Made by a program: the position numbers and the translations under genes
Notes under the pieces: model-generated
The model's database searches: none
What the model was told of the DNA's origin: nothing
The model's input: the letters and a program-made list of their open reading frames with translations, nothing else
Part shown: piece after piece, positions 1-64,000 of the stretch
Position numbering within the stretch: the stretch's first letter is position 1
Layout: every line of letters begins with the position of its first letter
NCBI GenBank assembly: GCA_944320815.1
Contig: CALUIZ010000009.1
Location: 1-64,000, forward strand
Length of the DNA: 64,000 nt
Origin: an uncultured Phocaeicola sp.
Lineage (GTDB): Bacteria; Bacteroidota; Bacteroidia; Bacteroidales; Bacteroidaceae
Direction of reading: 5' to 3'

Positions 1-605
1 AAATCAAACTGCACAAACCAATAGTCATAAAGTTGTTTCGCCATCGCCTCTAAATTATCATTTATCGAACGGTTAAGGGATATTTTTCGTTCTAAAGTAT
101 CCAAAGATTCTGCAATTTGGTTTTGTTCATCTATTGGCGGTATTTGAATTGTAATATTTTTGATGTCAGAAATTGCTATACTTGATTGGTTTATGGCATC
201 TTTTCTGATTGTATCTATACATTTTTTGAAGTATGTGGTTTGGAAAAGGAAATAAGCATATGTTGGGTTTAGCAAACATTCGTCCGTTTTTAACCTTAAT
301 AAGTTCATTCCATGTATAATCTGCTCATCAGGACGTTTACGATATAATACTGTTCGCCCAAGGAAAATACGGCTATTTATATGCGACATTAACAAGTCTT
401 TATCATCAAGAATATAATGAGTATATTCATTAGCGTCAACAATATTGGCATACCCCAATCTGTTCCGATTGAAGCTATTATTTGATAATGTTTCAATTCG
501 AGTAATAGGAATGCCTTTGCCATCCTTGAATTGTTTGATAACAGCCCCATTCTCTATAAGTTTCAGGCATTCACCCAATTTATATTTTCTCAGTTCCATC
601 TTCAT
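1..605 (-). CDS. hsdS: Type I restriction enzyme specificity subunit HsdS (partial)
   Basis: This is the DNA-recognition subunit of the first type I R-M system. The open frame runs from the ATG at 605 off the left edge of the window, so only about 200 N-terminal residues are visible. The translation begins MKMELRKYKLGEC and reaches the helical-spacer motif AKQLYDYWFVQF, which is typical of the end of the first recognition domain in HsdS (family knowledge). The start overlaps the stop of the preceding small gene as ATGA, so the two are probably translationally coupled. The second recognition domain lies outside the window, so completeness, and any invertible partner hsdS genes, cannot be judged. 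Confidence 0.9.
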   Translation of the reverse strand, partial: MKMELRKYKLGECLKLIENGAVIKQFKDGKGIPITRIETLSNNSFNRNRLGYANIVDANEYTHYILDDKDLLMSHINSRIFLGRTVLYRKRPDEQIIHGMNLLRLKTDECLLNPTYAYFLFQTTYFKKCIDTIRKDAINQSSIAISDIKNITIQIPPIDEQNQIAESLDTLERKISLNRSINDNLEAMAKQLYDYWFVQFD

Positions 606-979
606 TGTTCCGTGTTTTCTAAATCTTCGTCATTCAAAAGATACTCATATTCCGTTCCTCTCAAACTTTTCGGGTCGTATTCTTTTCGATAATCCAATAT
701 GTATGAATGTATTAAACCGGGATAAGTATAGAAATAGTGACGGCATACGTGCTTGAACAGTTGCAGCATACGTTCATCGCCAAGAAAGCTGAACATATAA
801 TCAAACAGAAGCCCCACTTCGTTTTGAGAGGCTTTGCGGCTACAAATATCCTTCACCAACGGAGTGTATTCAACTACCGCCATATCGGCAAGTCCTTGCA
901 TCTGTTCAACAATTCCGTTCATGCTTTCCAACAAGCTGTCGTAATCACCCATATTGTCATTGCGACGCGTTGTGTTCAT
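602..979 (-). CDS. Small protein of unknown function in the type I R-M operon
   Basis: This encodes 125 residues that I do not recognise. The sequence is acidic and helix-rich, with no signal peptide or membrane segment. An alternative start at the internal Met of MGDYDSLLESM would shorten it by nine residues. It lies between rhuM and hsdS on the same strand and its stop overlaps the hsdS start (ATGA), so it is very probably co-transcribed and translationally coupled with the specificity subunit. The position suggests a role tied to HsdS or to restriction control, but this is inference from context only. Confidence 0.75.
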   Translation of the reverse strand: MNTTRRNDNMGDYDSLLESMNGIVEQMQGLADMAVVEYTPLVKDICSRKASQNEVGLLFDYMFSFLGDERMLQLFKHVCRHYFYTYPGLIHSYILDYRKEYDPKSLRGTEYEYLLNDEDLENTEQ

Positions 980-1035
980 TGTCTGTTCTGCTCTAAAATT
1001 TCCATTCCAAATCGGTAATTACGATTACCGATTTG

Positions 1036-2037
1036 CTATTCTCCCAACATATCCCTTACTTCTTTGTCGAAATCCGAGTCAATTCGCTGGGTACGATTGA
1101 ATATGTCGTACTCATTTTCGGCTTTTGCCTTTGCTTGTGCGGCAGAAATACGTCCTTTGTCGGGCAAGATTTTATAATCATTGAACGTCAGGAACTTGTT
1201 TACGCTTGCGGCGAATTGCTCCATGGTGAAAGGGTTTTGACGCTCTATTTGATTTTCTATATAGTCAAAATAAGAAGTTACCGTACGTTCCAGTTGCCGG
1301 ATTTGTTTCTCGTCCAAATAATTCTTCGCTATCGACACATCAGATTTGAGTATTCGCCCTTTGGGAGAGTTCTTCCACGTGGTCAACCCCATGTGTTCTT
1401 TGGTATGGTCTGCCTTGGTGTAGATGATTTCTGCTGCTGTCTGTCCGGTAATAGCATAGTGGAAGCGGTTTTGCACCATTGCGTAAAACTCTTTTGTTGT
1501 CGGGGAATTGCGGTCATAGTCTGTACTGCATTCGGCATAAATATCCGTAATCTGTTGCCAGATACGCCGTTCACTCGCACGAATGGAGCGTACCCTTTCA
1601 AGCAACTCGCGGAAATAATCCTTGCCGAATACAGCCGTTCCTTGCTTTAACCTGTCATCATCCAATACGAAACCTTTACGAATATACTCATTGAGTATCT
1701 TTGTTGCCCATTGGCGGAAACGGGTGGCTTTCGTAGAATTCACACGATAACCGACGGAGATAATCATGTCGAGGTTGTAGAAATCAACAAGCTCTTCAAC
1801 CTCTCCTCTTATACCTCTGTTCACGACGGTTGCAATTTTTGCAACTGTCGTATCGGGAGATAATTCACCGTCTTTGTATATGTTGGCAATGTGACGGCTG
1901 ATTCCCGATTTATCAACGCCAAAAAGTTGAGCCATTGCCTTTTGGGTACACCAAATCGTATCGTCTTTGATGACGACCTGCACTTTGCCCTCTTCTTCTG
2001 GCATACTGTAAAGTAGAAATTGTATTTCGTTTGCCAT
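1036..2037 (-). CDS. rhuM: RhuM-family protein (virulence RhuM-like)
   Basis: A 333-residue protein with the hallmarks of the RhuM family: an N-terminal segment with the motif WCTQKAMAQLFGVDKSGISRH, resembling a winged-helix DNA-binding fold, then DLDMIISVGYRV-like and TRFRQWATKIL motifs (here NLDMIISVGYRVNS). Family members were named for a Salmonella pathogenicity-island gene but are widespread in type I R-M loci; their biochemical role is not established. It begins five bases after the hsdM stop and precedes the small gene and hsdS, so it is embedded in the R-M operon. A DNA-binding regulatory or accessory defence role is plausible but unproven. Confidence 0.88.
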   Translation of the reverse strand: MANEIQFLLYSMPEEEGKVQVVIKDDTIWCTQKAMAQLFGVDKSGISRHIANIYKDGELSPDTTVAKIATVVNRGIRGEVEELVDFYNLDMIISVGYRVNSTKATRFRQWATKILNEYIRKGFVLDDDRLKQGTAVFGKDYFRELLERVRSIRASERRIWQQITDIYAECSTDYDRNSPTTKEFYAMVQNRFHYAITGQTAAEIIYTKADHTKEHMGLTTWKNSPKGRILKSDVSIAKNYLDEKQIRQLERTVTSYFDYIENQIERQNPFTMEQFAASVNKFLTFNDYKILPDKGRISAAQAKAKAENEYDIFNRTQRIDSDFDKEVRDMLGE

Positions 2038-2042
2038 GATGC

Positions 2043-3701
2043 TTATTCTTTAATGTTATTGAATTGCAGACTATCCAATTGCCTTATTATCTCTGCTTCC
2101 AATCGGCGGCTTTCAGCAAATTGCTCGGTAAGCGTCCGTTTATATTCTTCCATTCGGGCATTAAATTCTTCCTCTGTTATATCCACATAGTCAATCTTTA
2201 TGTCGAAATACTGCCCGGCAGAAAGGCTATAACCTTTCTCCTTGATTTCATCGTAGGTTACGGCTACTGAGAAATCATCTACTGCCTCTTTGTTTTGGAA
2301 CGTATTGACTATCTGGTCTATCTCAAAGTCACGAAGACGGCGTTTTTGGTTGTTCCCCTCTTTATACTCCTCGCCTAATTTGCTTGCATCAATTAAGATA
2401 ACCTTGTCGTGATTGGCCGACTTATCAAAGAAGATAACCGACACGTTGGTTCCAGTTGTAGCAAATACATTGCTTGGCATGGAAACAACGCCATACACCC
2501 ATCGTTCATCTACAACACGCTGCAAGATGCGCTTCTCAACACCACTCTTGGCTGTAATGAAACCAGTGGGAATGACAATGGCAGCCTTGCCTGTTGGCTT
2601 CAAGGAGTTAAGTACATGCTGTATGAAGCAGGTATAGATAGCCATCTTTGGCTTCATCGGGTCAACCTTTTTCACTGCATTGGGCACTCCTGCCCAGAAG
2701 CGGATGGTATCGGATGCCAATGTATCGCGGTATTCAGGGAAATCGAGCTTGAACGGAGGATTGGAAACAATAAAATCAAATTTGCGCAACACACCGTTAC
2801 TCTCTTTGTGGGATGGTTCCGTAAGCGTATTGCCTTGCACTACATTAGGCAGCGAGGCCGCAAAGTTATTAAGAATCAAATTCAAACGAAGCATTTCCGT
2901 GGACTTCTCTGAAATGTCTTGCGAAAAAATGGTGCAGCGTTCTTCACCTATTTGATGTGCCAGTGCCATAAGCAATGTGCCTGTGCCTGCGGAAGGGTCA
3001 TAACAGGTCACGCCGCGTAAATCCGTATTATCACCTACCAACAGGCGAGCCATCACTTGTGCGATGGCACGTGGTGTGTAATATTCGGCATATTTTCCGC
3101 CACCAGCATTGTTGAAACCTTTCAGCAGATGCTCGAAAATGCGTGAGAAGAAATCGTATTTCTCATAAAAAACGTCTTCAAAGTTGAATGAAGCCACATT
3201 GCGCATCAGCGATTTGGCAAATTCGTCACGTTTCTGCGTATCAGTAACGTAGGTTGTCAACGGAAAGAAGATATTGACTTTGCTCTTCCCCGATGTGGTA
3301 ACAGAAAATGTCTCGGCATTGAGCGAGGCTATATCTACCAATGTAGCATCGAGCAGAGTGGAGAAATCTCCCTTTGTGGCAGAGTTATAGAGATGCGACA
3401 ACGTATGTTCGGGTTTCAAGCGTGGCACGGAATGCGGCAGATAGCTGAATAAATCTTCCACTTCTTCCTCAGTAAAAGTATCGTATTCAGCATCCCACTT
3501 TTCTGCTTTCGACAATCGTTCTCCATACATCGGGTCACGCTTGGCTTCATAGCCAAACTTGTCATTGAAGAACTTATAGAGGAACATTTCTGTCACAATC
3601 TTGTACTCACTCCCAGTTCCAGCCAGTCCAAAGGCACTGGTGGTACTTTTCAAAGAATCAATAAGGGTTATGGTAGCCTCGGATATGTTGATGTTACTCA
3701 T
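2043..3701 (-). CDS. hsdM: Type I restriction enzyme methyltransferase subunit HsdM
   Basis: N6-adenine DNA methyltransferase subunit of the first type I system; with HsdS it forms the M2S modification enzyme, and with HsdR the restriction complex. The 552-residue protein has the helical HsdM N-terminal domain (about 1-150), the SAM-binding motif DPSAGTG at 235-241 and the catalytic motif NPPF at 314-317. The start codon abuts the hsdR stop directly (3701/3702), indicating tight operon organisation. It is only distantly similar to the second HsdM at 12869-14479, so the two systems are not a recent duplication. Confidence 0.96.
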   Translation of the reverse strand: MSNINISEATITLIDSLKSTTSAFGLAGTGSEYKIVTEMFLYKFFNDKFGYEAKRDPMYGERLSKAEKWDAEYDTFTEEEVEDLFSYLPHSVPRLKPEHTLSHLYNSATKGDFSTLLDATLVDIASLNAETFSVTTSGKSKVNIFFPLTTYVTDTQKRDEFAKSLMRNVASFNFEDVFYEKYDFFSRIFEHLLKGFNNAGGGKYAEYYTPRAIAQVMARLLVGDNTDLRGVTCYDPSAGTGTLLMALAHQIGEERCTIFSQDISEKSTEMLRLNLILNNFAASLPNVVQGNTLTEPSHKESNGVLRKFDFIVSNPPFKLDFPEYRDTLASDTIRFWAGVPNAVKKVDPMKPKMAIYTCFIQHVLNSLKPTGKAAIVIPTGFITAKSGVEKRILQRVVDERWVYGVVSMPSNVFATTGTNVSVIFFDKSANHDKVILIDASKLGEEYKEGNNQKRRLRDFEIDQIVNTFQNKEAVDDFSVAVTYDEIKEKGYSLSAGQYFDIKIDYVDITEEEFNARMEEYKRTLTEQFAESRRLEAEIIRQLDSLQFNNIKE

Positions 3702-6700
3702 TTAATATGCGTAATTACGTTGTTGTAAATATTCTGTTGTTATTAAGTTGCTTAAATATTTTCGGTCTTTGATGTCTGTCCTTATTTTCATGGCTATAAG
3801 TTCCTTGCCTACGATAGACAACACATCTTGGCCAAATGCAGGTTCGTTGTCGAGAATGTTGATGTCAAGGAACAGCCGTTTGTCAATCTCGTCTTTCATC
3901 TTGGCTAAATTCTCGGCAATCTCATATTCGTGTGCCGATATGATGGGGCGTTCACGCTTTTGGTTTTGCTCCTCAATGCGCTTGTGGATGCGGACAAACC
4001 GCTCATCTCCTTTATACTTACGTTTAAGGATGTTGTTGCGACGGTTGATTTCGCGTATTTTCTTCATTACCTCGTCCATATATTGAATGCTCGCCTTGGC
4101 ATCCTCGGTGCTTTGCGGCACAAATCCTTTTTTGCGGAAATATTCGCGGAACTCATCGGCAAGAATGACATACCGTTCTTCTCTGGTATCGAAGTTTGCC
4201 TCAAACTCTGCTTGTACCCGCTCGCAACGCTCCCGAATATCATTGACTACAATCCGCAACTCTTCGGGTATTCCTTTCTTGAATTCAAATTCTAATTCTG
4301 AAAGAGCCACATTGATGATGCCGGAAACATCAGCCTTGTGTTCTGTACTTTCAAAAAGATTGATGCGCTCAATGCGGTGGGTGACCTCTGTTATAAGGGA
4401 GGGTATTCTTCCCATAGGGAGCGAAGCAAGTTTCTCTTTGGTTTCTTCATCGCCAAAAGAACGTACTTGATTGATGATAGCTTTGGCATCGGAGAGCGTG
4501 TTGCGCAGCTCATACAGACTATCCTTGTTTTCAATCTCGTCTATTTGTTCGCGAAATTCCTCTACATTATCAACAGTGAAATTGAAGAGCACACTCTTTA
4601 TCTCTTTTATCTTGGCCTCTACGTCTTCTTTGCTGACCAATATGTCGTTGGCGATGTTTTCGGTATGCGGATTATCTGATTCGTCCGAAGTACGGTTAAG
4701 TTCTCGCAAATAACGGTCATTGGTTGCATCAAAGTTTTCCTTGATGTCCACAAAGTCAACTACATAGCCATACTTGAAATCATGATAAGGACGATTTACC
4801 CTTGTAAGGGCTTGCAGCAAGTCGTGGCCATCGAGAGAACGACCCAAATATAATTTCTTCAAACGCGGCGCGTCAAAGCCCGTAAGAAGCATCTTATTGA
4901 CGATGAGAACATCAATCTCCTGCTGTTTCTTAAAGCCCTCAATATACGCCTTGCGTTCCTGTTTGTCACCCTCGTCATGCAGTATGAGCGATGCGGTCAA
5001 TGGCTTGTAGTTCCCGTATTGGAGCATCGGTTCTGCTGCCATAAACACTTGTCGCTCTTGGTATTTGATAACCTTGCTTGCAATATTGAAGCGTTCCTGC
5101 CAAAGGCGGTATAGTTCCCTTGCCTGTGGATTTGTGCGGCATACTATCATTGCGCCCACTGTTTCGTCGTTTTGTTCCTTTCGGAAGCGGCGGAAGTCTG
5201 ATATGATATAATCTAATAGAGCATTCAGGTAGCTTTCATGCTCCATAATTTGATTACGGTCAATATCTGACTTCTTGACTTCCACATTGCCAGCCAACTG
5301 GTCGAGGATGTTCTCAATCTTCTCTTTATATATTGTTTCGACAGGCTCGCGCATCAGTTTGCAAGTGTAGCCATCGGCAATGGATTTGTCGTAATAGTAT
5401 GTATGAATGTAGTCGCCGAATACTCGCCACGATTCGCGTTCCTCTTTCAATAGCGGTGTTCCTGTCAATGCGATTTTGACTGCGTTTTTGTCTGCCTCCA
5501 AAAGGTTTGCCAAGAAACTACCCTGCGGATTATAGCCACGGTGCGCTTCATCAACGAAGAAAATCCGTTGCAAATGAGTGCTGTAACTATCTTCCATCGT
5601 CACTTTGGCTTTGTCCTCTTTGAATTTTTGGATATTGACCACCATGATTTCAGGTTTTCCCTCATCATTGCTTGTTACTTCCCTACTTGCAATATCATCC
5701 ATCAACTCTTTGCGGCTCTTGGCGTTGTGGACTACAAGCCCACGGGCGGCAAATTCATCTGTAGCTTGCTCCATCAAGTCAATGCGGTCAACTATGAAAT
5801 AAAACTTTGCCACCACATTACGTTGTGCGAAATAGTCAGTCAGACTTTTCACACTGTAATAGGCGAGCGCAGTTTTCCCGCTCCCTTGCGTATGCCAAAT
5901 GATACCGCTTTTCACACCTCTTGATAAAGCGTTGCGGATGGCATACGAAGCGAACAACTGCTGATAACGCATCACATGCTTTTGTAATTGAGTTCCCTGT
6001 GTGCCATCAGCCAGTTCTATTTTGCGTTCCACGTATGCAAACCCATAGCGTAGCAAGAATAAAAATCTCTCCTTGCTCAACATGGAAGTAATGGTTCGGT
6101 TTGTCGGTGTAGTTGCAGATTTATTGGTTTGGTATTCTTGCAAGTTTTTAATGACCACGCAATTGCGATGTTTCAGCACTTTATTCTCCATTTCATCAGT
6201 GATATCCTGATAAGGATAATCTGGTACGTACCGTTTGTCTTCCTCACGGAACACGTTGAAAAACGCCTTCTCCTTAGCCGTGCAACAATAAAATGCCCCT
6301 TGTATAGGCACACGACTATCGGTGTCATACTCTTGGTTGTTGGAGAAAATCATCAGTTGGGTGATGTTGAAGAAGCGGCGGAAGCACGACTTGCTCATTC
6401 GCTTGTTGATTCGCTCCCTTTCCGCCAAAATACCTTCACGGTTGTTCGGCTTCTTAACCTCAATGAAAGCGAGAGGAAGACCATTTACAAAACAAGTGAT
6501 ATCAGGACGAAACTCATCTTCTGTATCTTCATTCTCACAAGTAAATTCCGTAGTTACATGCCAATCGTTATTTTCTGGATTTTCAAAATCAATGAGTTTT
6601 GTACCGCTATTTGCTGAAAGCAACTGGTAAAACTCACGCCCCAAATCATCATTATTGGCAATATTCACGATTTTGGCATACAACAGTGATGCATCCGAGC

Positions 6701-6872
6701 TTGACAATCCGGGATTAAGGCGTTTTACTGCATTCAAGAAAACGTCAATCAAGATATTTGTCTTTGTGTCATAGGCACAGATGTTATCCAAATAAGTATA
6801 TCCCAACTTGCACAGATGGAGCGCTGCCGGAACTTGTACTCTGGTATTCTCATTAAATTTGTTATTGCCCAT
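3702..6872 (-). CDS. hsdR: Type I restriction endonuclease subunit HsdR
   Basis: Translocase/nuclease subunit of the first type I R-M system, 1056 residues. Visible domains in order: the N-terminal nuclease domain with a PD-(D/E)xK-type site (D124, E138, K140 in RPDIT...FIEVKKP), the Walker A motif GSGKT at 331-335, the DEAH box at 442-445, the helicase motif TGTP near 471, and a long helical C-terminus that would contact HsdM. All key residues are present, so the enzyme looks functional. The gene begins 11 bases after the small XRE regulator and ends flush against hsdM. Confidence 0.96.
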   Translation of the reverse strand: MGNNKFNENTRVQVPAALHLCKLGYTYLDNICAYDTKTNILIDVFLNAVKRLNPGLSSSDASLLYAKIVNIANNDDLGREFYQLLSANSGTKLIDFENPENNDWHVTTEFTCENEDTEDEFRPDITCFVNGLPLAFIEVKKPNNREGILAERERINKRMSKSCFRRFFNITQLMIFSNNQEYDTDSRVPIQGAFYCCTAKEKAFFNVFREEDKRYVPDYPYQDITDEMENKVLKHRNCVVIKNLQEYQTNKSATTPTNRTITSMLSKERFLFLLRYGFAYVERKIELADGTQGTQLQKHVMRYQQLFASYAIRNALSRGVKSGIIWHTQGSGKTALAYYSVKSLTDYFAQRNVVAKFYFIVDRIDLMEQATDEFAARGLVVHNAKSRKELMDDIASREVTSNDEGKPEIMVVNIQKFKEDKAKVTMEDSYSTHLQRIFFVDEAHRGYNPQGSFLANLLEADKNAVKIALTGTPLLKEERESWRVFGDYIHTYYYDKSIADGYTCKLMREPVETIYKEKIENILDQLAGNVEVKKSDIDRNQIMEHESYLNALLDYIISDFRRFRKEQNDETVGAMIVCRTNPQARELYRLWQERFNIASKVIKYQERQVFMAAEPMLQYGNYKPLTASLILHDEGDKQERKAYIEGFKKQQEIDVLIVNKMLLTGFDAPRLKKLYLGRSLDGHDLLQALTRVNRPYHDFKYGYVVDFVDIKENFDATNDRYLRELNRTSDESDNPHTENIANDILVSKEDVEAKIKEIKSVLFNFTVDNVEEFREQIDEIENKDSLYELRNTLSDAKAIINQVRSFGDEETKEKLASLPMGRIPSLITEVTHRIERINLFESTEHKADVSGIINVALSELEFEFKKGIPEELRIVVNDIRERCERVQAEFEANFDTREERYVILADEFREYFRKKGFVPQSTEDAKASIQYMDEVMKKIREINRRNNILKRKYKGDERFVRIHKRIEEQNQKRERPIISAHEYEIAENLAKMKDEIDKRLFLDINILDNEPAFGQDVLSIVGKELIAMKIRTDIKDRKYLSNLITTEYLQQRNYAY

Positions 6873-6883
6873 AATCGTACATC

Positions 6884-7081
6884 TTATTCAAAGTTGATAA
6901 TCTCGCTCACACTAACCTCCAGCAACTCCGATATACGTTTCAGCGTTGCCAAATCAGGCTGGGTCGTATTGGTACACCACTTGGAAACAGTTGTTTGATT
7001 AACACCCAACTGCTCAGCCAACCATTTGTTGGTTCTTTTCTTTTTAACTAGTACAAGTTTTAATTGATTCAAATCTTCCAT
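6884..7081 (-). CDS. XRE-family helix-turn-helix regulator heading the R-M operon
   Basis: A 65-residue one-domain DNA-binding protein with a clear helix-turn-helix: WLAEQLGVNQTTVSKW followed by TQPDLATLKRISELL. I chose the ATG at 7081 (MEDLNQL) over the upstream ATG at 7108 because a Bacteroidota -7 box lies at 7106-7113, overlapping the longer start. It is the first gene of the operon and sits 11 bases before hsdR, a position typical of small controllers of restriction genes. It may autoregulate and time restriction expression; that is inference. Confidence 0.85.
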   Translation of the reverse strand: MEDLNQLKLVLVKKKRTNKWLAEQLGVNQTTVSKWCTNTTQPDLATLKRISELLEVSVSEIINFE

Positions 7082-7105
7082 ATTGGCAATATAATGCTTT
7101 TGCTG

Positions 7106-7113
7106 CAAATATA
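7106..7113 (-). promoter_or_regulatory. -7 box upstream of the xre-hsdR operon
   Basis: The plus strand reads CAAATATA, which is TATATTTG on the coding strand and matches the Bacteroidota -7 consensus TAnnTTTG. No convincing TTTG -33 element stands at the usual spacing. Transcription would start about 20 bases before the ATG at 7081. Confidence 0.45.
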
Positions 7114-7185
7114 GTGATTTTACGCGATAAATGCACCTTGTGTTTAAACATTTAATGTGATATAACTGATTTAGGGCATTGCGAG

Positions 7186-7935
7186 CTATAGATTATGGGC
7201 AATAGGAACGATATGTTCATCTATTTTAATCTTATGTTTCCCAGTTGTTGTGCGTAAATTTTTCCTGATGGTATCAATGGTGGAATTGACAAACCATTCG
7301 TGGAATGTCTGCATAACGAATTGTGCTGTGACATCCCGGCTGATGTTGTATTGAAAAGCAATGTTCCAAGCGAAGTTCTTTAATGAGATTTGGGTAACGG
7401 CTATATGCCGTTTGATGTGAATGTTTACATTAAGAGCTTGCCGATTGGTGACAAAGTATCGGACACATTCGCAGATTTGGAAGATTTCTTCTTCGCTAAA
7501 GTCAAACTGCCTGAATGTGTTTCGGGTGTATTGCAATACGGCTTGTAGCTTTTCATCTTCTTCTCTTTCTTTTTGCTGGAGATATTGTTGTTCTTCATGC
7601 TGATATTCATAATGGAATAACTCCATCCGTTTCATTTGGATGTTGTTGTCGACCGCAGACATAGCAGTGACCAAAGTGCAATCAGCTTTAGTTTGTCGGT
7701 CAGATTGCGCAGGCTTGTGACAGAATAAAGAAGTAAGGGATATTATATGTGCCGACAGAGAGAGGCATAAATGGTAAATGAGTTTTAGAGCAACATAACA
7801 AGCTACCATGACAAAAGGGAGAATGCTTAACCGCACCCCCAAAGCATCACTCACAGGAAATGATATTGTGGATGCCAGAAGCACCGTTATTACTTCTATT
7901 GTCCATGACTGGAATATATGTTGCTTTTGCTTCAT
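7186..7935 (-). CDS. Membrane protein of unknown function between the two R-M operons
   Basis: A 249-residue protein I do not recognise. The N-terminal 75 residues contain two hydrophobic stretches (around VITVLLASTISFPV and ILPFVMVACYVALKLIYHLC) that look like membrane segments. A Gln/Glu-rich, probably coiled-coil section follows (about 110-130), then a soluble C-terminal domain of about 110 residues. It stands alone between the terminator of the second R-M operon and the xre gene of the first. Similar lone membrane proteins occur in mobile elements of Bacteroides, but nothing in the sequence proves that origin. A -7 box (CAAAGGTA on plus) lies upstream at 7962-7969. Confidence 0.65.
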   Translation of the reverse strand: MKQKQHIFQSWTIEVITVLLASTISFPVSDALGVRLSILPFVMVACYVALKLIYHLCLSLSAHIISLTSLFCHKPAQSDRQTKADCTLVTAMSAVDNNIQMKRMELFHYEYQHEEQQYLQQKEREEDEKLQAVLQYTRNTFRQFDFSEEEIFQICECVRYFVTNRQALNVNIHIKRHIAVTQISLKNFAWNIAFQYNISRDVTAQFVMQTFHEWFVNSTIDTIRKNLRTTTGKHKIKIDEHIVPIAHNL

Positions 7936-8289
7936 AACTATTTTTATCTATGGTTGTTTTGCAAAGGTATAACGTATTTCCGTAAAAAACGAAAGTCAAA
8001 AATAAGCAGCAAAGAGGCAACAACTTCATTTTATGGCGTTTGTGCAAACAAAAGCATACCATCTGCAAAAACGGCTAACAAGTATAAAGAAAATCGGGTA
8101 AAATCGCGATAGTTAAATAAACATAAATCTTTCTTTGACCTATGTAAAGCCATGTTTGTCATTGTGGCTTCTGTACGCTACATATAAAACTATCCTTATT
8201 TGTACCATCAATATGTAAGCCATTGATATTCATCGCATATTATATTTGTGGATGTGAAGTAATTTATTGATAGATAAATTGATATAATA
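7936..8289. other. Intergenic stretch between the unknown membrane gene and the second hsdR
   Basis: About 350 AT-rich bases with no supported gene. It holds a minus-strand -7 box at 7962-7969 for the 249-residue protein, and a plus-strand TATATTTG at 8241-8248 without a partner -33 element. Short open frames here lack start signals and family resemblance. It ends at a hairpin terminator (8290-8330). Confidence 0.6.
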
Positions 8290-8330
8290 AAAATGAGGTA
8301 TAATCTTAATGATTGTACCTCATTTTTTGC
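8290..8330 (-). terminator. Hairpin terminator after the second R-M operon
   Basis: An 11-bp perfect stem (AAAATGAGGTA at 8290-8300 pairing with 8316-8326) with a 15-nt loop, flanked by A/T runs on both sides. It lies just after the hsdR stop at 8341 on the minus strand and could work in both directions. Confidence 0.75.
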
Positions 8331-8340
8331 AATATTATGG

Positions 8341-11300
8341 TTAGAGACTTTTCTGATTATGCTTCTTGAAATTCTCAACTTGATCCATAACCTGATCGAG
8401 CACTTCATCATTATATTGCGGTGGATAACCATTCTTCACTAGGCAGAAGAATATTTTCTGGTTCAAATCTGCCCTTATATTTGAGTTGTTCAGCCAATCG
8501 GTAAATGAAGATTGCAAGTCTATAAGCTCCTTTATCTTCTTGGCAAGTTCCTTACACTTGTTGTTAATGATAAGATTTCCTACTTTCTTGTCTGTTCCAT
8601 ATTCAAAGTCATATTTGTCACGTAAATGAAGAAGGATGTCATAGAACGCCTTTTCTTCAAACGTCAGTCCCAATTTACGGAAACTCTCTTTATCCTCTCC
8701 CAGTTCGGCAAGAATATCGAGAGCCTGTTTTGTCGCGTTTCTTATAATTTCATCAACAGCTTCATTCTGAGTATTTGTAGCTTCCTCTGCCGTAAGCTTG
8801 GATCTCCTGTTATGGTATTCTTCAAGTGTTTTTTTAAGAAGCTCCTCATATTTTTCCGCTGCTATCTTATTGGTGTTCTTGTATTCTTTGATAGACTTTC
8901 TCAACATTTTGACAAGAACCTCCAGTTTGGTTGCCGGCAGTTTCACGTTGTTAAGTTGTTCCACAAATTCAGGACTGAAAATATTTTCTTCCACATCTGT
9001 TTCAAGAATGCTTACTACAGAATTGCATTTCAAGGCTTCGGCAACCATCTTTTCCACGGCTCTGTTCATGCTTTCTGTATCGTGTTTCTCGCCTGATGTC
9101 TTTCTTATGTATGATGCAATGGCCATAAAGCATTGTGACAGCGAAAGCTGTTCGTTGGTCAGTACATTTGATGGCTGACACACATCGTATGCAGCTTTCA
9201 GCCTTTTTACATGTGCCAGGAAAAAAGTCCTGGCTTCTACTTTTTGGACCTGACCATTGGCGTTGGCCACATTAAGCTGGTCGGTAAGGGTGATGACATA
9301 GTCTGCTGCTGACGACAAGCATTCAAGCCTTTCCAAGGGAGCAGCCTCAGGATTGGTAAATGGAGATAGATCAAATCCTGTAAATACTTTTTTAATAAGG
9401 TCCAGCTCTATTATAAGCGCCTCCAATGCCTGTTCCACGTCATCTTCACTTGGTCCGAATGTATCACCTCCGTACTTTCGCATTGCCTGCATCATATTGT
9501 CATGGATTCCGATATAGTCTATGATATATCCATACGGTTTACCGGGATACTTTCTGTTTACACGACTGATGGTCTGGATAAGAGTCTGCTTTTGCAGTGG
9601 CTTGTCATTATACAGGTATGTCAGACAAGGGACATCAAATCCCGTAATCCACATATCAACTACAATAACCAGACGGAAATTGGAATGTTCCTTCTTGAAG
9701 GCATCGTCCATTTTCTTTGTTCTCGATTTATCCCCAAGATAATCATACATTTCTTTCGGGTCGTTCTTTCCACGTGTCGCTACCATGGCAATAGTGGGCA
9801 TCGGTGAAAGCTCTTTCAACTCTTCTTCCGTGACCTTGTTTTCATCCGGTGTCTTTTTCTCTTCAAACCATTCAGGTTTCAGCTTTCTGAATTTCTTCAG
9901 CAGATTAAACGCGATGTGTCGCTTGCTACATACAATCATGGCTTTCTGCACCACATCCTCGTTGTTTTCACAAGCCTTTGTGTAGTGTCCTATGATATCG
10001 TTTGCCAGTCTTTCCAGACGTTCATCGTCACCCAAAATCACTTCCATTGAGCTCATGGCCTTCTTGCTTGCTTCAATGTCTGATTCTGTAGCACCTTCAT
10101 CCGCACATTTCTTATAGTATGCGTCTATTTCCTTGACCTTTTCGCTGTCGAGTGTCACTTTGGCCATACGGGGTATATATTTCAGCTCTACGGTTATTTC
10201 ATCATCGACAGCCTGCTGCATAGTGTAGCTGTCAACTATTTCACCGAAGACCTGAATGGTTTCTTCTATCGGTGTGCCGGTGAATCCGACAAATGTTGCG
10301 TTGGGGAATGCACAACGAAGATGTTCTGCGTATGGTTTGGTTATGAAAGCTCCAATCTTGCTTTCATTCTCTTCTGAATCCAGTCCATTATCCAGAGGCT
10401 TCCGGTCTTTTATCTTCAACTGACTGTTCAGGCGTATTTGTGTCCTATGTGCCTCGTCAGAGAAGCAGATGATATTCTTTCTTCTGTTCAGTTCTCCTGT
10501 ATCCTCGCAAAACTTCTGGATGGTACAGATAAAGAAACCTCCCGTTTCCCTCATGGAGAGTTCTTTTTTCAGTTTATCACGGTTGGGGATAACCTGTGCG
10601 GCACCGGCAGAAAGATATTCCTCAGAGCGGAGAAACAACTTTCCTGCCTGTGACTGTAAATCGTCTCTGTCCACAATCATCACAATGGTAGGTGAGCCAA
10701 TCTCACTGCATCTTAATGACAACTGTCTTGCCAGAAACATCATGGTATAAGTCTTTCCGCATCCGGTCGCGCCAAAATAGGTTCCACCTTTGCTGTCTCC
10801 GGTCGCGTATGCTTTCCTTATACTTTCCCTAAGCATGCGTGTGGCGAAAAACTGAGGATAACGGCATACTATCTCTTCTTCTTTGTCACTTTTTTTGTCC
10901 GGGAAATAGATGTAATCTCTCAAAATCTCCAGAAACCTTTTGGGCTCATACACACCTGCAACTATGGTCTTTACCTGATCTATACCTTTCTGAGCGGCAG
11001 GATCTTCATTTCTCACTTTTTTCCAGGCATAATAATGCTCGTATGGTGTATATGTAGTTCCCAGTTTCGTGTTGTTCGCTGTTGCGTCACTGATGCATGA
11101 CAGAGGGCAATATCGCAACAGATGAGGTATATCCCGCATATATCTTTCATGTATCTGGTCGTATGCGTCAGCGATGGTTGCATTCTCATCGGTAGGATTC
11201 TTCAGTTCAAATACGCACAATGGGATACCGTTTACAAACAGAAGGACATCCGGAATGCGTATGTCTCCTTTTATTCCGTAACCTACCTCAAACTGATTGA

Positions 11301-11658
11301 CACAGCGGAATATATTATGTTTTGAATCAGGAGTGAAATCCAGATATTCTATATCAAAAATCTTTCCATCATCATGCCGGATATAGCGATAGCCGTCGCG
11401 AACCAAATAATAAGAATTACGGAGCAAATTAAAATGTGTTTGTCCGCCAACATGTCTCAGATGATTGGTCACTTCCTCTATGTCATTGTCTTTCAGGTCT
11501 GGATATCTGTCCAAAAGATAGGTTTTCAAATCATCCAGAATCAAAGTTTCACGGTTATTTCTTGCTATCTTGCCACCGTGAGTATATTCCCATCCTTGTG
11601 CCTGCAACAGGTATATCAGGGCCTCCTCGTATTCATTTTCGTAAAACTTTCCTTTCAT
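8341..11658 (-). CDS. hsdR: Type I restriction endonuclease subunit HsdR (second system)
   Basis: Translocase/nuclease subunit of the second type I R-M system, 1105 residues. The N-terminal nuclease site shows D137 and E151/K153 (IPDVLLF...FELKNP); the Walker A motif GATGCGKT is at 296-303, the DEAH box at 401-404 and the motif FTGTPIEET further on, with a long helical C-terminus. The architecture differs from the first HsdR, which lacks equivalent spacing and sequence, so this is an independent system. It lies 90 bases after hsdS, whereas hsdM and hsdS overlap, and the gap contains inverted repeats that may control restriction separately from modification. Confidence 0.96.
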   Translation of the reverse strand: MKGKFYENEYEEALIYLLQAQGWEYTHGGKIARNNRETLILDDLKTYLLDRYPDLKDNDIEEVTNHLRHVGGQTHFNLLRNSYYLVRDGYRYIRHDDGKIFDIEYLDFTPDSKHNIFRCVNQFEVGYGIKGDIRIPDVLLFVNGIPLCVFELKNPTDENATIADAYDQIHERYMRDIPHLLRYCPLSCISDATANNTKLGTTYTPYEHYYAWKKVRNEDPAAQKGIDQVKTIVAGVYEPKRFLEILRDYIYFPDKKSDKEEEIVCRYPQFFATRMLRESIRKAYATGDSKGGTYFGATGCGKTYTMMFLARQLSLRCSEIGSPTIVMIVDRDDLQSQAGKLFLRSEEYLSAGAAQVIPNRDKLKKELSMRETGGFFICTIQKFCEDTGELNRRKNIICFSDEAHRTQIRLNSQLKIKDRKPLDNGLDSEENESKIGAFITKPYAEHLRCAFPNATFVGFTGTPIEETIQVFGEIVDSYTMQQAVDDEITVELKYIPRMAKVTLDSEKVKEIDAYYKKCADEGATESDIEASKKAMSSMEVILGDDERLERLANDIIGHYTKACENNEDVVQKAMIVCSKRHIAFNLLKKFRKLKPEWFEEKKTPDENKVTEEELKELSPMPTIAMVATRGKNDPKEMYDYLGDKSRTKKMDDAFKKEHSNFRLVIVVDMWITGFDVPCLTYLYNDKPLQKQTLIQTISRVNRKYPGKPYGYIIDYIGIHDNMMQAMRKYGGDTFGPSEDDVEQALEALIIELDLIKKVFTGFDLSPFTNPEAAPLERLECLSSAADYVITLTDQLNVANANGQVQKVEARTFFLAHVKRLKAAYDVCQPSNVLTNEQLSLSQCFMAIASYIRKTSGEKHDTESMNRAVEKMVAEALKCNSVVSILETDVEENIFSPEFVEQLNNVKLPATKLEVLVKMLRKSIKEYKNTNKIAAEKYEELLKKTLEEYHNRRSKLTAEEATNTQNEAVDEIIRNATKQALDILAELGEDKESFRKLGLTFEEKAFYDILLHLRDKYDFEYGTDKKVGNLIINNKCKELAKKIKELIDLQSSFTDWLNNSNIRADLNQKIFFCLVKNGYPPQYNDEVLDQVMDQVENFKKHNQKSL

Positions 11659-11673
11659 GATGATGGTCGTTAT

Positions 11674-11720
11674 ATGTTTATATTTTAAACATGTACCCGA
11701 ATTGATGATTTTGGGTACAT
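11674..11720 (-). promoter_or_regulatory. Inverted repeats between hsdS and hsdR (possible operator)
   Basis: Two dyads overlap in the hsdS-hsdR gap. ATGTTTA at 11674-11680 pairs with TAAACAT at 11686-11692 across five bases, which is operator-like. ATGTACCC at 11691-11698 pairs with GGGTACAT at 11713-11720 across 14 bases, which is hairpin-like. The proximal dyad ends about 16 bases before the hsdR ATG. Function is inferred from position only. Confidence 0.4.
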
Positions 11721-11748
11721 ATATGAGTTATGGCTTATCTTTACCTTG

Positions 11749-12882
11749 TCATTGATGTATGGCTTTTTGAATTAATGCGGGACAAATCTCTTTAAGCTTT
11801 TCCCTTGCTTCTGAGGCTATCTTCTTGGCTTCTTCCATACAGTGATATAGGTTTACTATAGATTGCTGTACTTCTATGGGTGGAAGAGGGATTTGTACTC
11901 TACAAAGTTCTTCCCAGTCGAATGTCTCTCTTGCGCTTCCCCAAGAATTGAATCTTGAATATCTGTCAAATTCGCTGCGGCTTAATATTAAAAATAAATA
12001 TTCCGGTTGTAGTACACTCTCATTTATACATTTAAAATTAATGTATGATGATGATACGATATAAGTTCTTTCTGTGTTGTTTATAGCTAATGATATTTTT
12101 CCTCCATTTCTTGATGTTACTGATACATAACAAAATTCTCTTGGCTTGAGGATTTTATAAGGTAATAAAGAAACATCCTTCATATCGGCTTTTGTATTGA
12201 TGAGTTTTTTCCCAATACTTATACCACGTACATCATCAAGAGTATATATGCCCTCACTATTTCTTTCATCGCAGTATTCTATATGCTTCCCTAAAAGGTC
12301 TGTATTATATTTGTGCTGACAATTGACTATAAAAGCCTCACAGGCCTTACTTAATGGCTCTATCAATGCCTCATTTTGTTCTGCAAGAGACTTTAGTCCA
12401 TTATAGGTGTCTACCAATTCTTGTTGGACTTTCATTGACGGTAAAGGTATTTGTACTCTGCAAAGTTCTTCCCAATCGAATGTCTCCCTTGCGCTTCCCC
12501 AAGAATTGAATCTTGAATATCTGTCAAACTCGCTGCGGCTTAATATTAAAAATAAATATTCCGGTTGTAGTACACTCTCATTTATACATTTAAAATTAAT
12601 GTATGATGATGATACGATATAAGTTCTTTCTGTGTTGTTTATAGCTAATGATATTTTTCCTCCATTTCTTGATGTTACTGATACATAACAAAATTCTCTT
12701 GGCTTGAGGATTTTATAAGGTAATAAAGAAACATCCTTCATATCGGCTTTTGTATTGATGAGTTTTTTTCCAATACTTATACCACGTACATCATCAAGAG
12801 TATATATGCCTTCACTATTTCTTTCATCGCAAAGTTCAATATAGTTTCCAAGCTGTACCCATTTCGTCTTATTCGCATTCAT
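11749..12882 (-). CDS. hsdS: HsdS specificity subunit with two identical target-recognition domains
   Basis: DNA-recognition subunit of the second type I system, 377 residues, slightly short for HsdS. The recognition domains occupy about residues 18-145 and 204-331, separated by helical spacers (about 146-203 and 332-377). The two domains have the same amino acid sequence over roughly 128 residues, exactly 186 residues apart, while the DNA differs at six positions that are all silent. In ordinary type I enzymes the two domains differ and read two different half-sites; two equal domains should read a palindromic split target (inference). It overlaps hsdM by 14 bases. Confidence 0.95.
   Translation of the reverse strand: MNANKTKWVQLGNYIELCDERNSEGIYTLDDVRGISIGKKLINTKADMKDVSLLPYKILKPREFCYVSVTSRNGGKISLAINNTERTYIVSSSYINFKCINESVLQPEYLFLILSRSEFDRYSRFNSWGSARETFDWEELCRVQIPLPSMKVQQELVDTYNGLKSLAEQNEALIEPLSKACEAFIVNCQHKYNTDLLGKHIEYCDERNSEGIYTLDDVRGISIGKKLINTKADMKDVSLLPYKILKPREFCYVSVTSRNGGKISLAINNTERTYIVSSSYINFKCINESVLQPEYLFLILSRSEFDRYSRFNSWGSARETFDWEELCRVQIPLPPIEVQQSIVNLYHCMEEAKKIASEAREKLKEICPALIQKAIHQ
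11891..12273 (-). repeat. Recognition-domain direct repeat, copy B (C-terminal domain)
   Basis: This 383-bp block is repeated at 12449-12831, an offset of 558 bp. By eye the copies differ at six bases, all transitions and all silent. It encodes the second recognition domain of the second HsdS. Confidence 0.93.
12449..12831 (-). repeat. Recognition-domain direct repeat, copy A (N-terminal domain)
   Basis: Partner of the block at 11891-12273, encoding the first recognition domain of the second HsdS. The protein copies are identical although the DNA copies carry six silent changes. Confidence 0.93.
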
Positions 12883-14479
12883 ACCCCAATAACTTTAAAG
12901 CATTTCTTAATGTGGCATCATTTTCTTTCTGGCGTTTCAAAAGTCCAGATACAGTTTTAGCCGTATCAGAAAGAACTTCCTCATAATCGATGCCATTGTC
13001 ACGGTCTTCAAACCTGATGTATCTGCTTGGTACCAGTGAGAAGTTGTTGGATTCAATGCCATCAATGTCGTAAACTCCTACAGAACGGTACAGTTCCGGT
13101 TTGGAATAACTTTTTCCGTCGGTACCTTCACTCTGCCACCTGAAATATATTTCCGAGGCACGCTTTATCTGTTCGGCAGATAATACGAACTTCTTCTTCT
13201 GCTCACCCTTTACCGGGTTGGTAGCCCACTGGCGCAAGTCCATGAAAAGGATTTCATGCTCTCTGTTACGAAGCTTGCGGCCATGCCACAGACCACCTCT
13301 CTTGTTCTCGTTCAGTATCCAGAGAGTCACGGAAATATCTGTAGAATAAAACAATTCTCGCGGCAAGACAATAATGGCTTCAATCTTGTCATTCTCAATC
13401 AGTTTCTGACGGATATTCTGGGTATCCGTATCTCCCAATGCACCATTTGCCAACAGGAATCCCGCTACGCCTTTTCCAGCTTTAAGTTTGGACAGAATAT
13501 GCAGAATCCAGGCATAGTTGGCATTGCTTTCAGGAGGCACAGAATAGCCGGCCCATCTTTCATCATTGCTGAGATTGGTGTCATACCAGCTCTTCAGGTT
13601 GAACGGAGGGTTGGCCATGATATAATCAAAAGTCAGTCCGCGGTGCAGGTCATTGGTGAAAGTGGAAGCATTCTTCTCTCCGAGATGATGCGATATACCT
13701 CTGACGGCAAGATTCATCTTTGCCAGACGATACGTTGCCGGGTCGCTTTCCTGACCATACACATTTACCATAGAGATGTCGCCCTGTTTGGCTTCCACAT
13801 ATTTGGCGCATTGAACGAACATGCCTCCGGAACCGCAGCACGGATCGTATAATGTTCCGTCGAAAGGCTCGATAAACGCTGCAATCAATTCGACTACATC
13901 ATGCGGTGTATAGAACTCTCCATCTTCCTTAGTGGCATTTACGGCAAACGATTTCAGAAAATATTCATAAACACGGCCGATAAGGTCTTTCTCTTCGCCG
14001 AAAGCCTTGTGGGATACCTTGTTCACTTCATCCACGACCTTCTTTATGACATTGCTTTCAAGGTTTATTGAAGAAAACAAGCCCAGACGCACGCATCCTT
14101 TGAACGCTTTTCCGCTGTCGTCAATGGCTTGTAACGCATCATCCAAAGCGGCATTCAGTTTGGTTGAAGGGACATTTATGAGCATTGACCAGCGAGCCGG
14201 TTCCGGAACGTACGAAATGCCTTTATATCTGTTGGGGTTTTTGGTGTAATATTCTATTATCGGTTCTTCAAGGATTCCATTGTTAATGCAGTCCTGACGC
14301 ATTTTCTCTTTCTCGTCTTCAAACTTTTCCCCTATGAAACGCAGGAATACGAGAGTCAGAAGCAGATCCCGTTTGTCGTTCAACGATGCATTGCCGCGCA
14401 GATAATCACGGCAATTGAGTAATATACTTTCCAAGTTCAAAGCCTTGTCTTCTTTCTTTTTAGTCGCTTTTTTTGCCAT
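12869..14479 (-). CDS. hsdM: Type I restriction enzyme methyltransferase subunit HsdM (second system)
   Basis: N6-adenine methyltransferase subunit, 536 residues. The N-terminus is Lys-rich (MAKKATKKKEDK), followed by the helical HsdM N-domain (LNLESILLNCRDYLRG), the SAM motif DPCCGSG at 212-218 and the catalytic NPPF at 290-293. It is the first gene of the second operon, driven by a strong promoter match at 14515-14545, and overlaps hsdS by 14 bases. With the equal recognition domains of its HsdS it would methylate both strands of a symmetric site. Confidence 0.96.
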   Translation of the reverse strand: MAKKATKKKEDKALNLESILLNCRDYLRGNASLNDKRDLLLTLVFLRFIGEKFEDEKEKMRQDCINNGILEEPIIEYYTKNPNRYKGISYVPEPARWSMLINVPSTKLNAALDDALQAIDDSGKAFKGCVRLGLFSSINLESNVIKKVVDEVNKVSHKAFGEEKDLIGRVYEYFLKSFAVNATKEDGEFYTPHDVVELIAAFIEPFDGTLYDPCCGSGGMFVQCAKYVEAKQGDISMVNVYGQESDPATYRLAKMNLAVRGISHHLGEKNASTFTNDLHRGLTFDYIMANPPFNLKSWYDTNLSNDERWAGYSVPPESNANYAWILHILSKLKAGKGVAGFLLANGALGDTDTQNIRQKLIENDKIEAIIVLPRELFYSTDISVTLWILNENKRGGLWHGRKLRNREHEILFMDLRQWATNPVKGEQKKKFVLSAEQIKRASEIYFRWQSEGTDGKSYSKPELYRSVGVYDIDGIESNNFSLVPSRYIRFEDRDNGIDYEEVLSDTAKTVSGLLKRQKENDATLRNALKLLGYECE

Positions 14480-14514
14480 ATATTACATTATTGAATGTGG
14501 AATGATGTATGACA

Positions 14515-14545
14515 CAAAGATAGTTCAAACAGAGTTAAACACAAA
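14515..14545 (-). promoter_or_regulatory. Promoter of the second R-M operon
   Basis: On the plus strand CAAAGATA (14515-14522) is followed after exactly 19 bases by CAAA (14542-14545). Read on the coding strand this is TTTG-N19-TATCTTTG, a perfect Bacteroidota promoter, about 35 bases before the hsdM ATG. Confidence 0.8.
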
Positions 14546-14576
14546 GTAAAGCTCCGGTTTTCAGACCATGCCAGAC

Positions 14577-14664
14577 TTAAAAACATGAATGCTGGTTCAT
14601 CAAAAACACGCTGATGTTCTGATGAAAATACCTTGTTGTTTTGATAAAAGTACCGGCATGTTTT
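14577..14664. repeat. Degenerate ~22-bp tandem repeat, locus A
   Basis: Four consecutive 22-bp units start at 14577, 14599, 14621 and 14643. The clearest two share GAT(A/G)AAAnTACC followed by TGTTTT at the same register. A further related unit near 14730 (AAGAATACCGGTATTCTT, a perfect palindrome) falls almost in phase inside the 3' end of the AraC gene. It belongs to a family seen at four other intergenic loci in this window. Confidence 0.6.
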
Positions 14665-14724
14665 TGTCTTGGAGCAAGCTTTATGAAAGTCCGTTCTGTT
14701 TCATGCCCAAGAACCTGTTTGGGT

Positions 14725-15582
14725 TTAATGATAAGAATACCGGTATTCTTGTGGAGTGGTGCCAACCAGTTTCTTGAACAGGCGGTTGAAGTAAGAATAG
14801 TCGTCGAAACCAAGATTGAGGGCGATGTCTTTTACCAGCGTATCACTTGTAACCAATATAAGCTGGGCCTTCTCTATCTTTTTTTGATTGATGTATTGGA
14901 GTGGAGTCGTTTTCACTTCATGCTTGAACATACGGATGAAATGGTCTTTGGACAAACATGTCTGTGCAGCCAGTTCGTCTATGCTCAGGCTTTTGTTGAT
15001 GTGGTTATGGATATATGACAGCACTTTCGTCAGCCGTTCGTCTCTTTTTTTCGATTTTTCCTGCGCATATCTCATGAAATGGGAGAGGAGCTGGTAGACG
15101 ATGCCTCTTGATTCCACCTTGTCATAAAAGGCTCGTTGTTTGTTCTTCAGCAGGTTCTGCATGAGTGTGATGTTGTTGTCATAGACTGTGGGGTCCACCT
15201 TTTGCAGGTTCATGTGCGGATTGATGGCGCAGAAACGTTTCATCAGTGCCAAATCCAGTTCGCTGCCGGGTATTTCTACCGGAAACTCCCATTCGTCCAA
15301 TATACTTTTCCCCTCCTGGTTTTCTTCGTAGATGTGCATGTAGTAATGGCAGAAATAGGAGTCACAGATATTGTCGTGTTTGGTGAATGCCGGAATAAAG
15401 TACATGTGCTGGGGACTCAGCCGGTAAATGCCGGAAGGCAGTTTCACCTGCGCTCTTCCTTCCGTTACATAATACAGGCGGATAAAGGGACTGGTGACAT
15501 CTTGCCAGTTCCAGTCAGCATGGTGAATGGATAGTCCGGCGTTCAACACGACAGGATGCAGTTGGTCTATTGAGAAATTCAT
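14725..15582 (-). CDS. AraC-family transcriptional regulator
   Basis: A 285-residue regulator with an N-terminal cupin-like sensing domain (about 20-160, including YRLSPQHMYFIPAFTKH) and a C-terminal AraC DNA-binding domain with two helix-turn-helix motifs (IDELAAQTCLSKDHFIRMF and VKDIALNLGFDDYSYFNRLF). It is transcribed divergently from the GH29 fucosidase with both promoters in the shared 286-bp gap, so it most likely controls that gene in response to a sugar ligand (inference). It also marks the right border of the restriction island. Confidence 0.9.
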   Translation of the reverse strand: MNFSIDQLHPVVLNAGLSIHHADWNWQDVTSPFIRLYYVTEGRAQVKLPSGIYRLSPQHMYFIPAFTKHDNICDSYFCHYYMHIYEENQEGKSILDEWEFPVEIPGSELDLALMKRFCAINPHMNLQKVDPTVYDNNITLMQNLLKNKQRAFYDKVESRGIVYQLLSHFMRYAQEKSKKRDERLTKVLSYIHNHINKSLSIDELAAQTCLSKDHFIRMFKHEVKTTPLQYINQKKIEKAQLILVTSDTLVKDIALNLGFDDYSYFNRLFKKLVGTTPQEYRYSYH

Positions 15583-15609
15583 GATAAGGTATCTGTGTCA
15601 TTCTGTCTG

Positions 15610-15640
15610 CAAATATAAACAAGGCGTGTGAATCTTCAAG
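15610..15640 (-). promoter_or_regulatory. Promoter of the AraC regulator gene
   Basis: CAAATATA (15610-15617) and, 19 bases further, CAAG (15637-15640) read as CTTG-N19-TATATTTG on the coding strand, a near-perfect Bacteroidota promoter about 28 bases before the start codon. Confidence 0.6.
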
Positions 15641-15740
15641 GCTTATGCCGAAATAATCCTATAAAACGCTGCTGTTTCCTGAGCCTAATCTTTTGATTCG
15701 GGAAATAAGCCGGCAAAGTTCTATTATAATGCGTCAATGT

Positions 15741-15772
15741 CTTGTCATGGGATGTTTTATTGCATACCTTTG
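15741..15772 (+). promoter_or_regulatory. Promoter of the GH29 fucosidase gene
   Basis: TACCTTTG at 15765-15772 matches the -7 consensus, with CTTG at 15741-15744 about 20 bases upstream as a -33 element. The leader to the chosen ATG would be about 90 bases. Confidence 0.55.
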
Positions 15773-15868
15773 TATGGTTAAATGTGCTTTATGAATGTCT
15801 GCGGACAGCCGATACAGAAGCGGACATTTATATTGTTCTATATATTCATTAACTTAATAATACAATGT

Positions 15869-17521
15869 ATGAGACACAAGGTTTTGTTTTTTCCTCTTTT
15901 GTTTTGCGCGACTTTCGTGTCGTGCGGACAAGCCCCAAAGTCTTCCTATGAAGTGCCGGTCTCCGAAGCCGACGAACCGATGATGACGGGCAAGTTTGAA
16001 CCTGCATGGGAGTCGTTGGAGAATTATCAGGTACCGGAGTGGTTCCGTGACGTCAAGTTTGGTATCTTTTCTCATTTCGGTCCTCAGAACGTGGAAGGGT
16101 CGGGCGACTGGATGGCCCGTGGCCTGTATATTGAAGGCTCCGCACAATACAATTATCATGTGGAACACTATGGACATCCTTCTGAGGTTGGCTTTAAGGA
16201 CATCATTCCCTTGTTCAAGGCAGAGAAATGGAATCCGGATTCACTGCTGGCCTTTTATAAAAAGATAGGTGCCCGATATATCGTGGCTTTGGGAAACCAT
16301 CATGATAATTTTGACTTGTGGGACAGCAAGTATCAGCCTTGGAATTCCATGAATATGGGACCGAAGCGTGATGTTCTGGACGGCTGGGCAAAGGCGGCCC
16401 GTAAATTGGGCATGTATTTCGGTGTCAGTCTTCATGCCGACCATGCCTGGTTATGGTATGAGACGGCGCAACGTCATGATACCATTGGTCCGAAGAAAGG
16501 CATTCCTTATGACGGCAAGCTGACCAAAGCCGATGGCAAAGGCAAATGGTGGGAAGGTTACGATCCGCAGGATCTGTATGCGCAGAACCATCCGTTGAGC
16601 GAGAACAGTTGGGACAATGGCATGATTCACCGCCAATGGGCGTGGGGAGAAGGTGCTTGCACTCCTTCGCAGGAGTATGTGACTAACTTCTACAACCGTA
16701 CGCTGGATGTGATCAACCGTTATAATCCTGATTTGTTGTATTTTGATGTAACCGTACTTCCTTTCTATCCTGTCAGCGATGCCGGTTTGAAGATAGCTGC
16801 TCATTACTATAATCATAATATGGCTACGCACGACAATAAGCTGGAAGGAGTCATTACGACCAAGATTCTGGACGAAAGACAGCGCAAGGCTCTGGTGTGG
16901 GATGTGGAGCGTGGTGCTCCGAACAAGATGCTTCCTGACCCGTGGCAGACATGTACGTGTCTGGGTACATGGCATTATCATACGGAGTTCTATGAGCGTG
17001 GCTGGTATAAGTCGGCTGCCAGTGTGGTGAAATTGCTGATGGATGTAGTGAGTAAGAACGGCAATCTGCTGCTGAATGTTCCTTTGCGTGCCGATGGTAC
17101 GTTTGATGACAAAGAAGAGAAGATATTGAATGAGTTCGGTGAGTGGATGGCAGTCAATGGCGAAGCAATTTACGGGACACGTCCCTGGAAGGTGTTTGGT
17201 GAAGGGCCTATAGCCAATGCGGACATTGCAATCAATGCCCAAGGTTTCAATGAAGGTTCCTACACGAATGCCACTGCCGAGGAAATCCGCTTTACGCAAA
17301 AGGGGAATGATTTGTATGCAACGGCTTTGGCATGGCCGGAAAACGGAAAAGTGGTTGTGAAGTCGCTTGCTGAGGGTAGCGGACTCTATCCCGGTAAAAT
17401 AAGGGAAGTGGAATTGTTGGGTTATGGAAAGGTGGACTTCAGACGCACGGCTGACGGGCTTGTCATTGAATTGCCCGAAAAGCAGTTGAATAAGATTGCT
17501 CCGGTTCTCAAGGTGAAGTGA
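15869..17521 (+). CDS. GH29 alpha-L-fucosidase lipoprotein
   Basis: An exo-acting fucosidase that would release L-fucose from host or plant glycans, 550 residues. I chose the ATG at 15869 because the protein then starts MRHKVLFFPLLFCATFVSCGQ-like with a lipobox ending in Cys, giving a membrane-anchored lipoprotein; the frame stays open 29 codons further upstream. GH29 features include VKFGIFSHFG near the N-terminus, HHDNFDLWDS, and LLYFDVTVLPF, whose Asp is the likely nucleophile. The divergent AraC regulator is its probable controller. No other carbohydrate genes adjoin it, so it is not part of a full PUL. Confidence 0.88.
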   Translation: MRHKVLFFPLLFCATFVSCGQAPKSSYEVPVSEADEPMMTGKFEPAWESLENYQVPEWFRDVKFGIFSHFGPQNVEGSGDWMARGLYIEGSAQYNYHVEHYGHPSEVGFKDIIPLFKAEKWNPDSLLAFYKKIGARYIVALGNHHDNFDLWDSKYQPWNSMNMGPKRDVLDGWAKAARKLGMYFGVSLHADHAWLWYETAQRHDTIGPKKGIPYDGKLTKADGKGKWWEGYDPQDLYAQNHPLSENSWDNGMIHRQWAWGEGACTPSQEYVTNFYNRTLDVINRYNPDLLYFDVTVLPFYPVSDAGLKIAAHYYNHNMATHDNKLEGVITTKILDERQRKALVWDVERGAPNKMLPDPWQTCTCLGTWHYHTEFYERGWYKSAASVVKLLMDVVSKNGNLLLNVPLRADGTFDDKEEKILNEFGEWMAVNGEAIYGTRPWKVFGEGPIANADIAINAQGFNEGSYTNATAEEIRFTQKGNDLYATALAWPENGKVVVKSLAEGSGLYPGKIREVELLGYGKVDFRRTADGLVIELPEKQLNKIAPVLKVK

Positions 17522-17589
17522 AATGTTCAATTCCCATATCCTCCGTGTGCAGAAGGTGCGTGTGGAGATGTGAAAGGGCGGAAAATGAA

Positions 17590-17622
17590 AATAGGAGGAA
17601 ACAATGTCGTTTTCCTCCTATT
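17590..17622. terminator. Bidirectional terminator between the fucosidase and rpsP
   Basis: A perfect 12-bp stem (AATAGGAGGAAA at 17590-17601 with 17611-17622) and a 9-nt loop between two convergent genes. The side serving rpsP has a T-rich tail. Confidence 0.8.
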
Positions 17623-17647
17623 CAAATTCAATAAAATCAAAAAAGAT

Positions 17648-18211
17648 TTATGCTTCAGCGGGAGCTTCTGTCGTTTCAGCGGCAGGAGCTTCTTCTGTTG
17701 CAGCTGCTTCTGCGTTTGCAGCGGCCTCTGCTTCTGCTTTGGCGGCAGCTGCTGCAGCCTTCTTTTCAGCCACTTTCTTGGCAATTTCTTCATTGACTTT
17801 CTTTTCAGCTTCCAGGCGTTCTTTAGCGGCAGCTTTCTTTTCTTCTTCAACTTTTGCCTTCAACGCTTCCAGACCTGACTGCTTGTTTTCTTTCCATGCG
17901 TTGAAACGTGCTTCAGCCTGAGCTTCATCGAATGCGCCTTTTGCCACACCGCCCAGCAGGTGCTTCTTCATGTAGACACCTTCACGAGACAGGATGTTGC
18001 GTACAGTGTCAGTAGGCTGTGCACCCACCATTACCCAGTACAATGCGCGGTCGAAATTCAAATCTACTGTGGCAGGATTGGTATTCGGATTGTAAGTACC
18101 AATTTTTTCAATGAATCTACCATCACGTGGTGCTCTTGAATCTGCAGCGACAATTGAGTAAAACGCATAACCTTTGCGTCCTCTTCTTTGCAATCTGATT
18201 TTAGTTGCCAT
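17648..18211 (-). CDS. rpsP: 30S ribosomal protein S16 with long Ala/Glu/Lys-rich tail
   Basis: Small-subunit ribosomal protein S16. Residues 1 to about 85 are the normal S16 fold ([53 protein letters not shown]). The protein is 187 residues, about twice the usual bacterial length; the extra half is a low-complexity coiled-coil-like Ala/Glu/Lys tail ending [14 protein letters not shown]. Such extensions are known in Bacteroidota S16. It is monocistronic, with a perfect promoter upstream and a hairpin terminator downstream. Confidence 0.96.
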
Positions 18212-18272
18212 TTTAAAACTTTAAATTAATTAATAATGATTTGAATTGTGCCAATAACCCGTATTGGCGGCG

Positions 18273-18303
18273 CAAAGGTAGTGCTTTTTATTGTTCCGAC
18301 AAA
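18273..18303 (-). promoter_or_regulatory. rpsP promoter
   Basis: CAAAGGTA (18273-18280) then, 19 bases later, CAAA (18300-18303), i.e. TTTG-N19-TACCTTTG on the coding strand. It matches the full Bacteroidota consensus. Confidence 0.8.
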
Positions 18304-18310
18304 ACGTCAG

Positions 18311-18376
18311 ACGAAATATTACCGTTATTTTTCAAAAATACCGTGTTGTTTTCAGAAAAGTGCCGGTGCTGGCCTC
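18311..18376. repeat. Degenerate ~22-bp tandem repeat, locus B
   Basis: Two clear units and one weaker one with the cores ATTACCGTTATTTT, AAATACCGTGTTGTTTT and AAAGTGCCGGTGCTGG; the second and third cores are 22 bp apart. It resembles locus A closely (AAAATACC...TGTTTT) and lies in the gap between rpsP and the esterase. Confidence 0.5.
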
Positions 18377-18393
18377 TTTCCCGATAAAATGGG

Positions 18394-18441
18394 AAGGACC
18401 AAGATTCTCTTGTGCGTTGTGCTTGCAGAATCTTGGTCCTT
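18394..18441 (-). terminator. Hairpin after the esterase gene
   Basis: A perfect 15-bp stem (AAGGACCAAGATTCT at 18394-18408 with 18427-18441) and an 18-nt loop, about 60 bases after the esterase stop. The T-tract is weak, so termination is probable rather than certain. Confidence 0.6.
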
Positions 18442-18498
18442 TCTGAAAATTGTCTTTCAGCAAGTTTTTTGCTCAGACGGATTCATAGGCGGCGGAAC

Positions 18499-19344
18499 TT
18501 ATTTGTTTATTTCTCTCAGCCATTTCTCCAGTTCTCCTGTCCATTGGCGTTTATAGATGAATCCCTCTCCGTATCCCCAGCCGTGTCCGCCAATCGGATA
18601 GGTGTGGAGTGATGCCGGTACTCCGTTCTTCACCAAAGCCATATAGTAGTTCACGCTGTTGGCTACAGGTACGGCTCCGTCGTCTGAACTGTGCATGATG
18701 AATGCGGGTGGCGTTTGCGGAGTTACTTGGAGCTCGTTCGAATAAGTCTTTTCGAGTTCTTCTGAAGGATTCTGTCCCAGGAGGTTGTTGTGCGACCCCA
18801 TATGCGTATAGTCCGGATTCATTGTGATGACAGGATAGAACAATATCTGGAAGTCCGGGCGTGTCTCTGCATCGAAGTGCGTGGCGGCGGTGCTTGCCAG
18901 ATGTCCTCCGGCTGAAGACCCCATTATGCCCACTTTCTTGATGTTCCATTCTTTTGCATGCTGGCGCATGATGCGTATGGCTTGGTGTGCGTCGCTTAGG
19001 GGTACTTCATGGTGTCCGTTGGGCATACGGTAGCGCAATACGGCATAAGTGATGCCTTGAGCGTTGAACCATTCTGCCATGGCTTTCCCTTCATGCTGCA
19101 TGGCCAGATGCGAGTATCCTCCTCCGGGACATGCCAATATGGCCATTCCGTTTCCGTTCTTTGCCGGATAAATATAAAGAATGGCTTCCCGCGTGTTGCT
19201 GGGTGAATCAGGGTTCTCGTTGTTTTCTTTTATTATTCCGTTGTCATTGGGGGCTCCATTGGGCCAGACTTTCATTTCTGTTGGTTTCTGTGCGGAAACA
19301 ATGGAGGCTACCGTTAAAAGGCTCATGAGTAAGAATGTTTTCAT
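18499..19344 (-). CDS. Secreted alpha/beta-hydrolase, acetyl esterase-like
   Basis: A 281-residue esterase/lipase-type hydrolase with an N-terminal signal peptide (MKTFLLMSLLTVASIVSAQ). The oxyanion region is CPGGGYSHLA near 72-81, the nucleophile elbow is GSSAG at 142-146 (Ser144), followed by the probable acid in HSSDDGAVPV and His in GGHGWGYG. Close relatives are annotated as acetyl xylan or general carbohydrate esterases, but the substrate cannot be told here since no xylan genes are adjacent. It is followed by a hairpin, and its start is 40 bases from the OPT transporter stop. Confidence 0.85.
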   Translation of the reverse strand: MKTFLLMSLLTVASIVSAQKPTEMKVWPNGAPNDNGIIKENNENPDSPSNTREAILYIYPAKNGNGMAILACPGGGYSHLAMQHEGKAMAEWFNAQGITYAVLRYRMPNGHHEVPLSDAHQAIRIMRQHAKEWNIKKVGIMGSSAGGHLASTAATHFDAETRPDFQILFYPVITMNPDYTHMGSHNNLLGQNPSEELEKTYSNELQVTPQTPPAFIMHSSDDGAVPVANSVNYYMALVKNGVPASLHTYPIGGHGWGYGEGFIYKRQWTGELEKWLREINK

Positions 19345-19383
19345 ATGATGACTTTTTGTTGAATTTCTGTATCTGATTACAAT

Positions 19384-21369
19384 TTATTTAATTTTCATGC
19401 TTGCCTTGACCATGTAGGTGATGAGCAGGATGTAGGCTATAAGTGAAACCGCCTGGCTCATCGGGTTGGCCAGCCACCCTTCATGGATGAAGTTGATGTC
19501 GCAATAGCGCATGATGGCACTGACTACGCCCATCAGGGCACCTCCGGCAATGAATCCGGAAGCCAGAAGTGTACCTTTCTCCTGTCGTGCATTATTGGTC
19601 GGAGCATCTTTGCTGCGGCTGGTCACGTACCAGTTGATGGCTCCTCCCACCAGCAGCGGGAGGTTCAGTTCCAGCGGAATGAACATGCCCAGTGCGAAGG
19701 CAAGAGCAGGCACTTTGCAGAATGTCAGCACCAGAGCCAGCAGTGCACCGATTCCGTAGAGCAGCCACGGAGCTCCCACACCGTTCATCAGAGGGTCGAT
19801 GACCGCTGCCATCGCATTGGCTTGCGGAGCGGCGAGCTGTCCGCTTGTGAATCCGTATGAATCGTTCAGCACCATGATGACCCCGCCCACCGTGGCGGCA
19901 GAAACCAGTGTGCCGAGAAATTTCCATGTTTCCTGTTTTTTCGGGGTGCTTCCCAGCCAATAGCCGATTTTCAGGTCGGTGATGAATCCGCCTGCCATTG
20001 ACAGTGCCGTACAGACCACACCACCCATGACCAGTGCAGCCACCATTCCTGCCGCGCCTTTCAGACCTACAGCCACCATGATGACCGATGCCAGAATCAG
20101 TGTCATCAGTGTCATGCCCGAAACCGGATTGGTGCCGACGATGGCGATGGCATTGGCCGCTACGGTAGTGAAGAGGAACGAGATACCTGCTACCAGAAGA
20201 ATGGCTACTACGGTGTGGAGCACATTGCCCTGCATCACATCGAAATAGAAGAAAAGCAGGGTCAGCAGAAGGGTGAAGATGGAGCCGAAGGCAATGATTT
20301 TCATGGAAAGGTCTTTCTGAGTACGCTCCACATTCTCTTCCGATTTCTTTCCTTTCATTTCACTGGCGGCCAGGCCCACTGCGCTCTTGATGATGCCCCA
20401 TGAGCGCACGATGCCGATGATTCCTGCCATTGCGATGCCTCCGATGCCGATGCTCTTGGCATATTCGCTGAAGATAGCTTCAGGCGACATGTCTCTGACA
20501 ACTGTTGTGATTTCCGGATTCCATGCATTCAGCACCTGATCGCCCCAAAGAAGCGAAATGCCCGGCACGATAATCCACCACACGGCTACAGAACCGGCAC
20601 AGATGATGGCGGCATACTTCAGTCCGACGATGTAGCCCAGTCCCAGTACGGCTGCTCCCGTATTGATCTTGAACACCAGCTTGAACTTGTCGGCTATTGT
20701 CTCGCCCCATCCGCAGATGCGGCTCGTGAAGTTCTCGTTCCACCATCCGAAAGTCCCTACGATGAAGTCATACAGACCTCCCACCAGACCTGCCATGAGC
20801 AGCGGTTTGGCCTGGTCTCCTCCTTTGGCTCCCGACACGAGCACCTGTGTGCTGGCAGTGGCTTCAGGGAACGGGTATTCTCCATGTTTCTCTTTCACGA
20901 AATATTTGCGGAACGGGATGAGGAACAGGATGCCGAGCACTCCTCCCAGCAGAGAACTGATGAACATCTGCATGAAGTTGACCGTCATTTCGGGATATTT
21001 CTCCTGCAGGATATAAAGGGCGGGAAGTGTGAAGATGGCACCGGCCACTATCACTCCCGAACATGCGCCGATGGATTGTATCATCACGTTCTCGCCGAGT
21101 GCGCCTTTCCGTTTGGTGGCACTTGAGATGCCCACCGCGATGATGGCGATGGGAATGGCCGCTTCAAACACCTGGCCTACTTTCAGACCCAGATAGGCTG
21201 CTGCGGCGGAGAAAATGACCGCCATGACGATACCCCACGACACAGACCATAGATTGACTTCCGGATAGGTTTTCCCGGGCGACATCAGAGGCTCGTACTT
21301 TTCGCCCGGCTTCAGGGGGCGGAACGCGTTGTCTGGCAGTCCCGCCGGTTTTTCGTTTTCTTCTTTCAT
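19384..21369 (-). CDS. OPT-family oligopeptide transporter
   Basis: A 661-residue polytopic inner-membrane protein with many hydrophobic segments and OPT-family motifs (NLWSVSWGIVMAVIFSAAAAYLG-like first segment; GEYPFPEATASTQVL; NAIAIVGTNPVSGMT). OPT proteins import small peptides or metal-chelate compounds; bacterial members of this subgroup are presumed peptide transporters. It lies just upstream of the esterase and downstream of the DUF1573 gene (21 bases), so it may be transcribed with the latter. Confidence 0.9.
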   Translation of the reverse strand: MKEENEKPAGLPDNAFRPLKPGEKYEPLMSPGKTYPEVNLWSVSWGIVMAVIFSAAAAYLGLKVGQVFEAAIPIAIIAVGISSATKRKGALGENVMIQSIGACSGVIVAGAIFTLPALYILQEKYPEMTVNFMQMFISSLLGGVLGILFLIPFRKYFVKEKHGEYPFPEATASTQVLVSGAKGGDQAKPLLMAGLVGGLYDFIVGTFGWWNENFTSRICGWGETIADKFKLVFKINTGAAVLGLGYIVGLKYAAIICAGSVAVWWIIVPGISLLWGDQVLNAWNPEITTVVRDMSPEAIFSEYAKSIGIGGIAMAGIIGIVRSWGIIKSAVGLAASEMKGKKSEENVERTQKDLSMKIIAFGSIFTLLLTLLFFYFDVMQGNVLHTVVAILLVAGISFLFTTVAANAIAIVGTNPVSGMTLMTLILASVIMVAVGLKGAAGMVAALVMGGVVCTALSMAGGFITDLKIGYWLGSTPKKQETWKFLGTLVSAATVGGVIMVLNDSYGFTSGQLAAPQANAMAAVIDPLMNGVGAPWLLYGIGALLALVLTFCKVPALAFALGMFIPLELNLPLLVGGAINWYVTSRSKDAPTNNARQEKGTLLASGFIAGGALMGVVSAIMRYCDINFIHEGWLANPMSQAVSLIAYILLITYMVKASMKIK

Positions 21370-21390
21370 GAATATTGTCTTGTGTTATTG

Positions 21391-21786
21391 TTATTTCGTT
21401 TCGGCTGAAGTCATGTCACCTTCTACAATCAGGCGTGTGATTTCATTTTTTGAATTGGTGCGCAGGGTGATGGTCTTGCGGAAATGGCCCGGAAACTTGC
21501 CGGCTCCGTTATAGGTCACGGTCACCACTCCGCTTTCTCCCGGTTTGATGGGTTCCTTCGGATATTGAGGCACTGTGCATCCGCATGATGCGATGGCCTG
21601 ATGAATCACTAGCGGCCCGTCACCTGTGTTCTTGAATTTGAAAGTACAGACCACTTTGGGACTGCTTTCGGGGAAAGAACCGAAATTGTGCGTCGTTTTC
21701 TCAAACGTAATCTGTGCCGTTCCTTGTGCCAGAACGAAGAAGATGTTCATGGCCAGCATGACGGAAAGAAATACAATCTTTTTCAT
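21391..21786 (-). CDS. DUF1573 domain periplasmic protein
   Basis: About 131 residues: a signal peptide (MKKIVFLSVMLAMNIFFVLAQG) followed by one DUF1573 immunoglobulin-like domain with the usual pattern FKFKNTGDGPLVI...ASCGCTVPQYPKEPI.PGE. I chose the ATG at 21786 rather than 21792. The family is very common in Bacteroidota and its function is not known; the fold suggests an adhesion or assembly role. A -7 box (CAAAGTTA on plus, 21832-21839) precedes it right after relA. Confidence 0.87.
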   Translation of the reverse strand: MKKIVFLSVMLAMNIFFVLAQGTAQITFEKTTHNFGSFPESSPKVVCTFKFKNTGDGPLVIHQAIASCGCTVPQYPKEPIKPGESGVVTVTYNGAGKFPGHFRKTITLRTNSKNEITRLIVEGDMTSAETK

Positions 21787-21843
21787 GTGCATATTTTCTT
21801 TTTAGTTATTGTTCTGTTTTTTTCTTCCATGCAAAGTTACCAT

Positions 21844-24054
21844 TTATCGGTTAACCTGCATGACACCTTTTACGGTTTTTATCTTTTTTATCAGGGCCTC
21901 AAGTTTCGCGTTGTCATCCACGGTGACCGTAAGCATCCCTGAAAACAGTCCGTCGTGCGAGTCGATGCTGATGGACCGCAGCAGGATGTTGTCTTCCTTG
22001 TTGATGATGGACGTGATATTCGTGATGATACCGATGTCATCGTGTCCCACTACGCGCAGGGTGATGGGATATTGTTTCCCTTGGCTCTTCCCGGCCCAGC
22101 GTGCCTTCACGATGCGGTAGGGAAAGCGTGCCTTCAGTTCACGTGCGTTCGGACAGTCGTTCCGGTGTATCTTGATGCCTCCGCTTATGCTGATGAAGCC
22201 GAACACGTCGTCTCCATAAATCGGGTGACAGCATTTGGACAGCGTGAAGTCAAGCCCTTTCAGGTTCCGGTCGATAATCAGTACATCGTCCTTATAGTCT
22301 TTTGTCTCCGTCGGTTCCGGCAGGTTGTATCCTTCCGCGCTCCGGTAGACAACCTCCTCGCGCTGTTCAGTCTCCCGCTTCTGCATTTCCACATACCTGT
22401 CGATGATGCCGTTCACATCGGCCGATTCATCGGATATGCTCTGGTAGAAATCAGTGACCGTCTTGAATCCGAGCTTCCGTATCAGGCGCATCATGATAGC
22501 CTCGTCATACTCCAGCTTGCGGTTCTTGAACTTGCGCTCCAGTGTCTCTTTGGCGAATGCGCTTTGGCGGGCGGCGATTTCCTTCAGTGCCTGGCGTATC
22601 TTGTTTCTGGCTTTCGATGTGGTCACGATGTTCAGCCAGTCGCGTTTCGGGGTCTGGGCATTCGATGTCATGATTTCCACCTGGTCTCCGCTGTTCAGTT
22701 TCTGGCGGAGCTGTACGTTCTTCCCGTTCACCTTTGCTCCTGTGCACCGGCATCCGACGTTTGAATGGATGGAGAAGGCGAAGTCGAGCACGGTGGCTCC
22801 TTTCGGCAATTTGTAGAGGTCACCTTTGGGACTGAACACGAACACTTCATCCTTATAAAGATCCAGCTTGAACTGGTCCATCGCGTCCAGGTCGTTGTCT
22901 GCATTTTCCAGAGTTTCGCGGATAGAGTTCAGCCATTCGTCCAGTCCCGTCTCGCCTTTTATGCCCTTGTATCTCCAATGCGCGGCAAGTCCCTTTTCGG
23001 CAATTTCGTCCATCCGTTCCGTGCGTATCTGCACTTCCACCCATTTCCCTTCAGGCCCCATCACTGTGATGTGGAGAGACTCATATCCGTTGCTTTTAGG
23101 AACGGAAAGCCAGTCTCTCAGACGCTTCGGGTTAGGCAGATACATGTCCGTCACGATGGAATAGGCCTGCCAGCATTCCTGTTTTTCCTTGTCGTATGGA
23201 GAATCCAGGATGATGCGGATGGCGAAAAGATCGTACACCCCCTCGAACGGACATCCCTGACGTTTCATCTTCTGATAAATGGAATGGATGGACTTAGTGC
23301 GTCCCTTCATGTGGAACTTCAGTCCCGCTTCTTCCAGTTTCTTGCGTATCGGTTCGATGAAAGCCGCGATATAACGGTCGCGCGCTTCCTTGGTGGCGTT
23401 GAGTTTCTCCTTGATGTGGTAGTACACGTCGTGCTGCGTATATTTCAGCGACAGGTCCTCCAGCTCCGACTTCAGCTTGTAGAGCCCCAGCTTGTGTGCA
23501 AGCGGCGCATAAAGATAGGCCGCTTCGTTGGCTACCTTCAGGCGCGCCTCCTCGTTCGGGTTGTCCTTTATCTGGCGCATCAGATTCACGCGTCCGGCAA
23601 TGATGATAAGGATGACCCGCATGTCTTCTGCGAACGAAAGCAGGAGATTGCGGAAATTTTCCGATTCGATGGTCGGGCTCTTTGCATACAGCTCGTTTAT
23701 TTTCACCAGTCCGCGGATGATTCCCGCCACGTCCTCCCCATATTCGTCCCGGACGGAGTCGAGACTGCACAGGTTGTATTCCACAGATTCATGGAGCATG
23801 ATTCCGAGGATGGATGCCCGGCGCATTCCGATTTCTTCCGCCACGATGACTGCGGTCTGCATGTCTTCGATGACAGGGTTCATTCCGAACACGTTGCGCG
23901 GGATGGCTCCGGACGACATGTCTTTTATCAGGTGTGCCTTGAGTTTCCGGCAGTCGTCTTTCTGCAAAGTGTCTTTCGACAGGGAAAGCAGCCTCCTGTA
24001 TAGTGCTGTCAGCTGTCTGCGCTCCTCAGATGTGAAAAAATCATTCTTCTCCAT
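21844..24054 (-). CDS. relA: RelA-type (p)ppGpp synthetase with degenerate hydrolase domain
   Basis: Long RelA/SpoT homologue, 736 residues, that makes the alarmone (p)ppGpp. The synthetase domain is intact (KGRTKSIHSIYQKM, GYESLHITV, VEVQIRT), followed by TGS (VFVFSPKGDLYKLPKGA) and a C-terminal ACT domain. The N-terminal HD hydrolase domain has lost metal-binding residues: the usual HDxxED reads HESVEY (88-93), the upstream HP is NP (59-60), and ADRLHNMR reads AGRVNLMR (153-160). It should therefore be a synthetase only, implying a separate bifunctional Rel/SpoT elsewhere in the genome. Confidence 0.93.
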   Translation of the reverse strand: MEKNDFFTSEERRQLTALYRRLLSLSKDTLQKDDCRKLKAHLIKDMSSGAIPRNVFGMNPVIEDMQTAVIVAEEIGMRRASILGIMLHESVEYNLCSLDSVRDEYGEDVAGIIRGLVKINELYAKSPTIESENFRNLLLSFAEDMRVILIIIAGRVNLMRQIKDNPNEEARLKVANEAAYLYAPLAHKLGLYKLKSELEDLSLKYTQHDVYYHIKEKLNATKEARDRYIAAFIEPIRKKLEEAGLKFHMKGRTKSIHSIYQKMKRQGCPFEGVYDLFAIRIILDSPYDKEKQECWQAYSIVTDMYLPNPKRLRDWLSVPKSNGYESLHITVMGPEGKWVEVQIRTERMDEIAEKGLAAHWRYKGIKGETGLDEWLNSIRETLENADNDLDAMDQFKLDLYKDEVFVFSPKGDLYKLPKGATVLDFAFSIHSNVGCRCTGAKVNGKNVQLRQKLNSGDQVEIMTSNAQTPKRDWLNIVTTSKARNKIRQALKEIAARQSAFAKETLERKFKNRKLEYDEAIMMRLIRKLGFKTVTDFYQSISDESADVNGIIDRYVEMQKRETEQREEVVYRSAEGYNLPEPTETKDYKDDVLIIDRNLKGLDFTLSKCCHPIYGDDVFGFISISGGIKIHRNDCPNARELKARFPYRIVKARWAGKSQGKQYPITLRVVGHDDIGIITNITSIINKEDNILLRSISIDSHDGLFSGMLTVTVDDNAKLEALIKKIKTVKGVMQVNR

Positions 24055-24192
24055 AAGCTTTGTTTTTTAAAACTTTTAGTTTGCGGGTAAAGTTACTTTT
24101 TTTCTGTCTTTTTGGTGCTATCTTTCGGGATTTTTTATATTTTTGAACATCCATAGAGCTTGGATTTTTCATCAACCTAAATAATATTCTTT

Positions 24193-25719
24193 ATGATGAC
24201 ACAAGAAGACAAAGATTTGTTGCTTCGGAAAGGAATTTCCGAAGAGAAAATTGCCGAACAGCTGGCTTGTTTTGAAAAAGGTTTCCCCTATTTGAAATTG
24301 TATGCGGCCGCTTCCGTGGAGAACGGCGGTATCGTGGTTCCCGACGGAGAAGTGCAGAAAGAATATCTGGCCGCCTGGGATGCCTACAAGGAAGGAGGCG
24401 ACAAGAAGATTGTCAAGTTCGTGCCGGCTTCGGGTGCGGCAAGCCGTATGTTCAAGAATATGTTCGAGTTCCTCGGCGCAGACTATGACGTTCCGACAAC
24501 TGATTTCGAGAAGAAGTTCTTCGACCATATCCATGATTTTGCTTTTTATAACGACCTCAATGCGGCTTGTATGGACAATACGGGAAAGAACATTGACGCG
24601 TTGCTGGCCGAGAAGCAGTACAAAGCCGTGGTTTCCAATTTGCTGGAGGCCGCAGGGCTTAACTATGGCTCTCTGCCGAAAGGTCTGCTGAAGTTCCACC
24701 GCTATGCCGACGGTGTGCGCACTCCATTGGAAGAGCATCTGGTGGAAGGCGCGTTGTATGCAGCCGGAAAGACTGGACAGGTGAATGTGCATTTTACGGT
24801 TTCTACCGAGCACCGCGCGCTTTTCGCCAAACTGGTTGAGGCTAAGGTGGCTGAATACGAAGCGAAGTATGGAGTGAAGTACGACGTGAGCTTCTCCGAG
24901 CAGAAGCCGAGTACGGATACCATTGCCGCCAATATGGACAACACTCCGTTCCGCGACAAGGACGGTAAGCTGGTGTTCCGTCCGGGAGGTCACGGCGCAT
25001 TGATTGAGAACCTGAATGATTTGGACGCTGATGTGGTGTTCATCAAGAATATTGACAATGTGGTGCCCGACCGTCTGAAGGAAGATACTATCTTATACAA
25101 GAAACTGATTGCGGGTGTGCTGGTCACTCTCCAGAAGCAGGCGTTCGAATATCTGGAGCTGCTTGACAGCGGGCATTACCGCCACGACCAGTTGGAAGAG
25201 ATGATCCGTTTCGTCCAGCAGCAGCTGCATTGCCGCAAGGCGGACATCAAGGATATGGAAGACGCTGATCTGGTTATCTATCTCCGCAAAAAACTGAACC
25301 GTCCGATGCGCGTGTGCGGTATGGTGAAGAATGTGGGCGAACCGGGTGGAGGCCCGTTCCTGGCCTACAATGCGGACGGAACTGTTTCTCTTCAGATTCT
25401 GGAAAGCTCGCAGATAGACATGAAGGATCCGGAAAAGAAAGCGATGTTCGAGAAGGGAACACACTTCAATCCGGTGGATCTGGTTTGTGCCGTGCGCGAT
25501 TATAAGGGCAACAAGTTCAACCTGCTGGAACATGTGGACAAGTCGACCGGCTTCATTTCCTATAAGTCGAAGAATGGAAAGGACCTGAAGGCTCTTGAAC
25601 TTCCGGGTCTGTGGAACGGTTCGATGAGCGACTGGAACACGATATTCGTGGAAGTTCCTCTGAGCACGTTCAATCCGGTGAAGACGGTGAACGACCTGTT
25701 GCGCGAACAACATCAATAA
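24193..25719 (+). CDS. DUF4301 family protein
   Basis: A 508-residue cytoplasmic protein of a family found almost only in Bacteroidota. It has no signal peptide. The N-terminal half contains a Gly-rich stretch KFVPASGAASRMFKNM, reminiscent of nucleotidyltransferase or sugar-phosphate binding folds, and later RPGGHGALIENLNDLDADVVFIKNIDNV, which recalls UTP-sugar uridylyltransferases. These resemblances suggest a nucleotidyltransferase-like fold, but the reaction is unknown. It stands alone and is followed by a hairpin with a T-run inside a 22-bp repeat locus. Confidence 0.85.
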   Translation: MMTQEDKDLLLRKGISEEKIAEQLACFEKGFPYLKLYAAASVENGGIVVPDGEVQKEYLAAWDAYKEGGDKKIVKFVPASGAASRMFKNMFEFLGADYDVPTTDFEKKFFDHIHDFAFYNDLNAACMDNTGKNIDALLAEKQYKAVVSNLLEAAGLNYGSLPKGLLKFHRYADGVRTPLEEHLVEGALYAAGKTGQVNVHFTVSTEHRALFAKLVEAKVAEYEAKYGVKYDVSFSEQKPSTDTIAANMDNTPFRDKDGKLVFRPGGHGALIENLNDLDADVVFIKNIDNVVPDRLKEDTILYKKLIAGVLVTLQKQAFEYLELLDSGHYRHDQLEEMIRFVQQQLHCRKADIKDMEDADLVIYLRKKLNRPMRVCGMVKNVGEPGGGPFLAYNADGTVSLQILESSQIDMKDPEKKAMFEKGTHFNPVDLVCAVRDYKGNKFNLLEHVDKSTGFISYKSKNGKDLKALELPGLWNGSMSDWNTIFVEVPLSTFNPVKTVNDLLREQHQ

Positions 25720-25724
25720 AGCCG

Positions 25725-25812
25725 GCGAAGACAGGCGGTTGTCTTCATTGAGCCAAGCGTCTGATTTAATCATGATGAGCGGTTGTTCTGGAGAGGACAG
25801 CCGCTTGTTTTT
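25725..25812. repeat. Degenerate ~22-bp tandem repeat, locus E
   Basis: Four units of exactly 22 bp start at 25725, 25747, 25769 and 25791. They keep the core GCGGTTGT / GCGTCTGA / GCGGTTGT / CCGCTTGT in the same register (about positions 11-18 of each unit). The last two units pair to form the terminator hairpin. Confidence 0.65.
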
Positions 25813-25815
25813 TTG
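25778..25815 (+). terminator. Terminator after the DUF4301 gene
   Basis: An 11-bp stem with two G-T pairs (AGCGGTTGTTC at 25778-25788 with GGACAGCCGCT at 25795-25805), a 6-nt loop and the tail TTGTTTTTTTT. It is built from two units of the 22-bp repeat. Confidence 0.75.
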
Positions 25816-25900
25816 TGCGCGCCGAAAAAATATTTCCTGAAATGTCTCTCGTGCGGAAAAAAATTCTATTTTTGCTTTGTAACTAAAATACTGACGCACT

Positions 25901-26530
25901 ATGAGCGAACACTATGTGATTAATTTGGGACGCCAGCTGGGCAGCGGCGGAAAAGAAATAGGAGAAAAACTGGCAAAGCAGTTGGGCATCTCTTTCTATG
26001 ACAAGGAACTTATCAATCTGGCTTCCAAGGAGAGCGGACTCTGTAAGGAGTTTTTCGAGAAGGCGGACGAGAAAGCTTCGCAGACCATTCTGGGTGGACT
26101 GTTCGGCACTCGGTTCCCATTCATTACGGAAGGTGCCTATCCCTATAATTCATATTTGAGCAACGACTCGCTGTTCAAGATTCAGAGCGATGTGATACGC
26201 AAGCTGGCCGAGGAAAAGTCGTGTCTGTTTGTGGGACGCTGTGCCGACTATATCCTGCGCGACCATCCGAGATGTGCGAACGTGTTTGTTTCGGCTTCGC
26301 CCGAAGCGCGTATCGAGCGTTTGATGAAACTGCACCATATCAGTGCGGATGAGGCGGAGGAACTGATGGAAAAGGCTGACAAGAAACGTTCGTCCTATTA
26401 CAATTATTACAGTTACAAGACATGGGGTGCGGCGGCAACCTACCATCTCTGCATCGACTCGTCTGTGCTGGGCATTGACGGGACGGTGGACTTCATCAGG
26501 CAGTTTGTCACGCTGAAACTGAAGCTGTGA
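25901..26530 (+). CDS. Cytidylate kinase-like family protein
   Basis: A 209-residue P-loop kinase-like protein. The phosphate-binding loop is GRQLGSGGKEIGEKLA near the N-terminus, followed by FYDKELINLASKESG and a later CADYIL motif, as in the family sometimes called cytidylate kinase 2. It is distinct from the housekeeping Cmk and its substrate is not established. A -7 box (TATTTTTG, 25867-25874) lies about 27 bases before the start. The gene is single and converges on thrC across a strong terminator. Confidence 0.85.
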   Translation: MSEHYVINLGRQLGSGGKEIGEKLAKQLGISFYDKELINLASKESGLCKEFFEKADEKASQTILGGLFGTRFPFITEGAYPYNSYLSNDSLFKIQSDVIRKLAEEKSCLFVGRCADYILRDHPRCANVFVSASPEARIERLMKLHHISADEAEELMEKADKKRSSYYNYYSYKTWGAAATYHLCIDSSVLGIDGTVDFIRQFVTLKLKL

Positions 26531-26601
26531 AGAGGGCTGAAAAAGGGGAGGAGCCGCATCCAAGACGGAATCCAGTCCCGGCAGTAATGTGTAAAGAGAA
26601 A

Positions 26602-26656
26602 AATAGGGCGAAGAATCCCGGAAGCGTTAATGACGCAGGGGATTCTTCGCCCTATT
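26602..26656. terminator. Bidirectional terminator between the kinase gene and thrC
   Basis: A perfect 18-bp stem (26602-26619 with 26639-26656) and a 19-nt loop between convergent genes, with A/T-rich flanks. Confidence 0.85.
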
Positions 26657-26698
26657 CTTTGGATGACAGGATATTTGTCGCATCTGTCTTGCAGATGC

Positions 26699-28000
26699 TC
26701 ATTGTGCTGTCAGATAGGCTTTGAACGAAGCAAAATCTTTTTCCATTGGCACACTCTGTTTTGTGCCGCGCATGAAAGCCTGAAGCTTTCCGGGAATCTC
26801 CACTTCCGCGCCAATGATGCTTTCTACTGTCTGGAGGAATTTGGCGGGATGGGCCGTTTCGAGGAATATGCCAGTTTCATCCGCTTCCAGACCTTCCTCC
26901 AGTGCACGGTAGCCGCACGCTCCATGCGGGTCGAGCAGGTATCCCGTTTCGTCATACACCTGTTTTACGGTCTCCCGTATCTGTCCGTCCGTATAGGTGG
27001 CTCCACTGATTTCGGCACAGATAGCCTCGTGGCTTCCCCCGTACAGATCCAGAATGCGTGCGAAATTGCTGGGGTCGCCCACATCCATTGCGTTGGCTAT
27101 GGTAGCTACGGACGGTCGTGGATTGTATTCTCCCGTTTTCAGGTATTGGTAGAAGATGTCATTGCGGTTGTTTGCCGCGATGAAACGTTTGACAGGGAGT
27201 CCCATTCGTTTGCCGAAAAGTCCGGCGGTGATGTTCCCGAAATTTCCGCTCGGCACGCAGACTACGAGGCTGTCTGCCTTGCCCAGCTTCTTCATCTGTG
27301 CATATGCATAGAAATAATAGAACGCCTGAGGGAGGAAACGGGCCACATTGATGGAGTTGGCCGACGTGAGCTGCATGTGTGTGTTCAGCTCCTTGTCCAT
27401 GAAAGCATTCTTCACCAGTGCCTGACAATCGTCGAAAGTGCCGTCCACCTCCAGAGCCGTAATGTTCTGTCCCAGCGTCGTGAACTGCTTTTCCTGTATT
27501 TCGCTTACCTTTCCTTTGGGGTAAAGCACATATACATGAATGCCTTCCACACCCAGAAAGCCGTTTGCCACTGCGCTTCCTGTATCACCCGATGTAGCCA
27601 CCAGCACATTTACCTGCTTCTTTCCTTCCTTGCGGATGAAATATCCCAGAAGACGGGCCATGAAACGTGCGCCTACGTCCTTGAAAGCCAACGTCGGCCC
27701 GTGAAACAGTTCCAGTGAATAGATGTTGTTCTTCACCTTCACGGCTGGCACATCAAAACTCAGTGTGTCATATACTATCTCCTTCAGCGTGTTGGCAGGC
27801 ACGTCTTCTCCGAAGAAGGCATCCGCCACACGGTAGGCGATTTCCTGAAAATTCAATTGCTCGATTTCCTTGTAGAACAATGCGGGAAGCGGTTTGATTT
27901 CGTAAGGCATGAACAAGCCTTTGTCTGATGCAAGTCCTTTCACTACTGCTTCCTCCAGCGTAGCGTCGCCTGCTTTCTTGTTTGTACTGTAGTATTTCAT
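26699..28000 (-). CDS. thrC: Threonine synthase
   Basis: PLP enzyme converting O-phosphohomoserine to threonine, the last step of the pathway; 433 residues. The start MKYYSTNKKAGDATLEEAV is typical, the PLP lysine is K107 in LAFKDVGARF, and the phosphate-binding loop reads SGDTGSAVANGFLG. It is the last gene of the minus-strand operon thrA / kinase candidate / thrC, 75 bases after its neighbour, and ends at a strong terminator. Confidence 0.96.
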   Translation of the reverse strand: MKYYSTNKKAGDATLEEAVVKGLASDKGLFMPYEIKPLPALFYKEIEQLNFQEIAYRVADAFFGEDVPANTLKEIVYDTLSFDVPAVKVKNNIYSLELFHGPTLAFKDVGARFMARLLGYFIRKEGKKQVNVLVATSGDTGSAVANGFLGVEGIHVYVLYPKGKVSEIQEKQFTTLGQNITALEVDGTFDDCQALVKNAFMDKELNTHMQLTSANSINVARFLPQAFYYFYAYAQMKKLGKADSLVVCVPSGNFGNITAGLFGKRMGLPVKRFIAANNRNDIFYQYLKTGEYNPRPSVATIANAMDVGDPSNFARILDLYGGSHEAICAEISGATYTDGQIRETVKQVYDETGYLLDPHGACGYRALEEGLEADETGIFLETAHPAKFLQTVESIIGAEVEIPGKLQAFMRGTKQSVPMEKDFASFKAYLTAQ

Positions 28001-28075
28001 TTTCAGTTTTCTAATTAAAGTAAGAAATAAACATGAAGAAGTTCACCGGCATCTATGCCGCATGACGATTCTTCA

Positions 28076-29290
28076 TTAATTGATGTTCATGAACAGGTTC
28101 ATGAATTCATCTTTTTCAAGTTGTCCGTAGCCGCCTTTTCTGCATGACACTTCATCATATGCCAGTGTCTCGTCCGGTTCGATGCCCGGATAATATATAA
28201 GGAAAGGAACCGGCTCACTGGTGTGGGTCCGCAGTTCGCAGGGGGTAGGGTGGTCGGGTAGTACGGCGATTGCCACCGGTTCCTCCCAGTCCTTTATCGT
28301 CTCATAAATCGGTCCTACCACGCGCTTGTCCAGATATTCGATGGTCTTCAGTTTCAGTGGCACGTCGCCTTCATGTCCCGCCTCGTCGCTTGCCTCGATA
28401 TGCAGGTAGACGAAGTCGTCGGTCTTCAATGCTTCGATGGCAGCCTGAGCTTTCCCTTCATAGTTCGTGTTGTAGAGTCCTGTAGCTCCTTCCACATCAA
28501 TGCAGCGCAGACCCGCATAACGTCCGATTCCCCGAATCAGGTCGACCGCCGTAATCACCGAGCCTTTTCTGATGGAAGGATATTTCTCTGCCAGCGGCTC
28601 CATTTTCGGGCGATACCCCGGACTCCATGGCCAGATACTGTTGGCGGGGTCTTTCCCCTCCGCTATTCGTTTCAGATTGACCGGATGCTTTGCCAGAAGT
28701 TCCTGTGATTTAATAATCAGGTCATTCAGCAGGTCGGCTGTCTCTTGCGCTTCAGGGCAAATCGCTTTCACCATGTTCGGGCGGAAAGGCTGTAGCGGAA
28801 TGTCATGTGGCGGAATGCAGGCTATCCGTTTGTCACCTCCCTTTACCACCAGCAAGTGACGGTATTGCACACCCGTATAAAAATGAATACGTTCCGAGCC
28901 AAGCTCCTTTTCCAGATACTTGATAAGCACGTCGGCTTCTTCGGTGGTGATATGTCCCGCAGAATGATTCTTCAGCATATCCCCTTCTACGCACACGATG
29001 TTGCACCGCATGACCATGTCTCCGGGCTGCAAGTCGACACCGATACTGGCGGCTTCAAGAACTCCCCGGCCTTCGTAGACCTTCGGTAAGTCATATCCCA
29101 TTACCGACATATTGGCCACTTCGCTTCCCGGATGGAATCCGTCGGCCACGGTTTTCAGGATACCGGTGCGTCCCATCCGTGCCAGTCTGTCCATATAGGG
29201 AGTGTCGGCATATTGCAGCAGGGTCTTTCCCTCCAAAGATGGTACGGCCCAGTCGGCCATGCCGTCTCCTAAGATAATCAGATGTTTCAT
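28076..29290 (-). CDS. Phosphoglycerate-mutase-like protein, proposed homoserine kinase
   Basis: A 404-residue member of the alkaline-phosphatase superfamily, ApgM-like group. Metal-site and active-site motifs are visible: LGDGMADW (N-terminus), SEVANMSVMGYD with the catalytic Ser, and HIEASDEAGHEGD and LPDHPTP towards the C-terminus. By sequence it is a cofactor-independent phosphoglycerate mutase. However, it lies between thrA and thrC, exactly where a homoserine kinase is needed, and no ThrB is present in the operon. Related proteins in threonine operons have been proposed to be the homoserine kinase (established suggestion). I infer that role here with moderate confidence. Confidence 0.88.
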   Translation of the reverse strand: MKHLIILGDGMADWAVPSLEGKTLLQYADTPYMDRLARMGRTGILKTVADGFHPGSEVANMSVMGYDLPKVYEGRGVLEAASIGVDLQPGDMVMRCNIVCVEGDMLKNHSAGHITTEEADVLIKYLEKELGSERIHFYTGVQYRHLLVVKGGDKRIACIPPHDIPLQPFRPNMVKAICPEAQETADLLNDLIIKSQELLAKHPVNLKRIAEGKDPANSIWPWSPGYRPKMEPLAEKYPSIRKGSVITAVDLIRGIGRYAGLRCIDVEGATGLYNTNYEGKAQAAIEALKTDDFVYLHIEASDEAGHEGDVPLKLKTIEYLDKRVVGPIYETIKDWEEPVAIAVLPDHPTPCELRTHTSEPVPFLIYYPGIEPDETLAYDEVSCRKGGYGQLEKDEFMNLFMNIN

Positions 29291-29294
29291 AATT

Positions 29295-31727
29295 CTAAAT
29301 GTTGGCGATGCTCATAATGTCGGCAAACACACCGGCGGCAGTCACGCTTGCTCCTGCGCCGTATCCTTGTATCAGCATCGGATATTCATTGTATCGTTCA
29401 GTTGTGAGCAGGATGATGTTGTTGCTTCCTTCCAGATTGTAGAACGGATGGCGGCTGTCCACTTCCTGTAGAGAGACCATGCCTTTCCCGTTTTCAAGGC
29501 GTGCCACGAACCGCCAGTGCTTACCTTCCGCTTCCAGCTTTTTGCGGCGCGCTTCAAACTCGGCATCCAGTCTTGGGATGTTTCTCCAGAAATCATCGAG
29601 CGTGCCAGTGAAATAGGTGTCAGGAATGAACAGATGTTTTTCCACATCCTCCTGTTCAATCCGGTATCCAGCCTCGCGTGCCAGAATCACCAGTTTGCGA
29701 ATCACGTCCTTTCCGCTCAGGTCAATGCGTGGGTCGGGTTCGGAATAGCCTTCCTCTTTCGCTTTGCGGATGGTCGCGCTCAACGGCATATCCGCACTGA
29801 GCTCGTTGAATATATAGTTCAGTGTGCCGCTTACCACGGCTTCAATCTTCAGAATCTTGTCGCCGCTGTTGATCAGGTCGTTGATGGTGTTGATGACCGG
29901 AAGTCCGGCTCCTACATTCGTCTCAAAGAGAAATTTCACTCCCCTCTGCCGGGCAATGTGCTTCAGTTCTGCATATACATCATATGCCGACGAGGCAGCC
30001 ACTTTGTTGGCGGCTACCACCGAAATGTTATGGCTCAGGAAATCCTTGTACAATCCGGCAATCTCTTCACTTGCCGTACAGTCCACGAACACCGAATTGA
30101 ATATGTTCATTCCGATAATCTCGTCATGAAGCACCTGCGGTGAGGACGGCATTCCCTTTTCCTCCAGTTCCTGACGGAAATTGCTCAGATCAATGCCCGA
30201 GCGAGTGAACAAAGCCTTATGTCCGTTGGCTATCCCTACTACCTTCAGGTTCAGCCCACGTTCCTGCTTCAGTTTTTCCTGCTGGCCGTGTATCTGCTCC
30301 AGGAGGCTTCCCCCTACCGTACCAATCCCGCAGATAAACAGATTGAGGACTTGGTACTCAGACAGGAAAAAAGAGTCGTGGATGACATTCAGGGACTTGC
30401 GGAGCGAGCCTCCGTCCACTACAAACGAGATGTTTGTTTCCGAGGCCCCCTGTGCGCATGCAATGACATTGATTCCGTTTCGTCCCAGTGTGCCGAAAAG
30501 CTTTCCGGCGATTCCCGGCGTATGTTTCATGTTTTCACCGACGATGGCTATGGTGGCGAGCCCTCCTTCCGCCTTCATCGGGAAAATCTCACCCATTTCA
30601 ATCTCTTTCGCAAATTCCTTGTTCAGCACTTCACAAGCCAGCGGAGCGTCTTCGTTGCGCACACCGATGGAAGTGGAGTTTTCAGATGAAGCTTGTGACA
30701 CGAGGAAAACGCTGATACCATTTTCGGCCAATGCCCTGAAAATCCGGTAGTTCACGCCGATAACCCCTACCATGCCCAGTCCTGTCATTGTAATCAGGCA
30801 CGTGTCGTTGATGGATGAGATTCCTTTGATAGCCTTTGACGAATGGTCGGCTTCCTGTCTGATGATTGTGCCCGGCGCATCAGGATTGAACGTGTTCTTG
30901 ATGAGGATAGGGATGTTCTTGTGGCATACCGGATAGATAGTAGGCGGATAAACCACTTTCGCCCCGAAATTGCAAAGCTCCATCGCTTCCACATAACTCA
31001 GTTCCGCAATCGGATAGGCTGTGCTGATTACCCGCGGGTCGGCGGTCATGAACCCGTCCACGTCCGTCCAGATCTCCAGAATGTCCGCGTCGAGTGCGGC
31101 TGCGATGATAGAGGCCGTATAGTCCGAACCTCCCCGTCCCAGATTGGTCACTTCGCCCGTGTTCTTGTCTGTGGAGATGAATCCCGGCACCAGCGACACA
31201 TCGGGGATGTCCTTGAATGTCTCGCGGACAAGGCGGTACGTCAGGTCTGAATCAAGAATATGCTTGTTGTGTTTCTTTTCGGTTTTTATGAACTGGCGTG
31301 AGTCATACCATACGGCTCCATCAATCAGTGTGGCCACTATGATGGACGAAAGCCGTTCGCCGTAGCTGACAATCGTGGCGGAAGTTTTCGGTGAGAGGTC
31401 ACGGATGAGATAAATACCCTGAAAGATGTCCTTCAGCTCGTTCAGCAGCTCATTCACCAGGTCGAGCAGCAGTTCGCGTTCACGTCCGGCGGGAATAACC
31501 GTGTACACCATTTCGATGTGGCGGTTCACGATTTCTTTCATCCCTTTTTCATATTCTTCATTTCCTTCCGCCGCCATTCTGGATGTGTTTATCAGCTTGT
31601 CGGTTATGCCTCCCAGTGCTGACACCACCACTATTACCTTGTCGTCTATTGCTTCAACGATTTTCTTTACACTCAACATGCTGTTGACGGAACCTACGGA
31701 TGTTCCGCCGAATTTCAAAACTTTCAT
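29295..31727 (-). CDS. thrA: Bifunctional aspartokinase / homoserine dehydrogenase
   Basis: 810 residues joining the first and third steps of the threonine branch: an N-terminal aspartokinase (MKVLKFGGTSVGSVNS, GRGGSDYTASI), central ACT domains, and a homoserine dehydrogenase starting near residue 465 (ICGIGTVGGSLLEQ, then SGTLNYIFNE). I chose the ATG at 31727; the frame is open 41 codons further upstream but those codons run through the leader hairpins. The ACT region suggests feedback control by threonine (family knowledge). It overlaps no gene and is followed after four bases by the kinase candidate. Confidence 0.96.
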   Translation of the reverse strand: MKVLKFGGTSVGSVNSMLSVKKIVEAIDDKVIVVVSALGGITDKLINTSRMAAEGNEEYEKGMKEIVNRHIEMVYTVIPAGRERELLLDLVNELLNELKDIFQGIYLIRDLSPKTSATIVSYGERLSSIIVATLIDGAVWYDSRQFIKTEKKHNKHILDSDLTYRLVRETFKDIPDVSLVPGFISTDKNTGEVTNLGRGGSDYTASIIAAALDADILEIWTDVDGFMTADPRVISTAYPIAELSYVEAMELCNFGAKVVYPPTIYPVCHKNIPILIKNTFNPDAPGTIIRQEADHSSKAIKGISSINDTCLITMTGLGMVGVIGVNYRIFRALAENGISVFLVSQASSENSTSIGVRNEDAPLACEVLNKEFAKEIEMGEIFPMKAEGGLATIAIVGENMKHTPGIAGKLFGTLGRNGINVIACAQGASETNISFVVDGGSLRKSLNVIHDSFFLSEYQVLNLFICGIGTVGGSLLEQIHGQQEKLKQERGLNLKVVGIANGHKALFTRSGIDLSNFRQELEEKGMPSSPQVLHDEIIGMNIFNSVFVDCTASEEIAGLYKDFLSHNISVVAANKVAASSAYDVYAELKHIARQRGVKFLFETNVGAGLPVINTINDLINSGDKILKIEAVVSGTLNYIFNELSADMPLSATIRKAKEEGYSEPDPRIDLSGKDVIRKLVILAREAGYRIEQEDVEKHLFIPDTYFTGTLDDFWRNIPRLDAEFEARRKKLEAEGKHWRFVARLENGKGMVSLQEVDSRHPFYNLEGSNNIILLTTERYNEYPMLIQGYGAGASVTAAGVFADIMSIANI

Positions 31728-31809
31728 GTGTTTGTTTTCCGTTTGTGCCGTTTGAAGAAAAATATCCGTACGGCAAATTAAACTGATAAAATTCTGATTA
31801 ATGATAATG

Positions 31810-31850
31810 AAAAATGCCTGCGTCCACAGGCGTGTTTCACGTAGAAACAC
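31810..31850 (-). terminator. Leader hairpin and attenuator-like terminator before thrA
   Basis: On the minus strand a hairpin GTGTTTC/GAAACAC (31850-31844 and 31838-31832) is followed at once by a 6-bp stem GCCTGT-GGAC-GCAGGC (31831-31816) and a run of five U. The pair stands between the leader ORF and thrA, the position expected of an attenuator. Confidence 0.6.
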
Positions 31851-31865
31851 ACAAATGTACTATCC

Positions 31866-31955
31866 TTACCCCCGAGGGGTCATCCCGGTTGCAGATGTGA
31901 CGAAGGGCATACGCCCTGTTCCCGTCAAGATGATATGTGGATAGCGTTCAATCAT
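31866..31955 (-). CDS. thrL: Candidate threonine leader peptide
   Basis: A 29-codon ORF beginning at the ATG at 31955, about 16 bases after the predicted transcription start and 138 bases before thrA. It encodes five Thr (residues 11, 13, 20, 23, 26) and three Ile (2, 8, 9), and ends TGMTPRG. A GGGC-GTAT-GCCC hairpin lies within it, and the terminator-like hairpin follows the stop. Thr is greatly over-represented, as in leader peptides of the enteric thr operon, but the sequence is unrelated. Translation is not proven, and the Thr density is lower than in classic leaders. Confidence 0.5.
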   Translation of the reverse strand: MIERYPHIILTGTGRMPFVTSATGMTPRG

Positions 31956-31976
31956 GGATTATTGTTTTCTCGACGG

Positions 31977-32006
31977 CAAATATAACAACATTTTTCTATA
32001 AACAAA
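31977..32006 (-). promoter_or_regulatory. Promoter of the threonine operon
   Basis: CAAATATA (31977-31984) and, 18 bases further, CAAA (32003-32006) give TTTG-N18-TATATTTG on the coding strand. Transcription would start near 31970, leaving a leader of about 240 bases before thrA. Confidence 0.75.
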
Positions 32007-32126
32007 TGATTTTGTCCTGTTTTTTTGCTGGGAGCGTGCCTTTTTCGGATGACGGGGCTTGGCGGAAATGCGGCATTACAGAATATTTTTTGGAAATGGC
32101 CTGATATGAACCGGAAAATTGGTTTT

Positions 32127-32260
32127 GTTTGCGTGTGTTGACTGAAAACTTTTGTTTGAATTGAAGCAGGCGGTTGTTTTGTTTAAAATAGCCGCCTGCT
32201 TCGGCTGGAATACCGGGGTGTTTTCTGGGAAGGTGGCTGTATGGGTGTAAATGTCAGTGG
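32127..32260. repeat. Degenerate ~22-bp tandem repeat, locus C, with an 11-bp stem-loop
   Basis: Successive cores GGCGGTTGTTTT, CCGCCTGCTTCG, ACCGGGGTGTTTTC and GGTGGCTGTATGG recur at roughly 20-23 bp. Within it GAAGCAGGCGG (32163-32173) pairs perfectly with CCGCCTGCTTC (32192-32202) around an AT-rich 18-nt loop. It lies between the thr promoter and the gap promoter and belongs to the repeat family also seen at loci A, B, D and E. Confidence 0.55.
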
Positions 32261-32560
32261 TGTGGGATGTTGGCCTCTGGTGTCTGTTGCCCGGCAAGAG
32301 CTTGAATGATGCAGGTGTCCTTTTATACAGAAGAGGCGACAAGAAAGCTTGGAGCCGCTTGCATGGCATGAAGAAAATGGCAAAAGACGGGAAGAACGGA
32401 TGAAGACATATGTCTGATTTGAAATGCGGAGATTGCAATTTGACAAGTGCGTTTCAAACACGTTGCGGTTTTTCTTGTTTTATAATATAATAAGGTAGGG
32501 AATATGCAATGTTTTAATCAATTTTTATTGTTTTCGTGCCCGACTTTGAAAAGAATTCCT

Positions 32561-32568
32561 TATTTTTG
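32561..32568 (+). promoter_or_regulatory. -7 box of the gap promoter
   Basis: TATTTTTG at 32561-32568 matches TAnnTTTG. The nearest TTTG (32545-32548) is too close, so the -33 element is unclear. The leader would be about 80 bases. Confidence 0.55.
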
Positions 32569-32642
32569 CAACGCAGTCGAGAGAAAAGAAGGTCGGCTGA
32601 CGGAAAAGCGAGTGTTTATAAAGTTTATTATAAAACCTTTAA

Positions 32643-33665
<1,023 letters not shown>

Positions 33666-33689
33666 TCAGTTATAAACGACCATACAGCG

Positions 33690-33721
33690 AAAGCCGCCTG
33701 ATTTTTCAGGCGGCTTTTTTT
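33690..33721 (+). terminator. Terminator after gap
   Basis: An 11-bp perfect stem (AAAGCCGCCTG at 33690-33700 with 33707-33717), a 6-nt loop and a run of T. Confidence 0.92.
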
Positions 33722-33730
33722 GCACATATA

Positions 33731-33761
33731 TGTGCGGAATGCGCAGAAAAGTTTATCTTTG
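33731..33761 (+). promoter_or_regulatory. Promoter of the miaA operon
   Basis: TATCTTTG at 33754-33761, preceded after 19 bases by TGTG (33731-33734). It stands 27 bases before the miaA start. Confidence 0.55.
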
Positions 33762-33787
33762 CCATCGGAACCTTTTGAAAGGCTTGT

Positions 33788-34705
33788 ATGAATTATGATT
33801 TGATAACGATATTAGGCCCTACGGCATCGGGGAAAACTCCGCTGGCCGCAGCGCTCGCTCATCGGCTGGATACGGAAATTATCAGTGCGGACAGCCGGCA
33901 GGTGTACAGACGGATGGATTTGGGAACAGGAAAGGATTTGGCCGATTATGTGGTCGGCGGGCATCCGGTCCCCTATCATCTGATAGACATTGTGGAGCCG
34001 GGATATAAATACAATGTATTTGAGTATCAGCGCGATTTCCTGAAAGCTTATGGGGATATAAGGCGGAGAGGTATGATTCCTGTGCTGTGTGGCGGTACGG
34101 GGATGTATCTTGAGGCTGTACTGAAAGGTTATCGGTTGCTTCCTGTGCCGGAGAATCCGGAACTGCGCCGGGAGCTGGCGGGAAAGTCGCTGGAAGAACT
34201 GACCAGTATACTCTCCTCCTATAAGAAACTTCATAATTCAACAGACGTGGATACGGTGAAGCGTGCCGTCCGTGCCATTGAGATAGAAGAGTATTATAAG
34301 GAACAGGATGTGCAGACGAGGGTATTCCCTGAAATTAAGAGTCTGATCATAGGAGTGGAAATCAGCCGCGAGCAGCGGAGAGAAAAAATCACCCGAAGAC
34401 TGAAGCAGCGTCTTGAAGAGGGAATGGTTGATGAGGTGAAAGGTTTGTTGGACTCCGGCATAAGTCCGGACAGCTTGATTTATTATGGCCTTGAATACAA
34501 ATACCTGACACTGTATGCAATCGGACGGTTGACATATGAAGAGATGTTCTCCCAACTGGAGACGGCTATCCATCAGTTTGCAAAAAGACAGATGACATGG
34601 TTCCGGGGCATGGAGCGGAGAGGGCTTTCTGTCCACTGGATAGACGCAGCCTTGCCGATGGAGAAGAAATTGGAGCAGATAGAGAATTTATTAAAACAAG
34701 AATGA
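33788..34705 (+). CDS. miaA: tRNA dimethylallyltransferase
   Basis: Adds the isopentenyl group to A37 of tRNAs that read codons starting with U; 305 residues. The P-loop GPTASGKT is at 10-17, followed by ISADSRQVYRRMDLGTGKD; the family usually has GTAKP where GTGKD stands here, which suggests the divergent Bacteroidota-type paralogue. Later features include LCGGTGMYLEAVLKGY and QFAKRQMTWFRG. Its stop overlaps the start of the lipid kinase gene (ATGA), so both are translated from one message. Confidence 0.93.
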   Translation: MNYDLITILGPTASGKTPLAAALAHRLDTEIISADSRQVYRRMDLGTGKDLADYVVGGHPVPYHLIDIVEPGYKYNVFEYQRDFLKAYGDIRRRGMIPVLCGGTGMYLEAVLKGYRLLPVPENPELRRELAGKSLEELTSILSSYKKLHNSTDVDTVKRAVRAIEIEEYYKEQDVQTRVFPEIKSLIIGVEISREQRREKITRRLKQRLEEGMVDEVKGLLDSGISPDSLIYYGLEYKYLTLYAIGRLTYEEMFSQLETAIHQFAKRQMTWFRGMERRGLSVHWIDAALPMEKKLEQIENLLKQE

Positions 34706-35640
34706 TTATGGCAGTAGAACCGAACAGATGGGGCATAGTTTATAATCCCAAAGCTGGTACACGGAAAGCGCAGCGCCGATGGAAGAATATCCGTGAATAC
34801 ATGGATGAGCGTGGCGTGGAGTACGATTATGTGCAGTCGGAGGGATTCGGCTCGATTGAACGTCTGACCCGGACGCTGGCGAACAATGGCTACCGGACAA
34901 TCGTGGTGGTGGGAGGAGACGGGGCCATCAATGACGCGGTGAACGGCATCATGGGTTCTGATGCGGAAAACAAGTCTGCAATCGCCCTTGGGGTCATTCC
35001 GAATGGCATAGGCAATGACTTCGCCAAATATTGGGGGCTGAGCTCGGATGATTACCGGCATTCGGTGGATGTGCTCATCAACCGGCGTCTGCGTAAGGTG
35101 GACGTAGGCACTTTTTCCTATTTTGACGGTGAAAAGCATCAGACCCGGTATTTCCTGAATGCCGTGTATATGGGGCTCGGCGCACGGATTGTGCGTATAA
35201 CGAACGAGACGCGCCGTTTCTGGGGGATTCCGCTGTTTTCTTATTTGTCGTCTCTCTTTCTTGTGGCTTTTGAGCGCAAGCTGTACCGTATGCATCTTCG
35301 GGTGAATGACGAACATATTCGGGGACGCATCATGGCTGTGGCCATCGGGAGTGCGTATGGCTACGGGCTGACTCCGAGCGCGGTGCCTTACAACGGGTGG
35401 CTGGATGTGTCGGTCGTTTATCGTCCGGAACTCCGGGAGTTGATATCCGGTCTGTGGATGCTTCAGCAGGGCCGACTTCTGAACCATAAGACGGTGAAGC
35501 CCTACCGCACGCGGTGTGTGAAGATTTTGAGGGCGCAGAACGCGGAGGTCAGTCTTGACGGACGTCTGTGGCTCGACCGTCATTTCCCGATAGAGGTGGC
35601 CATTGTTCCTGAAGCGATAACTTTAATAATTCCGAATTGA
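34702..35640 (+). CDS. Diacylglycerol/lipid kinase family protein
   Basis: A 312-residue YegS/BmrU-type lipid kinase. I chose the ATG at 34702 because it overlaps the miaA stop and is followed directly by the conserved N-terminus (GIVYNPKAGTRKAQRRW). The nucleotide-binding motif VVGGDGAINDAV and the motif PNGIGNDFAKYWGL are both present. It would phosphorylate diacylglycerol or a related lipid at the inner membrane; the exact substrate is unknown. It lies between miaA and kdsA. Confidence 0.9.
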   Translation: MIMAVEPNRWGIVYNPKAGTRKAQRRWKNIREYMDERGVEYDYVQSEGFGSIERLTRTLANNGYRTIVVVGGDGAINDAVNGIMGSDAENKSAIALGVIPNGIGNDFAKYWGLSSDDYRHSVDVLINRRLRKVDVGTFSYFDGEKHQTRYFLNAVYMGLGARIVRITNETRRFWGIPLFSYLSSLFLVAFERKLYRMHLRVNDEHIRGRIMAVAIGSAYGYGLTPSAVPYNGWLDVSVVYRPELRELISGLWMLQQGRLLNHKTVKPYRTRCVKILRAQNAEVSLDGRLWLDRHFPIEVAIVPEAITLIIPN

Positions 35641-35691
35641 AAATTTGATTCGTGAATCGTTTCCATTGCTAATTATTTATTGTTAACTGTT

Positions 35692-36495
35692 ATGATAAAG
35701 TCAGTAGCTGATTTGTGGCGGAAAGATAATTTTTTCCTTCTGGCCGGACCTTGTGTGATTGAAGGTGAAGACATGGCTCTCCGCATTGCGGAAAAAGTGG
35801 TAAAGATAACGGACCGGCTGGGGATTCCGTATGTGTTTAAAGGTTCGTACCGTAAGGCGAACCGCTCGCGTCTGGATTCTTTTACAGGCATCGGCGATGA
35901 GAAGGCCTTGGAGGTGCTTGCGAAAGTCCGCAGCACGTTTGGCATACCGGTCGTGACAGACATCCATGCGGCGGATGAAGCGGAAATGGCTGCCGCATAT
36001 GTGGATGTGCTTCAGATTCCGGCATTCTTGTGCCGTCAGACCGATTTGCTGGTGGCGGCCGCAAGGACGGGCAAAATCGTCAACATAAAGAAAGGACAGT
36101 TCCTTTCGCCTGAAGCTATGAAATTTGCGGCGGACAAAGTGGTTGAGGCCGGAAATGACCAGATGATGCTTACGGAACGGGGGACGACGTTCGGTTATCA
36201 GGACTTGATAGTGGACTATCGCGGGATTCCGGTGATGCAGTCGTTCGGCCATCCGGTGATTCTGGATGTGACCCATTCCTTGCAGCGTCCCAACCAGACT
36301 TCAGGAGTGACGGGCGGGATGCCCCAGATGATTGAAACCGTTGCGAAGGCCGGAGTGGCCGTGGGGGTGGATGGTCTGTTCATGGAAACCCACGAGAACC
36401 CTTCGGAGGCCAAGAGCGACGGGGCTAATATGCTCAAGCTGGATTTGCTGGAAGGACTGCTGGAAAAATTGGTGCGTATCCGTCAAAGTCTTTGA
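35692..36495 (+). CDS. kdsA: 3-deoxy-8-phosphooctulonate (KDO-8-P) synthase
   Basis: Condenses arabinose-5-phosphate with phosphoenolpyruvate to make KDO-8-phosphate for the lipopolysaccharide core; 267 residues from the ATG at 35692. A TTG at 35680 would add four residues but is less likely. Family motifs are visible: LLAGPCVIEGEDMA, YVFKGSYRKANRSR, PVVTDIHAADEA and DVTHSLQRPNQTSGVTGG. The gene follows the lipid kinase by about 50 bases and probably belongs to the same transcript. Confidence 0.96.
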   Translation: MIKSVADLWRKDNFFLLAGPCVIEGEDMALRIAEKVVKITDRLGIPYVFKGSYRKANRSRLDSFTGIGDEKALEVLAKVRSTFGIPVVTDIHAADEAEMAAAYVDVLQIPAFLCRQTDLLVAAARTGKIVNIKKGQFLSPEAMKFAADKVVEAGNDQMMLTERGTTFGYQDLIVDYRGIPVMQSFGHPVILDVTHSLQRPNQTSGVTGGMPQMIETVAKAGVAVGVDGLFMETHENPSEAKSDGANMLKLDLLEGLLEKLVRIRQSL

Positions 36496-36526
36496 GGCTT
36501 GTGGATATAATGTCAATAAAAAAATA

Positions 36527-36534
36527 TATCTTTG
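36527..36534 (+). promoter_or_regulatory. -7 box upstream of serS
   Basis: TATCTTTG at 36527-36534 matches TAnnTTTG, about 43 bases before the serS ATG. The -33 element is not clear at the standard spacing. Confidence 0.5.
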
Positions 36535-36576
36535 CACGAATTAAAATGACGACAATAGTTTAAAATAGAGAAAGAT

Positions 36577-37851
36577 ATGCTTACTATTAAACAGATTACG
36601 GAAGATACCGGCAAGGTGGTCCGTGGACTTGAAAAGAAGCACTTTGCCAATGCAAAGGAAACGATTGACCGGGTGCTTGAACTGAATGAAAAAAGAAAAA
36701 AGACTCAGAGTCAATTAGATAATAATCTGGCAGAGGTGAATTCGACTTCAAGAAGCATCGGCGCGCTGATGAAGGAAGGTAAAACGGCTGAGGCTGAAGC
36801 GGCAAAGGCTCGTGTGGCGCAGGTGAAGGAAGCGAACAAAATCTTGCAGGGAGAGATGGACAAGGCTGCCGAAGATTTGCAGAACTTGCTCTATACCATT
36901 CCGAATGTGCCTTATGAGAGCGTTCCGGAGGGCTTCGGAGCGGAAGATAATGTGGTTGAAAAAATGGGCGGGATGGAGACTGAACTGCCTAAAGATGCCC
37001 TTCCTCATTGGGAACTGGCAAAAAAATATGATATCATTGATTTTGATCTGGGCGTAAAGATTACAGGCGCGGGGTTCCCGGTGTATAAAGGTAAGGGGGC
37101 GCGTCTGCAGCGTGCGATGATTAATTTCTTCCTTGATGAGGCCCGTGCGTCAGGATACACTGAAATCATGCCTCCTACTGTGGTGAACGCCGCTTCGGGT
37201 TATGGGACGGGTCAGCTTCCTGACAAGGAAGGACAGATGTATCATTGCGATCTTGATGACCTGTACCTGATTCCTACGGCCGAAGTTCCTGTCACAAACA
37301 TTTATCGGGATGTGATTCTTGACGAGAAGCAGTTGCCGATAAAGAATTGTGCCTATACGGAGTGTTTCCGCCGTGAAGCAGGTTCATATGGCAAGGATGT
37401 GCGTGGGTTGAACCGTCTGCATGAATTTTCGAAAGTGGAACTGGTGCGGATTGACAAGCCGGAACATTCCGCGCAGTCTCATCAGGAAATGCTTGACCAT
37501 GTGGAAGGCTTGCTCAAGAAACTGGAACTTCCGTACCGCATTCTCCGTCTGTGCGGCGGTGACATGAGTTTTACGGCTGCCTTGTGTTTTGACTTTGAGG
37601 TTTATTCGGAAGCCCAGAAGCGTTGGCTGGAGGTAAGTTCTGTGTCTAATTTCGATACTTATCAGGCCAACCGCCTGAAGTGCCGCTACCGTACGGCCGA
37701 CAAGAAGACAGAATATTGTCATACATTGAACGGTTCCGCTCTGGCATTGCCGCGCATTGTGGCTGCTCTGCTTGAAAATAACCAGACACCGGAGGGTATC
37801 CGCATTCCGAAGGTTTTGGTTCCATACTGTGGATTTGACATGATTGACTGA
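36577..37851 (+). CDS. serS: Seryl-tRNA synthetase
   Basis: Class II aminoacyl-tRNA synthetase charging tRNA-Ser (and tRNA-Sec where present), 424 residues. The N-terminal antiparallel coiled-coil arm that contacts the tRNA spans about 30-110. Motif 2 is the segment YTECFRREAGSYGKD, and motif 3 is NGSALALPRIVAALLEN. Length and features are normal. It has its own -7 box and a strong terminator. Confidence 0.98.
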   Translation: MLTIKQITEDTGKVVRGLEKKHFANAKETIDRVLELNEKRKKTQSQLDNNLAEVNSTSRSIGALMKEGKTAEAEAAKARVAQVKEANKILQGEMDKAAEDLQNLLYTIPNVPYESVPEGFGAEDNVVEKMGGMETELPKDALPHWELAKKYDIIDFDLGVKITGAGFPVYKGKGARLQRAMINFFLDEARASGYTEIMPPTVVNAASGYGTGQLPDKEGQMYHCDLDDLYLIPTAEVPVTNIYRDVILDEKQLPIKNCAYTECFRREAGSYGKDVRGLNRLHEFSKVELVRIDKPEHSAQSHQEMLDHVEGLLKKLELPYRILRLCGGDMSFTAALCFDFEVYSEAQKRWLEVSSVSNFDTYQANRLKCRYRTADKKTEYCHTLNGSALALPRIVAALLENNQTPEGIRIPKVLVPYCGFDMID

Positions 37852-37896
37852 TGGAAATCTGATATTCTCCCGACAATAAATTGTGGATTTGTGAAG

Positions 37897-37937
37897 TGCG
37901 TCCTGCCGCTGGAAAAGTGGCGGGACGCATTGTTTTT
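37897..37937 (+). terminator. Terminator after serS
   Basis: An 11-bp stem with one G-T pair (TGCGTCCTGCC at 37897-37907 with 37919-37929) followed by TTGTTTTT. The remaining 170 bases to the next promoter hold nothing else I can support. Confidence 0.85.
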
Positions 37938-38111
37938 ACAGGGATGGCAGAATTATGGAGAGTGGAGACTGTTCCTCTGTGCATTGCGCTAAGAGAAGTG
38001 TACCATTTGTTGATTTGACACACTGATATGTTGTACAGCATGATTTTGTCAGTTTCTGTGTTGCATTCTGATTAAAAAGTCATTTGAGCCCGAAAAAAAA
38101 ACGTTTTTGGT

Positions 38112-38141
38112 TTTGATGTTTACATATAATTGCTAATTTTG
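38112..38141 (+). promoter_or_regulatory. Promoter of the alpha-glucan operon
   Basis: TTTG (38112-38115), 18 bases, then TAATTTTG (38134-38141). It is a good Bacteroidota promoter about 65 bases before the debranching gene. Confidence 0.7.
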
Positions 38142-38205
38142 GGGTTGAAATAGAAATAATATCCTTTAATAACCGAACATTAATTAATAACCTTAATAAA
38201 CAGCT

Positions 38206-40143
38206 ATGAGTTATTTACGTTTTGATAAAACTCTGATGACAAATCTGGAAGAATCTTTGACGAGGGAGATTCTCCGAACGAACCGTTCCGGGGCTTATCA
38301 CTGTTCTACAATTGTGGACTGCAACACGCGCAAATATCATGGTCTGCTGGTCATTCCGGTTCCTGAGTTGGATGACGAGAACCATGTGCTGTTGTCTTCA
38401 TTGGATGAAACTGTGATACAACACGGTGCTGAATTTAATTTAGGTGTCCATAAATATGGTGGCGGTACTTTCAGTCCTCGTGGTCATAAATACATTCGTG
38501 AATTCGACTGTGAGAAAGTTCCTACAACGATCTATCGTGTGGGAGGGGTGATTCTGAAAAAGGAGAAGGTTTTCGTGCACCATGAAAACCGTATCCTGAT
38601 TCGTTATACTCTGGTTGACGCTCATTCGGATACGACTCTCCGTTTGCGCCCTTATCTGGCTTTCCGGAGCGTGCGGCAGTACACGCATGAAAATTCTCAG
38701 GCAAGCCGTCATTACGATGAGGTGGAGAACGGCATCAAGACTTGTATGTATCCGGGGTATCCGGAACTTTACATGCAGTTCAGCAAAGAAGTGGCTTTCC
38801 ATTTTGAGCCGGACTGGTATCGGGGACTCGAATATCCGAAAGAACAGGAGCGGGGATATGATTTCAACGAAGATCTGTATGTGCCGGGATATTTTGAAAT
38901 GAGTATCAAGAAAGGGGAGTGCATCACATTCTCTGGAGGCATTTCTTCTATTGATACTGTTTCGTTGAACGACTTGTTCGCTAAAGAAGCGGAAAGAAGA
39001 ACTCCGCGTGACAATTTCAAGAACTGTCTGGTGAATTCGGCCCATCAGTTCTTGAACAAGCAGGGCGGCGAGTCTTATCTGTTGGCCGGTTATCCGTGGT
39101 TCAAGTGCCGTGCGCGTGATGAGTTCATTTCATTGCCGGGTCTGACTCTTTCAATCGGTGAGACTGAGAAGTTCGAGATGATAATGGACACGGCGGTAAA
39201 ATGTGTCTATGAGTTTATGAACGGAGAACTGCCTTCGCTGAAGATGACTGAAATAGAACATCCGGATGTGCTGCTGTGGATGATGTGGACTGTTCAGCAA
39301 TATGCGAAGTTTACTTCGAAGGAAGCCGCGAAGGGCAAGTACGGACAGTTGGTGAAGGACGTGATGAATTATCTGTTGGCAGGTAAACATCCGAATCTGC
39401 AGCTTCATGACAATGGACTGGTTTATGCGAATGGACGCGACAAGGCGATTACGTGGATGAATTCAACGGCAAATGGTCGTCCGGTAGTTCCGCGTACGGG
39501 CTATATCGTGGAGTTCAATGCGCTTTGGTACAATGCTCTTCGTTTTGCGGCTGATTTGTTGGCTGACGATCAGGAGTTCGTCGCTTCCTTGCAGGAGGTT
39601 TATGAAAAGGCTGCGCCTTCATTCGTCAATACATTCCTGAATGAGTATGGTTATCTTTTGGACTATGTTGACGGCAATATGATGGACTGGAGTGTTCGTC
39701 CGAACATGATTTTTGCTGCGGCTCTGGATTATTCTCCTCTGGATGCAAAACAGAAGAAAGGGGTCGTTGACATTGTGACGAAAGAACTTCTTACTCCTAA
39801 GGGAATACGTTCCTTGAGTCCGAAGAGCGGAGGATATAATCCGAATTATGTAGGGCCGCAGATTCAGCGTGACTATGCATATCATCAGGGAACAGCATGG
39901 CCTTGGCTTGAAGGATTCTATCTTGAGGCTTATTTGCGTATTTACAAGCGGAGCGCAGTGTCGTTTGTGGAACGTCAGATGATTAGTTATGAAGACCAGA
40001 TGACTTGTCATTGCATATCTTCCATCCCGGAATTGTTTGATGGCAATCCTCCTTTCCAGGGCAGAGGTGCCGTTTCGTTTGCAATGAATGTGGCGGAGAT
40101 ATTGCGCACGTTGAATTTACTTGACAGATACAATAACCAATAA
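38206..40143 (+). CDS. Glycogen debranching enzyme-like (amylo-alpha-1,6-glucosidase)
   Basis: A 645-residue cytoplasmic protein with an N-terminal beta-sandwich domain (about 15-280, including NRSGAYHCSTIVDCNTRKYHG) and a C-terminal six-hairpin catalytic domain of the glycogen debranching family (about 300-640), with features such as WMNSTANGRPVVPRTGYIVE and the run AYHQGTAWPWLEGFYLEAY. It would remove alpha-1,6 branches of glycogen. It heads a three-gene operon with a GT4 glycosyltransferase and a GH57 enzyme, which supports a role in storage-glucan metabolism. Confidence 0.92.
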   Translation: MSYLRFDKTLMTNLEESLTREILRTNRSGAYHCSTIVDCNTRKYHGLLVIPVPELDDENHVLLSSLDETVIQHGAEFNLGVHKYGGGTFSPRGHKYIREFDCEKVPTTIYRVGGVILKKEKVFVHHENRILIRYTLVDAHSDTTLRLRPYLAFRSVRQYTHENSQASRHYDEVENGIKTCMYPGYPELYMQFSKEVAFHFEPDWYRGLEYPKEQERGYDFNEDLYVPGYFEMSIKKGECITFSGGISSIDTVSLNDLFAKEAERRTPRDNFKNCLVNSAHQFLNKQGGESYLLAGYPWFKCRARDEFISLPGLTLSIGETEKFEMIMDTAVKCVYEFMNGELPSLKMTEIEHPDVLLWMMWTVQQYAKFTSKEAAKGKYGQLVKDVMNYLLAGKHPNLQLHDNGLVYANGRDKAITWMNSTANGRPVVPRTGYIVEFNALWYNALRFAADLLADDQEFVASLQEVYEKAAPSFVNTFLNEYGYLLDYVDGNMMDWSVRPNMIFAAALDYSPLDAKQKKGVVDIVTKELLTPKGIRSLSPKSGGYNPNYVGPQIQRDYAYHQGTAWPWLEGFYLEAYLRIYKRSAVSFVERQMISYEDQMTCHCISSIPELFDGNPPFQGRGAVSFAMNVAEILRTLNLLDRYNNQ

Positions 40144-40152
40144 GGAAGGAGG
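40142..40152 (+). promoter_or_regulatory. Strong Shine-Dalgarno before the GT4 gene
   Basis: AAGGAAGGAGG overlaps the debranching gene's stop and ends 7 bases before the ATG at 40160. Such a strong site is unusual in this group and favours the ATG at 40160 over the earlier one at 40121. Confidence 0.7.
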
Positions 40153-40159
40153 AATCTAT

Positions 40160-41431
40160 ATGAAAGTATTAATGTTTGGTTGGGAATTTCCTCCTCATAT
40201 CTTAGGAGGTTTGGGTACCGCAAGTTATGGTCTCACCCATGGGCTTGCACAGCAGTCGGATATGGAAATCACATTCTGTATTCCGAAACCGTGGGGCGAT
40301 GAAGACCAGAGTTTCTTGAAGATTATCGGTATGAACAGTGTGCCTATCGTATGGCGTGACGTGCAGTGGGATTATGTGAAAAGTCGTGTGGGGAATTACA
40401 TGGATCCTCAGCTTTATTATGACTTGCGTGATCATATTTATGCCGATTTCAATTATATGCATACGAACGATCTCGGTTGTATGGAGTTTTCGGGGAGATA
40501 TCCTGACAATCTGCACGAAGAGATAAACAATTATTCGATAGTGGCAGGGGTTGTTGCTCGTCAGCAGAGTTTTGATATTATCCATTCACATGACTGGCTG
40601 ACTTACCCGGCTGGAATCCATGCAAAGCAGGTGTCCGGAAAACCGTTGGTTATCCATGTGCATGCTACAGATTTTGACCGGAGCCGTGGCAATGTGAATC
40701 CGACAGTCTATTCTATCGAAAAGAACGGTATGGACCATGCAGACTGTATCATGTGTGTGAGTGAATTGACGAGGCAGACCGTAATCAATAAATATTATCA
40801 GGATCCGCGTAAAGTATTTACAGTGCACAATGCTGTTTCTCCGTTGTCGAAAGAGATTCAGGAGATTGTTCCCAAGAAGAATCCGAAAGAAAAGATTGTT
40901 ACGTTCTTGGGACGTATTACAATGCAGAAAGGACCGGAATATTTTGTGGAAGCTGCAGCGATGGTGCTGAACCGTGCGCGCCATATCCGTTTTGTGATGG
41001 CAGGTAGCGGTGATATGATGAACGCAATGATTCGTTTGGCTGCAGAACGTGGTATAGCAGACCACTTCCATTTCCCCGGTTTCATGAAAGGAAAGCAGGT
41101 GTATGAAGTCTTGAAGGCGAGTGATGTATATATCATGCCGTCGGTTTCAGAACCTTTCGGCATTTCGCCGCTTGAGGCGATGCAGTGCAGTGTGCCGACT
41201 ATCATATCCAAACAGTCCGGCTGTGCCGAAATCCTTACTAAGTGTATCAAGACCGACTATTGGGACATACACGCTATGGCTGATGCCATTCATTCAATCT
41301 GTACCAATGAATCTTTGTATGAGTATTTGCGTGATGAGGGAAAGAAAGAAGTTGACGGCATCGTTTGGGAGAAAGTCGGCGTGAGAATCCGCAATCTTTA
41401 CGAACAGGTTTTAAAAAATTATGGAAAATAA
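40160..41431 (+). CDS. GT4-family glycosyltransferase, probable alpha-glucan/glycogen synthase
   Basis: A 423-residue GT-B fold transferase. The N-terminal domain opens MKVLMFGWEFPPHILGGLGT, with the glycine-rich loop that binds the sugar nucleotide; the C-terminal domain has TFLGRITMQKGPEYFVEA and SEPFGISPLEAMQCSVP, with the paired Glu residues of the family. In this operon it is most likely a glycogen synthase or related alpha-glucan transferase. The start is supported by the strong Shine-Dalgarno. Spacing to its neighbours is 16-18 bases. Confidence 0.9.
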   Translation: MKVLMFGWEFPPHILGGLGTASYGLTHGLAQQSDMEITFCIPKPWGDEDQSFLKIIGMNSVPIVWRDVQWDYVKSRVGNYMDPQLYYDLRDHIYADFNYMHTNDLGCMEFSGRYPDNLHEEINNYSIVAGVVARQQSFDIIHSHDWLTYPAGIHAKQVSGKPLVIHVHATDFDRSRGNVNPTVYSIEKNGMDHADCIMCVSELTRQTVINKYYQDPRKVFTVHNAVSPLSKEIQEIVPKKNPKEKIVTFLGRITMQKGPEYFVEAAAMVLNRARHIRFVMAGSGDMMNAMIRLAAERGIADHFHFPGFMKGKQVYEVLKASDVYIMPSVSEPFGISPLEAMQCSVPTIISKQSGCAEILTKCIKTDYWDIHAMADAIHSICTNESLYEYLRDEGKKEVDGIVWEKVGVRIRNLYEQVLKNYGK

Positions 41432-41449
41432 AAAAACAACTGAATCAGT

Positions 41450-42817
41450 ATGAAAACAATCTGTCTTTACTTTGAAATACATCAGATAATCCATCTGAAA
41501 CGTTATCGTTTCTTTGAAATCGGTACGGATCATTATTACTATGATGATTATGCAAACGAGCAGGGAATGAACGATGTGGCTGAACGTTCTTATATCCCGG
41601 CTCTGAAAACGTTGATTGAAATGGCGAAAGCCAATGAAGGTGCCTTCAAGGTGGCTCTTTCCATTTCGGGTGTGGCTTTGGAACAGTTGGAAATCCACGC
41701 TCCGGCTGTCATTGAACTCTTGCATGAGTTGAACAATACTGGTTGCTGTGAATTCTTGTGTGAACCTTATTCTCATGGCTTGTCTTCATTGAAGAATGAG
41801 GACTGTTTCCGTGAAGAAGTGAACCGTATGCGCCAGAAGATTAAAGACTATTTCGGACAGGAACCGAAAGTATTCCGTAATTCCAGCTTGATTTATGACA
41901 ATGAAATCGGCGGTATCGTGGCAAGTATGGGATTCAAGGGAATGCTGGCCGAAGGTGCAAAACATGTGCTGGGCTGGAAGAGTCCTCATTATTTGTACCA
42001 TTGTGCAGAAAATCCGAATCTGAAATTGTTGTTGCGTGATTTCAAGCTTTCTGACGACATCAGTCTCCGTTTCTCCAACAGTGAATGGAGCGAATACCCG
42101 TTGTTTGCGGATAAGTATATTGATTGGATTGCGGCTTTGCCTGAGAACGAACAGGTTATCAATATCTTTATGGAGCTTTCGGCTCTGGGCATTTATCAGC
42201 CGTTGTCTTCCAATATATTGGAATTCTTGAAAGCTTTGCCGGCGTGTGCAAAGCAAAGAGGCATCACTTTCTCAACTCCTTCGGAAATCGTCACGAAACT
42301 GAAGTCAGTTGATATGATTGATGTCGCTTATCCTCTGTCGTGGGTTGATGAGGAGCGCGATATCAGTCCATGGTTGGGAAATGTAATGCAGAGAGAGGCT
42401 TTCAATAAACTGTACAGCGTGGCTGAACGTGTTTATCTGTGCTCAGACCGCCGTATCAAACAGGATTGGGACTATCTTCAGGCAAGTAACAATTTCCGTT
42501 TCATGACGACAAAGAACATGGAAGTTGGCTTCAACCGCGGAATCTATGATTCTCCGTATGATGCCTTTACAAACTACATGAACATCCTGGGTGACTTTAT
42601 CGGACGTGTGAATGCGCTGTATCCTGTGGATATGGATGATGAGGAACTGAATTCCTTGTTGACTACAATCCACAATCAGGAGCAGGAACTGGTTCAGTTG
42701 ACAGATGAGGTGAAGAAGCTTCAGGAAGAACTGAAAAAGGATGTAAAGGAAAAGCCGGCGGCAAAGAAAACTACCACAAGAAGAACCGCGTCTAAAGCTG
42801 CGAAGAAAGAAGAATAA
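41450..42817 (+). CDS. GH57-family glycoside hydrolase (alpha-amylase / glucanotransferase-like)
   Basis: A 455-residue cytoplasmic enzyme. The N-terminal motif MKTICLYFEIHQIIHLKRY is characteristic of GH57 (substrate-binding His), followed by FEIGTDHYYYDDY and FLCEPYSHGLSSL. It would cut or rearrange alpha-1,4-glucans. The C-terminal 45 residues form a Lys/Ala-rich helical tail (ending ASKAAKKEE) outside the catalytic core. It is the last gene of the glycogen operon and ends in a strong terminator. Confidence 0.92.
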   Translation: MKTICLYFEIHQIIHLKRYRFFEIGTDHYYYDDYANEQGMNDVAERSYIPALKTLIEMAKANEGAFKVALSISGVALEQLEIHAPAVIELLHELNNTGCCEFLCEPYSHGLSSLKNEDCFREEVNRMRQKIKDYFGQEPKVFRNSSLIYDNEIGGIVASMGFKGMLAEGAKHVLGWKSPHYLYHCAENPNLKLLLRDFKLSDDISLRFSNSEWSEYPLFADKYIDWIAALPENEQVINIFMELSALGIYQPLSSNILEFLKALPACAKQRGITFSTPSEIVTKLKSVDMIDVAYPLSWVDEERDISPWLGNVMQREAFNKLYSVAERVYLCSDRRIKQDWDYLQASNNFRFMTTKNMEVGFNRGIYDSPYDAFTNYMNILGDFIGRVNALYPVDMDDEELNSLLTTIHNQEQELVQLTDEVKKLQEELKKDVKEKPAAKKTTTRRTASKAAKKEE

Positions 42818-42843
42818 TCATACTGTTGATATTTTTTGACGGG

Positions 42844-42893
42844 AACTCCCTGTTTGTCTCCTTTTCAAAGGAAGATAAACAGGGAGTTTTTTG
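42844..42893 (+). terminator. Terminator of the alpha-glucan operon
   Basis: A 12-bp stem (AACTCCCTGTTT at 42844-42855 with 42877-42888), extended internally by CCTT/AAGG, followed by a T-run. Confidence 0.9.
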
Positions 42894-43013
42894 TGTCTGG
42901 ACTATTGGACTTTGTGTAGACCTTGGTATGGCTTTTCGTTTTTTTTGATGGGATAAGATACTTTTCCTTTTGAAAAAGAATGATTTTTTGCGTCGGAATA
43001 ATTTATAATGCGA

Positions 43014-43021
43014 TAATTTTG
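43014..43021 (+). promoter_or_regulatory. -7 box upstream of the outer-membrane barrel gene
   Basis: TAATTTTG at 43014-43021 matches TAnnTTTG. TTTG at 42987-42990 is 23 bases away, longer than usual. Confidence 0.45.
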
Positions 43022-43085
43022 CCGTCGGATTTGAAGACGGTATTCAAAGAACACGTCATTCATTGATTGTTTTTAGAGAAGGATT

Positions 43086-43817
43086 ATGAAAAAATTATTT
43101 CAGAAACGATGGGTGCCATTGGCATTGGCGGTGGCTTTTCCCGCGACAATTTCTGCGCAAGAAAAAGTGGAGTCAGATATAGGGCTTGATTTGGTAAGCA
43201 GTTATATCTGGAGAGGGCAGGATCTTGGTAATGTGAGTGTGCAGCCTTCCTTGTCTGTGGCCTATAAAGGCTTTTCGCTTTCCGCTTGGGGGTCGGTCGG
43301 ATTTGAGAAGTCAGACACCAAAGAACTTGATTTGACGTTAGGGTATGAAACCGGCGGATTCAGTGTTTCCGTAACTGATTATTGGTTCGATGGAGGGCCG
43401 GCTTATTTCCATTATGACACCCACAATACCAGTCATACGTTTGAAGCCCAGATAGGATATGATTTCGGTCCGGTTGCAGTGGACTGGTATACGAATTTTG
43501 CTGGTAATGTGGGGTACAGGTCGGATGGAAAGAAAGCTTACGCTTCGTATGCTGCCGTTTCGGCTCCCTTTAGGTTGGGAGGAATTGACTGGACGTCTAC
43601 CGTTGGAGTCACTCCTTGGGAAAATGATTTTTATGGAGGCGGTGAAAATTCTACCTACAGCAAGGAGATGATTGATGGGTTTGCCGTGTGTGAAGTGGGA
43701 GTGAAGGCACAGAAGGAGATACGGGTAACTTCTTCGTGGCAGTTGCCGCTTTTTGCCCAGATTGTCTGGAACCCTTCTACCGAAGGTGTCTATTTCGTGG
43801 CAGGGTTAAGTTTCTGA
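43086..43817 (+). CDS. Outer-membrane beta-barrel protein of unknown function
   Basis: A 243-residue exported protein with a signal peptide (cleavage probably after FPATISAQ). The mature part alternates hydrophobic and polar residues with many aromatic girdle residues, opens with GLDLVSSYIWRGQDLGN (common in putative porins of the TorF type), and ends in Phe (VAGLSF), the outer-membrane insertion signal. About 12 strands could be fitted. Substrate and role are unknown. It is a single gene converging on the DUF4270 gene. Confidence 0.8.
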   Translation: MKKLFQKRWVPLALAVAFPATISAQEKVESDIGLDLVSSYIWRGQDLGNVSVQPSLSVAYKGFSLSAWGSVGFEKSDTKELDLTLGYETGGFSVSVTDYWFDGGPAYFHYDTHNTSHTFEAQIGYDFGPVAVDWYTNFAGNVGYRSDGKKAYASYAAVSAPFRLGGIDWTSTVGVTPWENDFYGGGENSTYSKEMIDGFAVCEVGVKAQKEIRVTSSWQLPLFAQIVWNPSTEGVYFVAGLSF

Positions 43818-43849
43818 CTGTCAGTTAGTGTGAGTGCTCGGGTATAACA

Positions 43850-43888
43850 AATAAGCCGGGTCTGCAGGAGAGCAGATCCGGCTTTATT
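43850..43888. terminator. Bidirectional terminator between the barrel and DUF4270 genes
   Basis: A stem of about 15 pairs (AATAAGCCGGGTCTGC at 43850-43865 with 43872-43888, including one G-T pair and one bulge), 6-nt loop, A/T-rich on both sides. Confidence 0.8.
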
Positions 43889-43905
43889 ATGTTTGTCTTG
43901 CTTTT

Positions 43906-45360
43906 TTATTCGGATATAGCCGGTCGTGTATAAATCACTTCCACCTTCAGCTTTTCTCCGTTCTCTCCGCCCACCAGTCTGGCTGAATTCACTTCCAGGT
44001 CGTGCGAGAGACCGATAATGTTTTCCTGCGAGTCCGTTTCCGTTTTTACGGGTATCAGAACCAGGCTGTTTTCCTTGTCCCATTCTCCTGCCGGCTTCTG
44101 CTGTGATCTCATATCGCTGAATATCTGGCTGATGAGTCGGTTCAGCTGGGAAAACTCGTAGGAATTGGTCGTGCTGTTGTATGAAGCCAGAAAAGAAGTC
44201 CGGCTGTCATATGTCTTGTTCTGTTCGAAGAAATCATTGACCTCACTCTTCCGGAGCAGCAGCAGATATTGCGGCATTCCCATCTTGTATGGATTGTTTC
44301 CGGCGTTTTCGCTCACCTCTTTCATTTTGGTGAAGGAGATGGAAACGGAGTTAAGCGTGTCCCCGTTCAGTTTTTCGTACATATCCTCCACCGGGAGCGT
44401 CACTTCGGTCAGAAGTCCGATCGGAGTTTTCAGGTATGTATAGTCGTTCTTGCTTATCAGATTGTCCAGCTTGTCTTCTGAATTTTCAAGATGGGTGGAC
44501 ATGAACACTTCCTGTGTGGCAGAGAACGGGATTTGCGTGTAGACGGTTGAGTCTTGTCCTTGAGACCCTTTGACGGTATATTCCACCTTTGTACGCAGCC
44601 AGATGTCCTGGATGTACAGCACGGCACCTTCTCCATAGGTGTTGTGGACGTAAAATCCTGGAAGGACATTCTGGATGAATGAATACGCGTCCTTGAAGTT
44701 GTTTTTGTCTTCCTGATATTTGTTGAAGAGGTGTTCGCTGAAAGTTTTTTCTCCTTCCCCATAGTCAAGTCTGTGCTTGTCGAGGTTGATGACCACAGAG
44801 TGATAGCCCGTTTCGTTGAAGAGCGTGTCCCCTTCCACATTGTCGAAGGCCGAATAGTCTTTTTCCGCAAGAGTGAGTGCGGATCCGTCGTCATTCCTGT
44901 AATAGTCGCTCCAGTCATACGAGGTGTAATAGATAGACGGGTCTGTGCCATCGTCATTGTTTATCGGCTGGGTCAGCATGTCCACTCTTACCCGCATCGG
45001 GGCCAGCGAGTCACCGTAGTAGCCGGAATAGTAAAGTTCCAGACTGGTTTCTTCGATTCCCTTGATCGTTTCCGGAAAACTGAATTCTTCCGGACAGTTG
45101 ATCTGGGTGATGAAGTCTGCGCTGAACGTTCCGAAATCTGCATCGGTGAATTTTCCCAGATAAGCACTCTTGGTGCGTGAATATACACCGCTTTCGTTGA
45201 TGTCCGTATATTTGATAGTCTTTGTGCTGGCTTCAAAAGTCATGGAGTAGGCATTGATTTCATCAGTGTTTGCCAAGAAGTCGCCTACTCCCGTTGTGGC
45301 ATCGTCACAGCTATAGAGGACGGCAGCCAATCCTGCGGCTGCCAGGAACTTGAATTTCAT
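43906..45360 (-). CDS. DUF4270 lipoprotein
   Basis: A 484-residue outer-surface or periplasmic lipoprotein. I chose the ATG at 45360 because it gives the lipoprotein signal MKFKFLAAAGLAAVLYSCDD with Cys at the lipobox; the frame stays open further upstream inside the next gene. The start follows the upstream gene's stop (45374) by 13 bases. DUF4270 is a Bacteroidota family without a proven function. The pairing with a GT5-like gene appears to be an operon. Confidence 0.85.
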   Translation of the reverse strand: MKFKFLAAAGLAAVLYSCDDATTGVGDFLANTDEINAYSMTFEASTKTIKYTDINESGVYSRTKSAYLGKFTDADFGTFSADFITQINCPEEFSFPETIKGIEETSLELYYSGYYGDSLAPMRVRVDMLTQPINNDDGTDPSIYYTSYDWSDYYRNDDGSALTLAEKDYSAFDNVEGDTLFNETGYHSVVINLDKHRLDYGEGEKTFSEHLFNKYQEDKNNFKDAYSFIQNVLPGFYVHNTYGEGAVLYIQDIWLRTKVEYTVKGSQGQDSTVYTQIPFSATQEVFMSTHLENSEDKLDNLISKNDYTYLKTPIGLLTEVTLPVEDMYEKLNGDTLNSVSISFTKMKEVSENAGNNPYKMGMPQYLLLLRKSEVNDFFEQNKTYDSRTSFLASYNSTTNSYEFSQLNRLISQIFSDMRSQQKPAGEWDKENSLVLIPVKTETDSQENIIGLSHDLEVNSARLVGGENGEKLKVEVIYTRPAISE

Positions 45361-45373
45361 TTCAGATAAGTTT

Positions 45374-46195
45374 TTATTTGTTTGCGGCGGCAAGAACCTC
45401 GTCATAGAACGCGTTGCATGCGTCGGCAAAAGTGTCTGCCTGCTGATAGTCTAATACAGGAATGTTCAGACTGCGGGCATAGTCCATCACATTCTGGTTT
45501 ACGGTCTCACTGTTCTGAACAACTCCGTCGGAGTAGGTGACCGCCAGCTTGTTCAGGTTTTCAAAATCCACCGGAGAGTGGATCATCTTTACATCCTTTG
45601 AAGTAATCTCCTTGAGAAGGAGCTGTTTCGTGAAGTTGGGAGCCAATGCCGACTTGAACCCTTCTCCATAGACAGAATAGACGACTTTGGAGTCGCGGAA
45701 AGAGGGCTCATCGTAGTAGGCTTTCTTTATATAGAGCGGCACCATTGCGGTCATCCATCCATGACAGTGAATCACATCGGGACACCAGCGTAGCTTCTTT
45801 ACCGTTTCCAATACGCCCCGCGCATAGAAGATGGCCCGTTCGCCGTTGTCTTCGTAGTCTTTTCCGTTTTCATCGGTTGTCATCAGCCGGTGCTGGAAAT
45901 AGTCGTCATTGTCAATGAAATACACCTGACGACGTGCAGCCTGTATGGAAGCAACCTTGATGATCAGCGGATGGTCCGTGTCGTCAATGATGAGATTCAT
46001 CCCCGACAGGCGGATGACTTCATGCAGCTGGTTGCGGCGTTCGTTGATGATTCCCCATTTCGGCATGAAAGTTCTGATTTCGCATCCCTTTTCCTGAATG
46101 GCCTGGGGAAGGTTTTGTCCGATTAATGCAAGTTCGCTTTCTGGTACGTACGGAGTGATTTCTTGTGTAATGAATAAAACTTTTTTTGCGCTCAT
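45374..46195 (-). CDS. Lone GT5 N-terminal domain (glycogen/starch synthase-like)
   Basis: A 273-residue protein resembling only the N-terminal Rossmann half of GT5 glycogen synthases: VLFITQEITPYVPES, then YARGVLETVKKLRWCPDVIHCHGWMTA. Full-length glycogen synthases have about 480 residues and a second domain carrying further catalytic residues, which is missing here without any sign of frameshift. It may therefore be non-catalytic, a binding or regulatory relative, or work with a partner. A -7 box (CAAAATTA on plus, 46227-46234) precedes it. It shares a probable operon with the DUF4270 lipoprotein. Confidence 0.85.
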   Translation of the reverse strand: MSAKKVLFITQEITPYVPESELALIGQNLPQAIQEKGCEIRTFMPKWGIINERRNQLHEVIRLSGMNLIIDDTDHPLIIKVASIQAARRQVYFIDNDDYFQHRLMTTDENGKDYEDNGERAIFYARGVLETVKKLRWCPDVIHCHGWMTAMVPLYIKKAYYDEPSFRDSKVVYSVYGEGFKSALAPNFTKQLLLKEITSKDVKMIHSPVDFENLNKLAVTYSDGVVQNSETVNQNVMDYARSLNIPVLDYQQADTFADACNAFYDEVLAAANK

Positions 46196-46336
46196 ATTTG
46201 TTTCTACTTACTCAAAATAGGTTGTGCAAAATTACTAAAAAATGGTGTAAAATGCGCCTGTTCCCTCGTTTATTATTCCTTATAGTATGTTAACATGTTG
46301 ATTTATAGCGCGGTAAATGCGTGTTCAAGATACATT

Positions 46337-46534
46337 TTTTTATGAAGACGACAGGATTTCCGGCCGCTTGGCTTCGATGCCCTGAAATATCGGCTTGTTT
46401 CAGACAAGACATGCGGCTGTTTTCTTTCAGACAAGCGGCTGTTTCGGAGAAGGCATGCGGCATGTCCGGCATGTGTCTGCCTGCGGATTTCCGGATGCCT
46501 GATTGCATGCACATCCGAAAGAAAATTCTGTTTC
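46337..46534. repeat. Degenerate ~22-bp tandem repeat, locus D
   Basis: The longest array of the family. Units start at 46381, 46403, 46425 and 46447, with cores CGGCTTGTTT, GCGGCTGTTTT, GCGGCTGTTTC and GCGGCATGTCC in register; weaker units continue to 46534 and back to about 46337. It lies in the 411-base gap between the GT5-like gene and panC. Otherwise that gap holds only the -7 box at 46227-46234 and a TTACTTTG before panC. Confidence 0.65.
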
Positions 46535-46606
46535 CGTTTCATTATCTGCCAAATAAATAGTTACTTTGCACCCGTTTTTAGAATCGATTAAAAACTGAGG
46601 AATAAA

Positions 46607-47458
46607 ATGAAGTTAGTTCAAACGATTAAAGAGCTCCGTGCCGAGCTGGAACCTCTGCGCGAGGAAGGCAAGACTGTCGGGCTGGTTCCGACGATGGGAG
46701 CTTTGCATGCAGGTCACGCTTCATTGGTGAAACGCGCCGTAGCCGAAAATGATGTGGTGGTGGTCAGTGATTTTGTCAACCCTACACAGTTCAATGACAA
46801 GAATGATTTGTTGAAATATCCCCGTACGCTTGATGCAGACTGCAAGCTGCTTGAAGAGTTTGGGGCGGATTTCGTGTTCGCTCCCTCCGTGGAGGAAATC
46901 TATCCCGAACCGGACACGCGCATGTTCAGCTATCCTCCTCTTGACACGGTGATGGAGGGGAAGTATCGTCCGGGACACTTCAACGGAGTCTGCCAGATTG
47001 TGAGCAAGCTGTTTATGATTGTGGAGCCTACGCGGGCTTATTTCGGTGAAAAAGATTTCCAGCAGCTGGCCATCGTGCGTGAGATGGTGCGCAAGTACCC
47101 GTTCGACCTGCAGATTGTAGGGTGTCCGATTGTGCGCGAAGATGATGGACTGGCTTTGAGCAGCCGTAACGCACGTCTCACTCCTGAGCAGCGCAGACAG
47201 GCACTGCAGATTTCGAAGGCATTGTTCACGAGTGTCGATTACGGGAAGACGCATGTGCTGTCTGAAACGAAGCGTTTTGTGGAAGATTGTATCGGCCGTG
47301 CCGAGGGACTTCGTCTGGAATACTTTGAAATCGTGGACGGCAACACGCTGCAGCCCGTGCATGCGTGGGATGAAAGCGGCTACATCGTGGGCTGCATTAC
47401 CGTGTTCTGCGGTGATGTCCGCCTGATAGACAACATCAAATACAAGTGTAAGGAATAA
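46607..47458 (+). CDS. panC: Pantothenate synthetase
   Basis: Joins pantoate and beta-alanine using ATP to form pantothenate (vitamin B5); 283 residues. The nucleotide-binding signature [13 protein letters not shown] is at about 29-41, followed by [17 protein letters not shown] and [17 protein letters not shown]. Length is normal. It is followed after five bases by panD, giving a two-gene operon for beta-alanine supply and use. Confidence 0.97.
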
Positions 47459-47463
47459 GGGTC

Positions 47464-47814
47464 ATGATGATTGAAGTATTGAAATCGAAGCTGCACTGTG
47501 TGACGGTGACCGAAGCCAATCTGAATTACATGGGGAGCATCACCATCGATGAGGACCTGATGGATGCCGCGAACATGATTGCGGGCGAGAAGGTGCAGAT
47601 AGTCGACAACAACAACGGCGAACGTTTCGAGACATACATCATCAAGGGAAGACGCGGTTCCGGCTGTATCTGTCTGAACGGGGCTGCTGCCCGCAAGGTG
47701 CAGGTGGGCGATGTGGTGATAATAATGTCGTATGCGCTGATGGATTTCGAAGAGGCGAAGCGTTTCAAGCCGACGGTGGTCTTTCCGGATGCGGTTACCA
47801 ACAGACTGGTCTGA
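47464..47814 (+). CDS. panD: Aspartate 1-decarboxylase
   Basis: Pyruvoyl enzyme producing beta-alanine from aspartate; 116 residues made as a proenzyme. The self-cleavage site is Gly24-Ser25 in NYMGSITID, which fits the usual position if the first ATG (47464) is used rather than the adjacent ATG. The lysine of LKSKLH and the later [10 protein letters not shown] are typical. It is coupled to panC and ends at a long bidirectional terminator. Confidence 0.97.
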
Positions 47815-47829
47815 AAAGTCATGATATAA

Positions 47830-47885
47830 AAAGACGGGGTGTCCCGGAGTGAGAATCAGCATTCACTCCGGGACACCCCGTCTTT
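47830..47885. terminator. Bidirectional terminator between panD and fbp
   Basis: A perfect 22-bp stem (47830-47851 with 47864-47885), 12-nt loop, with A-run and T-run on opposite sides. It serves both convergent genes. Confidence 0.92.
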
Positions 47886-47918
47886 ATTGAAGCGGAAAGG
47901 TTTTCCCGCTTTTCTTGC

Positions 47919-49916
47919 TCAGACGGCTCTTTCTTTCATCAGTCCGTTCTGGTAAGCCACGAGCAACTTCTTCAAGTCCTTGATCTGGACTATCAGTTCA
48001 CGTCCCTTGTCGGTGTCCTTCACCATCATGCGCTTGCTGCTGAGTTCCACTATCTGTGTGGTCGATTTGATGTCGATACCTTCTTCGATGGCTCTTTGTG
48101 TGGAAGTGAACGGTTCATGCTGCACCAGTTCAAACCCGCGTGAATGATAAACCAGCGTATATCCCGCAATCCCCGTTTCAGGCTGATAGGCTTTCGAGAA
48201 CCCTCCGTCGATGACCATCAGTTTGCCGTTGGCTTTGATGGGCTTTTCTCCTTTCACGGCTTTCACGGGCACGTGTCCGTTGATGATGTGCCGGTGTTCC
48301 CCTTCCACTCCGAACTCGTCCATAATCATGTCGCAGATGTCTTCGCGGTCACGCAGTTCGTAATAGTGGCCTTTCGTTTCCTTTTGAATCTCCTTGTCGG
48401 TGAGGAAGTATCGTTCGAATGTGGCCATCTTGCTTTTGTCGAATGCCGGAGAATTCTTTCCGCACCATAGATACCACACGAAATCTACGGCGAATGCCTT
48501 TTCCGGGTTGTCGTTTTCCGCAAAATAGGCGGTGCGGATGAGTTGTCCCACACGGTCGAGGAGATTTTTCCCCTTGAACTTTTCTCCCAATATATCCACT
48601 TCTTTCAGCGTACCGTCTGCGTTGAGTGGCATGGAGGCATGGAACAGCAGATTTGAATTGCATACATTATACATGCATCCGTAGCGGAACAGGCACTTCA
48701 TGTGTTTTTTCAGCTTTTCACTGCTCACGAATGAATAGTGGAGCTTTGAAACAATCTCCTTTTCTTCATCGGTCAGTCGGTAGGGGTCGGCTGGATCGAT
48801 AGTCGGGAAATGGCAGTCGCGCATTTCGTATTCTTTTCCGTCCAGGGTAAACACTTTCCGGTTGAAGTCGATGTGATGCAGCAGCAGACGGTCTTCCATC
48901 TCGAATTCCGGACGGCGTCGGATAGTCCCGGCTTCCAGTTTGAGCTGGATGACGGTGATAGCCTTGTGCATCTGGGCAATCAGCCGGATGGTCTTTTCAT
49001 TGTATGCACTTGATGTCTGGTCTATTTTCGGCAGGAAAAATTCGCATGGGTCATCGGCATATGTTTCCATGGCGAAAGTGGCGAGGGGCAGCAGATTGAT
49101 GCCGTATCCGTCCTCGATTGCAGAAAGGTTGCCGTAGCGCATAGCCATGCGCAGCACGTTGGCGATGTTGCAGTCGTTTCCTGCTGCGGCACCCATCCAG
49201 AGGATGTCATGGTTTCCCCATTGTATGTCGAAATTATGGTAGTCACACAGAATGTCCATAATGGCATGTGGGCCGGGGCCGCGGTCGAAAATGTCGCCCA
49301 GGATATGAAGTGAATCAATGGTGAGACGCTGTATCAGATTGCAGAGAGCAATGATGAAGTCATCCGCCCGGTACGTGTCGATGATTGTACTGATAATGAC
49401 ATTGATGTATGCCTGCTTGTTCGGGTCCATGCTGCTTTCGTGGAGCAGCTCCTGGATGATGTAGGAAAACTCTTTCGGGAGAGCCTTGCGCACTTTGGAA
49501 CGGGTATATTTCGATGATACGTTCTGGCACACTTTTACCAGTTGGTTCAGGGTAATCACATACCAGTCTTCCAGTTCCGTTTCCTTTTCCTTGACAAGCT
49601 GGAGTTTCTGTTCCGGATAATAAATCAGAGTGCAGAGCTCCTTTTTTTCCATCTCGCGCAGCGTGTTCCCGAATATTTCGTTCACTTTCCGTTTGATGGC
49701 ACCCGATGCGTTCCGCAACACATGCTGGAATGCTTCATATTCCCCGTGAAGGTCGGCCAGAAAGTGTTCAGTTCCTTTGGGGAGATTCAGTATCGCTTCC
49801 AGATTGATGATTTCGGTGCTGGCATCGGCGATAGTGGGGAAATTGTGCGACAGTAAGTCGAGATAGCGGCTGTCCTGCTTTATTATTTCCGGAGTTATTT
49901 GTTTATAATCTTTCAT
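47919..49916 (-). CDS. fbp: Class III fructose-1,6-bisphosphatase
   Basis: Gluconeogenic phosphatase, 665 residues, of the long metallophosphatase class first known from Firmicutes. Metal-binding motifs are visible: LADLHGEYEAF, LGDIFDRGPGPHAIM and WGNHDILWMGA, with later INGHVPVKAVKGE. I chose the ATG at 49916 (MKDYKQITPE); an upstream ATG would add six residues. It has its own promoter at 49944-49974. Confidence 0.95.
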   Translation of the reverse strand: MKDYKQITPEIIKQDSRYLDLLSHNFPTIADASTEIINLEAILNLPKGTEHFLADLHGEYEAFQHVLRNASGAIKRKVNEIFGNTLREMEKKELCTLIYYPEQKLQLVKEKETELEDWYVITLNQLVKVCQNVSSKYTRSKVRKALPKEFSYIIQELLHESSMDPNKQAYINVIISTIIDTYRADDFIIALCNLIQRLTIDSLHILGDIFDRGPGPHAIMDILCDYHNFDIQWGNHDILWMGAAAGNDCNIANVLRMAMRYGNLSAIEDGYGINLLPLATFAMETYADDPCEFFLPKIDQTSSAYNEKTIRLIAQMHKAITVIQLKLEAGTIRRRPEFEMEDRLLLHHIDFNRKVFTLDGKEYEMRDCHFPTIDPADPYRLTDEEKEIVSKLHYSFVSSEKLKKHMKCLFRYGCMYNVCNSNLLFHASMPLNADGTLKEVDILGEKFKGKNLLDRVGQLIRTAYFAENDNPEKAFAVDFVWYLWCGKNSPAFDKSKMATFERYFLTDKEIQKETKGHYYELRDREDICDMIMDEFGVEGEHRHIINGHVPVKAVKGEKPIKANGKLMVIDGGFSKAYQPETGIAGYTLVYHSRGFELVQHEPFTSTQRAIEEGIDIKSTTQIVELSSKRMMVKDTDKGRELIVQIKDLKKLLVAYQNGLMKERAV

Positions 49917-49943
49917 AGCATGTCTTTTTGTCATTTTATGCTA

Positions 49944-49974
49944 CAAAGATAAGGACTTTAGTTAATAAAACAAT
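49944..49974 (-). promoter_or_regulatory. fbp promoter
   Basis: CAAAGATA (49944-49951) with CAAT (49971-49974) 19 bases further; on the coding strand ATTG-N19-TATCTTTG. Confidence 0.6.
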
Positions 49975-50070
49975 ATCTGTCGCTTCCTTTTGTTTGTCCT
50001 GTGGAGAGTGAAGAATCGTCTATGCACTGAAAGCACAGCCAGAATCTTCACTCTTCATTTTATTCTTCAT

Positions 50071-51429
50071 TTATTCCGGTATGAGACCGATGTGCTTCTC
50101 TCTTCTCGGAGCCGGATGTTTCTTCATCCACTCCTTCAACAATGCTCTGTGCTGATCCAACACTTCCGCATAAGCGGATTCAACCGCAAGATTCCTCATC
50201 TCTCCCCGGTCCGTTTCCATATCAAACAGCTGTTCACGGTATTTCCCTTTATCGTAAAGTACATATTTGTAACGGGGCGTACGGAGCATCCAGCCCAGCG
50301 TACCGCTTGTCTGGTTGAAATTTGTCTCTGTCACCACATACGGCTGATGCGCTCTTTCCGGAATACCTGCCTCGGCTATTTCGCGGAAACTGACTCCCTG
50401 GCGACCGGAAGGTACGTCAATCCCTGCCCAGTCGCACACGCTTGGCATAAAATCCACCGCATTGTTCACCAGCTGCGGCAGCACCTTTCCGGCATTCCTC
50501 CCTCCCGGAAGGCAAACAATCAGGGGAATGTTCGCCACTTCTTCATAAAGCACGGTTTTCTGGTTCCACTGATGCGCGCCGCACCCGTCGCCATGGTCGC
50601 TGGTAAACACGATGACCGTATTCTTCCACAAATCCTGCCTGTCTATTTCATCGACAATTTTCCCTATCTCCGCATCCACAGCCTCCACAAGACGAAAGTA
50701 AGCGTTGCGGTAACGCCGCCAGTCATCGGGCGAGAAATCCTGGGTCGGATAGAGCGCATAACTCTGCTTTTTTTCAAAAGCGAGCACGCTCGCATCGTAA
50801 GGATTCACCGCGAAATTGACGGGAAGATTAGGACACTTCTCCACTGATTCCGGCTCTTCAACTTCCGCATACGGTGTATTCTGATGACGGGCATATTCGC
50901 ATATGTTGTGCGGATTGGTAAAAGATGCTACCAGAAAGAACGGAGACTGTGGCCTGTCCTTCAGAAACTTCACACATGATTCCGCCAAGCCGATGTCCCC
51001 ATTCATACTTATCCGATGAAAGCCGAAGGAGAACTCGGACGGAAGAGAAACGGTATGCGCATGCCACTTGCCCGCATAAGCGCAATAATACCCTCCGTTC
51101 GTCATCAATGTTCCCAATGTGCGTTCTTTCAGCGAATCAGGAATAGGCAAATCGTTCTCCACCGTTCCTATTTCGCTTGGCATATAGCCTGTAAACATGG
51201 AAGAGCGCGTAGGACCGCTCAACGGCATTCCGCAATAAGCGTTCTCGAACCGGACACCATGTGCAGCCAGGCGGTCCATGTTCGGAGTTTTCAGTTCTGT
51301 GTTACCCGCACAGCTCATGGCCGTAGCGCATTGCTGGTCGGTCATAATGTAAATGATGTTCGGACGGTCCTGCGCAAACAAAGCGGCGGGAGCGACCGTA
51401 CCGGCCAATAAGAAAGACTTTGCATTCAT
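50071..51429 (-). CDS. Serine-type sulfatase, last gene of the heparan sulfate locus
   Basis: A 452-residue exported family S1 sulfatase (signal peptide MNAKSFLLAGTVAPAALFAQ). The nucleophile motif is SGPTRSSMFTG with Ser71, which must be converted to formylglycine by the radical-SAM enzyme anSME, not by FGE. The metal site IIYIMTDQQ and the later TSDHGDGCGAH are intact. Position next to heparin lyases suggests action on heparan sulfate oligosaccharides (N-, 2-O- or 6-O-sulfate); the position cleaved cannot be read from the sequence. It starts 17 bases after the heparinase gene ends. Confidence 0.88.
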   Translation of the reverse strand: MNAKSFLLAGTVAPAALFAQDRPNIIYIMTDQQCATAMSCAGNTELKTPNMDRLAAHGVRFENAYCGMPLSGPTRSSMFTGYMPSEIGTVENDLPIPDSLKERTLGTLMTNGGYYCAYAGKWHAHTVSLPSEFSFGFHRISMNGDIGLAESCVKFLKDRPQSPFFLVASFTNPHNICEYARHQNTPYAEVEEPESVEKCPNLPVNFAVNPYDASVLAFEKKQSYALYPTQDFSPDDWRRYRNAYFRLVEAVDAEIGKIVDEIDRQDLWKNTVIVFTSDHGDGCGAHQWNQKTVLYEEVANIPLIVCLPGGRNAGKVLPQLVNNAVDFMPSVCDWAGIDVPSGRQGVSFREIAEAGIPERAHQPYVVTETNFNQTSGTLGWMLRTPRYKYVLYDKGKYREQLFDMETDRGEMRNLAVESAYAEVLDQHRALLKEWMKKHPAPRREKHIGLIPE

Positions 51430-51445
51430 ATCCAATAAATTTTTA

Positions 51446-53932
51446 CTAATATACATAATTTCCTTCAGGAGTCAAATCTACACAAGATTGTTTTTTCCCG
51501 TCCTCCACCAGCACACTTTCTTTCAAACCCACTGTCAAGGACGAGCTGCCATAGTCCACCGAAAGCCAGGCAGGCCTGTCGGTTCGAAGTTCGGCATGGA
51601 TTTCCACATTGCCCGCTTTCCACGTTCCTTCGCCGGTTCGTTCCAACGGAATCAGCTCCTGCCCCTTGTCGCCCATTCTGATAACCGTCAGGAAACGCAT
51701 GTCCTTCACTTTCGTCCGGTTTGTGAACGTAGCATGATATTCAGGAGGCGTACCGTCTTTATACTTTTTCTTGAAATCAACGGCAGGCGAAAAGAACCGG
51801 TCAGTCTGGTCCGCCTGCAGAGGGACACTTCCGAACACATCGGCACAGGCCACACTGCGCTCCGTATGCAGGTCTAGAGTCTGAGAGCCAGACAGGACGC
51901 TTTTGGCTACCGTATGGAGCAGCAGGTTCCATTCTGACTCCCGGTTTGCCTGAAGCACGTCATAAATCACCACAACGTCCGGACGCACAAACACCAGATG
52001 ACGCTCGTATTTTTTCATGCCCGAATCGCCGAAACCGAAGTGAGAGTCCTGGGAAATTCCGTTCTTCTTCAGAAGTTCCCGGAACTGACTATCCGTAACG
52101 GAACGATACGCATGGCTCGCGTCACCGCATACATACGACAGCGCACTTCCCTCCAGATGCCGTTTTATCCATCCGTAGCCTTCGTGACCGAAAGCCTGTC
52201 CACATCCGTTGAGCAGAATTGTATTATGCGCACGCGTATGCCGATAAGAAGTCAGTGAATGCGGGTCGGCGAATGAAGTGTAGTATCCTGTAGAATAAAA
52301 CAGACGTTCCCCCTTGCGCGAGATGTTGAAACTGTTCTGGTTCGCATGCATATGTCCTTTCGCGCCGAAAGGCGAAGAACGGAAAAACACGGTGGCATCC
52401 CGTTCCGGATACAGTACATCAGTATGCATGGCCATTGTACCTACACCTGTAAAGACCTTGTCCTGCGGCAATGACTCCGGCTCCACGGCATCGGCTTCCG
52501 TAAGGCAGACATCATTCACAATCTGGTACCATGGCTCTATCTTCGCTAGTGGTTTCTTCCAGTAATCCTCTCCAAGTTCATCACCGAAGAAACTCCCTGT
52601 GGGTTTCAACGAACTGAAAAGACGATACACCGCCTTCGGGTCGTTTTCCTCACAGCCGAGCACCAGCATTTCCGAACGGCCTTTCAAACTTCCGGTAGCC
52701 ACCCGCTCGTGCATATCCCCGAATCCGGAAACGGGAGCCGCCACAGGAGAGAAGTAAATGAAATAGTCCGGCAGGTTACGATACCATCCGGAACGGAAAA
52801 CATCAATCTTCCCTATTTTCTTCAACAGGAGTGCCATATCTACAATTGCACTCTGGTTTACACTGTAATAACCTTCGCCTTCCGCCCATCCGCCGTCCTG
52901 CGTGGCAAGATTCGGGAAACGCGCCACAAACAATCCGTAAGTGTAACGCAGCATCTCTTCAGCAGACTTCAGATGGCCCAATGTGGCTAAAGCCGCCGTA
53001 AAGTTCCCCGTAATCTCCATCTGCCAGAAATGATTTTCCACCTGACGGGCTTCGGTATATCCGGGCCAGCGTTCCAATCCCTCTTTCAATTGTCGGTCCA
53101 CCACCGAAAGAATAGCCTCCCTGACCGACTCGTCCAGTTGGTCATAAAGCATGTCATAGCCCAACGAAAGCGATGTAAGCACTTTTGAGCCGAGCAAATC
53201 ATATGTAGGCCATTGCAAAAGCACATCCGTCCGTTCAAGCAAGGCATCCAGCAGTTCTTGTTTTCCGGACAAGACATATCCCTCCAGCAGGGTCCTATAG
53301 ATTTTAGTCTCTTTTCCGGCCACCTGATTCAGGCGGCGCGCCTCCGCCGGATTCGCACTTTCCACCGGTCCGCGATAGATTTCCGCCTCGGAAGCTTTTT
53401 CCGCCTCACGGAGAATACGTTTGTAAAGCGGATGCGAAGGGGCCTCTTTCCGTATTGTCTCCATATCTCTTCCATAATTCATCACCCTCGGGTGAGTGGA
53501 AGACACATTACGGACAAACGATTCAAAATCAGGTGTGTCAATTCCTTCCGTTCCTTTCTTCACCTCGAAAGAAAAGACTCCCTGCGGAATGGCTTTACCG
53601 TTCTCCACAATTTCATAGGTCCAATACCAGACACCCGGTTCAAGCTTCCGGTGAGGGTTGAAGAAACAATACCGCTGCCCCATGCTCCGCATCGTCCCTT
53701 TCTCTGAGAAAGTAGAGTCCCTGCTGAGAAAAACATTATAGGTCACATCCTTCTTTTCCCAATATTTCACGGAAGGCCACAGTAAAGGAGTGGGGTTGAC
53801 CGAAACAGCTATTCCCTTCTGAGGATAAGGTGTCTTGCGCCATTCTTCATACAAACAGTCCGGCAACTGTGCCTGAACAAATCCGACATCCGCTAGCAGA
53901 CACACCAATATACAGTACACAAATCTTCTCAT
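51446..53932 (-). CDS. Heparinase II/III-type polysaccharide lyase with DUF4962 N-terminal domain
   Basis: An 828-residue secreted lyase; the start at 53932 gives the signal peptide MRRFVYCILVCLLADVGFVQAQ. The N-terminal part (about 25-430) is an immunoglobulin-like segment plus alpha/alpha toroid of the DUF4962 type, and the C-terminal part is a heparinase II/III beta-sandwich domain (with HANQNSFNISRKGERLFYSTGYY). The arrangement is that of Pedobacter heparinase II (PL21). It would cleave heparin and heparan sulfate by beta-elimination. Its position beside PL12 and GH88 supports this. Confidence 0.85.
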   Translation of the reverse strand: MRRFVYCILVCLLADVGFVQAQLPDCLYEEWRKTPYPQKGIAVSVNPTPLLWPSVKYWEKKDVTYNVFLSRDSTFSEKGTMRSMGQRYCFFNPHRKLEPGVWYWTYEIVENGKAIPQGVFSFEVKKGTEGIDTPDFESFVRNVSSTHPRVMNYGRDMETIRKEAPSHPLYKRILREAEKASEAEIYRGPVESANPAEARRLNQVAGKETKIYRTLLEGYVLSGKQELLDALLERTDVLLQWPTYDLLGSKVLTSLSLGYDMLYDQLDESVREAILSVVDRQLKEGLERWPGYTEARQVENHFWQMEITGNFTAALATLGHLKSAEEMLRYTYGLFVARFPNLATQDGGWAEGEGYYSVNQSAIVDMALLLKKIGKIDVFRSGWYRNLPDYFIYFSPVAAPVSGFGDMHERVATGSLKGRSEMLVLGCEENDPKAVYRLFSSLKPTGSFFGDELGEDYWKKPLAKIEPWYQIVNDVCLTEADAVEPESLPQDKVFTGVGTMAMHTDVLYPERDATVFFRSSPFGAKGHMHANQNSFNISRKGERLFYSTGYYTSFADPHSLTSYRHTRAHNTILLNGCGQAFGHEGYGWIKRHLEGSALSYVCGDASHAYRSVTDSQFRELLKKNGISQDSHFGFGDSGMKKYERHLVFVRPDVVVIYDVLQANRESEWNLLLHTVAKSVLSGSQTLDLHTERSVACADVFGSVPLQADQTDRFFSPAVDFKKKYKDGTPPEYHATFTNRTKVKDMRFLTVIRMGDKGQELIPLERTGEGTWKAGNVEIHAELRTDRPAWLSVDYGSSSLTVGLKESVLVEDGKKQSCVDLTPEGNYVY

Positions 53933-54157
53933 AAACGACAATGAATCAAAAGCTTTTTAAAAACGACAAACGAAGAATGGCGGACGAAGAACGGATACGC
54001 ACCAGTTCATCTCCCTGTTCTCCATCCTTCACTCTCCATTATAAAAACAATCTTTCTGACGATATTCTCAAAAACAATGGGAGAGAATCTGTATCTCCAG
54101 GTTAGAGATAAAGAATCCTCCTCGTCTTTCTGTGCTTTTCATGCTTTACGGGAGATT

Positions 54158-55102
54158 TTACTTACTCAAGAAAAGCGATGCCGCACCCAGACATCCCGCC
54201 CGGTTTCCCAAAGCGGCCGCAACGATACGTGTGTTGACCGCACAGTCGGGAATGGCATAACGGAACGTACGCTCGCTGACCTTCTTTATGTAGAACTCGC
54301 CCGACTCGGACAATCCCCCGCCGATAATGATTAGCTGGGGACTGAATATGTTGATGAAACCGGCTATTCCATGTCCGAGGAAATCGCAATGTTCGTCCAG
54401 ACTCTCTATGGCCAAGGCATTGTTCTCCTTATAAAGACGCACGATAAACTCACCGTTCACCTCATCAGAAGGAAAGTAAACACCGGCTTTCTCCGCCCGT
54501 TCGCAGAACCTGCGCACCAGCGCGGAAGCGGAAGCGTAATGTTCCAGACATCCCACCGAACCGCAGGCGCAACGTTCACCGTCAGCAATCAGAGGCACAT
54601 GACCCAACTCTGTTCCGCGGTTCGCAAAGCCGCTGAACAGCTTTCCGTCAATCAGCACCGCACCTCCTATTCCTGTCCCTACGGTGACGAACACGATATT
54701 TCTATAACCCTCACCCGCTCCGAACATCATTTCGCCAAGACCCATCATGTTCGCGTCATTGCCGAGACGCACCGGAAGGCCAGTGAACGACTCCATACGG
54801 TCTGCCAGAGCCAAGTTCTCCCAGCCCGCCAGATTCTCGGCTCCGCCAAGAACAATCCGTCCGGTCACGTCCACAATGCCCGGAGTGCCGACACCGATAC
54901 CTTCCGCCTTTACGCCAAGAGCGTTCGCAGCGGCCTTCATTTCTTCCACCGCCTTGCGGAGCTGGGCTATGATTGCATCAGCGGACACATCGGCGTGAGA
55001 GGGCAACCGACCTTGGGCGTGAAATGCCCCCTCATTGTCCACCAGAGCATACTTCACAGAAGTACCTCCCAAGTCAACTCCGATTACATATCTTTCTTTC
55101 AT
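54158..55102 (-). CDS. ROK-family sugar kinase
   Basis: A 314-residue cytoplasmic kinase of the ROK family. The phosphate-binding loop is GVDLGGTSVKYALVD, the catalytic Asp lies in LGNDANMMGLGE, and the zinc motif is CACGSVGCLEHYAS. I chose the ATG at 55102; the frame can also start at 55117, overlapping the previous stop. In this locus it most likely phosphorylates the amino sugar (glucosamine or N-acetylglucosamine) released from heparan sulfate, an inference from position. It sits between the DUF3604-like gene and the heparinase II-like lyase. Confidence 0.9.
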   Translation of the reverse strand: MKERYVIGVDLGGTSVKYALVDNEGAFHAQGRLPSHADVSADAIIAQLRKAVEEMKAAANALGVKAEGIGVGTPGIVDVTGRIVLGGAENLAGWENLALADRMESFTGLPVRLGNDANMMGLGEMMFGAGEGYRNIVFVTVGTGIGGAVLIDGKLFSGFANRGTELGHVPLIADGERCACGSVGCLEHYASASALVRRFCERAEKAGVYFPSDEVNGEFIVRLYKENNALAIESLDEHCDFLGHGIAGFINIFSPQLIIIGGGLSESGEFYIKKVSERTFRYAIPDCAVNTRIVAAALGNRAGCLGAASLFLSK

Positions 55103-55113
55103 GTCCACAGATG

Positions 55114-56742
55114 TCAAATACGTTCAGCCCAAATAGGTGAGCTGAAAGCCCATTGCTGGTCGCGCTGACGGACACGCACATAATAATAATCCGTATCACG
55201 CTCCGGTTCCTTGTCCTCCATGTAATGCTCAATCATATAACAGCTTTCCGGCATGGCACGATTGAACAGAATCGCCTCGCTCAGCCATCCGATCATGAAA
55301 TGCGAGCGTGAGCCTTCCAGCAACTCACCCAGCGAATGCTTGAACTGCTTGCCGTTAAAATCTGCCGTTATAACTCCGTCCTTCGGCATCTCCAGTTCGA
55401 GAATGACAGCCTGTGTAGCCGGAGTAAGCGTATTCGGGTTTTTCGACGTATAAAGCAAAAGTTCCGTCTGACGCTCCGATGACGAGATAATCTTGTTTAC
55501 ATGAGTATGGAACTCCGTTTCACCTTCCTGCGGAGAAGTGAAAGCCGCGCCGCGGAAGCAGGGAGTCACCTTCAGTATGCGTCCCTTGTTGATTGAGAGG
55601 TTGCCCTTCCAGGTAACATAACGCTCTTCACGGTTCCAGCCGAACTCAACCTTCACTTTGCAATGTACGGTATCACCTTCCGGCATGACCGGAGTCATCG
55701 GCCCGTTCATCCGCGCAAGCAGCCTGCCGTTCTTGATGATGTCGATATAGTCGATGCAGCTCTGTCCCTCCACGTTCAGATAGATACGGCGGCTGTTTCC
55801 ACGTACCACATCACCCATCATCGCGTCGTTCACACGGAAATCAATCTTGATGTTGTCGCCTGTAGCGCAGCACACGTGACGAGTGCGCAAGGCCTCCCAA
55901 ACCGCATCACGGGTCAAAAAGGGGGCGAGCACACCCACACGCCCGTCACCGTAACTTCCCGGATAACCTGAATGCTGGTCGGTCGAACCTATCAGACCGA
56001 ACTTGTGTCCCTGTTCCAGTCCGTACAGGATTGTACCTTCCCACTGGCGGGGTCCCATGTCATGCAGATAAGGATAATCTCCCTGGTCGGTCTCCGCCAG
56101 CCCATGACGGGAATACATCTCCACGAAAGGAGTCTGGTCCCCCTCAGTAAAAAACTTCCAGTTATAGCCGCGATACCCTGTCTGATACCCCATGTGATGA
56201 GGAGTTATGAACACCTTATGCCCTTTCGCCTTCCTCTTCCAGTCTTCAATCGAAGTACACTCCACAAGCGGAGCATCCAGGTCATAATTCAACGCCACAT
56301 GATCGCCATGTTCCATACTGTGCGCCTCATATCCGATGAAAGTCAGGAACTCCCCTTCCTTGTTATATTCGTTCGTCATCCTCACATATTTGTCATAGCC
56401 TCCTGCCCTCAAGCGTTTGAACGCACTGGTATGATAGTCGATGACCCATGACAAACGCGGATCGTTCCTTCCCGGTATGTCCGGCCACATGGCGTGAGGC
56501 GTAACGCTCACAAAGTCAAGCTGTCCTTTGGCCGCCTCGAACGCGTCGCGCATGTCACCGTGGCCGTAAGTGATGTTACAATGATTGTGCAGGTCACCCC
56601 AGAACAGTTTCATGCCTGTAGGCGACGGCATTATCTTTTTCGCTTCCTTGCTTCCCGGCATACACGAGCCGAGCAGACTGCCCGAAGCTGCCAGTCCCAA
56701 AAACGACCAGCCTGAAATCTCCAAAAAATGTCTTCTGTCCAT
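55114..56742 (-). CDS. DUF3604/PHP-like exported protein in the heparan sulfate locus
   Basis: A 542-residue protein of uncertain function. The N-terminus MDRRHFLEIS...LGSC combines a twin-arginine motif with a lipobox, so it is probably exported folded by the Tat system and lipidated. The domain starting KLFWGDLHNHCNITYGHGD has the His/Asp pattern of PHP-type metal phosphoesterases, with further metal ligands in TPHAMW, ITPHHMG and STDQHSG. I recognise the DUF3604-like family but no known heparan-degrading activity for it. A metal-dependent hydrolase acting on the glycan or a linked group is the simplest guess. Confidence 0.75.
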   Translation of the reverse strand: MDRRHFLEISGWSFLGLAASGSLLGSCMPGSKEAKKIMPSPTGMKLFWGDLHNHCNITYGHGDMRDAFEAAKGQLDFVSVTPHAMWPDIPGRNDPRLSWVIDYHTSAFKRLRAGGYDKYVRMTNEYNKEGEFLTFIGYEAHSMEHGDHVALNYDLDAPLVECTSIEDWKRKAKGHKVFITPHHMGYQTGYRGYNWKFFTEGDQTPFVEMYSRHGLAETDQGDYPYLHDMGPRQWEGTILYGLEQGHKFGLIGSTDQHSGYPGSYGDGRVGVLAPFLTRDAVWEALRTRHVCCATGDNIKIDFRVNDAMMGDVVRGNSRRIYLNVEGQSCIDYIDIIKNGRLLARMNGPMTPVMPEGDTVHCKVKVEFGWNREERYVTWKGNLSINKGRILKVTPCFRGAAFTSPQEGETEFHTHVNKIISSSERQTELLLYTSKNPNTLTPATQAVILELEMPKDGVITADFNGKQFKHSLGELLEGSRSHFMIGWLSEAILFNRAMPESCYMIEHYMEDKEPERDTDYYYVRVRQRDQQWAFSSPIWAERI

Positions 56743-56753
56743 GATATTCGATT

Positions 56754-58358
56754 TTATTTTCTATGTTGGAATCTTCTGTCACCTTTGAAAAGCACCTTCA
56801 CCTTTTCGTCCGGATCCGTGTCTCCATATTTCTGTTGTGTCTCTTTCAGAAGCGTCATCATCTCTTCTTGCTTTTCCGCATAGGCGGGGTCGCCGAACAC
56901 GTTGTCCAGCTCGTCCGGATCTTTCGCCATGTCATACATCTCCCATTCATCGATGTCGTTGTAGAAATGTATCAGCTTGAAATCCTGCGTACGGATTCCG
57001 TAATGACGTTTCACGCTATGCTCCGCCGGATACTCATAATAATGGTAATAGGCGGCCTTCCGCCAGCCCTCCGGTGTTTTCCCTCCGTTCTCCATGACCG
57101 GTTTCAATGATTCTCCCTGTATGTCCTGCGGAATGTCCGCGCCCGCGAAATCGAGGAAAGTGGGAGCGAAGTCCACATTCATACAAATGGCGGAACTGAC
57201 CGAGCCGGCCTTTACCGCTTTCGGATAACGCACAATCAAAGGCATACGCTGGCACTCTTCATACATAAAGCGTTTGTCAAACCAGCCATGCTCGCCGAGG
57301 AAGAAACCCTGATCGGACGTATAGACAATTATCGTATTGTCCAGCTGGCCCGTATCTTCCAGATATTTCATCAGTCGCCCGATACTTTCATCTACAGAGA
57401 CCACCGTTGCCAGATAGTCGCGCATATACTGCTGGTATTTCCAGCTCACCAGTTCCTTCCCTTTCAGATTGCCTTTCCGGTACTCCGCTATCCGTTTCGC
57501 GTAAACGGAATCCCATTTGCGCTGCACGTCTTCCGGCATCCTCTTGTAAACCTTCGACAGTCGGTTGGCCGTGTCCTTGAGCAACTCTTCACGCGTCATC
57601 AGCTTCAAGTCCCAGTCTTCCGTGAATGTCTTCGCAAGTGACATGTCCTGTTCCGCCGAAGCGCGCCCTCTGCCGGAATAATCGTCGAACAAAGTGGAAG
57701 GCTCCTGGAAAAACGTGTCATTGAACATGCCAAGATGACGCGGCGCAGGCATCCAGTTCCGGTGCGGAGCCTTGTGATGGAACATCAGACAAAACGGTTT
57801 TGATTTGTCTCTGTCATCCAGAAAACTTATCGCCTTGTCAGTAATGATATCTGTCACATACCCTTTCTCCGTTATCCGTTTCCCGTTCTCGTCGAACTCC
57901 GGGTCATAATAATCACCCTGTTCCTCCTGTCCTATAAGGATACTCCAATGGTCGAAGCCCTGCGGCTCGGAGATAAGATGCCATTTGCCCACAATGGCCG
58001 TCTGATAGCCGGCCTTCTGAAGCAGTTTCGGGAAAGTCTGCTGATCTCCGTCAAACGTGCAGGCATTGTCGGTGAACCCGTTCTTGTGGCTGAACTTTCC
58101 GGTCAATATACAGGCACGCGAAGGTCCCGACAACGCGTTCACTGCATAGCAATTGTTAAAACGAATTCCCTCAGCCGCTATACGGTCCATATTCGGAGTC
58201 CGGATAAGATTCCCTCCATAGCACGACATGGCTTGCGTCGTATGGTCATCTGTCATAATAAAAATAATGTTGGGACGCTCCGAGTCTTCCTTCTGATGCG
58301 AAGTGCACCCCATTAAACCGAACGCAGCCACACAAAGGCCGCCTGAAATGTTTCTCAT
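56754..58358 (-). CDS. Serine-type sulfatase, probable N-acetylglucosamine-6-O-sulfatase
   Basis: A 534-residue lipoprotein sulfatase of family S1; the start at 58358 gives MRNISGGLCVAAFGLMGCTS with a lipobox Cys. The nucleophile motif is SGPSRACILTGKF with Ser77, again a serine-type site needing anSME. The metal site IIFIMTDDHT and the later YTSDQGFFLGEHGW are intact. Similar sulfatases beside ROK kinase, PL12 and GH88 genes in other Bacteroides heparan sulfate loci remove 6-O-sulfate from (N-acetyl)glucosamine; this assignment is by similarity of order and motif only. Confidence 0.88.
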   Translation of the reverse strand: MRNISGGLCVAAFGLMGCTSHQKEDSERPNIIFIMTDDHTTQAMSCYGGNLIRTPNMDRIAAEGIRFNNCYAVNALSGPSRACILTGKFSHKNGFTDNACTFDGDQQTFPKLLQKAGYQTAIVGKWHLISEPQGFDHWSILIGQEEQGDYYDPEFDENGKRITEKGYVTDIITDKAISFLDDRDKSKPFCLMFHHKAPHRNWMPAPRHLGMFNDTFFQEPSTLFDDYSGRGRASAEQDMSLAKTFTEDWDLKLMTREELLKDTANRLSKVYKRMPEDVQRKWDSVYAKRIAEYRKGNLKGKELVSWKYQQYMRDYLATVVSVDESIGRLMKYLEDTGQLDNTIIVYTSDQGFFLGEHGWFDKRFMYEECQRMPLIVRYPKAVKAGSVSSAICMNVDFAPTFLDFAGADIPQDIQGESLKPVMENGGKTPEGWRKAAYYHYYEYPAEHSVKRHYGIRTQDFKLIHFYNDIDEWEMYDMAKDPDELDNVFGDPAYAEKQEEMMTLLKETQQKYGDTDPDEKVKVLFKGDRRFQHRK

Positions 58359-58384
58359 AACTACCGATTTAATAAAGAATGTGC

Positions 58385-58499
58385 TAATGTGCCAATCTGA
58401 GAAGAAGCCAATGCGCCAATGAAAGTGTAAATAGATTGACACCGCACATTAGCACATTGGTATATTAGCACATTGGCTTCTTCTCAGATTGGCACATTA
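58385..58499. repeat. Perfect 29-bp inverted repeat between sulfatase and PL12 genes
   Basis: The arm 58385-58413 (starting TAATGTGCCAATCTG) is the exact reverse complement of 58471-58499. The 57-nt loop contains further copies of the TTAGCACATTGG motif. The whole element fits inside the 157-bp intergenic gap. Confidence 0.9.
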
Positions 58500-58515
58500 A
58501 CAACATATTGGCCTA

Positions 58516-60516
58516 TTATAAACTATACTTTAAGATTTGCTTCTTTCCGTCCACTTTCACTTCCACTTCAAGCCCGTTCTCACTGAACTTCTTGTTCTTG
58601 AATTTGGCGGAAATGGCAGGAGCGTCGGCACTGTCCTTCACCGGACAGATAACTGTAATATAGCGCACCGCGTCTTCTCCTTCTTTTCTCACATTGAACG
58701 ACACGTTCATGCGTTTCGCTTTCTTGCGGTATGCGGTGGACATCCAGCCCTCTTCCTTCTTCATAGTCATTCCGTCCGGACCGAAACATTGCAGTTTCAT
58801 GTTGCTTCCGTTTTCAAACTGGGTGACAAAAGTCATGTCCTCACGGCTGTTGGCAATCTTTCCTTTCGGCATCTGATAATGCAGATTCACTACACCTTTG
58901 GCACTGCCTACAGCCTCATCCACAATCACGAAATAAGCGTTGTCGACAAAAAATACAGAACGGCGGTGCTTCAGATTCTTGTAGCTTGGATTTTCCGTTA
59001 CCAACGTCTGTACGTTCCCTTCCGGCTGCCAAAGCTTGGTTACAGACTCTGTCGTTTCCAGATTCTTGTCGCTCAAGGTGAGTGTATTGTGTACGCGGGT
59101 CTGACGGAACCAGTTGCGCCATTCCATCACCTCACCTTTTCCGGCATATACATACGAACCGGAATCCGCGAACAGATTCTTTCCGTTGAACCAGAGCTCG
59201 AACGTTCCGTTGTCGGGCTGGCAATGCCAGAAACCTTTCGGACCGGCCTTCACCACCATCTGAGTTGCGTCCGTTCCCCATGAGTTGCGGAACACGAAGA
59301 AGCCTGACTTCAGGAAACCTTTCGACAGATAAGCGGGAAGTTCGCCTTTCTTTCCTTCGGTAGCGAAATAAAGGATAGCCTTATTCTCTGGGAAAAGCTT
59401 GCTCCAGTCCTTATAGTTCTTTATCATCTCACGCTTTGTAGTCAGCTTCGCATCACTGAAACAAGGATTCGTATAGTCCGGGAAGCTGATGTTCATGTAG
59501 AACACGATCATATTCTCCACCGTGTCAAGATAGCTCTGCGGGAACTCGTTGCGGAACCCGTTCATGTCGGCTATACGCAAAGCCTTGCAGAATATATTGA
59601 TAGCCGCCAGATGATAGTGCGGGTCAAGTTCAAACTGTCCGCCGTCAGGATATACCTGCACGTTGATTTCACGGTTCAGAATATCGATTCCGCTCTTCCT
59701 CCATGTCTGCGCATCCTTGAATTCCGGGAAGAAAGCTCCCGCATAGATCATACGCTGGGCCTCGAACAACAGATGGTTTCCCTGGTCGGAATAGTTGTTC
59801 AGGATATGCACAGCGTGCTTGTGATAGTTCACCAGAAACTCGGTGAGGAACTCCGGAGTGAACGAAGGCGACGGCAGGAACAGCTGGAACTGGCTTGTCT
59901 GGTCCTGCAGGCGGTTGCTCACCTCCAGCGGACGCCATGCGAAACGCACGTTCTCGGCATCTCCCTTCAGCTTGTCATCCGCCATTTCGTATTCGCTCTT
60001 GTCTATCTTCACCAACGGATTCTTCTTTATCCAGTCGATATACTGCTTCGCCCATTCCTCGGCATATTTCTCATCACCCGAAACCCGGTAGGCTTTACCC
60101 ATCGGAGTGAACCATTTATGGCGATGGAGCTGCCAACGAAGCTCGTTGTCTTTTACGGGCCAGTACTGCCAGTTGATGTCCTCACCATAATTGAAAGAAG
60201 GCTGATAACCTTTATGCACGAAAAAAGTATGCTTCAGTGCATCGTCCGCCCATTGTTGTTCCGTCTTGCTGATCTTGATATTCTCCAGATTGACATCCGG
60301 TGTCTTCACGTCGGTCCGCGCCCGGTAATAATCCAACAGGGCTTTGGCTGCATCGGCATCCTGACCTTCCGCATGCAATGATTTCACCTTCTCCAGCCCG
60401 GGATAGTCCAGGTTGAGCAGAGAAAAGACTTCGGGTTTCAGTTCCTGCGCCCTTGCCTGTTCCAACGCAAAACAGGACAGACATACAAGCGCAACGGATT
60501 TCAAATTTATTCTCAT
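58516..60516 (-). CDS. hepC: PL12 heparinase III (heparan sulfate lyase)
   Basis: A 666-residue secreted lyase; the start at 60516 gives the signal peptide MRINLKSVALVCLSCFALEQARAQ. It opens with LNLDYPGLEKVKSLH, highly characteristic of heparinase III in Bacteroides. Probable active-site regions are SDQGNHLLFEAQ, LDPHYHLAAIN and FWHCQPDNGTFELW in the toroid and beta-sandwich domains. It would cut the low-sulfated parts of heparan sulfate by beta-elimination, giving unsaturated uronic acid ends for the neighbouring GH88. The upstream ATG at 60522 overlaps the GH88 stop. Confidence 0.93.
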   Translation of the reverse strand: MRINLKSVALVCLSCFALEQARAQELKPEVFSLLNLDYPGLEKVKSLHAEGQDADAAKALLDYYRARTDVKTPDVNLENIKISKTEQQWADDALKHTFFVHKGYQPSFNYGEDINWQYWPVKDNELRWQLHRHKWFTPMGKAYRVSGDEKYAEEWAKQYIDWIKKNPLVKIDKSEYEMADDKLKGDAENVRFAWRPLEVSNRLQDQTSQFQLFLPSPSFTPEFLTEFLVNYHKHAVHILNNYSDQGNHLLFEAQRMIYAGAFFPEFKDAQTWRKSGIDILNREINVQVYPDGGQFELDPHYHLAAINIFCKALRIADMNGFRNEFPQSYLDTVENMIVFYMNISFPDYTNPCFSDAKLTTKREMIKNYKDWSKLFPENKAILYFATEGKKGELPAYLSKGFLKSGFFVFRNSWGTDATQMVVKAGPKGFWHCQPDNGTFELWFNGKNLFADSGSYVYAGKGEVMEWRNWFRQTRVHNTLTLSDKNLETTESVTKLWQPEGNVQTLVTENPSYKNLKHRRSVFFVDNAYFVIVDEAVGSAKGVVNLHYQMPKGKIANSREDMTFVTQFENGSNMKLQCFGPDGMTMKKEEGWMSTAYRKKAKRMNVSFNVRKEGEDAVRYITVICPVKDSADAPAISAKFKNKKFSENGLEVEVKVDGKKQILKYSL

Positions 60517-60521
60517 AATCA

Positions 60522-61799
60522 TTAAAGGTCTTTATAAGTTATTTTCTTCAAATCCATGTACCGTTTCAATGCCTCCATATAATAATAGTCGGCATAGTTC
60601 AACGGAGTGTCAATCTCCGAACCGTTGGGAAGCGAACCGGTGGAATGCATAAGGATGAATCCTTCATTTTCGCCCGGCTTCGCCAGATAGGCGGGAGAAG
60701 ACAGACTTTTCAGAATCTTCTCGGCATAATCGAAATATTTCTGTCCGTCGGCAGCCATCGTACTCAGTTCCAACAGGCCGGAAGCGGTTACTGCAGCGGC
60801 GGAAGCGTCTCTCGGAGTCTCCGGAGTTACAGGCGCATCGTAATCCCAATAAGGAATCGCATCGTCCGTTTTCACTCTGTCCATAATCATGTCGGCCACA
60901 TGGCAGGCAAAGTCGAGATAAGTGGAATCACCCGTCTCACGGAAACAGGAGGTATAACCATAAACAGCCCAGGCCTGTCCTCTCGCCCACGAAGAGTCAT
61001 CGTTCTTTCCCTGATGCGTCTGCTTCCTTTCCACCGTACCGTCATCGTTATAGCTCACCACGTGCCAGCAAGTGTAGTCGGGGCGGAAGTGGTTGTTCAT
61101 CGTCGTATTGGCATGTTTCACCGCAATATCCTTGTATTTGGGGTCGCCCGTCATCTTGCTCACGGTAAACAGCAGGTCCAGATTCATCATGTTGTCGATG
61201 ATAACCGGGAAGTTCCATGTGCCGAAATCCCACGAGCGGATGCAGCCTGTCGAATCTTTATAACGCTTGGAAAGATTTTCCGCAGTTTCAGTCATCACCG
61301 CCTTGATGGTATCGGAAGGAGACACACGGAGGGCATTGCCATAGCTGCAATTGACCATGAATCCCAGGTCATGCGTACCTCCATAGTAACGTACCGGATT
61401 CAGCAGGTTGGTATATTTCACGGCCTCCGTCTTCAACGAGTCATTGCCCGTCAGCTCATAGGTGTACCATAATGTACCGGGAAAGAATCCGCTTGTCCAG
61501 TCATAGACATTGCAGAGACGGATTTTCCCCACCTTTTCCGGTGCAGGCTGCGCACGCAGAGAATCCTTGAACGTTGCAGAGTCTCTCTCCAACTGACGGC
61601 ACAGGAAGTCCTTGTCATATCCCGTCCACGTAGAGCGGGGGAGCATTCCGGTTCCGTCCGCCTTGTCCGCTGCAAGAAGGAGCTGTGCGGAAGCCACGTC
61701 CAGACTGTTTTTTATCCAACTGTAGTCCTCTTCGGGAGACTTCTGGCAGGCAGAAAAAGCCAATGCTGCAGAAGCAAGAATAATAAGATGTCTTTTCAT
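60522..61799 (-). CDS. GH88 unsaturated glucuronyl hydrolase lipoprotein
   Basis: A 425-residue lipoprotein (MKRHLIILASAALAFSAC) of the GH88 family, which removes the 4,5-unsaturated uronic acid left at the non-reducing end by lyases. The (alpha/alpha)6 barrel shows the family motifs YDWTSGFFPGTLWY and YGGTHDLGFM, each with a key Asp, and SSWARGQAWAVYGY. It lies between susD and the PL12 lyase and has its own -7 box. In this setting its substrate would be unsaturated heparan sulfate disaccharides. Confidence 0.94.
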   Translation of the reverse strand: MKRHLIILASAALAFSACQKSPEEDYSWIKNSLDVASAQLLLAADKADGTGMLPRSTWTGYDKDFLCRQLERDSATFKDSLRAQPAPEKVGKIRLCNVYDWTSGFFPGTLWYTYELTGNDSLKTEAVKYTNLLNPVRYYGGTHDLGFMVNCSYGNALRVSPSDTIKAVMTETAENLSKRYKDSTGCIRSWDFGTWNFPVIIDNMMNLDLLFTVSKMTGDPKYKDIAVKHANTTMNNHFRPDYTCWHVVSYNDDGTVERKQTHQGKNDDSSWARGQAWAVYGYTSCFRETGDSTYLDFACHVADMIMDRVKTDDAIPYWDYDAPVTPETPRDASAAAVTASGLLELSTMAADGQKYFDYAEKILKSLSSPAYLAKPGENEGFILMHSTGSLPNGSEIDTPLNYADYYYMEALKRYMDLKKITYKDL

Positions 61800-61852
61800 T
61801 TATCTTTATTTTATTGTTTAAATTGAAGATTCCCGTTCCTTTTCAATTACTG

Positions 61853-61860
61853 CAAAGATA
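61853..61860 (-). promoter_or_regulatory. -7 box before GH88 (internal promoter)
   Basis: CAAAGATA on plus, TATCTTTG on the coding strand, 54 bases before the GH88 start in the 156-bp susD-GH88 gap. No clear -33 element is seen. It suggests that the enzymes can be transcribed apart from susCD. Confidence 0.5.
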
Positions 61861-61955
61861 GGCTTTAGCAGGCTAAAGTTTCATTTCAATTGTCAGAACA
61901 AGTATCAAAAAGCGACGAGAATCTTCAATTTTGTTGAAACAAATATTACTTTAGT

Positions 61956-63698
61956 TTACCATTTCGGATTCTGCTTGAACTGCTTGCACAAGTCCATATC
62001 ACGTTGCGGAATCGGACAAAGCTCGTGTTTGCCTTTCTCCGTGTACTGATAGACCACATAGTTAGCATCCGGCCACCAGTTCATTTGTTTGTTATACGTT
62101 TCCTGAATGGTTTCGTAATAGATTCCCCAGCGCACCAGATCCATACGACGGTGTCCTTCGAAAGCCAGCTCATACTTGCGTTCCTTACGGACTGCTTCAC
62201 GGAATGCTTCTTGATCCATTCCGGGGGCAAGATCATGGTTCGTATCATTATAAGCACGGCGGCGCACTTTATTTACAGCAGAATAGGCCTCATCTGTAGG
62301 TCCGCCTTTCCATTCGTTCAAAGCTTCTGCATAAAGCAACAGTACATCTGCATAACGGAGCACATACCAGTTCACGTTCGATTTGTCATCGTTTATAAGC
62401 GCATTGGCTGGCTGGACATATTTCTCGATATCCCATTTTGCAGGCGTATAGTTTTGTTTTTCTTTCTGGCGTTTGTTCGGGTCTACATCATTGTTTCTAG
62501 CTGTTTCGTCTGTATCGCTGCTTCCGCGTGCATACAGTTTTTTTCCGTCTTCATCATATTGAAAATTAGCGATTGAAAGCGGACGGCGGCAGTCGTATCC
62601 CGGAGTTCCGGCTTCCGGCTCATAATGATAAGCCGTTACTGTTCCTGTATTATCTGTCTCCACACCTATACCGTCTTCATCCCTCCAATCAAGCACAAAC
62701 GCATGCACCACTTTCTCATTTGCTGCACAACGTCCCCTCACACCGGCTATCTGAGAAGTCCTAACACCATTCCACCTGCCGATACGTCCTACCGGGTCGC
62801 TCGATGCGCTGGCCGTAGGAGAATAGAAAGATATTTCGATCAGGCTTTCCGTCGGATCCCAAATGCCGTTGCAGGTGTTATACCACAAGTCCTCATAATC
62901 GGCAAGCAAATCATGCTTCCCGGATTTTATCAACTGACCGGCGATATTGGCGGCCTGCTCCCACTTCAATTCGTCTTGAACGGGATAACCTGCCCAAGTG
63001 GCATACACCTTAGCCAACAATCCCATTGCCGCACCTTTCGAAAAACGGAAATCATTGCTGCTGCGATATTCATCTTCTGTGGCATACGGAAGTGTTTCGA
63101 CCGCATACTTCAGGTCGGCTTCTATAAACTCATAGACTTTGACCGGGTCCACCTGTACGAAAGTCGACGGATGTTGATCGGCCATCGCCGTACTTGTCAT
63201 CAACGGAATGTTTCCGAAACGACGTACCAGTTCGAAATAATACAATGCTCTCAGCGAACGGGCTTCAGCCAAATAAATAGCTGCAAGATTTTTGTCATCA
63301 TCCGACTCAAAGCTGTTCATCTTTACGGAAAGACGTTCAAGAAAATCATTCGCACGGTAAATGCCCGTGTACAAAGCCTCCCATGTATCCTGAATATCAG
63401 CCTGCGTGGTCGGATAAGCGTTTGTCGGAACGATACGCCAGTTTTCTGTAGTGCTTCCTTCCACCTGTTCGCAGTCTGTACCCATGTTCAGATAGAAAGA
63501 CAGGTTCATACTGTAGGCACCATCCGATATTCCTGCCTGATATACGCCGAGCAACACAATTTCCGCTTCACTCGCGTCGTTCATATAGTTGTTCTTCTCA
63601 ATGTCCACATAATCCGTCTCATCCAACGAACAGGATGTCATGGCAGCGGTCAGACATGCCGCCGAGAACAACATGGTATAGAAATATTTCTTTTTCAT
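61956..63698 (-). CDS. susD: SusD/RagB-family outer-membrane glycan-binding lipoprotein
   Basis: A 580-residue lipoprotein (signal MKKKYFYTMLFSAACLTAAMTSCS, Cys in TSCS). SusD features include the TPR-like helices (about 70-330) with AEARSLRALYYFELVRRFG, and the C-terminal RKERKYELAFEGHRRMDLVRWG. It forms the lid of the SusC channel and binds the glycan at the cell surface. It starts 15 bases after susC. The ligand is taken to be heparin/heparan sulfate from the flanking enzymes. Confidence 0.96.
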   Translation of the reverse strand: MKKKYFYTMLFSAACLTAAMTSCSLDETDYVDIEKNNYMNDASEAEIVLLGVYQAGISDGAYSMNLSFYLNMGTDCEQVEGSTTENWRIVPTNAYPTTQADIQDTWEALYTGIYRANDFLERLSVKMNSFESDDDKNLAAIYLAEARSLRALYYFELVRRFGNIPLMTSTAMADQHPSTFVQVDPVKVYEFIEADLKYAVETLPYATEDEYRSSNDFRFSKGAAMGLLAKVYATWAGYPVQDELKWEQAANIAGQLIKSGKHDLLADYEDLWYNTCNGIWDPTESLIEISFYSPTASASSDPVGRIGRWNGVRTSQIAGVRGRCAANEKVVHAFVLDWRDEDGIGVETDNTGTVTAYHYEPEAGTPGYDCRRPLSIANFQYDEDGKKLYARGSSDTDETARNNDVDPNKRQKEKQNYTPAKWDIEKYVQPANALINDDKSNVNWYVLRYADVLLLYAEALNEWKGGPTDEAYSAVNKVRRRAYNDTNHDLAPGMDQEAFREAVRKERKYELAFEGHRRMDLVRWGIYYETIQETYNKQMNWWPDANYVVYQYTEKGKHELCPIPQRDMDLCKQFKQNPKW

Positions 63699-63713
63699 CG
63701 TTCTATTTGTTTT

Positions 63714-64000
63714 TTAGAATTGTAAATCAAGTCCCACTGTAAAGATACGGCTCTTCGGATAAGCTCCCCAATCCAGTCCGGGAGTCATCGGATTGCTTGC
63801 CGCCATACTCACTTCCGGATCATAACCGCTGTAACCGGTTATGCAGAACAGGTTCTGTGCCTGTGCATACACACGCAGTTTGGAAACCTTGAACTTCTTC
63901 GTCCAGTCGCGCGGAAAAGTATAACCCAATGTCATGGTTTTCAGACGGAGGAACGAGCCGTCTTCCACGAAACGGGAATACACATCGTTCGTGATGTAGC
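63714..64000 (-). CDS. susC: SusC/RagA TonB-dependent transporter (C-terminal fragment)
   Basis: Only the last ~95 residues are inside the window. The frame reads YITNDVYSRFVEDGSFLRLK and ends RIFTVGLDLQF, the usual SusC C-terminus with the terminal Phe insertion signal. It would import the oligosaccharides bound by SusD. The rest of the gene, and the regulator expected upstream, lie beyond the window. Confidence 0.95.
   Translation of the reverse strand, partial: YITNDVYSRFVEDGSFLRLKTMTLGYTFPRDWTKKFKVSKLRVYAQAQNLFCITGYSGYDPEVSMAASNPMTPGLDWGAYPKSRIFTVGLDLQF

What the first reader, a model, noticed from the sequence alone, without database searches (positions are those of the whole stretch)
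11749..12882. HsdS with two identical recognition domains: predicted palindromic type I target
Seen directly: two 383-bp blocks 558 bp apart encode the same ~128 residues and differ by six silent bases. Known of the family: each recognition domain reads one half of a split asymmetric site. Inference: this enzyme should methylate and cut at a symmetric site (half-site, spacer, inverted half-site), which is rare among natural type I systems and resembles engineered or half-subunit dimers. The silent-only changes suggest selection or repeated gene conversion rather than a fresh duplication.
Basis: partly seen in the sequence, partly recalled or inferred. Interest (0 to 1): 0.75.

Follow-up and report, generated by a model that had tools for sequence, protein, structure and literature searches.

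The report
Type I specificity subunit, twin recognition domains
A bacterial DNA-restriction gene carries the same DNA-reading domain twice, so the enzyme very probably reads a mirror-symmetric DNA site; this is unusual, but it fits known behaviour of this enzyme family and seems to arise when domains are copied or swapped within the gene.

Summary
HsdS (window 11749-12882, minus strand) has two direct blocks, 558 bp start to start, encoding 131 identical residues. The gene lies in an intact-looking hsdM-hsdS-hsdR operon.

The predicted palindromic bipartite target is well supported by inference, but no methylome exists here. In H. pylori JHP1422, an S construct with two identical TRDs methylates AAGN5CTT. 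M.BstXI ([CCA]~[CCA]), NgoAV and EcoR124INT behave alike.

The evolutionary reading needs correcting. The central 239 bp are identical even at silent sites, and every difference lies in the flanks: the mark of a recent copying of the TRD core between older conserved flanks. Relatives show the same traffic: TRD1 and TRD2 mix in the tree, and two alleles of an orthologous locus, 98.9% identical through hsdM and the first half of hsdS, differ by a whole TRD2 (B/A versus B/B). An unrelated HsdS (L136) has an identical TRD pair with the same footprint. Such pairs are rare: 1 of 172 sampled Bacteroidota HsdS. It is a new member of a known kind, not a new mechanism.

The parts
12869..14479 (-). hsdM, 536 aa, N6-adenine methyltransferase subunit; NPPF motif at residue 290
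   Evidence: Pfam N6_Mtase and HsdM_N, PADLOC MTase_I, motif
11749..12882 (-). hsdS, 377 aa, specificity subunit with two identical TRDs; overlaps the end of hsdM by 14 bp
   Evidence: AF2 model pLDDT 91.8 matches solved HsdS over the whole length
12439..12831 (-). TRD1 block, codons 18-148
   Evidence: 131 residues identical to TRD2, ten silent differences
11881..12273 (-). TRD2 block, codons 204-334
   Evidence: 131 residues identical to TRD1, ten silent differences
12530..12768 (-). TRD1 core, 239 bp without any difference: probable minimum tract of the recent copy
11972..12210 (-). TRD2 core, 239 bp, identical to the TRD1 core
12310..12435 (-). first long helix (conserved region 1), residues 150-191
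   Evidence: DSSP on the AF2 model; not identical to helix 2
11755..11877 (-). second long helix (conserved region 2), residues 336-376
   Evidence: DSSP on the AF2 model
8341..11658 (-). hsdR, 1105 aa, restriction/translocase subunit; PD...ELK at 136, GATGCGKT at 296, DEAH at 401
   Evidence: Pfam HSDR_N, SWI2_SNF2, T1RH-like_C; NCBIfam hsdR above cut-off; motifs

Best explanation
This is a complete type I restriction-modification system whose single HsdS carries the same target recognition domain (TRD) in both positions. Inferred mechanism: the two TRDs sit in inverted orientation in the complex, so both read the same half-site on opposite strands; the enzyme methylates adenine in, and restricts DNA lacking methylation at, a palindromic bipartite site (half-site, spacer, inverted half-site). 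The state arose recently, when a TRD core was copied from one TRD position to the other (gene conversion, domain movement, or recombination with another allele) with the conserved flanks as homology. Shown here: the identical domains, the footprint of recent copying, intact partner genes, and TRD traffic between positions in relatives. Inferred: activity and the palindromic site.
For: 131 identical residues, differences silent and confined to the flanks, 239-bp identical core. Intact HsdM and HsdR with motifs. Confident model with elements repeating at +186 residues and full-length matches to solved HsdS. TRD1/TRD2 mix in the tree with at least 9 forced changes. Two alleles of an orthologous locus differ by a whole TRD2, B/A versus B/B. 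An unrelated HsdS with an identical pair and the same footprint. Literature: identical TRDs give a palindrome (PMC3936762), M.BstXI, EcoR124INT, TRD specificity independent of position, domain movement (PMC3077401).
Against: No methylome and no activity data. Half-site and spacer unknown. Short-read assembly could in principle have joined two alleles. The two conserved helices differ, so the two TRDs need not be held in exactly the same way. No sibling strain was available to show the state before the copy.
Confidence: 0.82

Rival explanations
1. Passing by-product: the symmetric specificity exists but is not selected. Identical TRDs are a short-lived result of TRD shuffling, and the next recombination will replace one TRD, or delete one through the direct repeats, in frame (558 bp), leaving a half-HsdS with the same TRD.
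For: The core is identical at silent sites, so the state is young; identical pairs are rare, 1 of 172; TRD replacement is seen between close alleles.
Against: Near-symmetric pairs recur in this lineage (L065 89%, L016 73%, L097 69%, L092 68%), and those of L065 have persisted long enough to gather many silent changes.
Confidence: 0.55
2. Old duplication kept identical by protein-level selection for a palindromic site, without recent copying.
For: All ten differences are silent; six of six silent has probability about 8e-5 without selection.
Against: Zero silent changes in about 50 silent sites of the core against ten in about 31 in the flanks; selection on protein does not remove silent changes.
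Confidence: 0.07
3. Assembly artefact: a mixed population of A/X and Y/A alleles was joined into A/A.
For: Draft genome of 70 contigs; a join inside a shared core would leave exactly an identical core with position-specific flanks.
Against: The contig is 106 kb and continuous, completeness 99.9, contamination 0.04; an independent HsdS in another genome shows the same pattern (L136).
Confidence: 0.06
4. The HsdS is inactive, or one TRD does not bind, so no palindromic site is used.
For: Some H. pylori S genes had no detected motif (PMC3983042).
Against: Frame, motifs and model intact; TRDs of a homology group methylate in both positions.
Confidence: 0.12

Closest known systems
H. pylori JHP1422/JHP1423 (M.Hpy99XV), Krebes et al., PMC3936762
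   Same: Type I S subunit with two identical TRDs; the pair methylates a palindrome, AAGN5CTT
   Different: The natural gene has three TRDs and two targets; the two-TRD form was a construct; unrelated lineage
M.BstXI (Loenen et al., PMC3874165)
   Same: Separate M and S; S has two TRDs that read the same half-site: CCAN6TGG
   Different: Its TRDs are similar, not identical, and it belongs to a type II system without a type I HsdR
NgoAV and engineered EcoR124INT, EcoDXXI truncations (PMC3874165, PMC2877798)
   Same: Type I enzymes with palindromic bipartite targets
   Different: They get symmetry from two half-size S proteins; here both copies lie in one chain
Domain movement (DOMO) of TRDs, Furuta et al., PMC3077401
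   Same: TRDs move between positions 1 and 2 through flanking repeats; one type IIG allele (HPV225_1544) has the same TRD twice
   Different: Described in H. pylori, S. pyogenes and M. agalactiae; this is a Bacteroidota lineage
Porphyromonas circumdentaria HsdS (L016)
   Same: Orthologous operon (HsdM 75%, HsdR 75%, HsdS 68%); its two TRDs share the same flanks
   Different: Its TRD cores fall in two different subclasses (TRD1 vs TRD2 73%), so it is not perfectly symmetric

Membership tests
Type I restriction-modification system | hsdM, hsdS and hsdR together, with methyltransferase, nuclease and ATPase motifs | tested here: met
Type I restriction-modification system | HsdS with two TRDs, each followed by a long helix | tested here: met
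   AF2 model and full-length matches to solved HsdS
Type I restriction-modification system | methylation and ATP-dependent cleavage at a bipartite site | not testable with these tools
   no methylome or enzyme assay
HsdS with symmetric specificity (two TRDs of one specificity) | both TRDs the same in sequence | tested here: met
   131 of 131 residues identical
HsdS with symmetric specificity (two TRDs of one specificity) | palindromic 6mA motif | not testable with these tools
   needs a methylome
TRD domain movement (DOMO) | the same TRD class found in positions 1 and 2 of related genes | tested here: met
   tree of 102 TRDs, at least 9 forced changes of position; allele pair
TRD domain movement (DOMO) | recombination at repeats that flank the TRD | tested here: inconclusive
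   footprint of identical core and diverged flanks fits; alleles before and after the event for this gene were not found
Phase-variable (invertible) hsdS locus | second hsdS, inverted repeats or a recombinase gene at the locus | tested here: not met
   no inverted repeats in 11000-13600; no recombinase or second hsdS found by Pfam among the genes tested from 7186 to 17521

The most novel reading that the evidence does not exclude
In this Bacteroidota HsdS lineage near-symmetric subunits recur (window, L065, and less closely L016, L097, L092) and may be a selected, long-lived state in which full-length single-chain type I enzymes use palindromic sites, rather than a passing accident of shuffling.
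Probability: 0.2. Interest if true: 0.5.

Novelty: new member of a known kind. Interest (0 to 1): 0.33.

Why it matters
Most type I sites are asymmetric; the review PMC3874165 names one natural palindromic type I system. A full-length S subunit with two identical TRDs inside a complete hsdM-hsdS-hsdR operon is a clean natural case. Its motif would give the specificity of one TRD without ambiguity and so help to assign half-sites in the many relatives that share this TRD class. The locus also keeps a readable footprint of how TRDs are copied within a gene.

Tried and rejected
Viral contigs: no relative. Plasmids: only relatives under 60% identity. Search of the own genome for a donor TRD: none. 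Literature phrase 'two identical TRDs': no paper. Rejected: phase-variable inversion at this locus (no inverted repeats); an old duplication held identical by selection alone (no silent change in the core). L065 first looked like a second fresh within-gene copy; its TRD2 differs from its TRD1 by many silent and some amino-acid changes, so it is an older copy or came from another B-type allele. Guessing the half-site from homologs was not possible: solved structures match at only 8-19% identity. Promoter and terminator scan: uninformative.

Full report
What is there. The ORF at 11749-12882 on the minus strand encodes a 377-residue HsdS. Compared with itself at an offset of 558 bp, codons 18-148 and 204-334 encode 131 identical residues. 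Over the full identical run of 393 nt there are ten, all silent. The operon reads hsdM (12869-14479), hsdS, hsdR (8341-11658), all on the minus strand. Pfam, NCBIfam and PADLOC matches fit the three subunits (only HsdR passes the NCBIfam cut-off), and the catalytic motifs are present: NPPF in HsdM; PD...ELK, GATGCGKT and DEAH in HsdR. Orthologous operons, with HsdM and HsdR about 73-76% identical, occur in Porphyromonas circumdentaria, in genome G278 and in a Paraprevotella MAG. The window's genome is an unnamed draft of 3.14 Mb in 70 contigs; from its relatives it is probably a member of the Bacteroidales (inference).

How recent is the identity? The differences are not spread evenly. The central 239 bp (gene nt 115-353) are identical in both copies and contain about 50 silent sites; the flanks contain about 31 silent sites and all ten differences. 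Selection on the protein does not remove silent changes, so the core was copied from one position to the other recently, between flanks that had diverged earlier under purifying selection (six of six silent: about 8e-5 without selection).

Is it a known process? Relatives say yes. In a tree of 102 TRDs of this family, first- and second-position TRDs are mixed: 15 changes of position, at least 9 forced by starred branches (many forks are unresolved because columns are few). The nearest relatives of the window's TRD are the second TRD of L067 and the first TRD of P. circumdentaria. The two TRDs of the window, of L065 and of L092 are each other's sisters with starred support. The best single case is a pair of alleles of an orthologous locus: G278 (L123, whose hsdS is L065) and the human faecal scaffold MT837748.1 (L308). 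They are 98.9% identical through hsdM and the first half of hsdS, then carry different TRD2 sequences, after which close similarity (93%) resumes. L308 has the classes B/A; L065 has B/B, its two copies 89% identical. A TRD2 replacement thus turned an asymmetric HsdS into a near-symmetric one, or the reverse.

How rare is it? Among 172 HsdS-like ORFs fetched from Bacteroidota genomes by Pfam PF01420, one (L136 of G449) has an identical TRD pair, two reach 70% over the best 100 aligned residues and four reach 50%. Cautions: the sample favours high-scoring HsdS, the ORFs were picked by position and length, and in L190 the similarity lies in the N-terminal part and not in the TRD. L136 belongs to another TRD family and shows the same footprint, an identical core with differences at the edges. 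Identical pairs are thus rare, of the order of 1%, but recurrent.

How it works. The AF2 model is confident (pLDDT 91.8, 58 sequences), its secondary-structure elements repeat at +186 residues, and a long helix follows each TRD. Solved HsdS structures are matched over the whole length: PacII, EcoKI, M. jannaschii, T. tengcongensis, EcoR124I and M. genitalium, Z 16-20. The model's own symmetry was not measured. In the type I complex as modelled for EcoKI, the two TRDs lie in inverted orientation, each with one HsdM (PMC3874165). With the same TRD twice, both half-sites should be the same sequence read on opposite strands. The half-site cannot be read from the sequence; known spacers are about 5-9 bp (PMC12707154). 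Experiment supports the step from identical TRDs to a palindrome: in H. pylori JHP1422 the construct with the two identical TRDs methylates AAGN5CTT, and the authors call the rule commonly accepted (PMC3936762). M.BstXI has two similar TRDs and the site CCAN6TGG; NgoAV, EcoR124INT and the CC398-1 half-S make palindromes by dimerising. TRDs keep their specificity in either position (PMC3983042).

Consequence (inference). Recombination between the two identical cores would delete 558 bp in frame and leave a half-HsdS with the same TRD, which by these precedents could dimerise and give a palindromic target of the same half-site. A single-TRD relative beside an hsdM occurs on a Planktothrix plasmid, next to a transposase gene.

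Verdict. It is a new member of a known kind: useful rather than surprising.

Noticed in passing
window 1-6872 (-): A second type I-like cluster: HsdR (3702-6872), HsdM (2043-3701), a RhuM-family protein (1036-2037, PADLOC candidate PDC-S05), a small ORF (602-979) and an HsdS cut off by the contig end (3-605).
   Followed up: partly
L120 (own genome, contig C18, 3-989 and 1046-1858): Another HsdS fragment cut by a contig end lies beside a 270-residue protein that looks like a tyrosine recombinase (judged by eye), as in invertible hsdS loci; the contig breaks may mark a shuffling hsdS array.
   Followed up: partly
L308 (MT837748.1): A record labelled 'Bacteriophage sp.' from human faeces holds an hsdM-hsdS-hsdR operon 98.9% identical over about 3.1 kb to one in bacterial genome G278; the phage label is probably wrong.
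   Followed up: partly
L136 (genome G449, contig C34): An HsdS of an unrelated TRD family with an identical TRD pair and the same footprint of identical core and diverged edges.
   Followed up: partly
window 7186-7935 (-): A 249-residue ORF between the two type I clusters matches no family in Pfam, NCBIfam or PADLOC.
   Followed up: no
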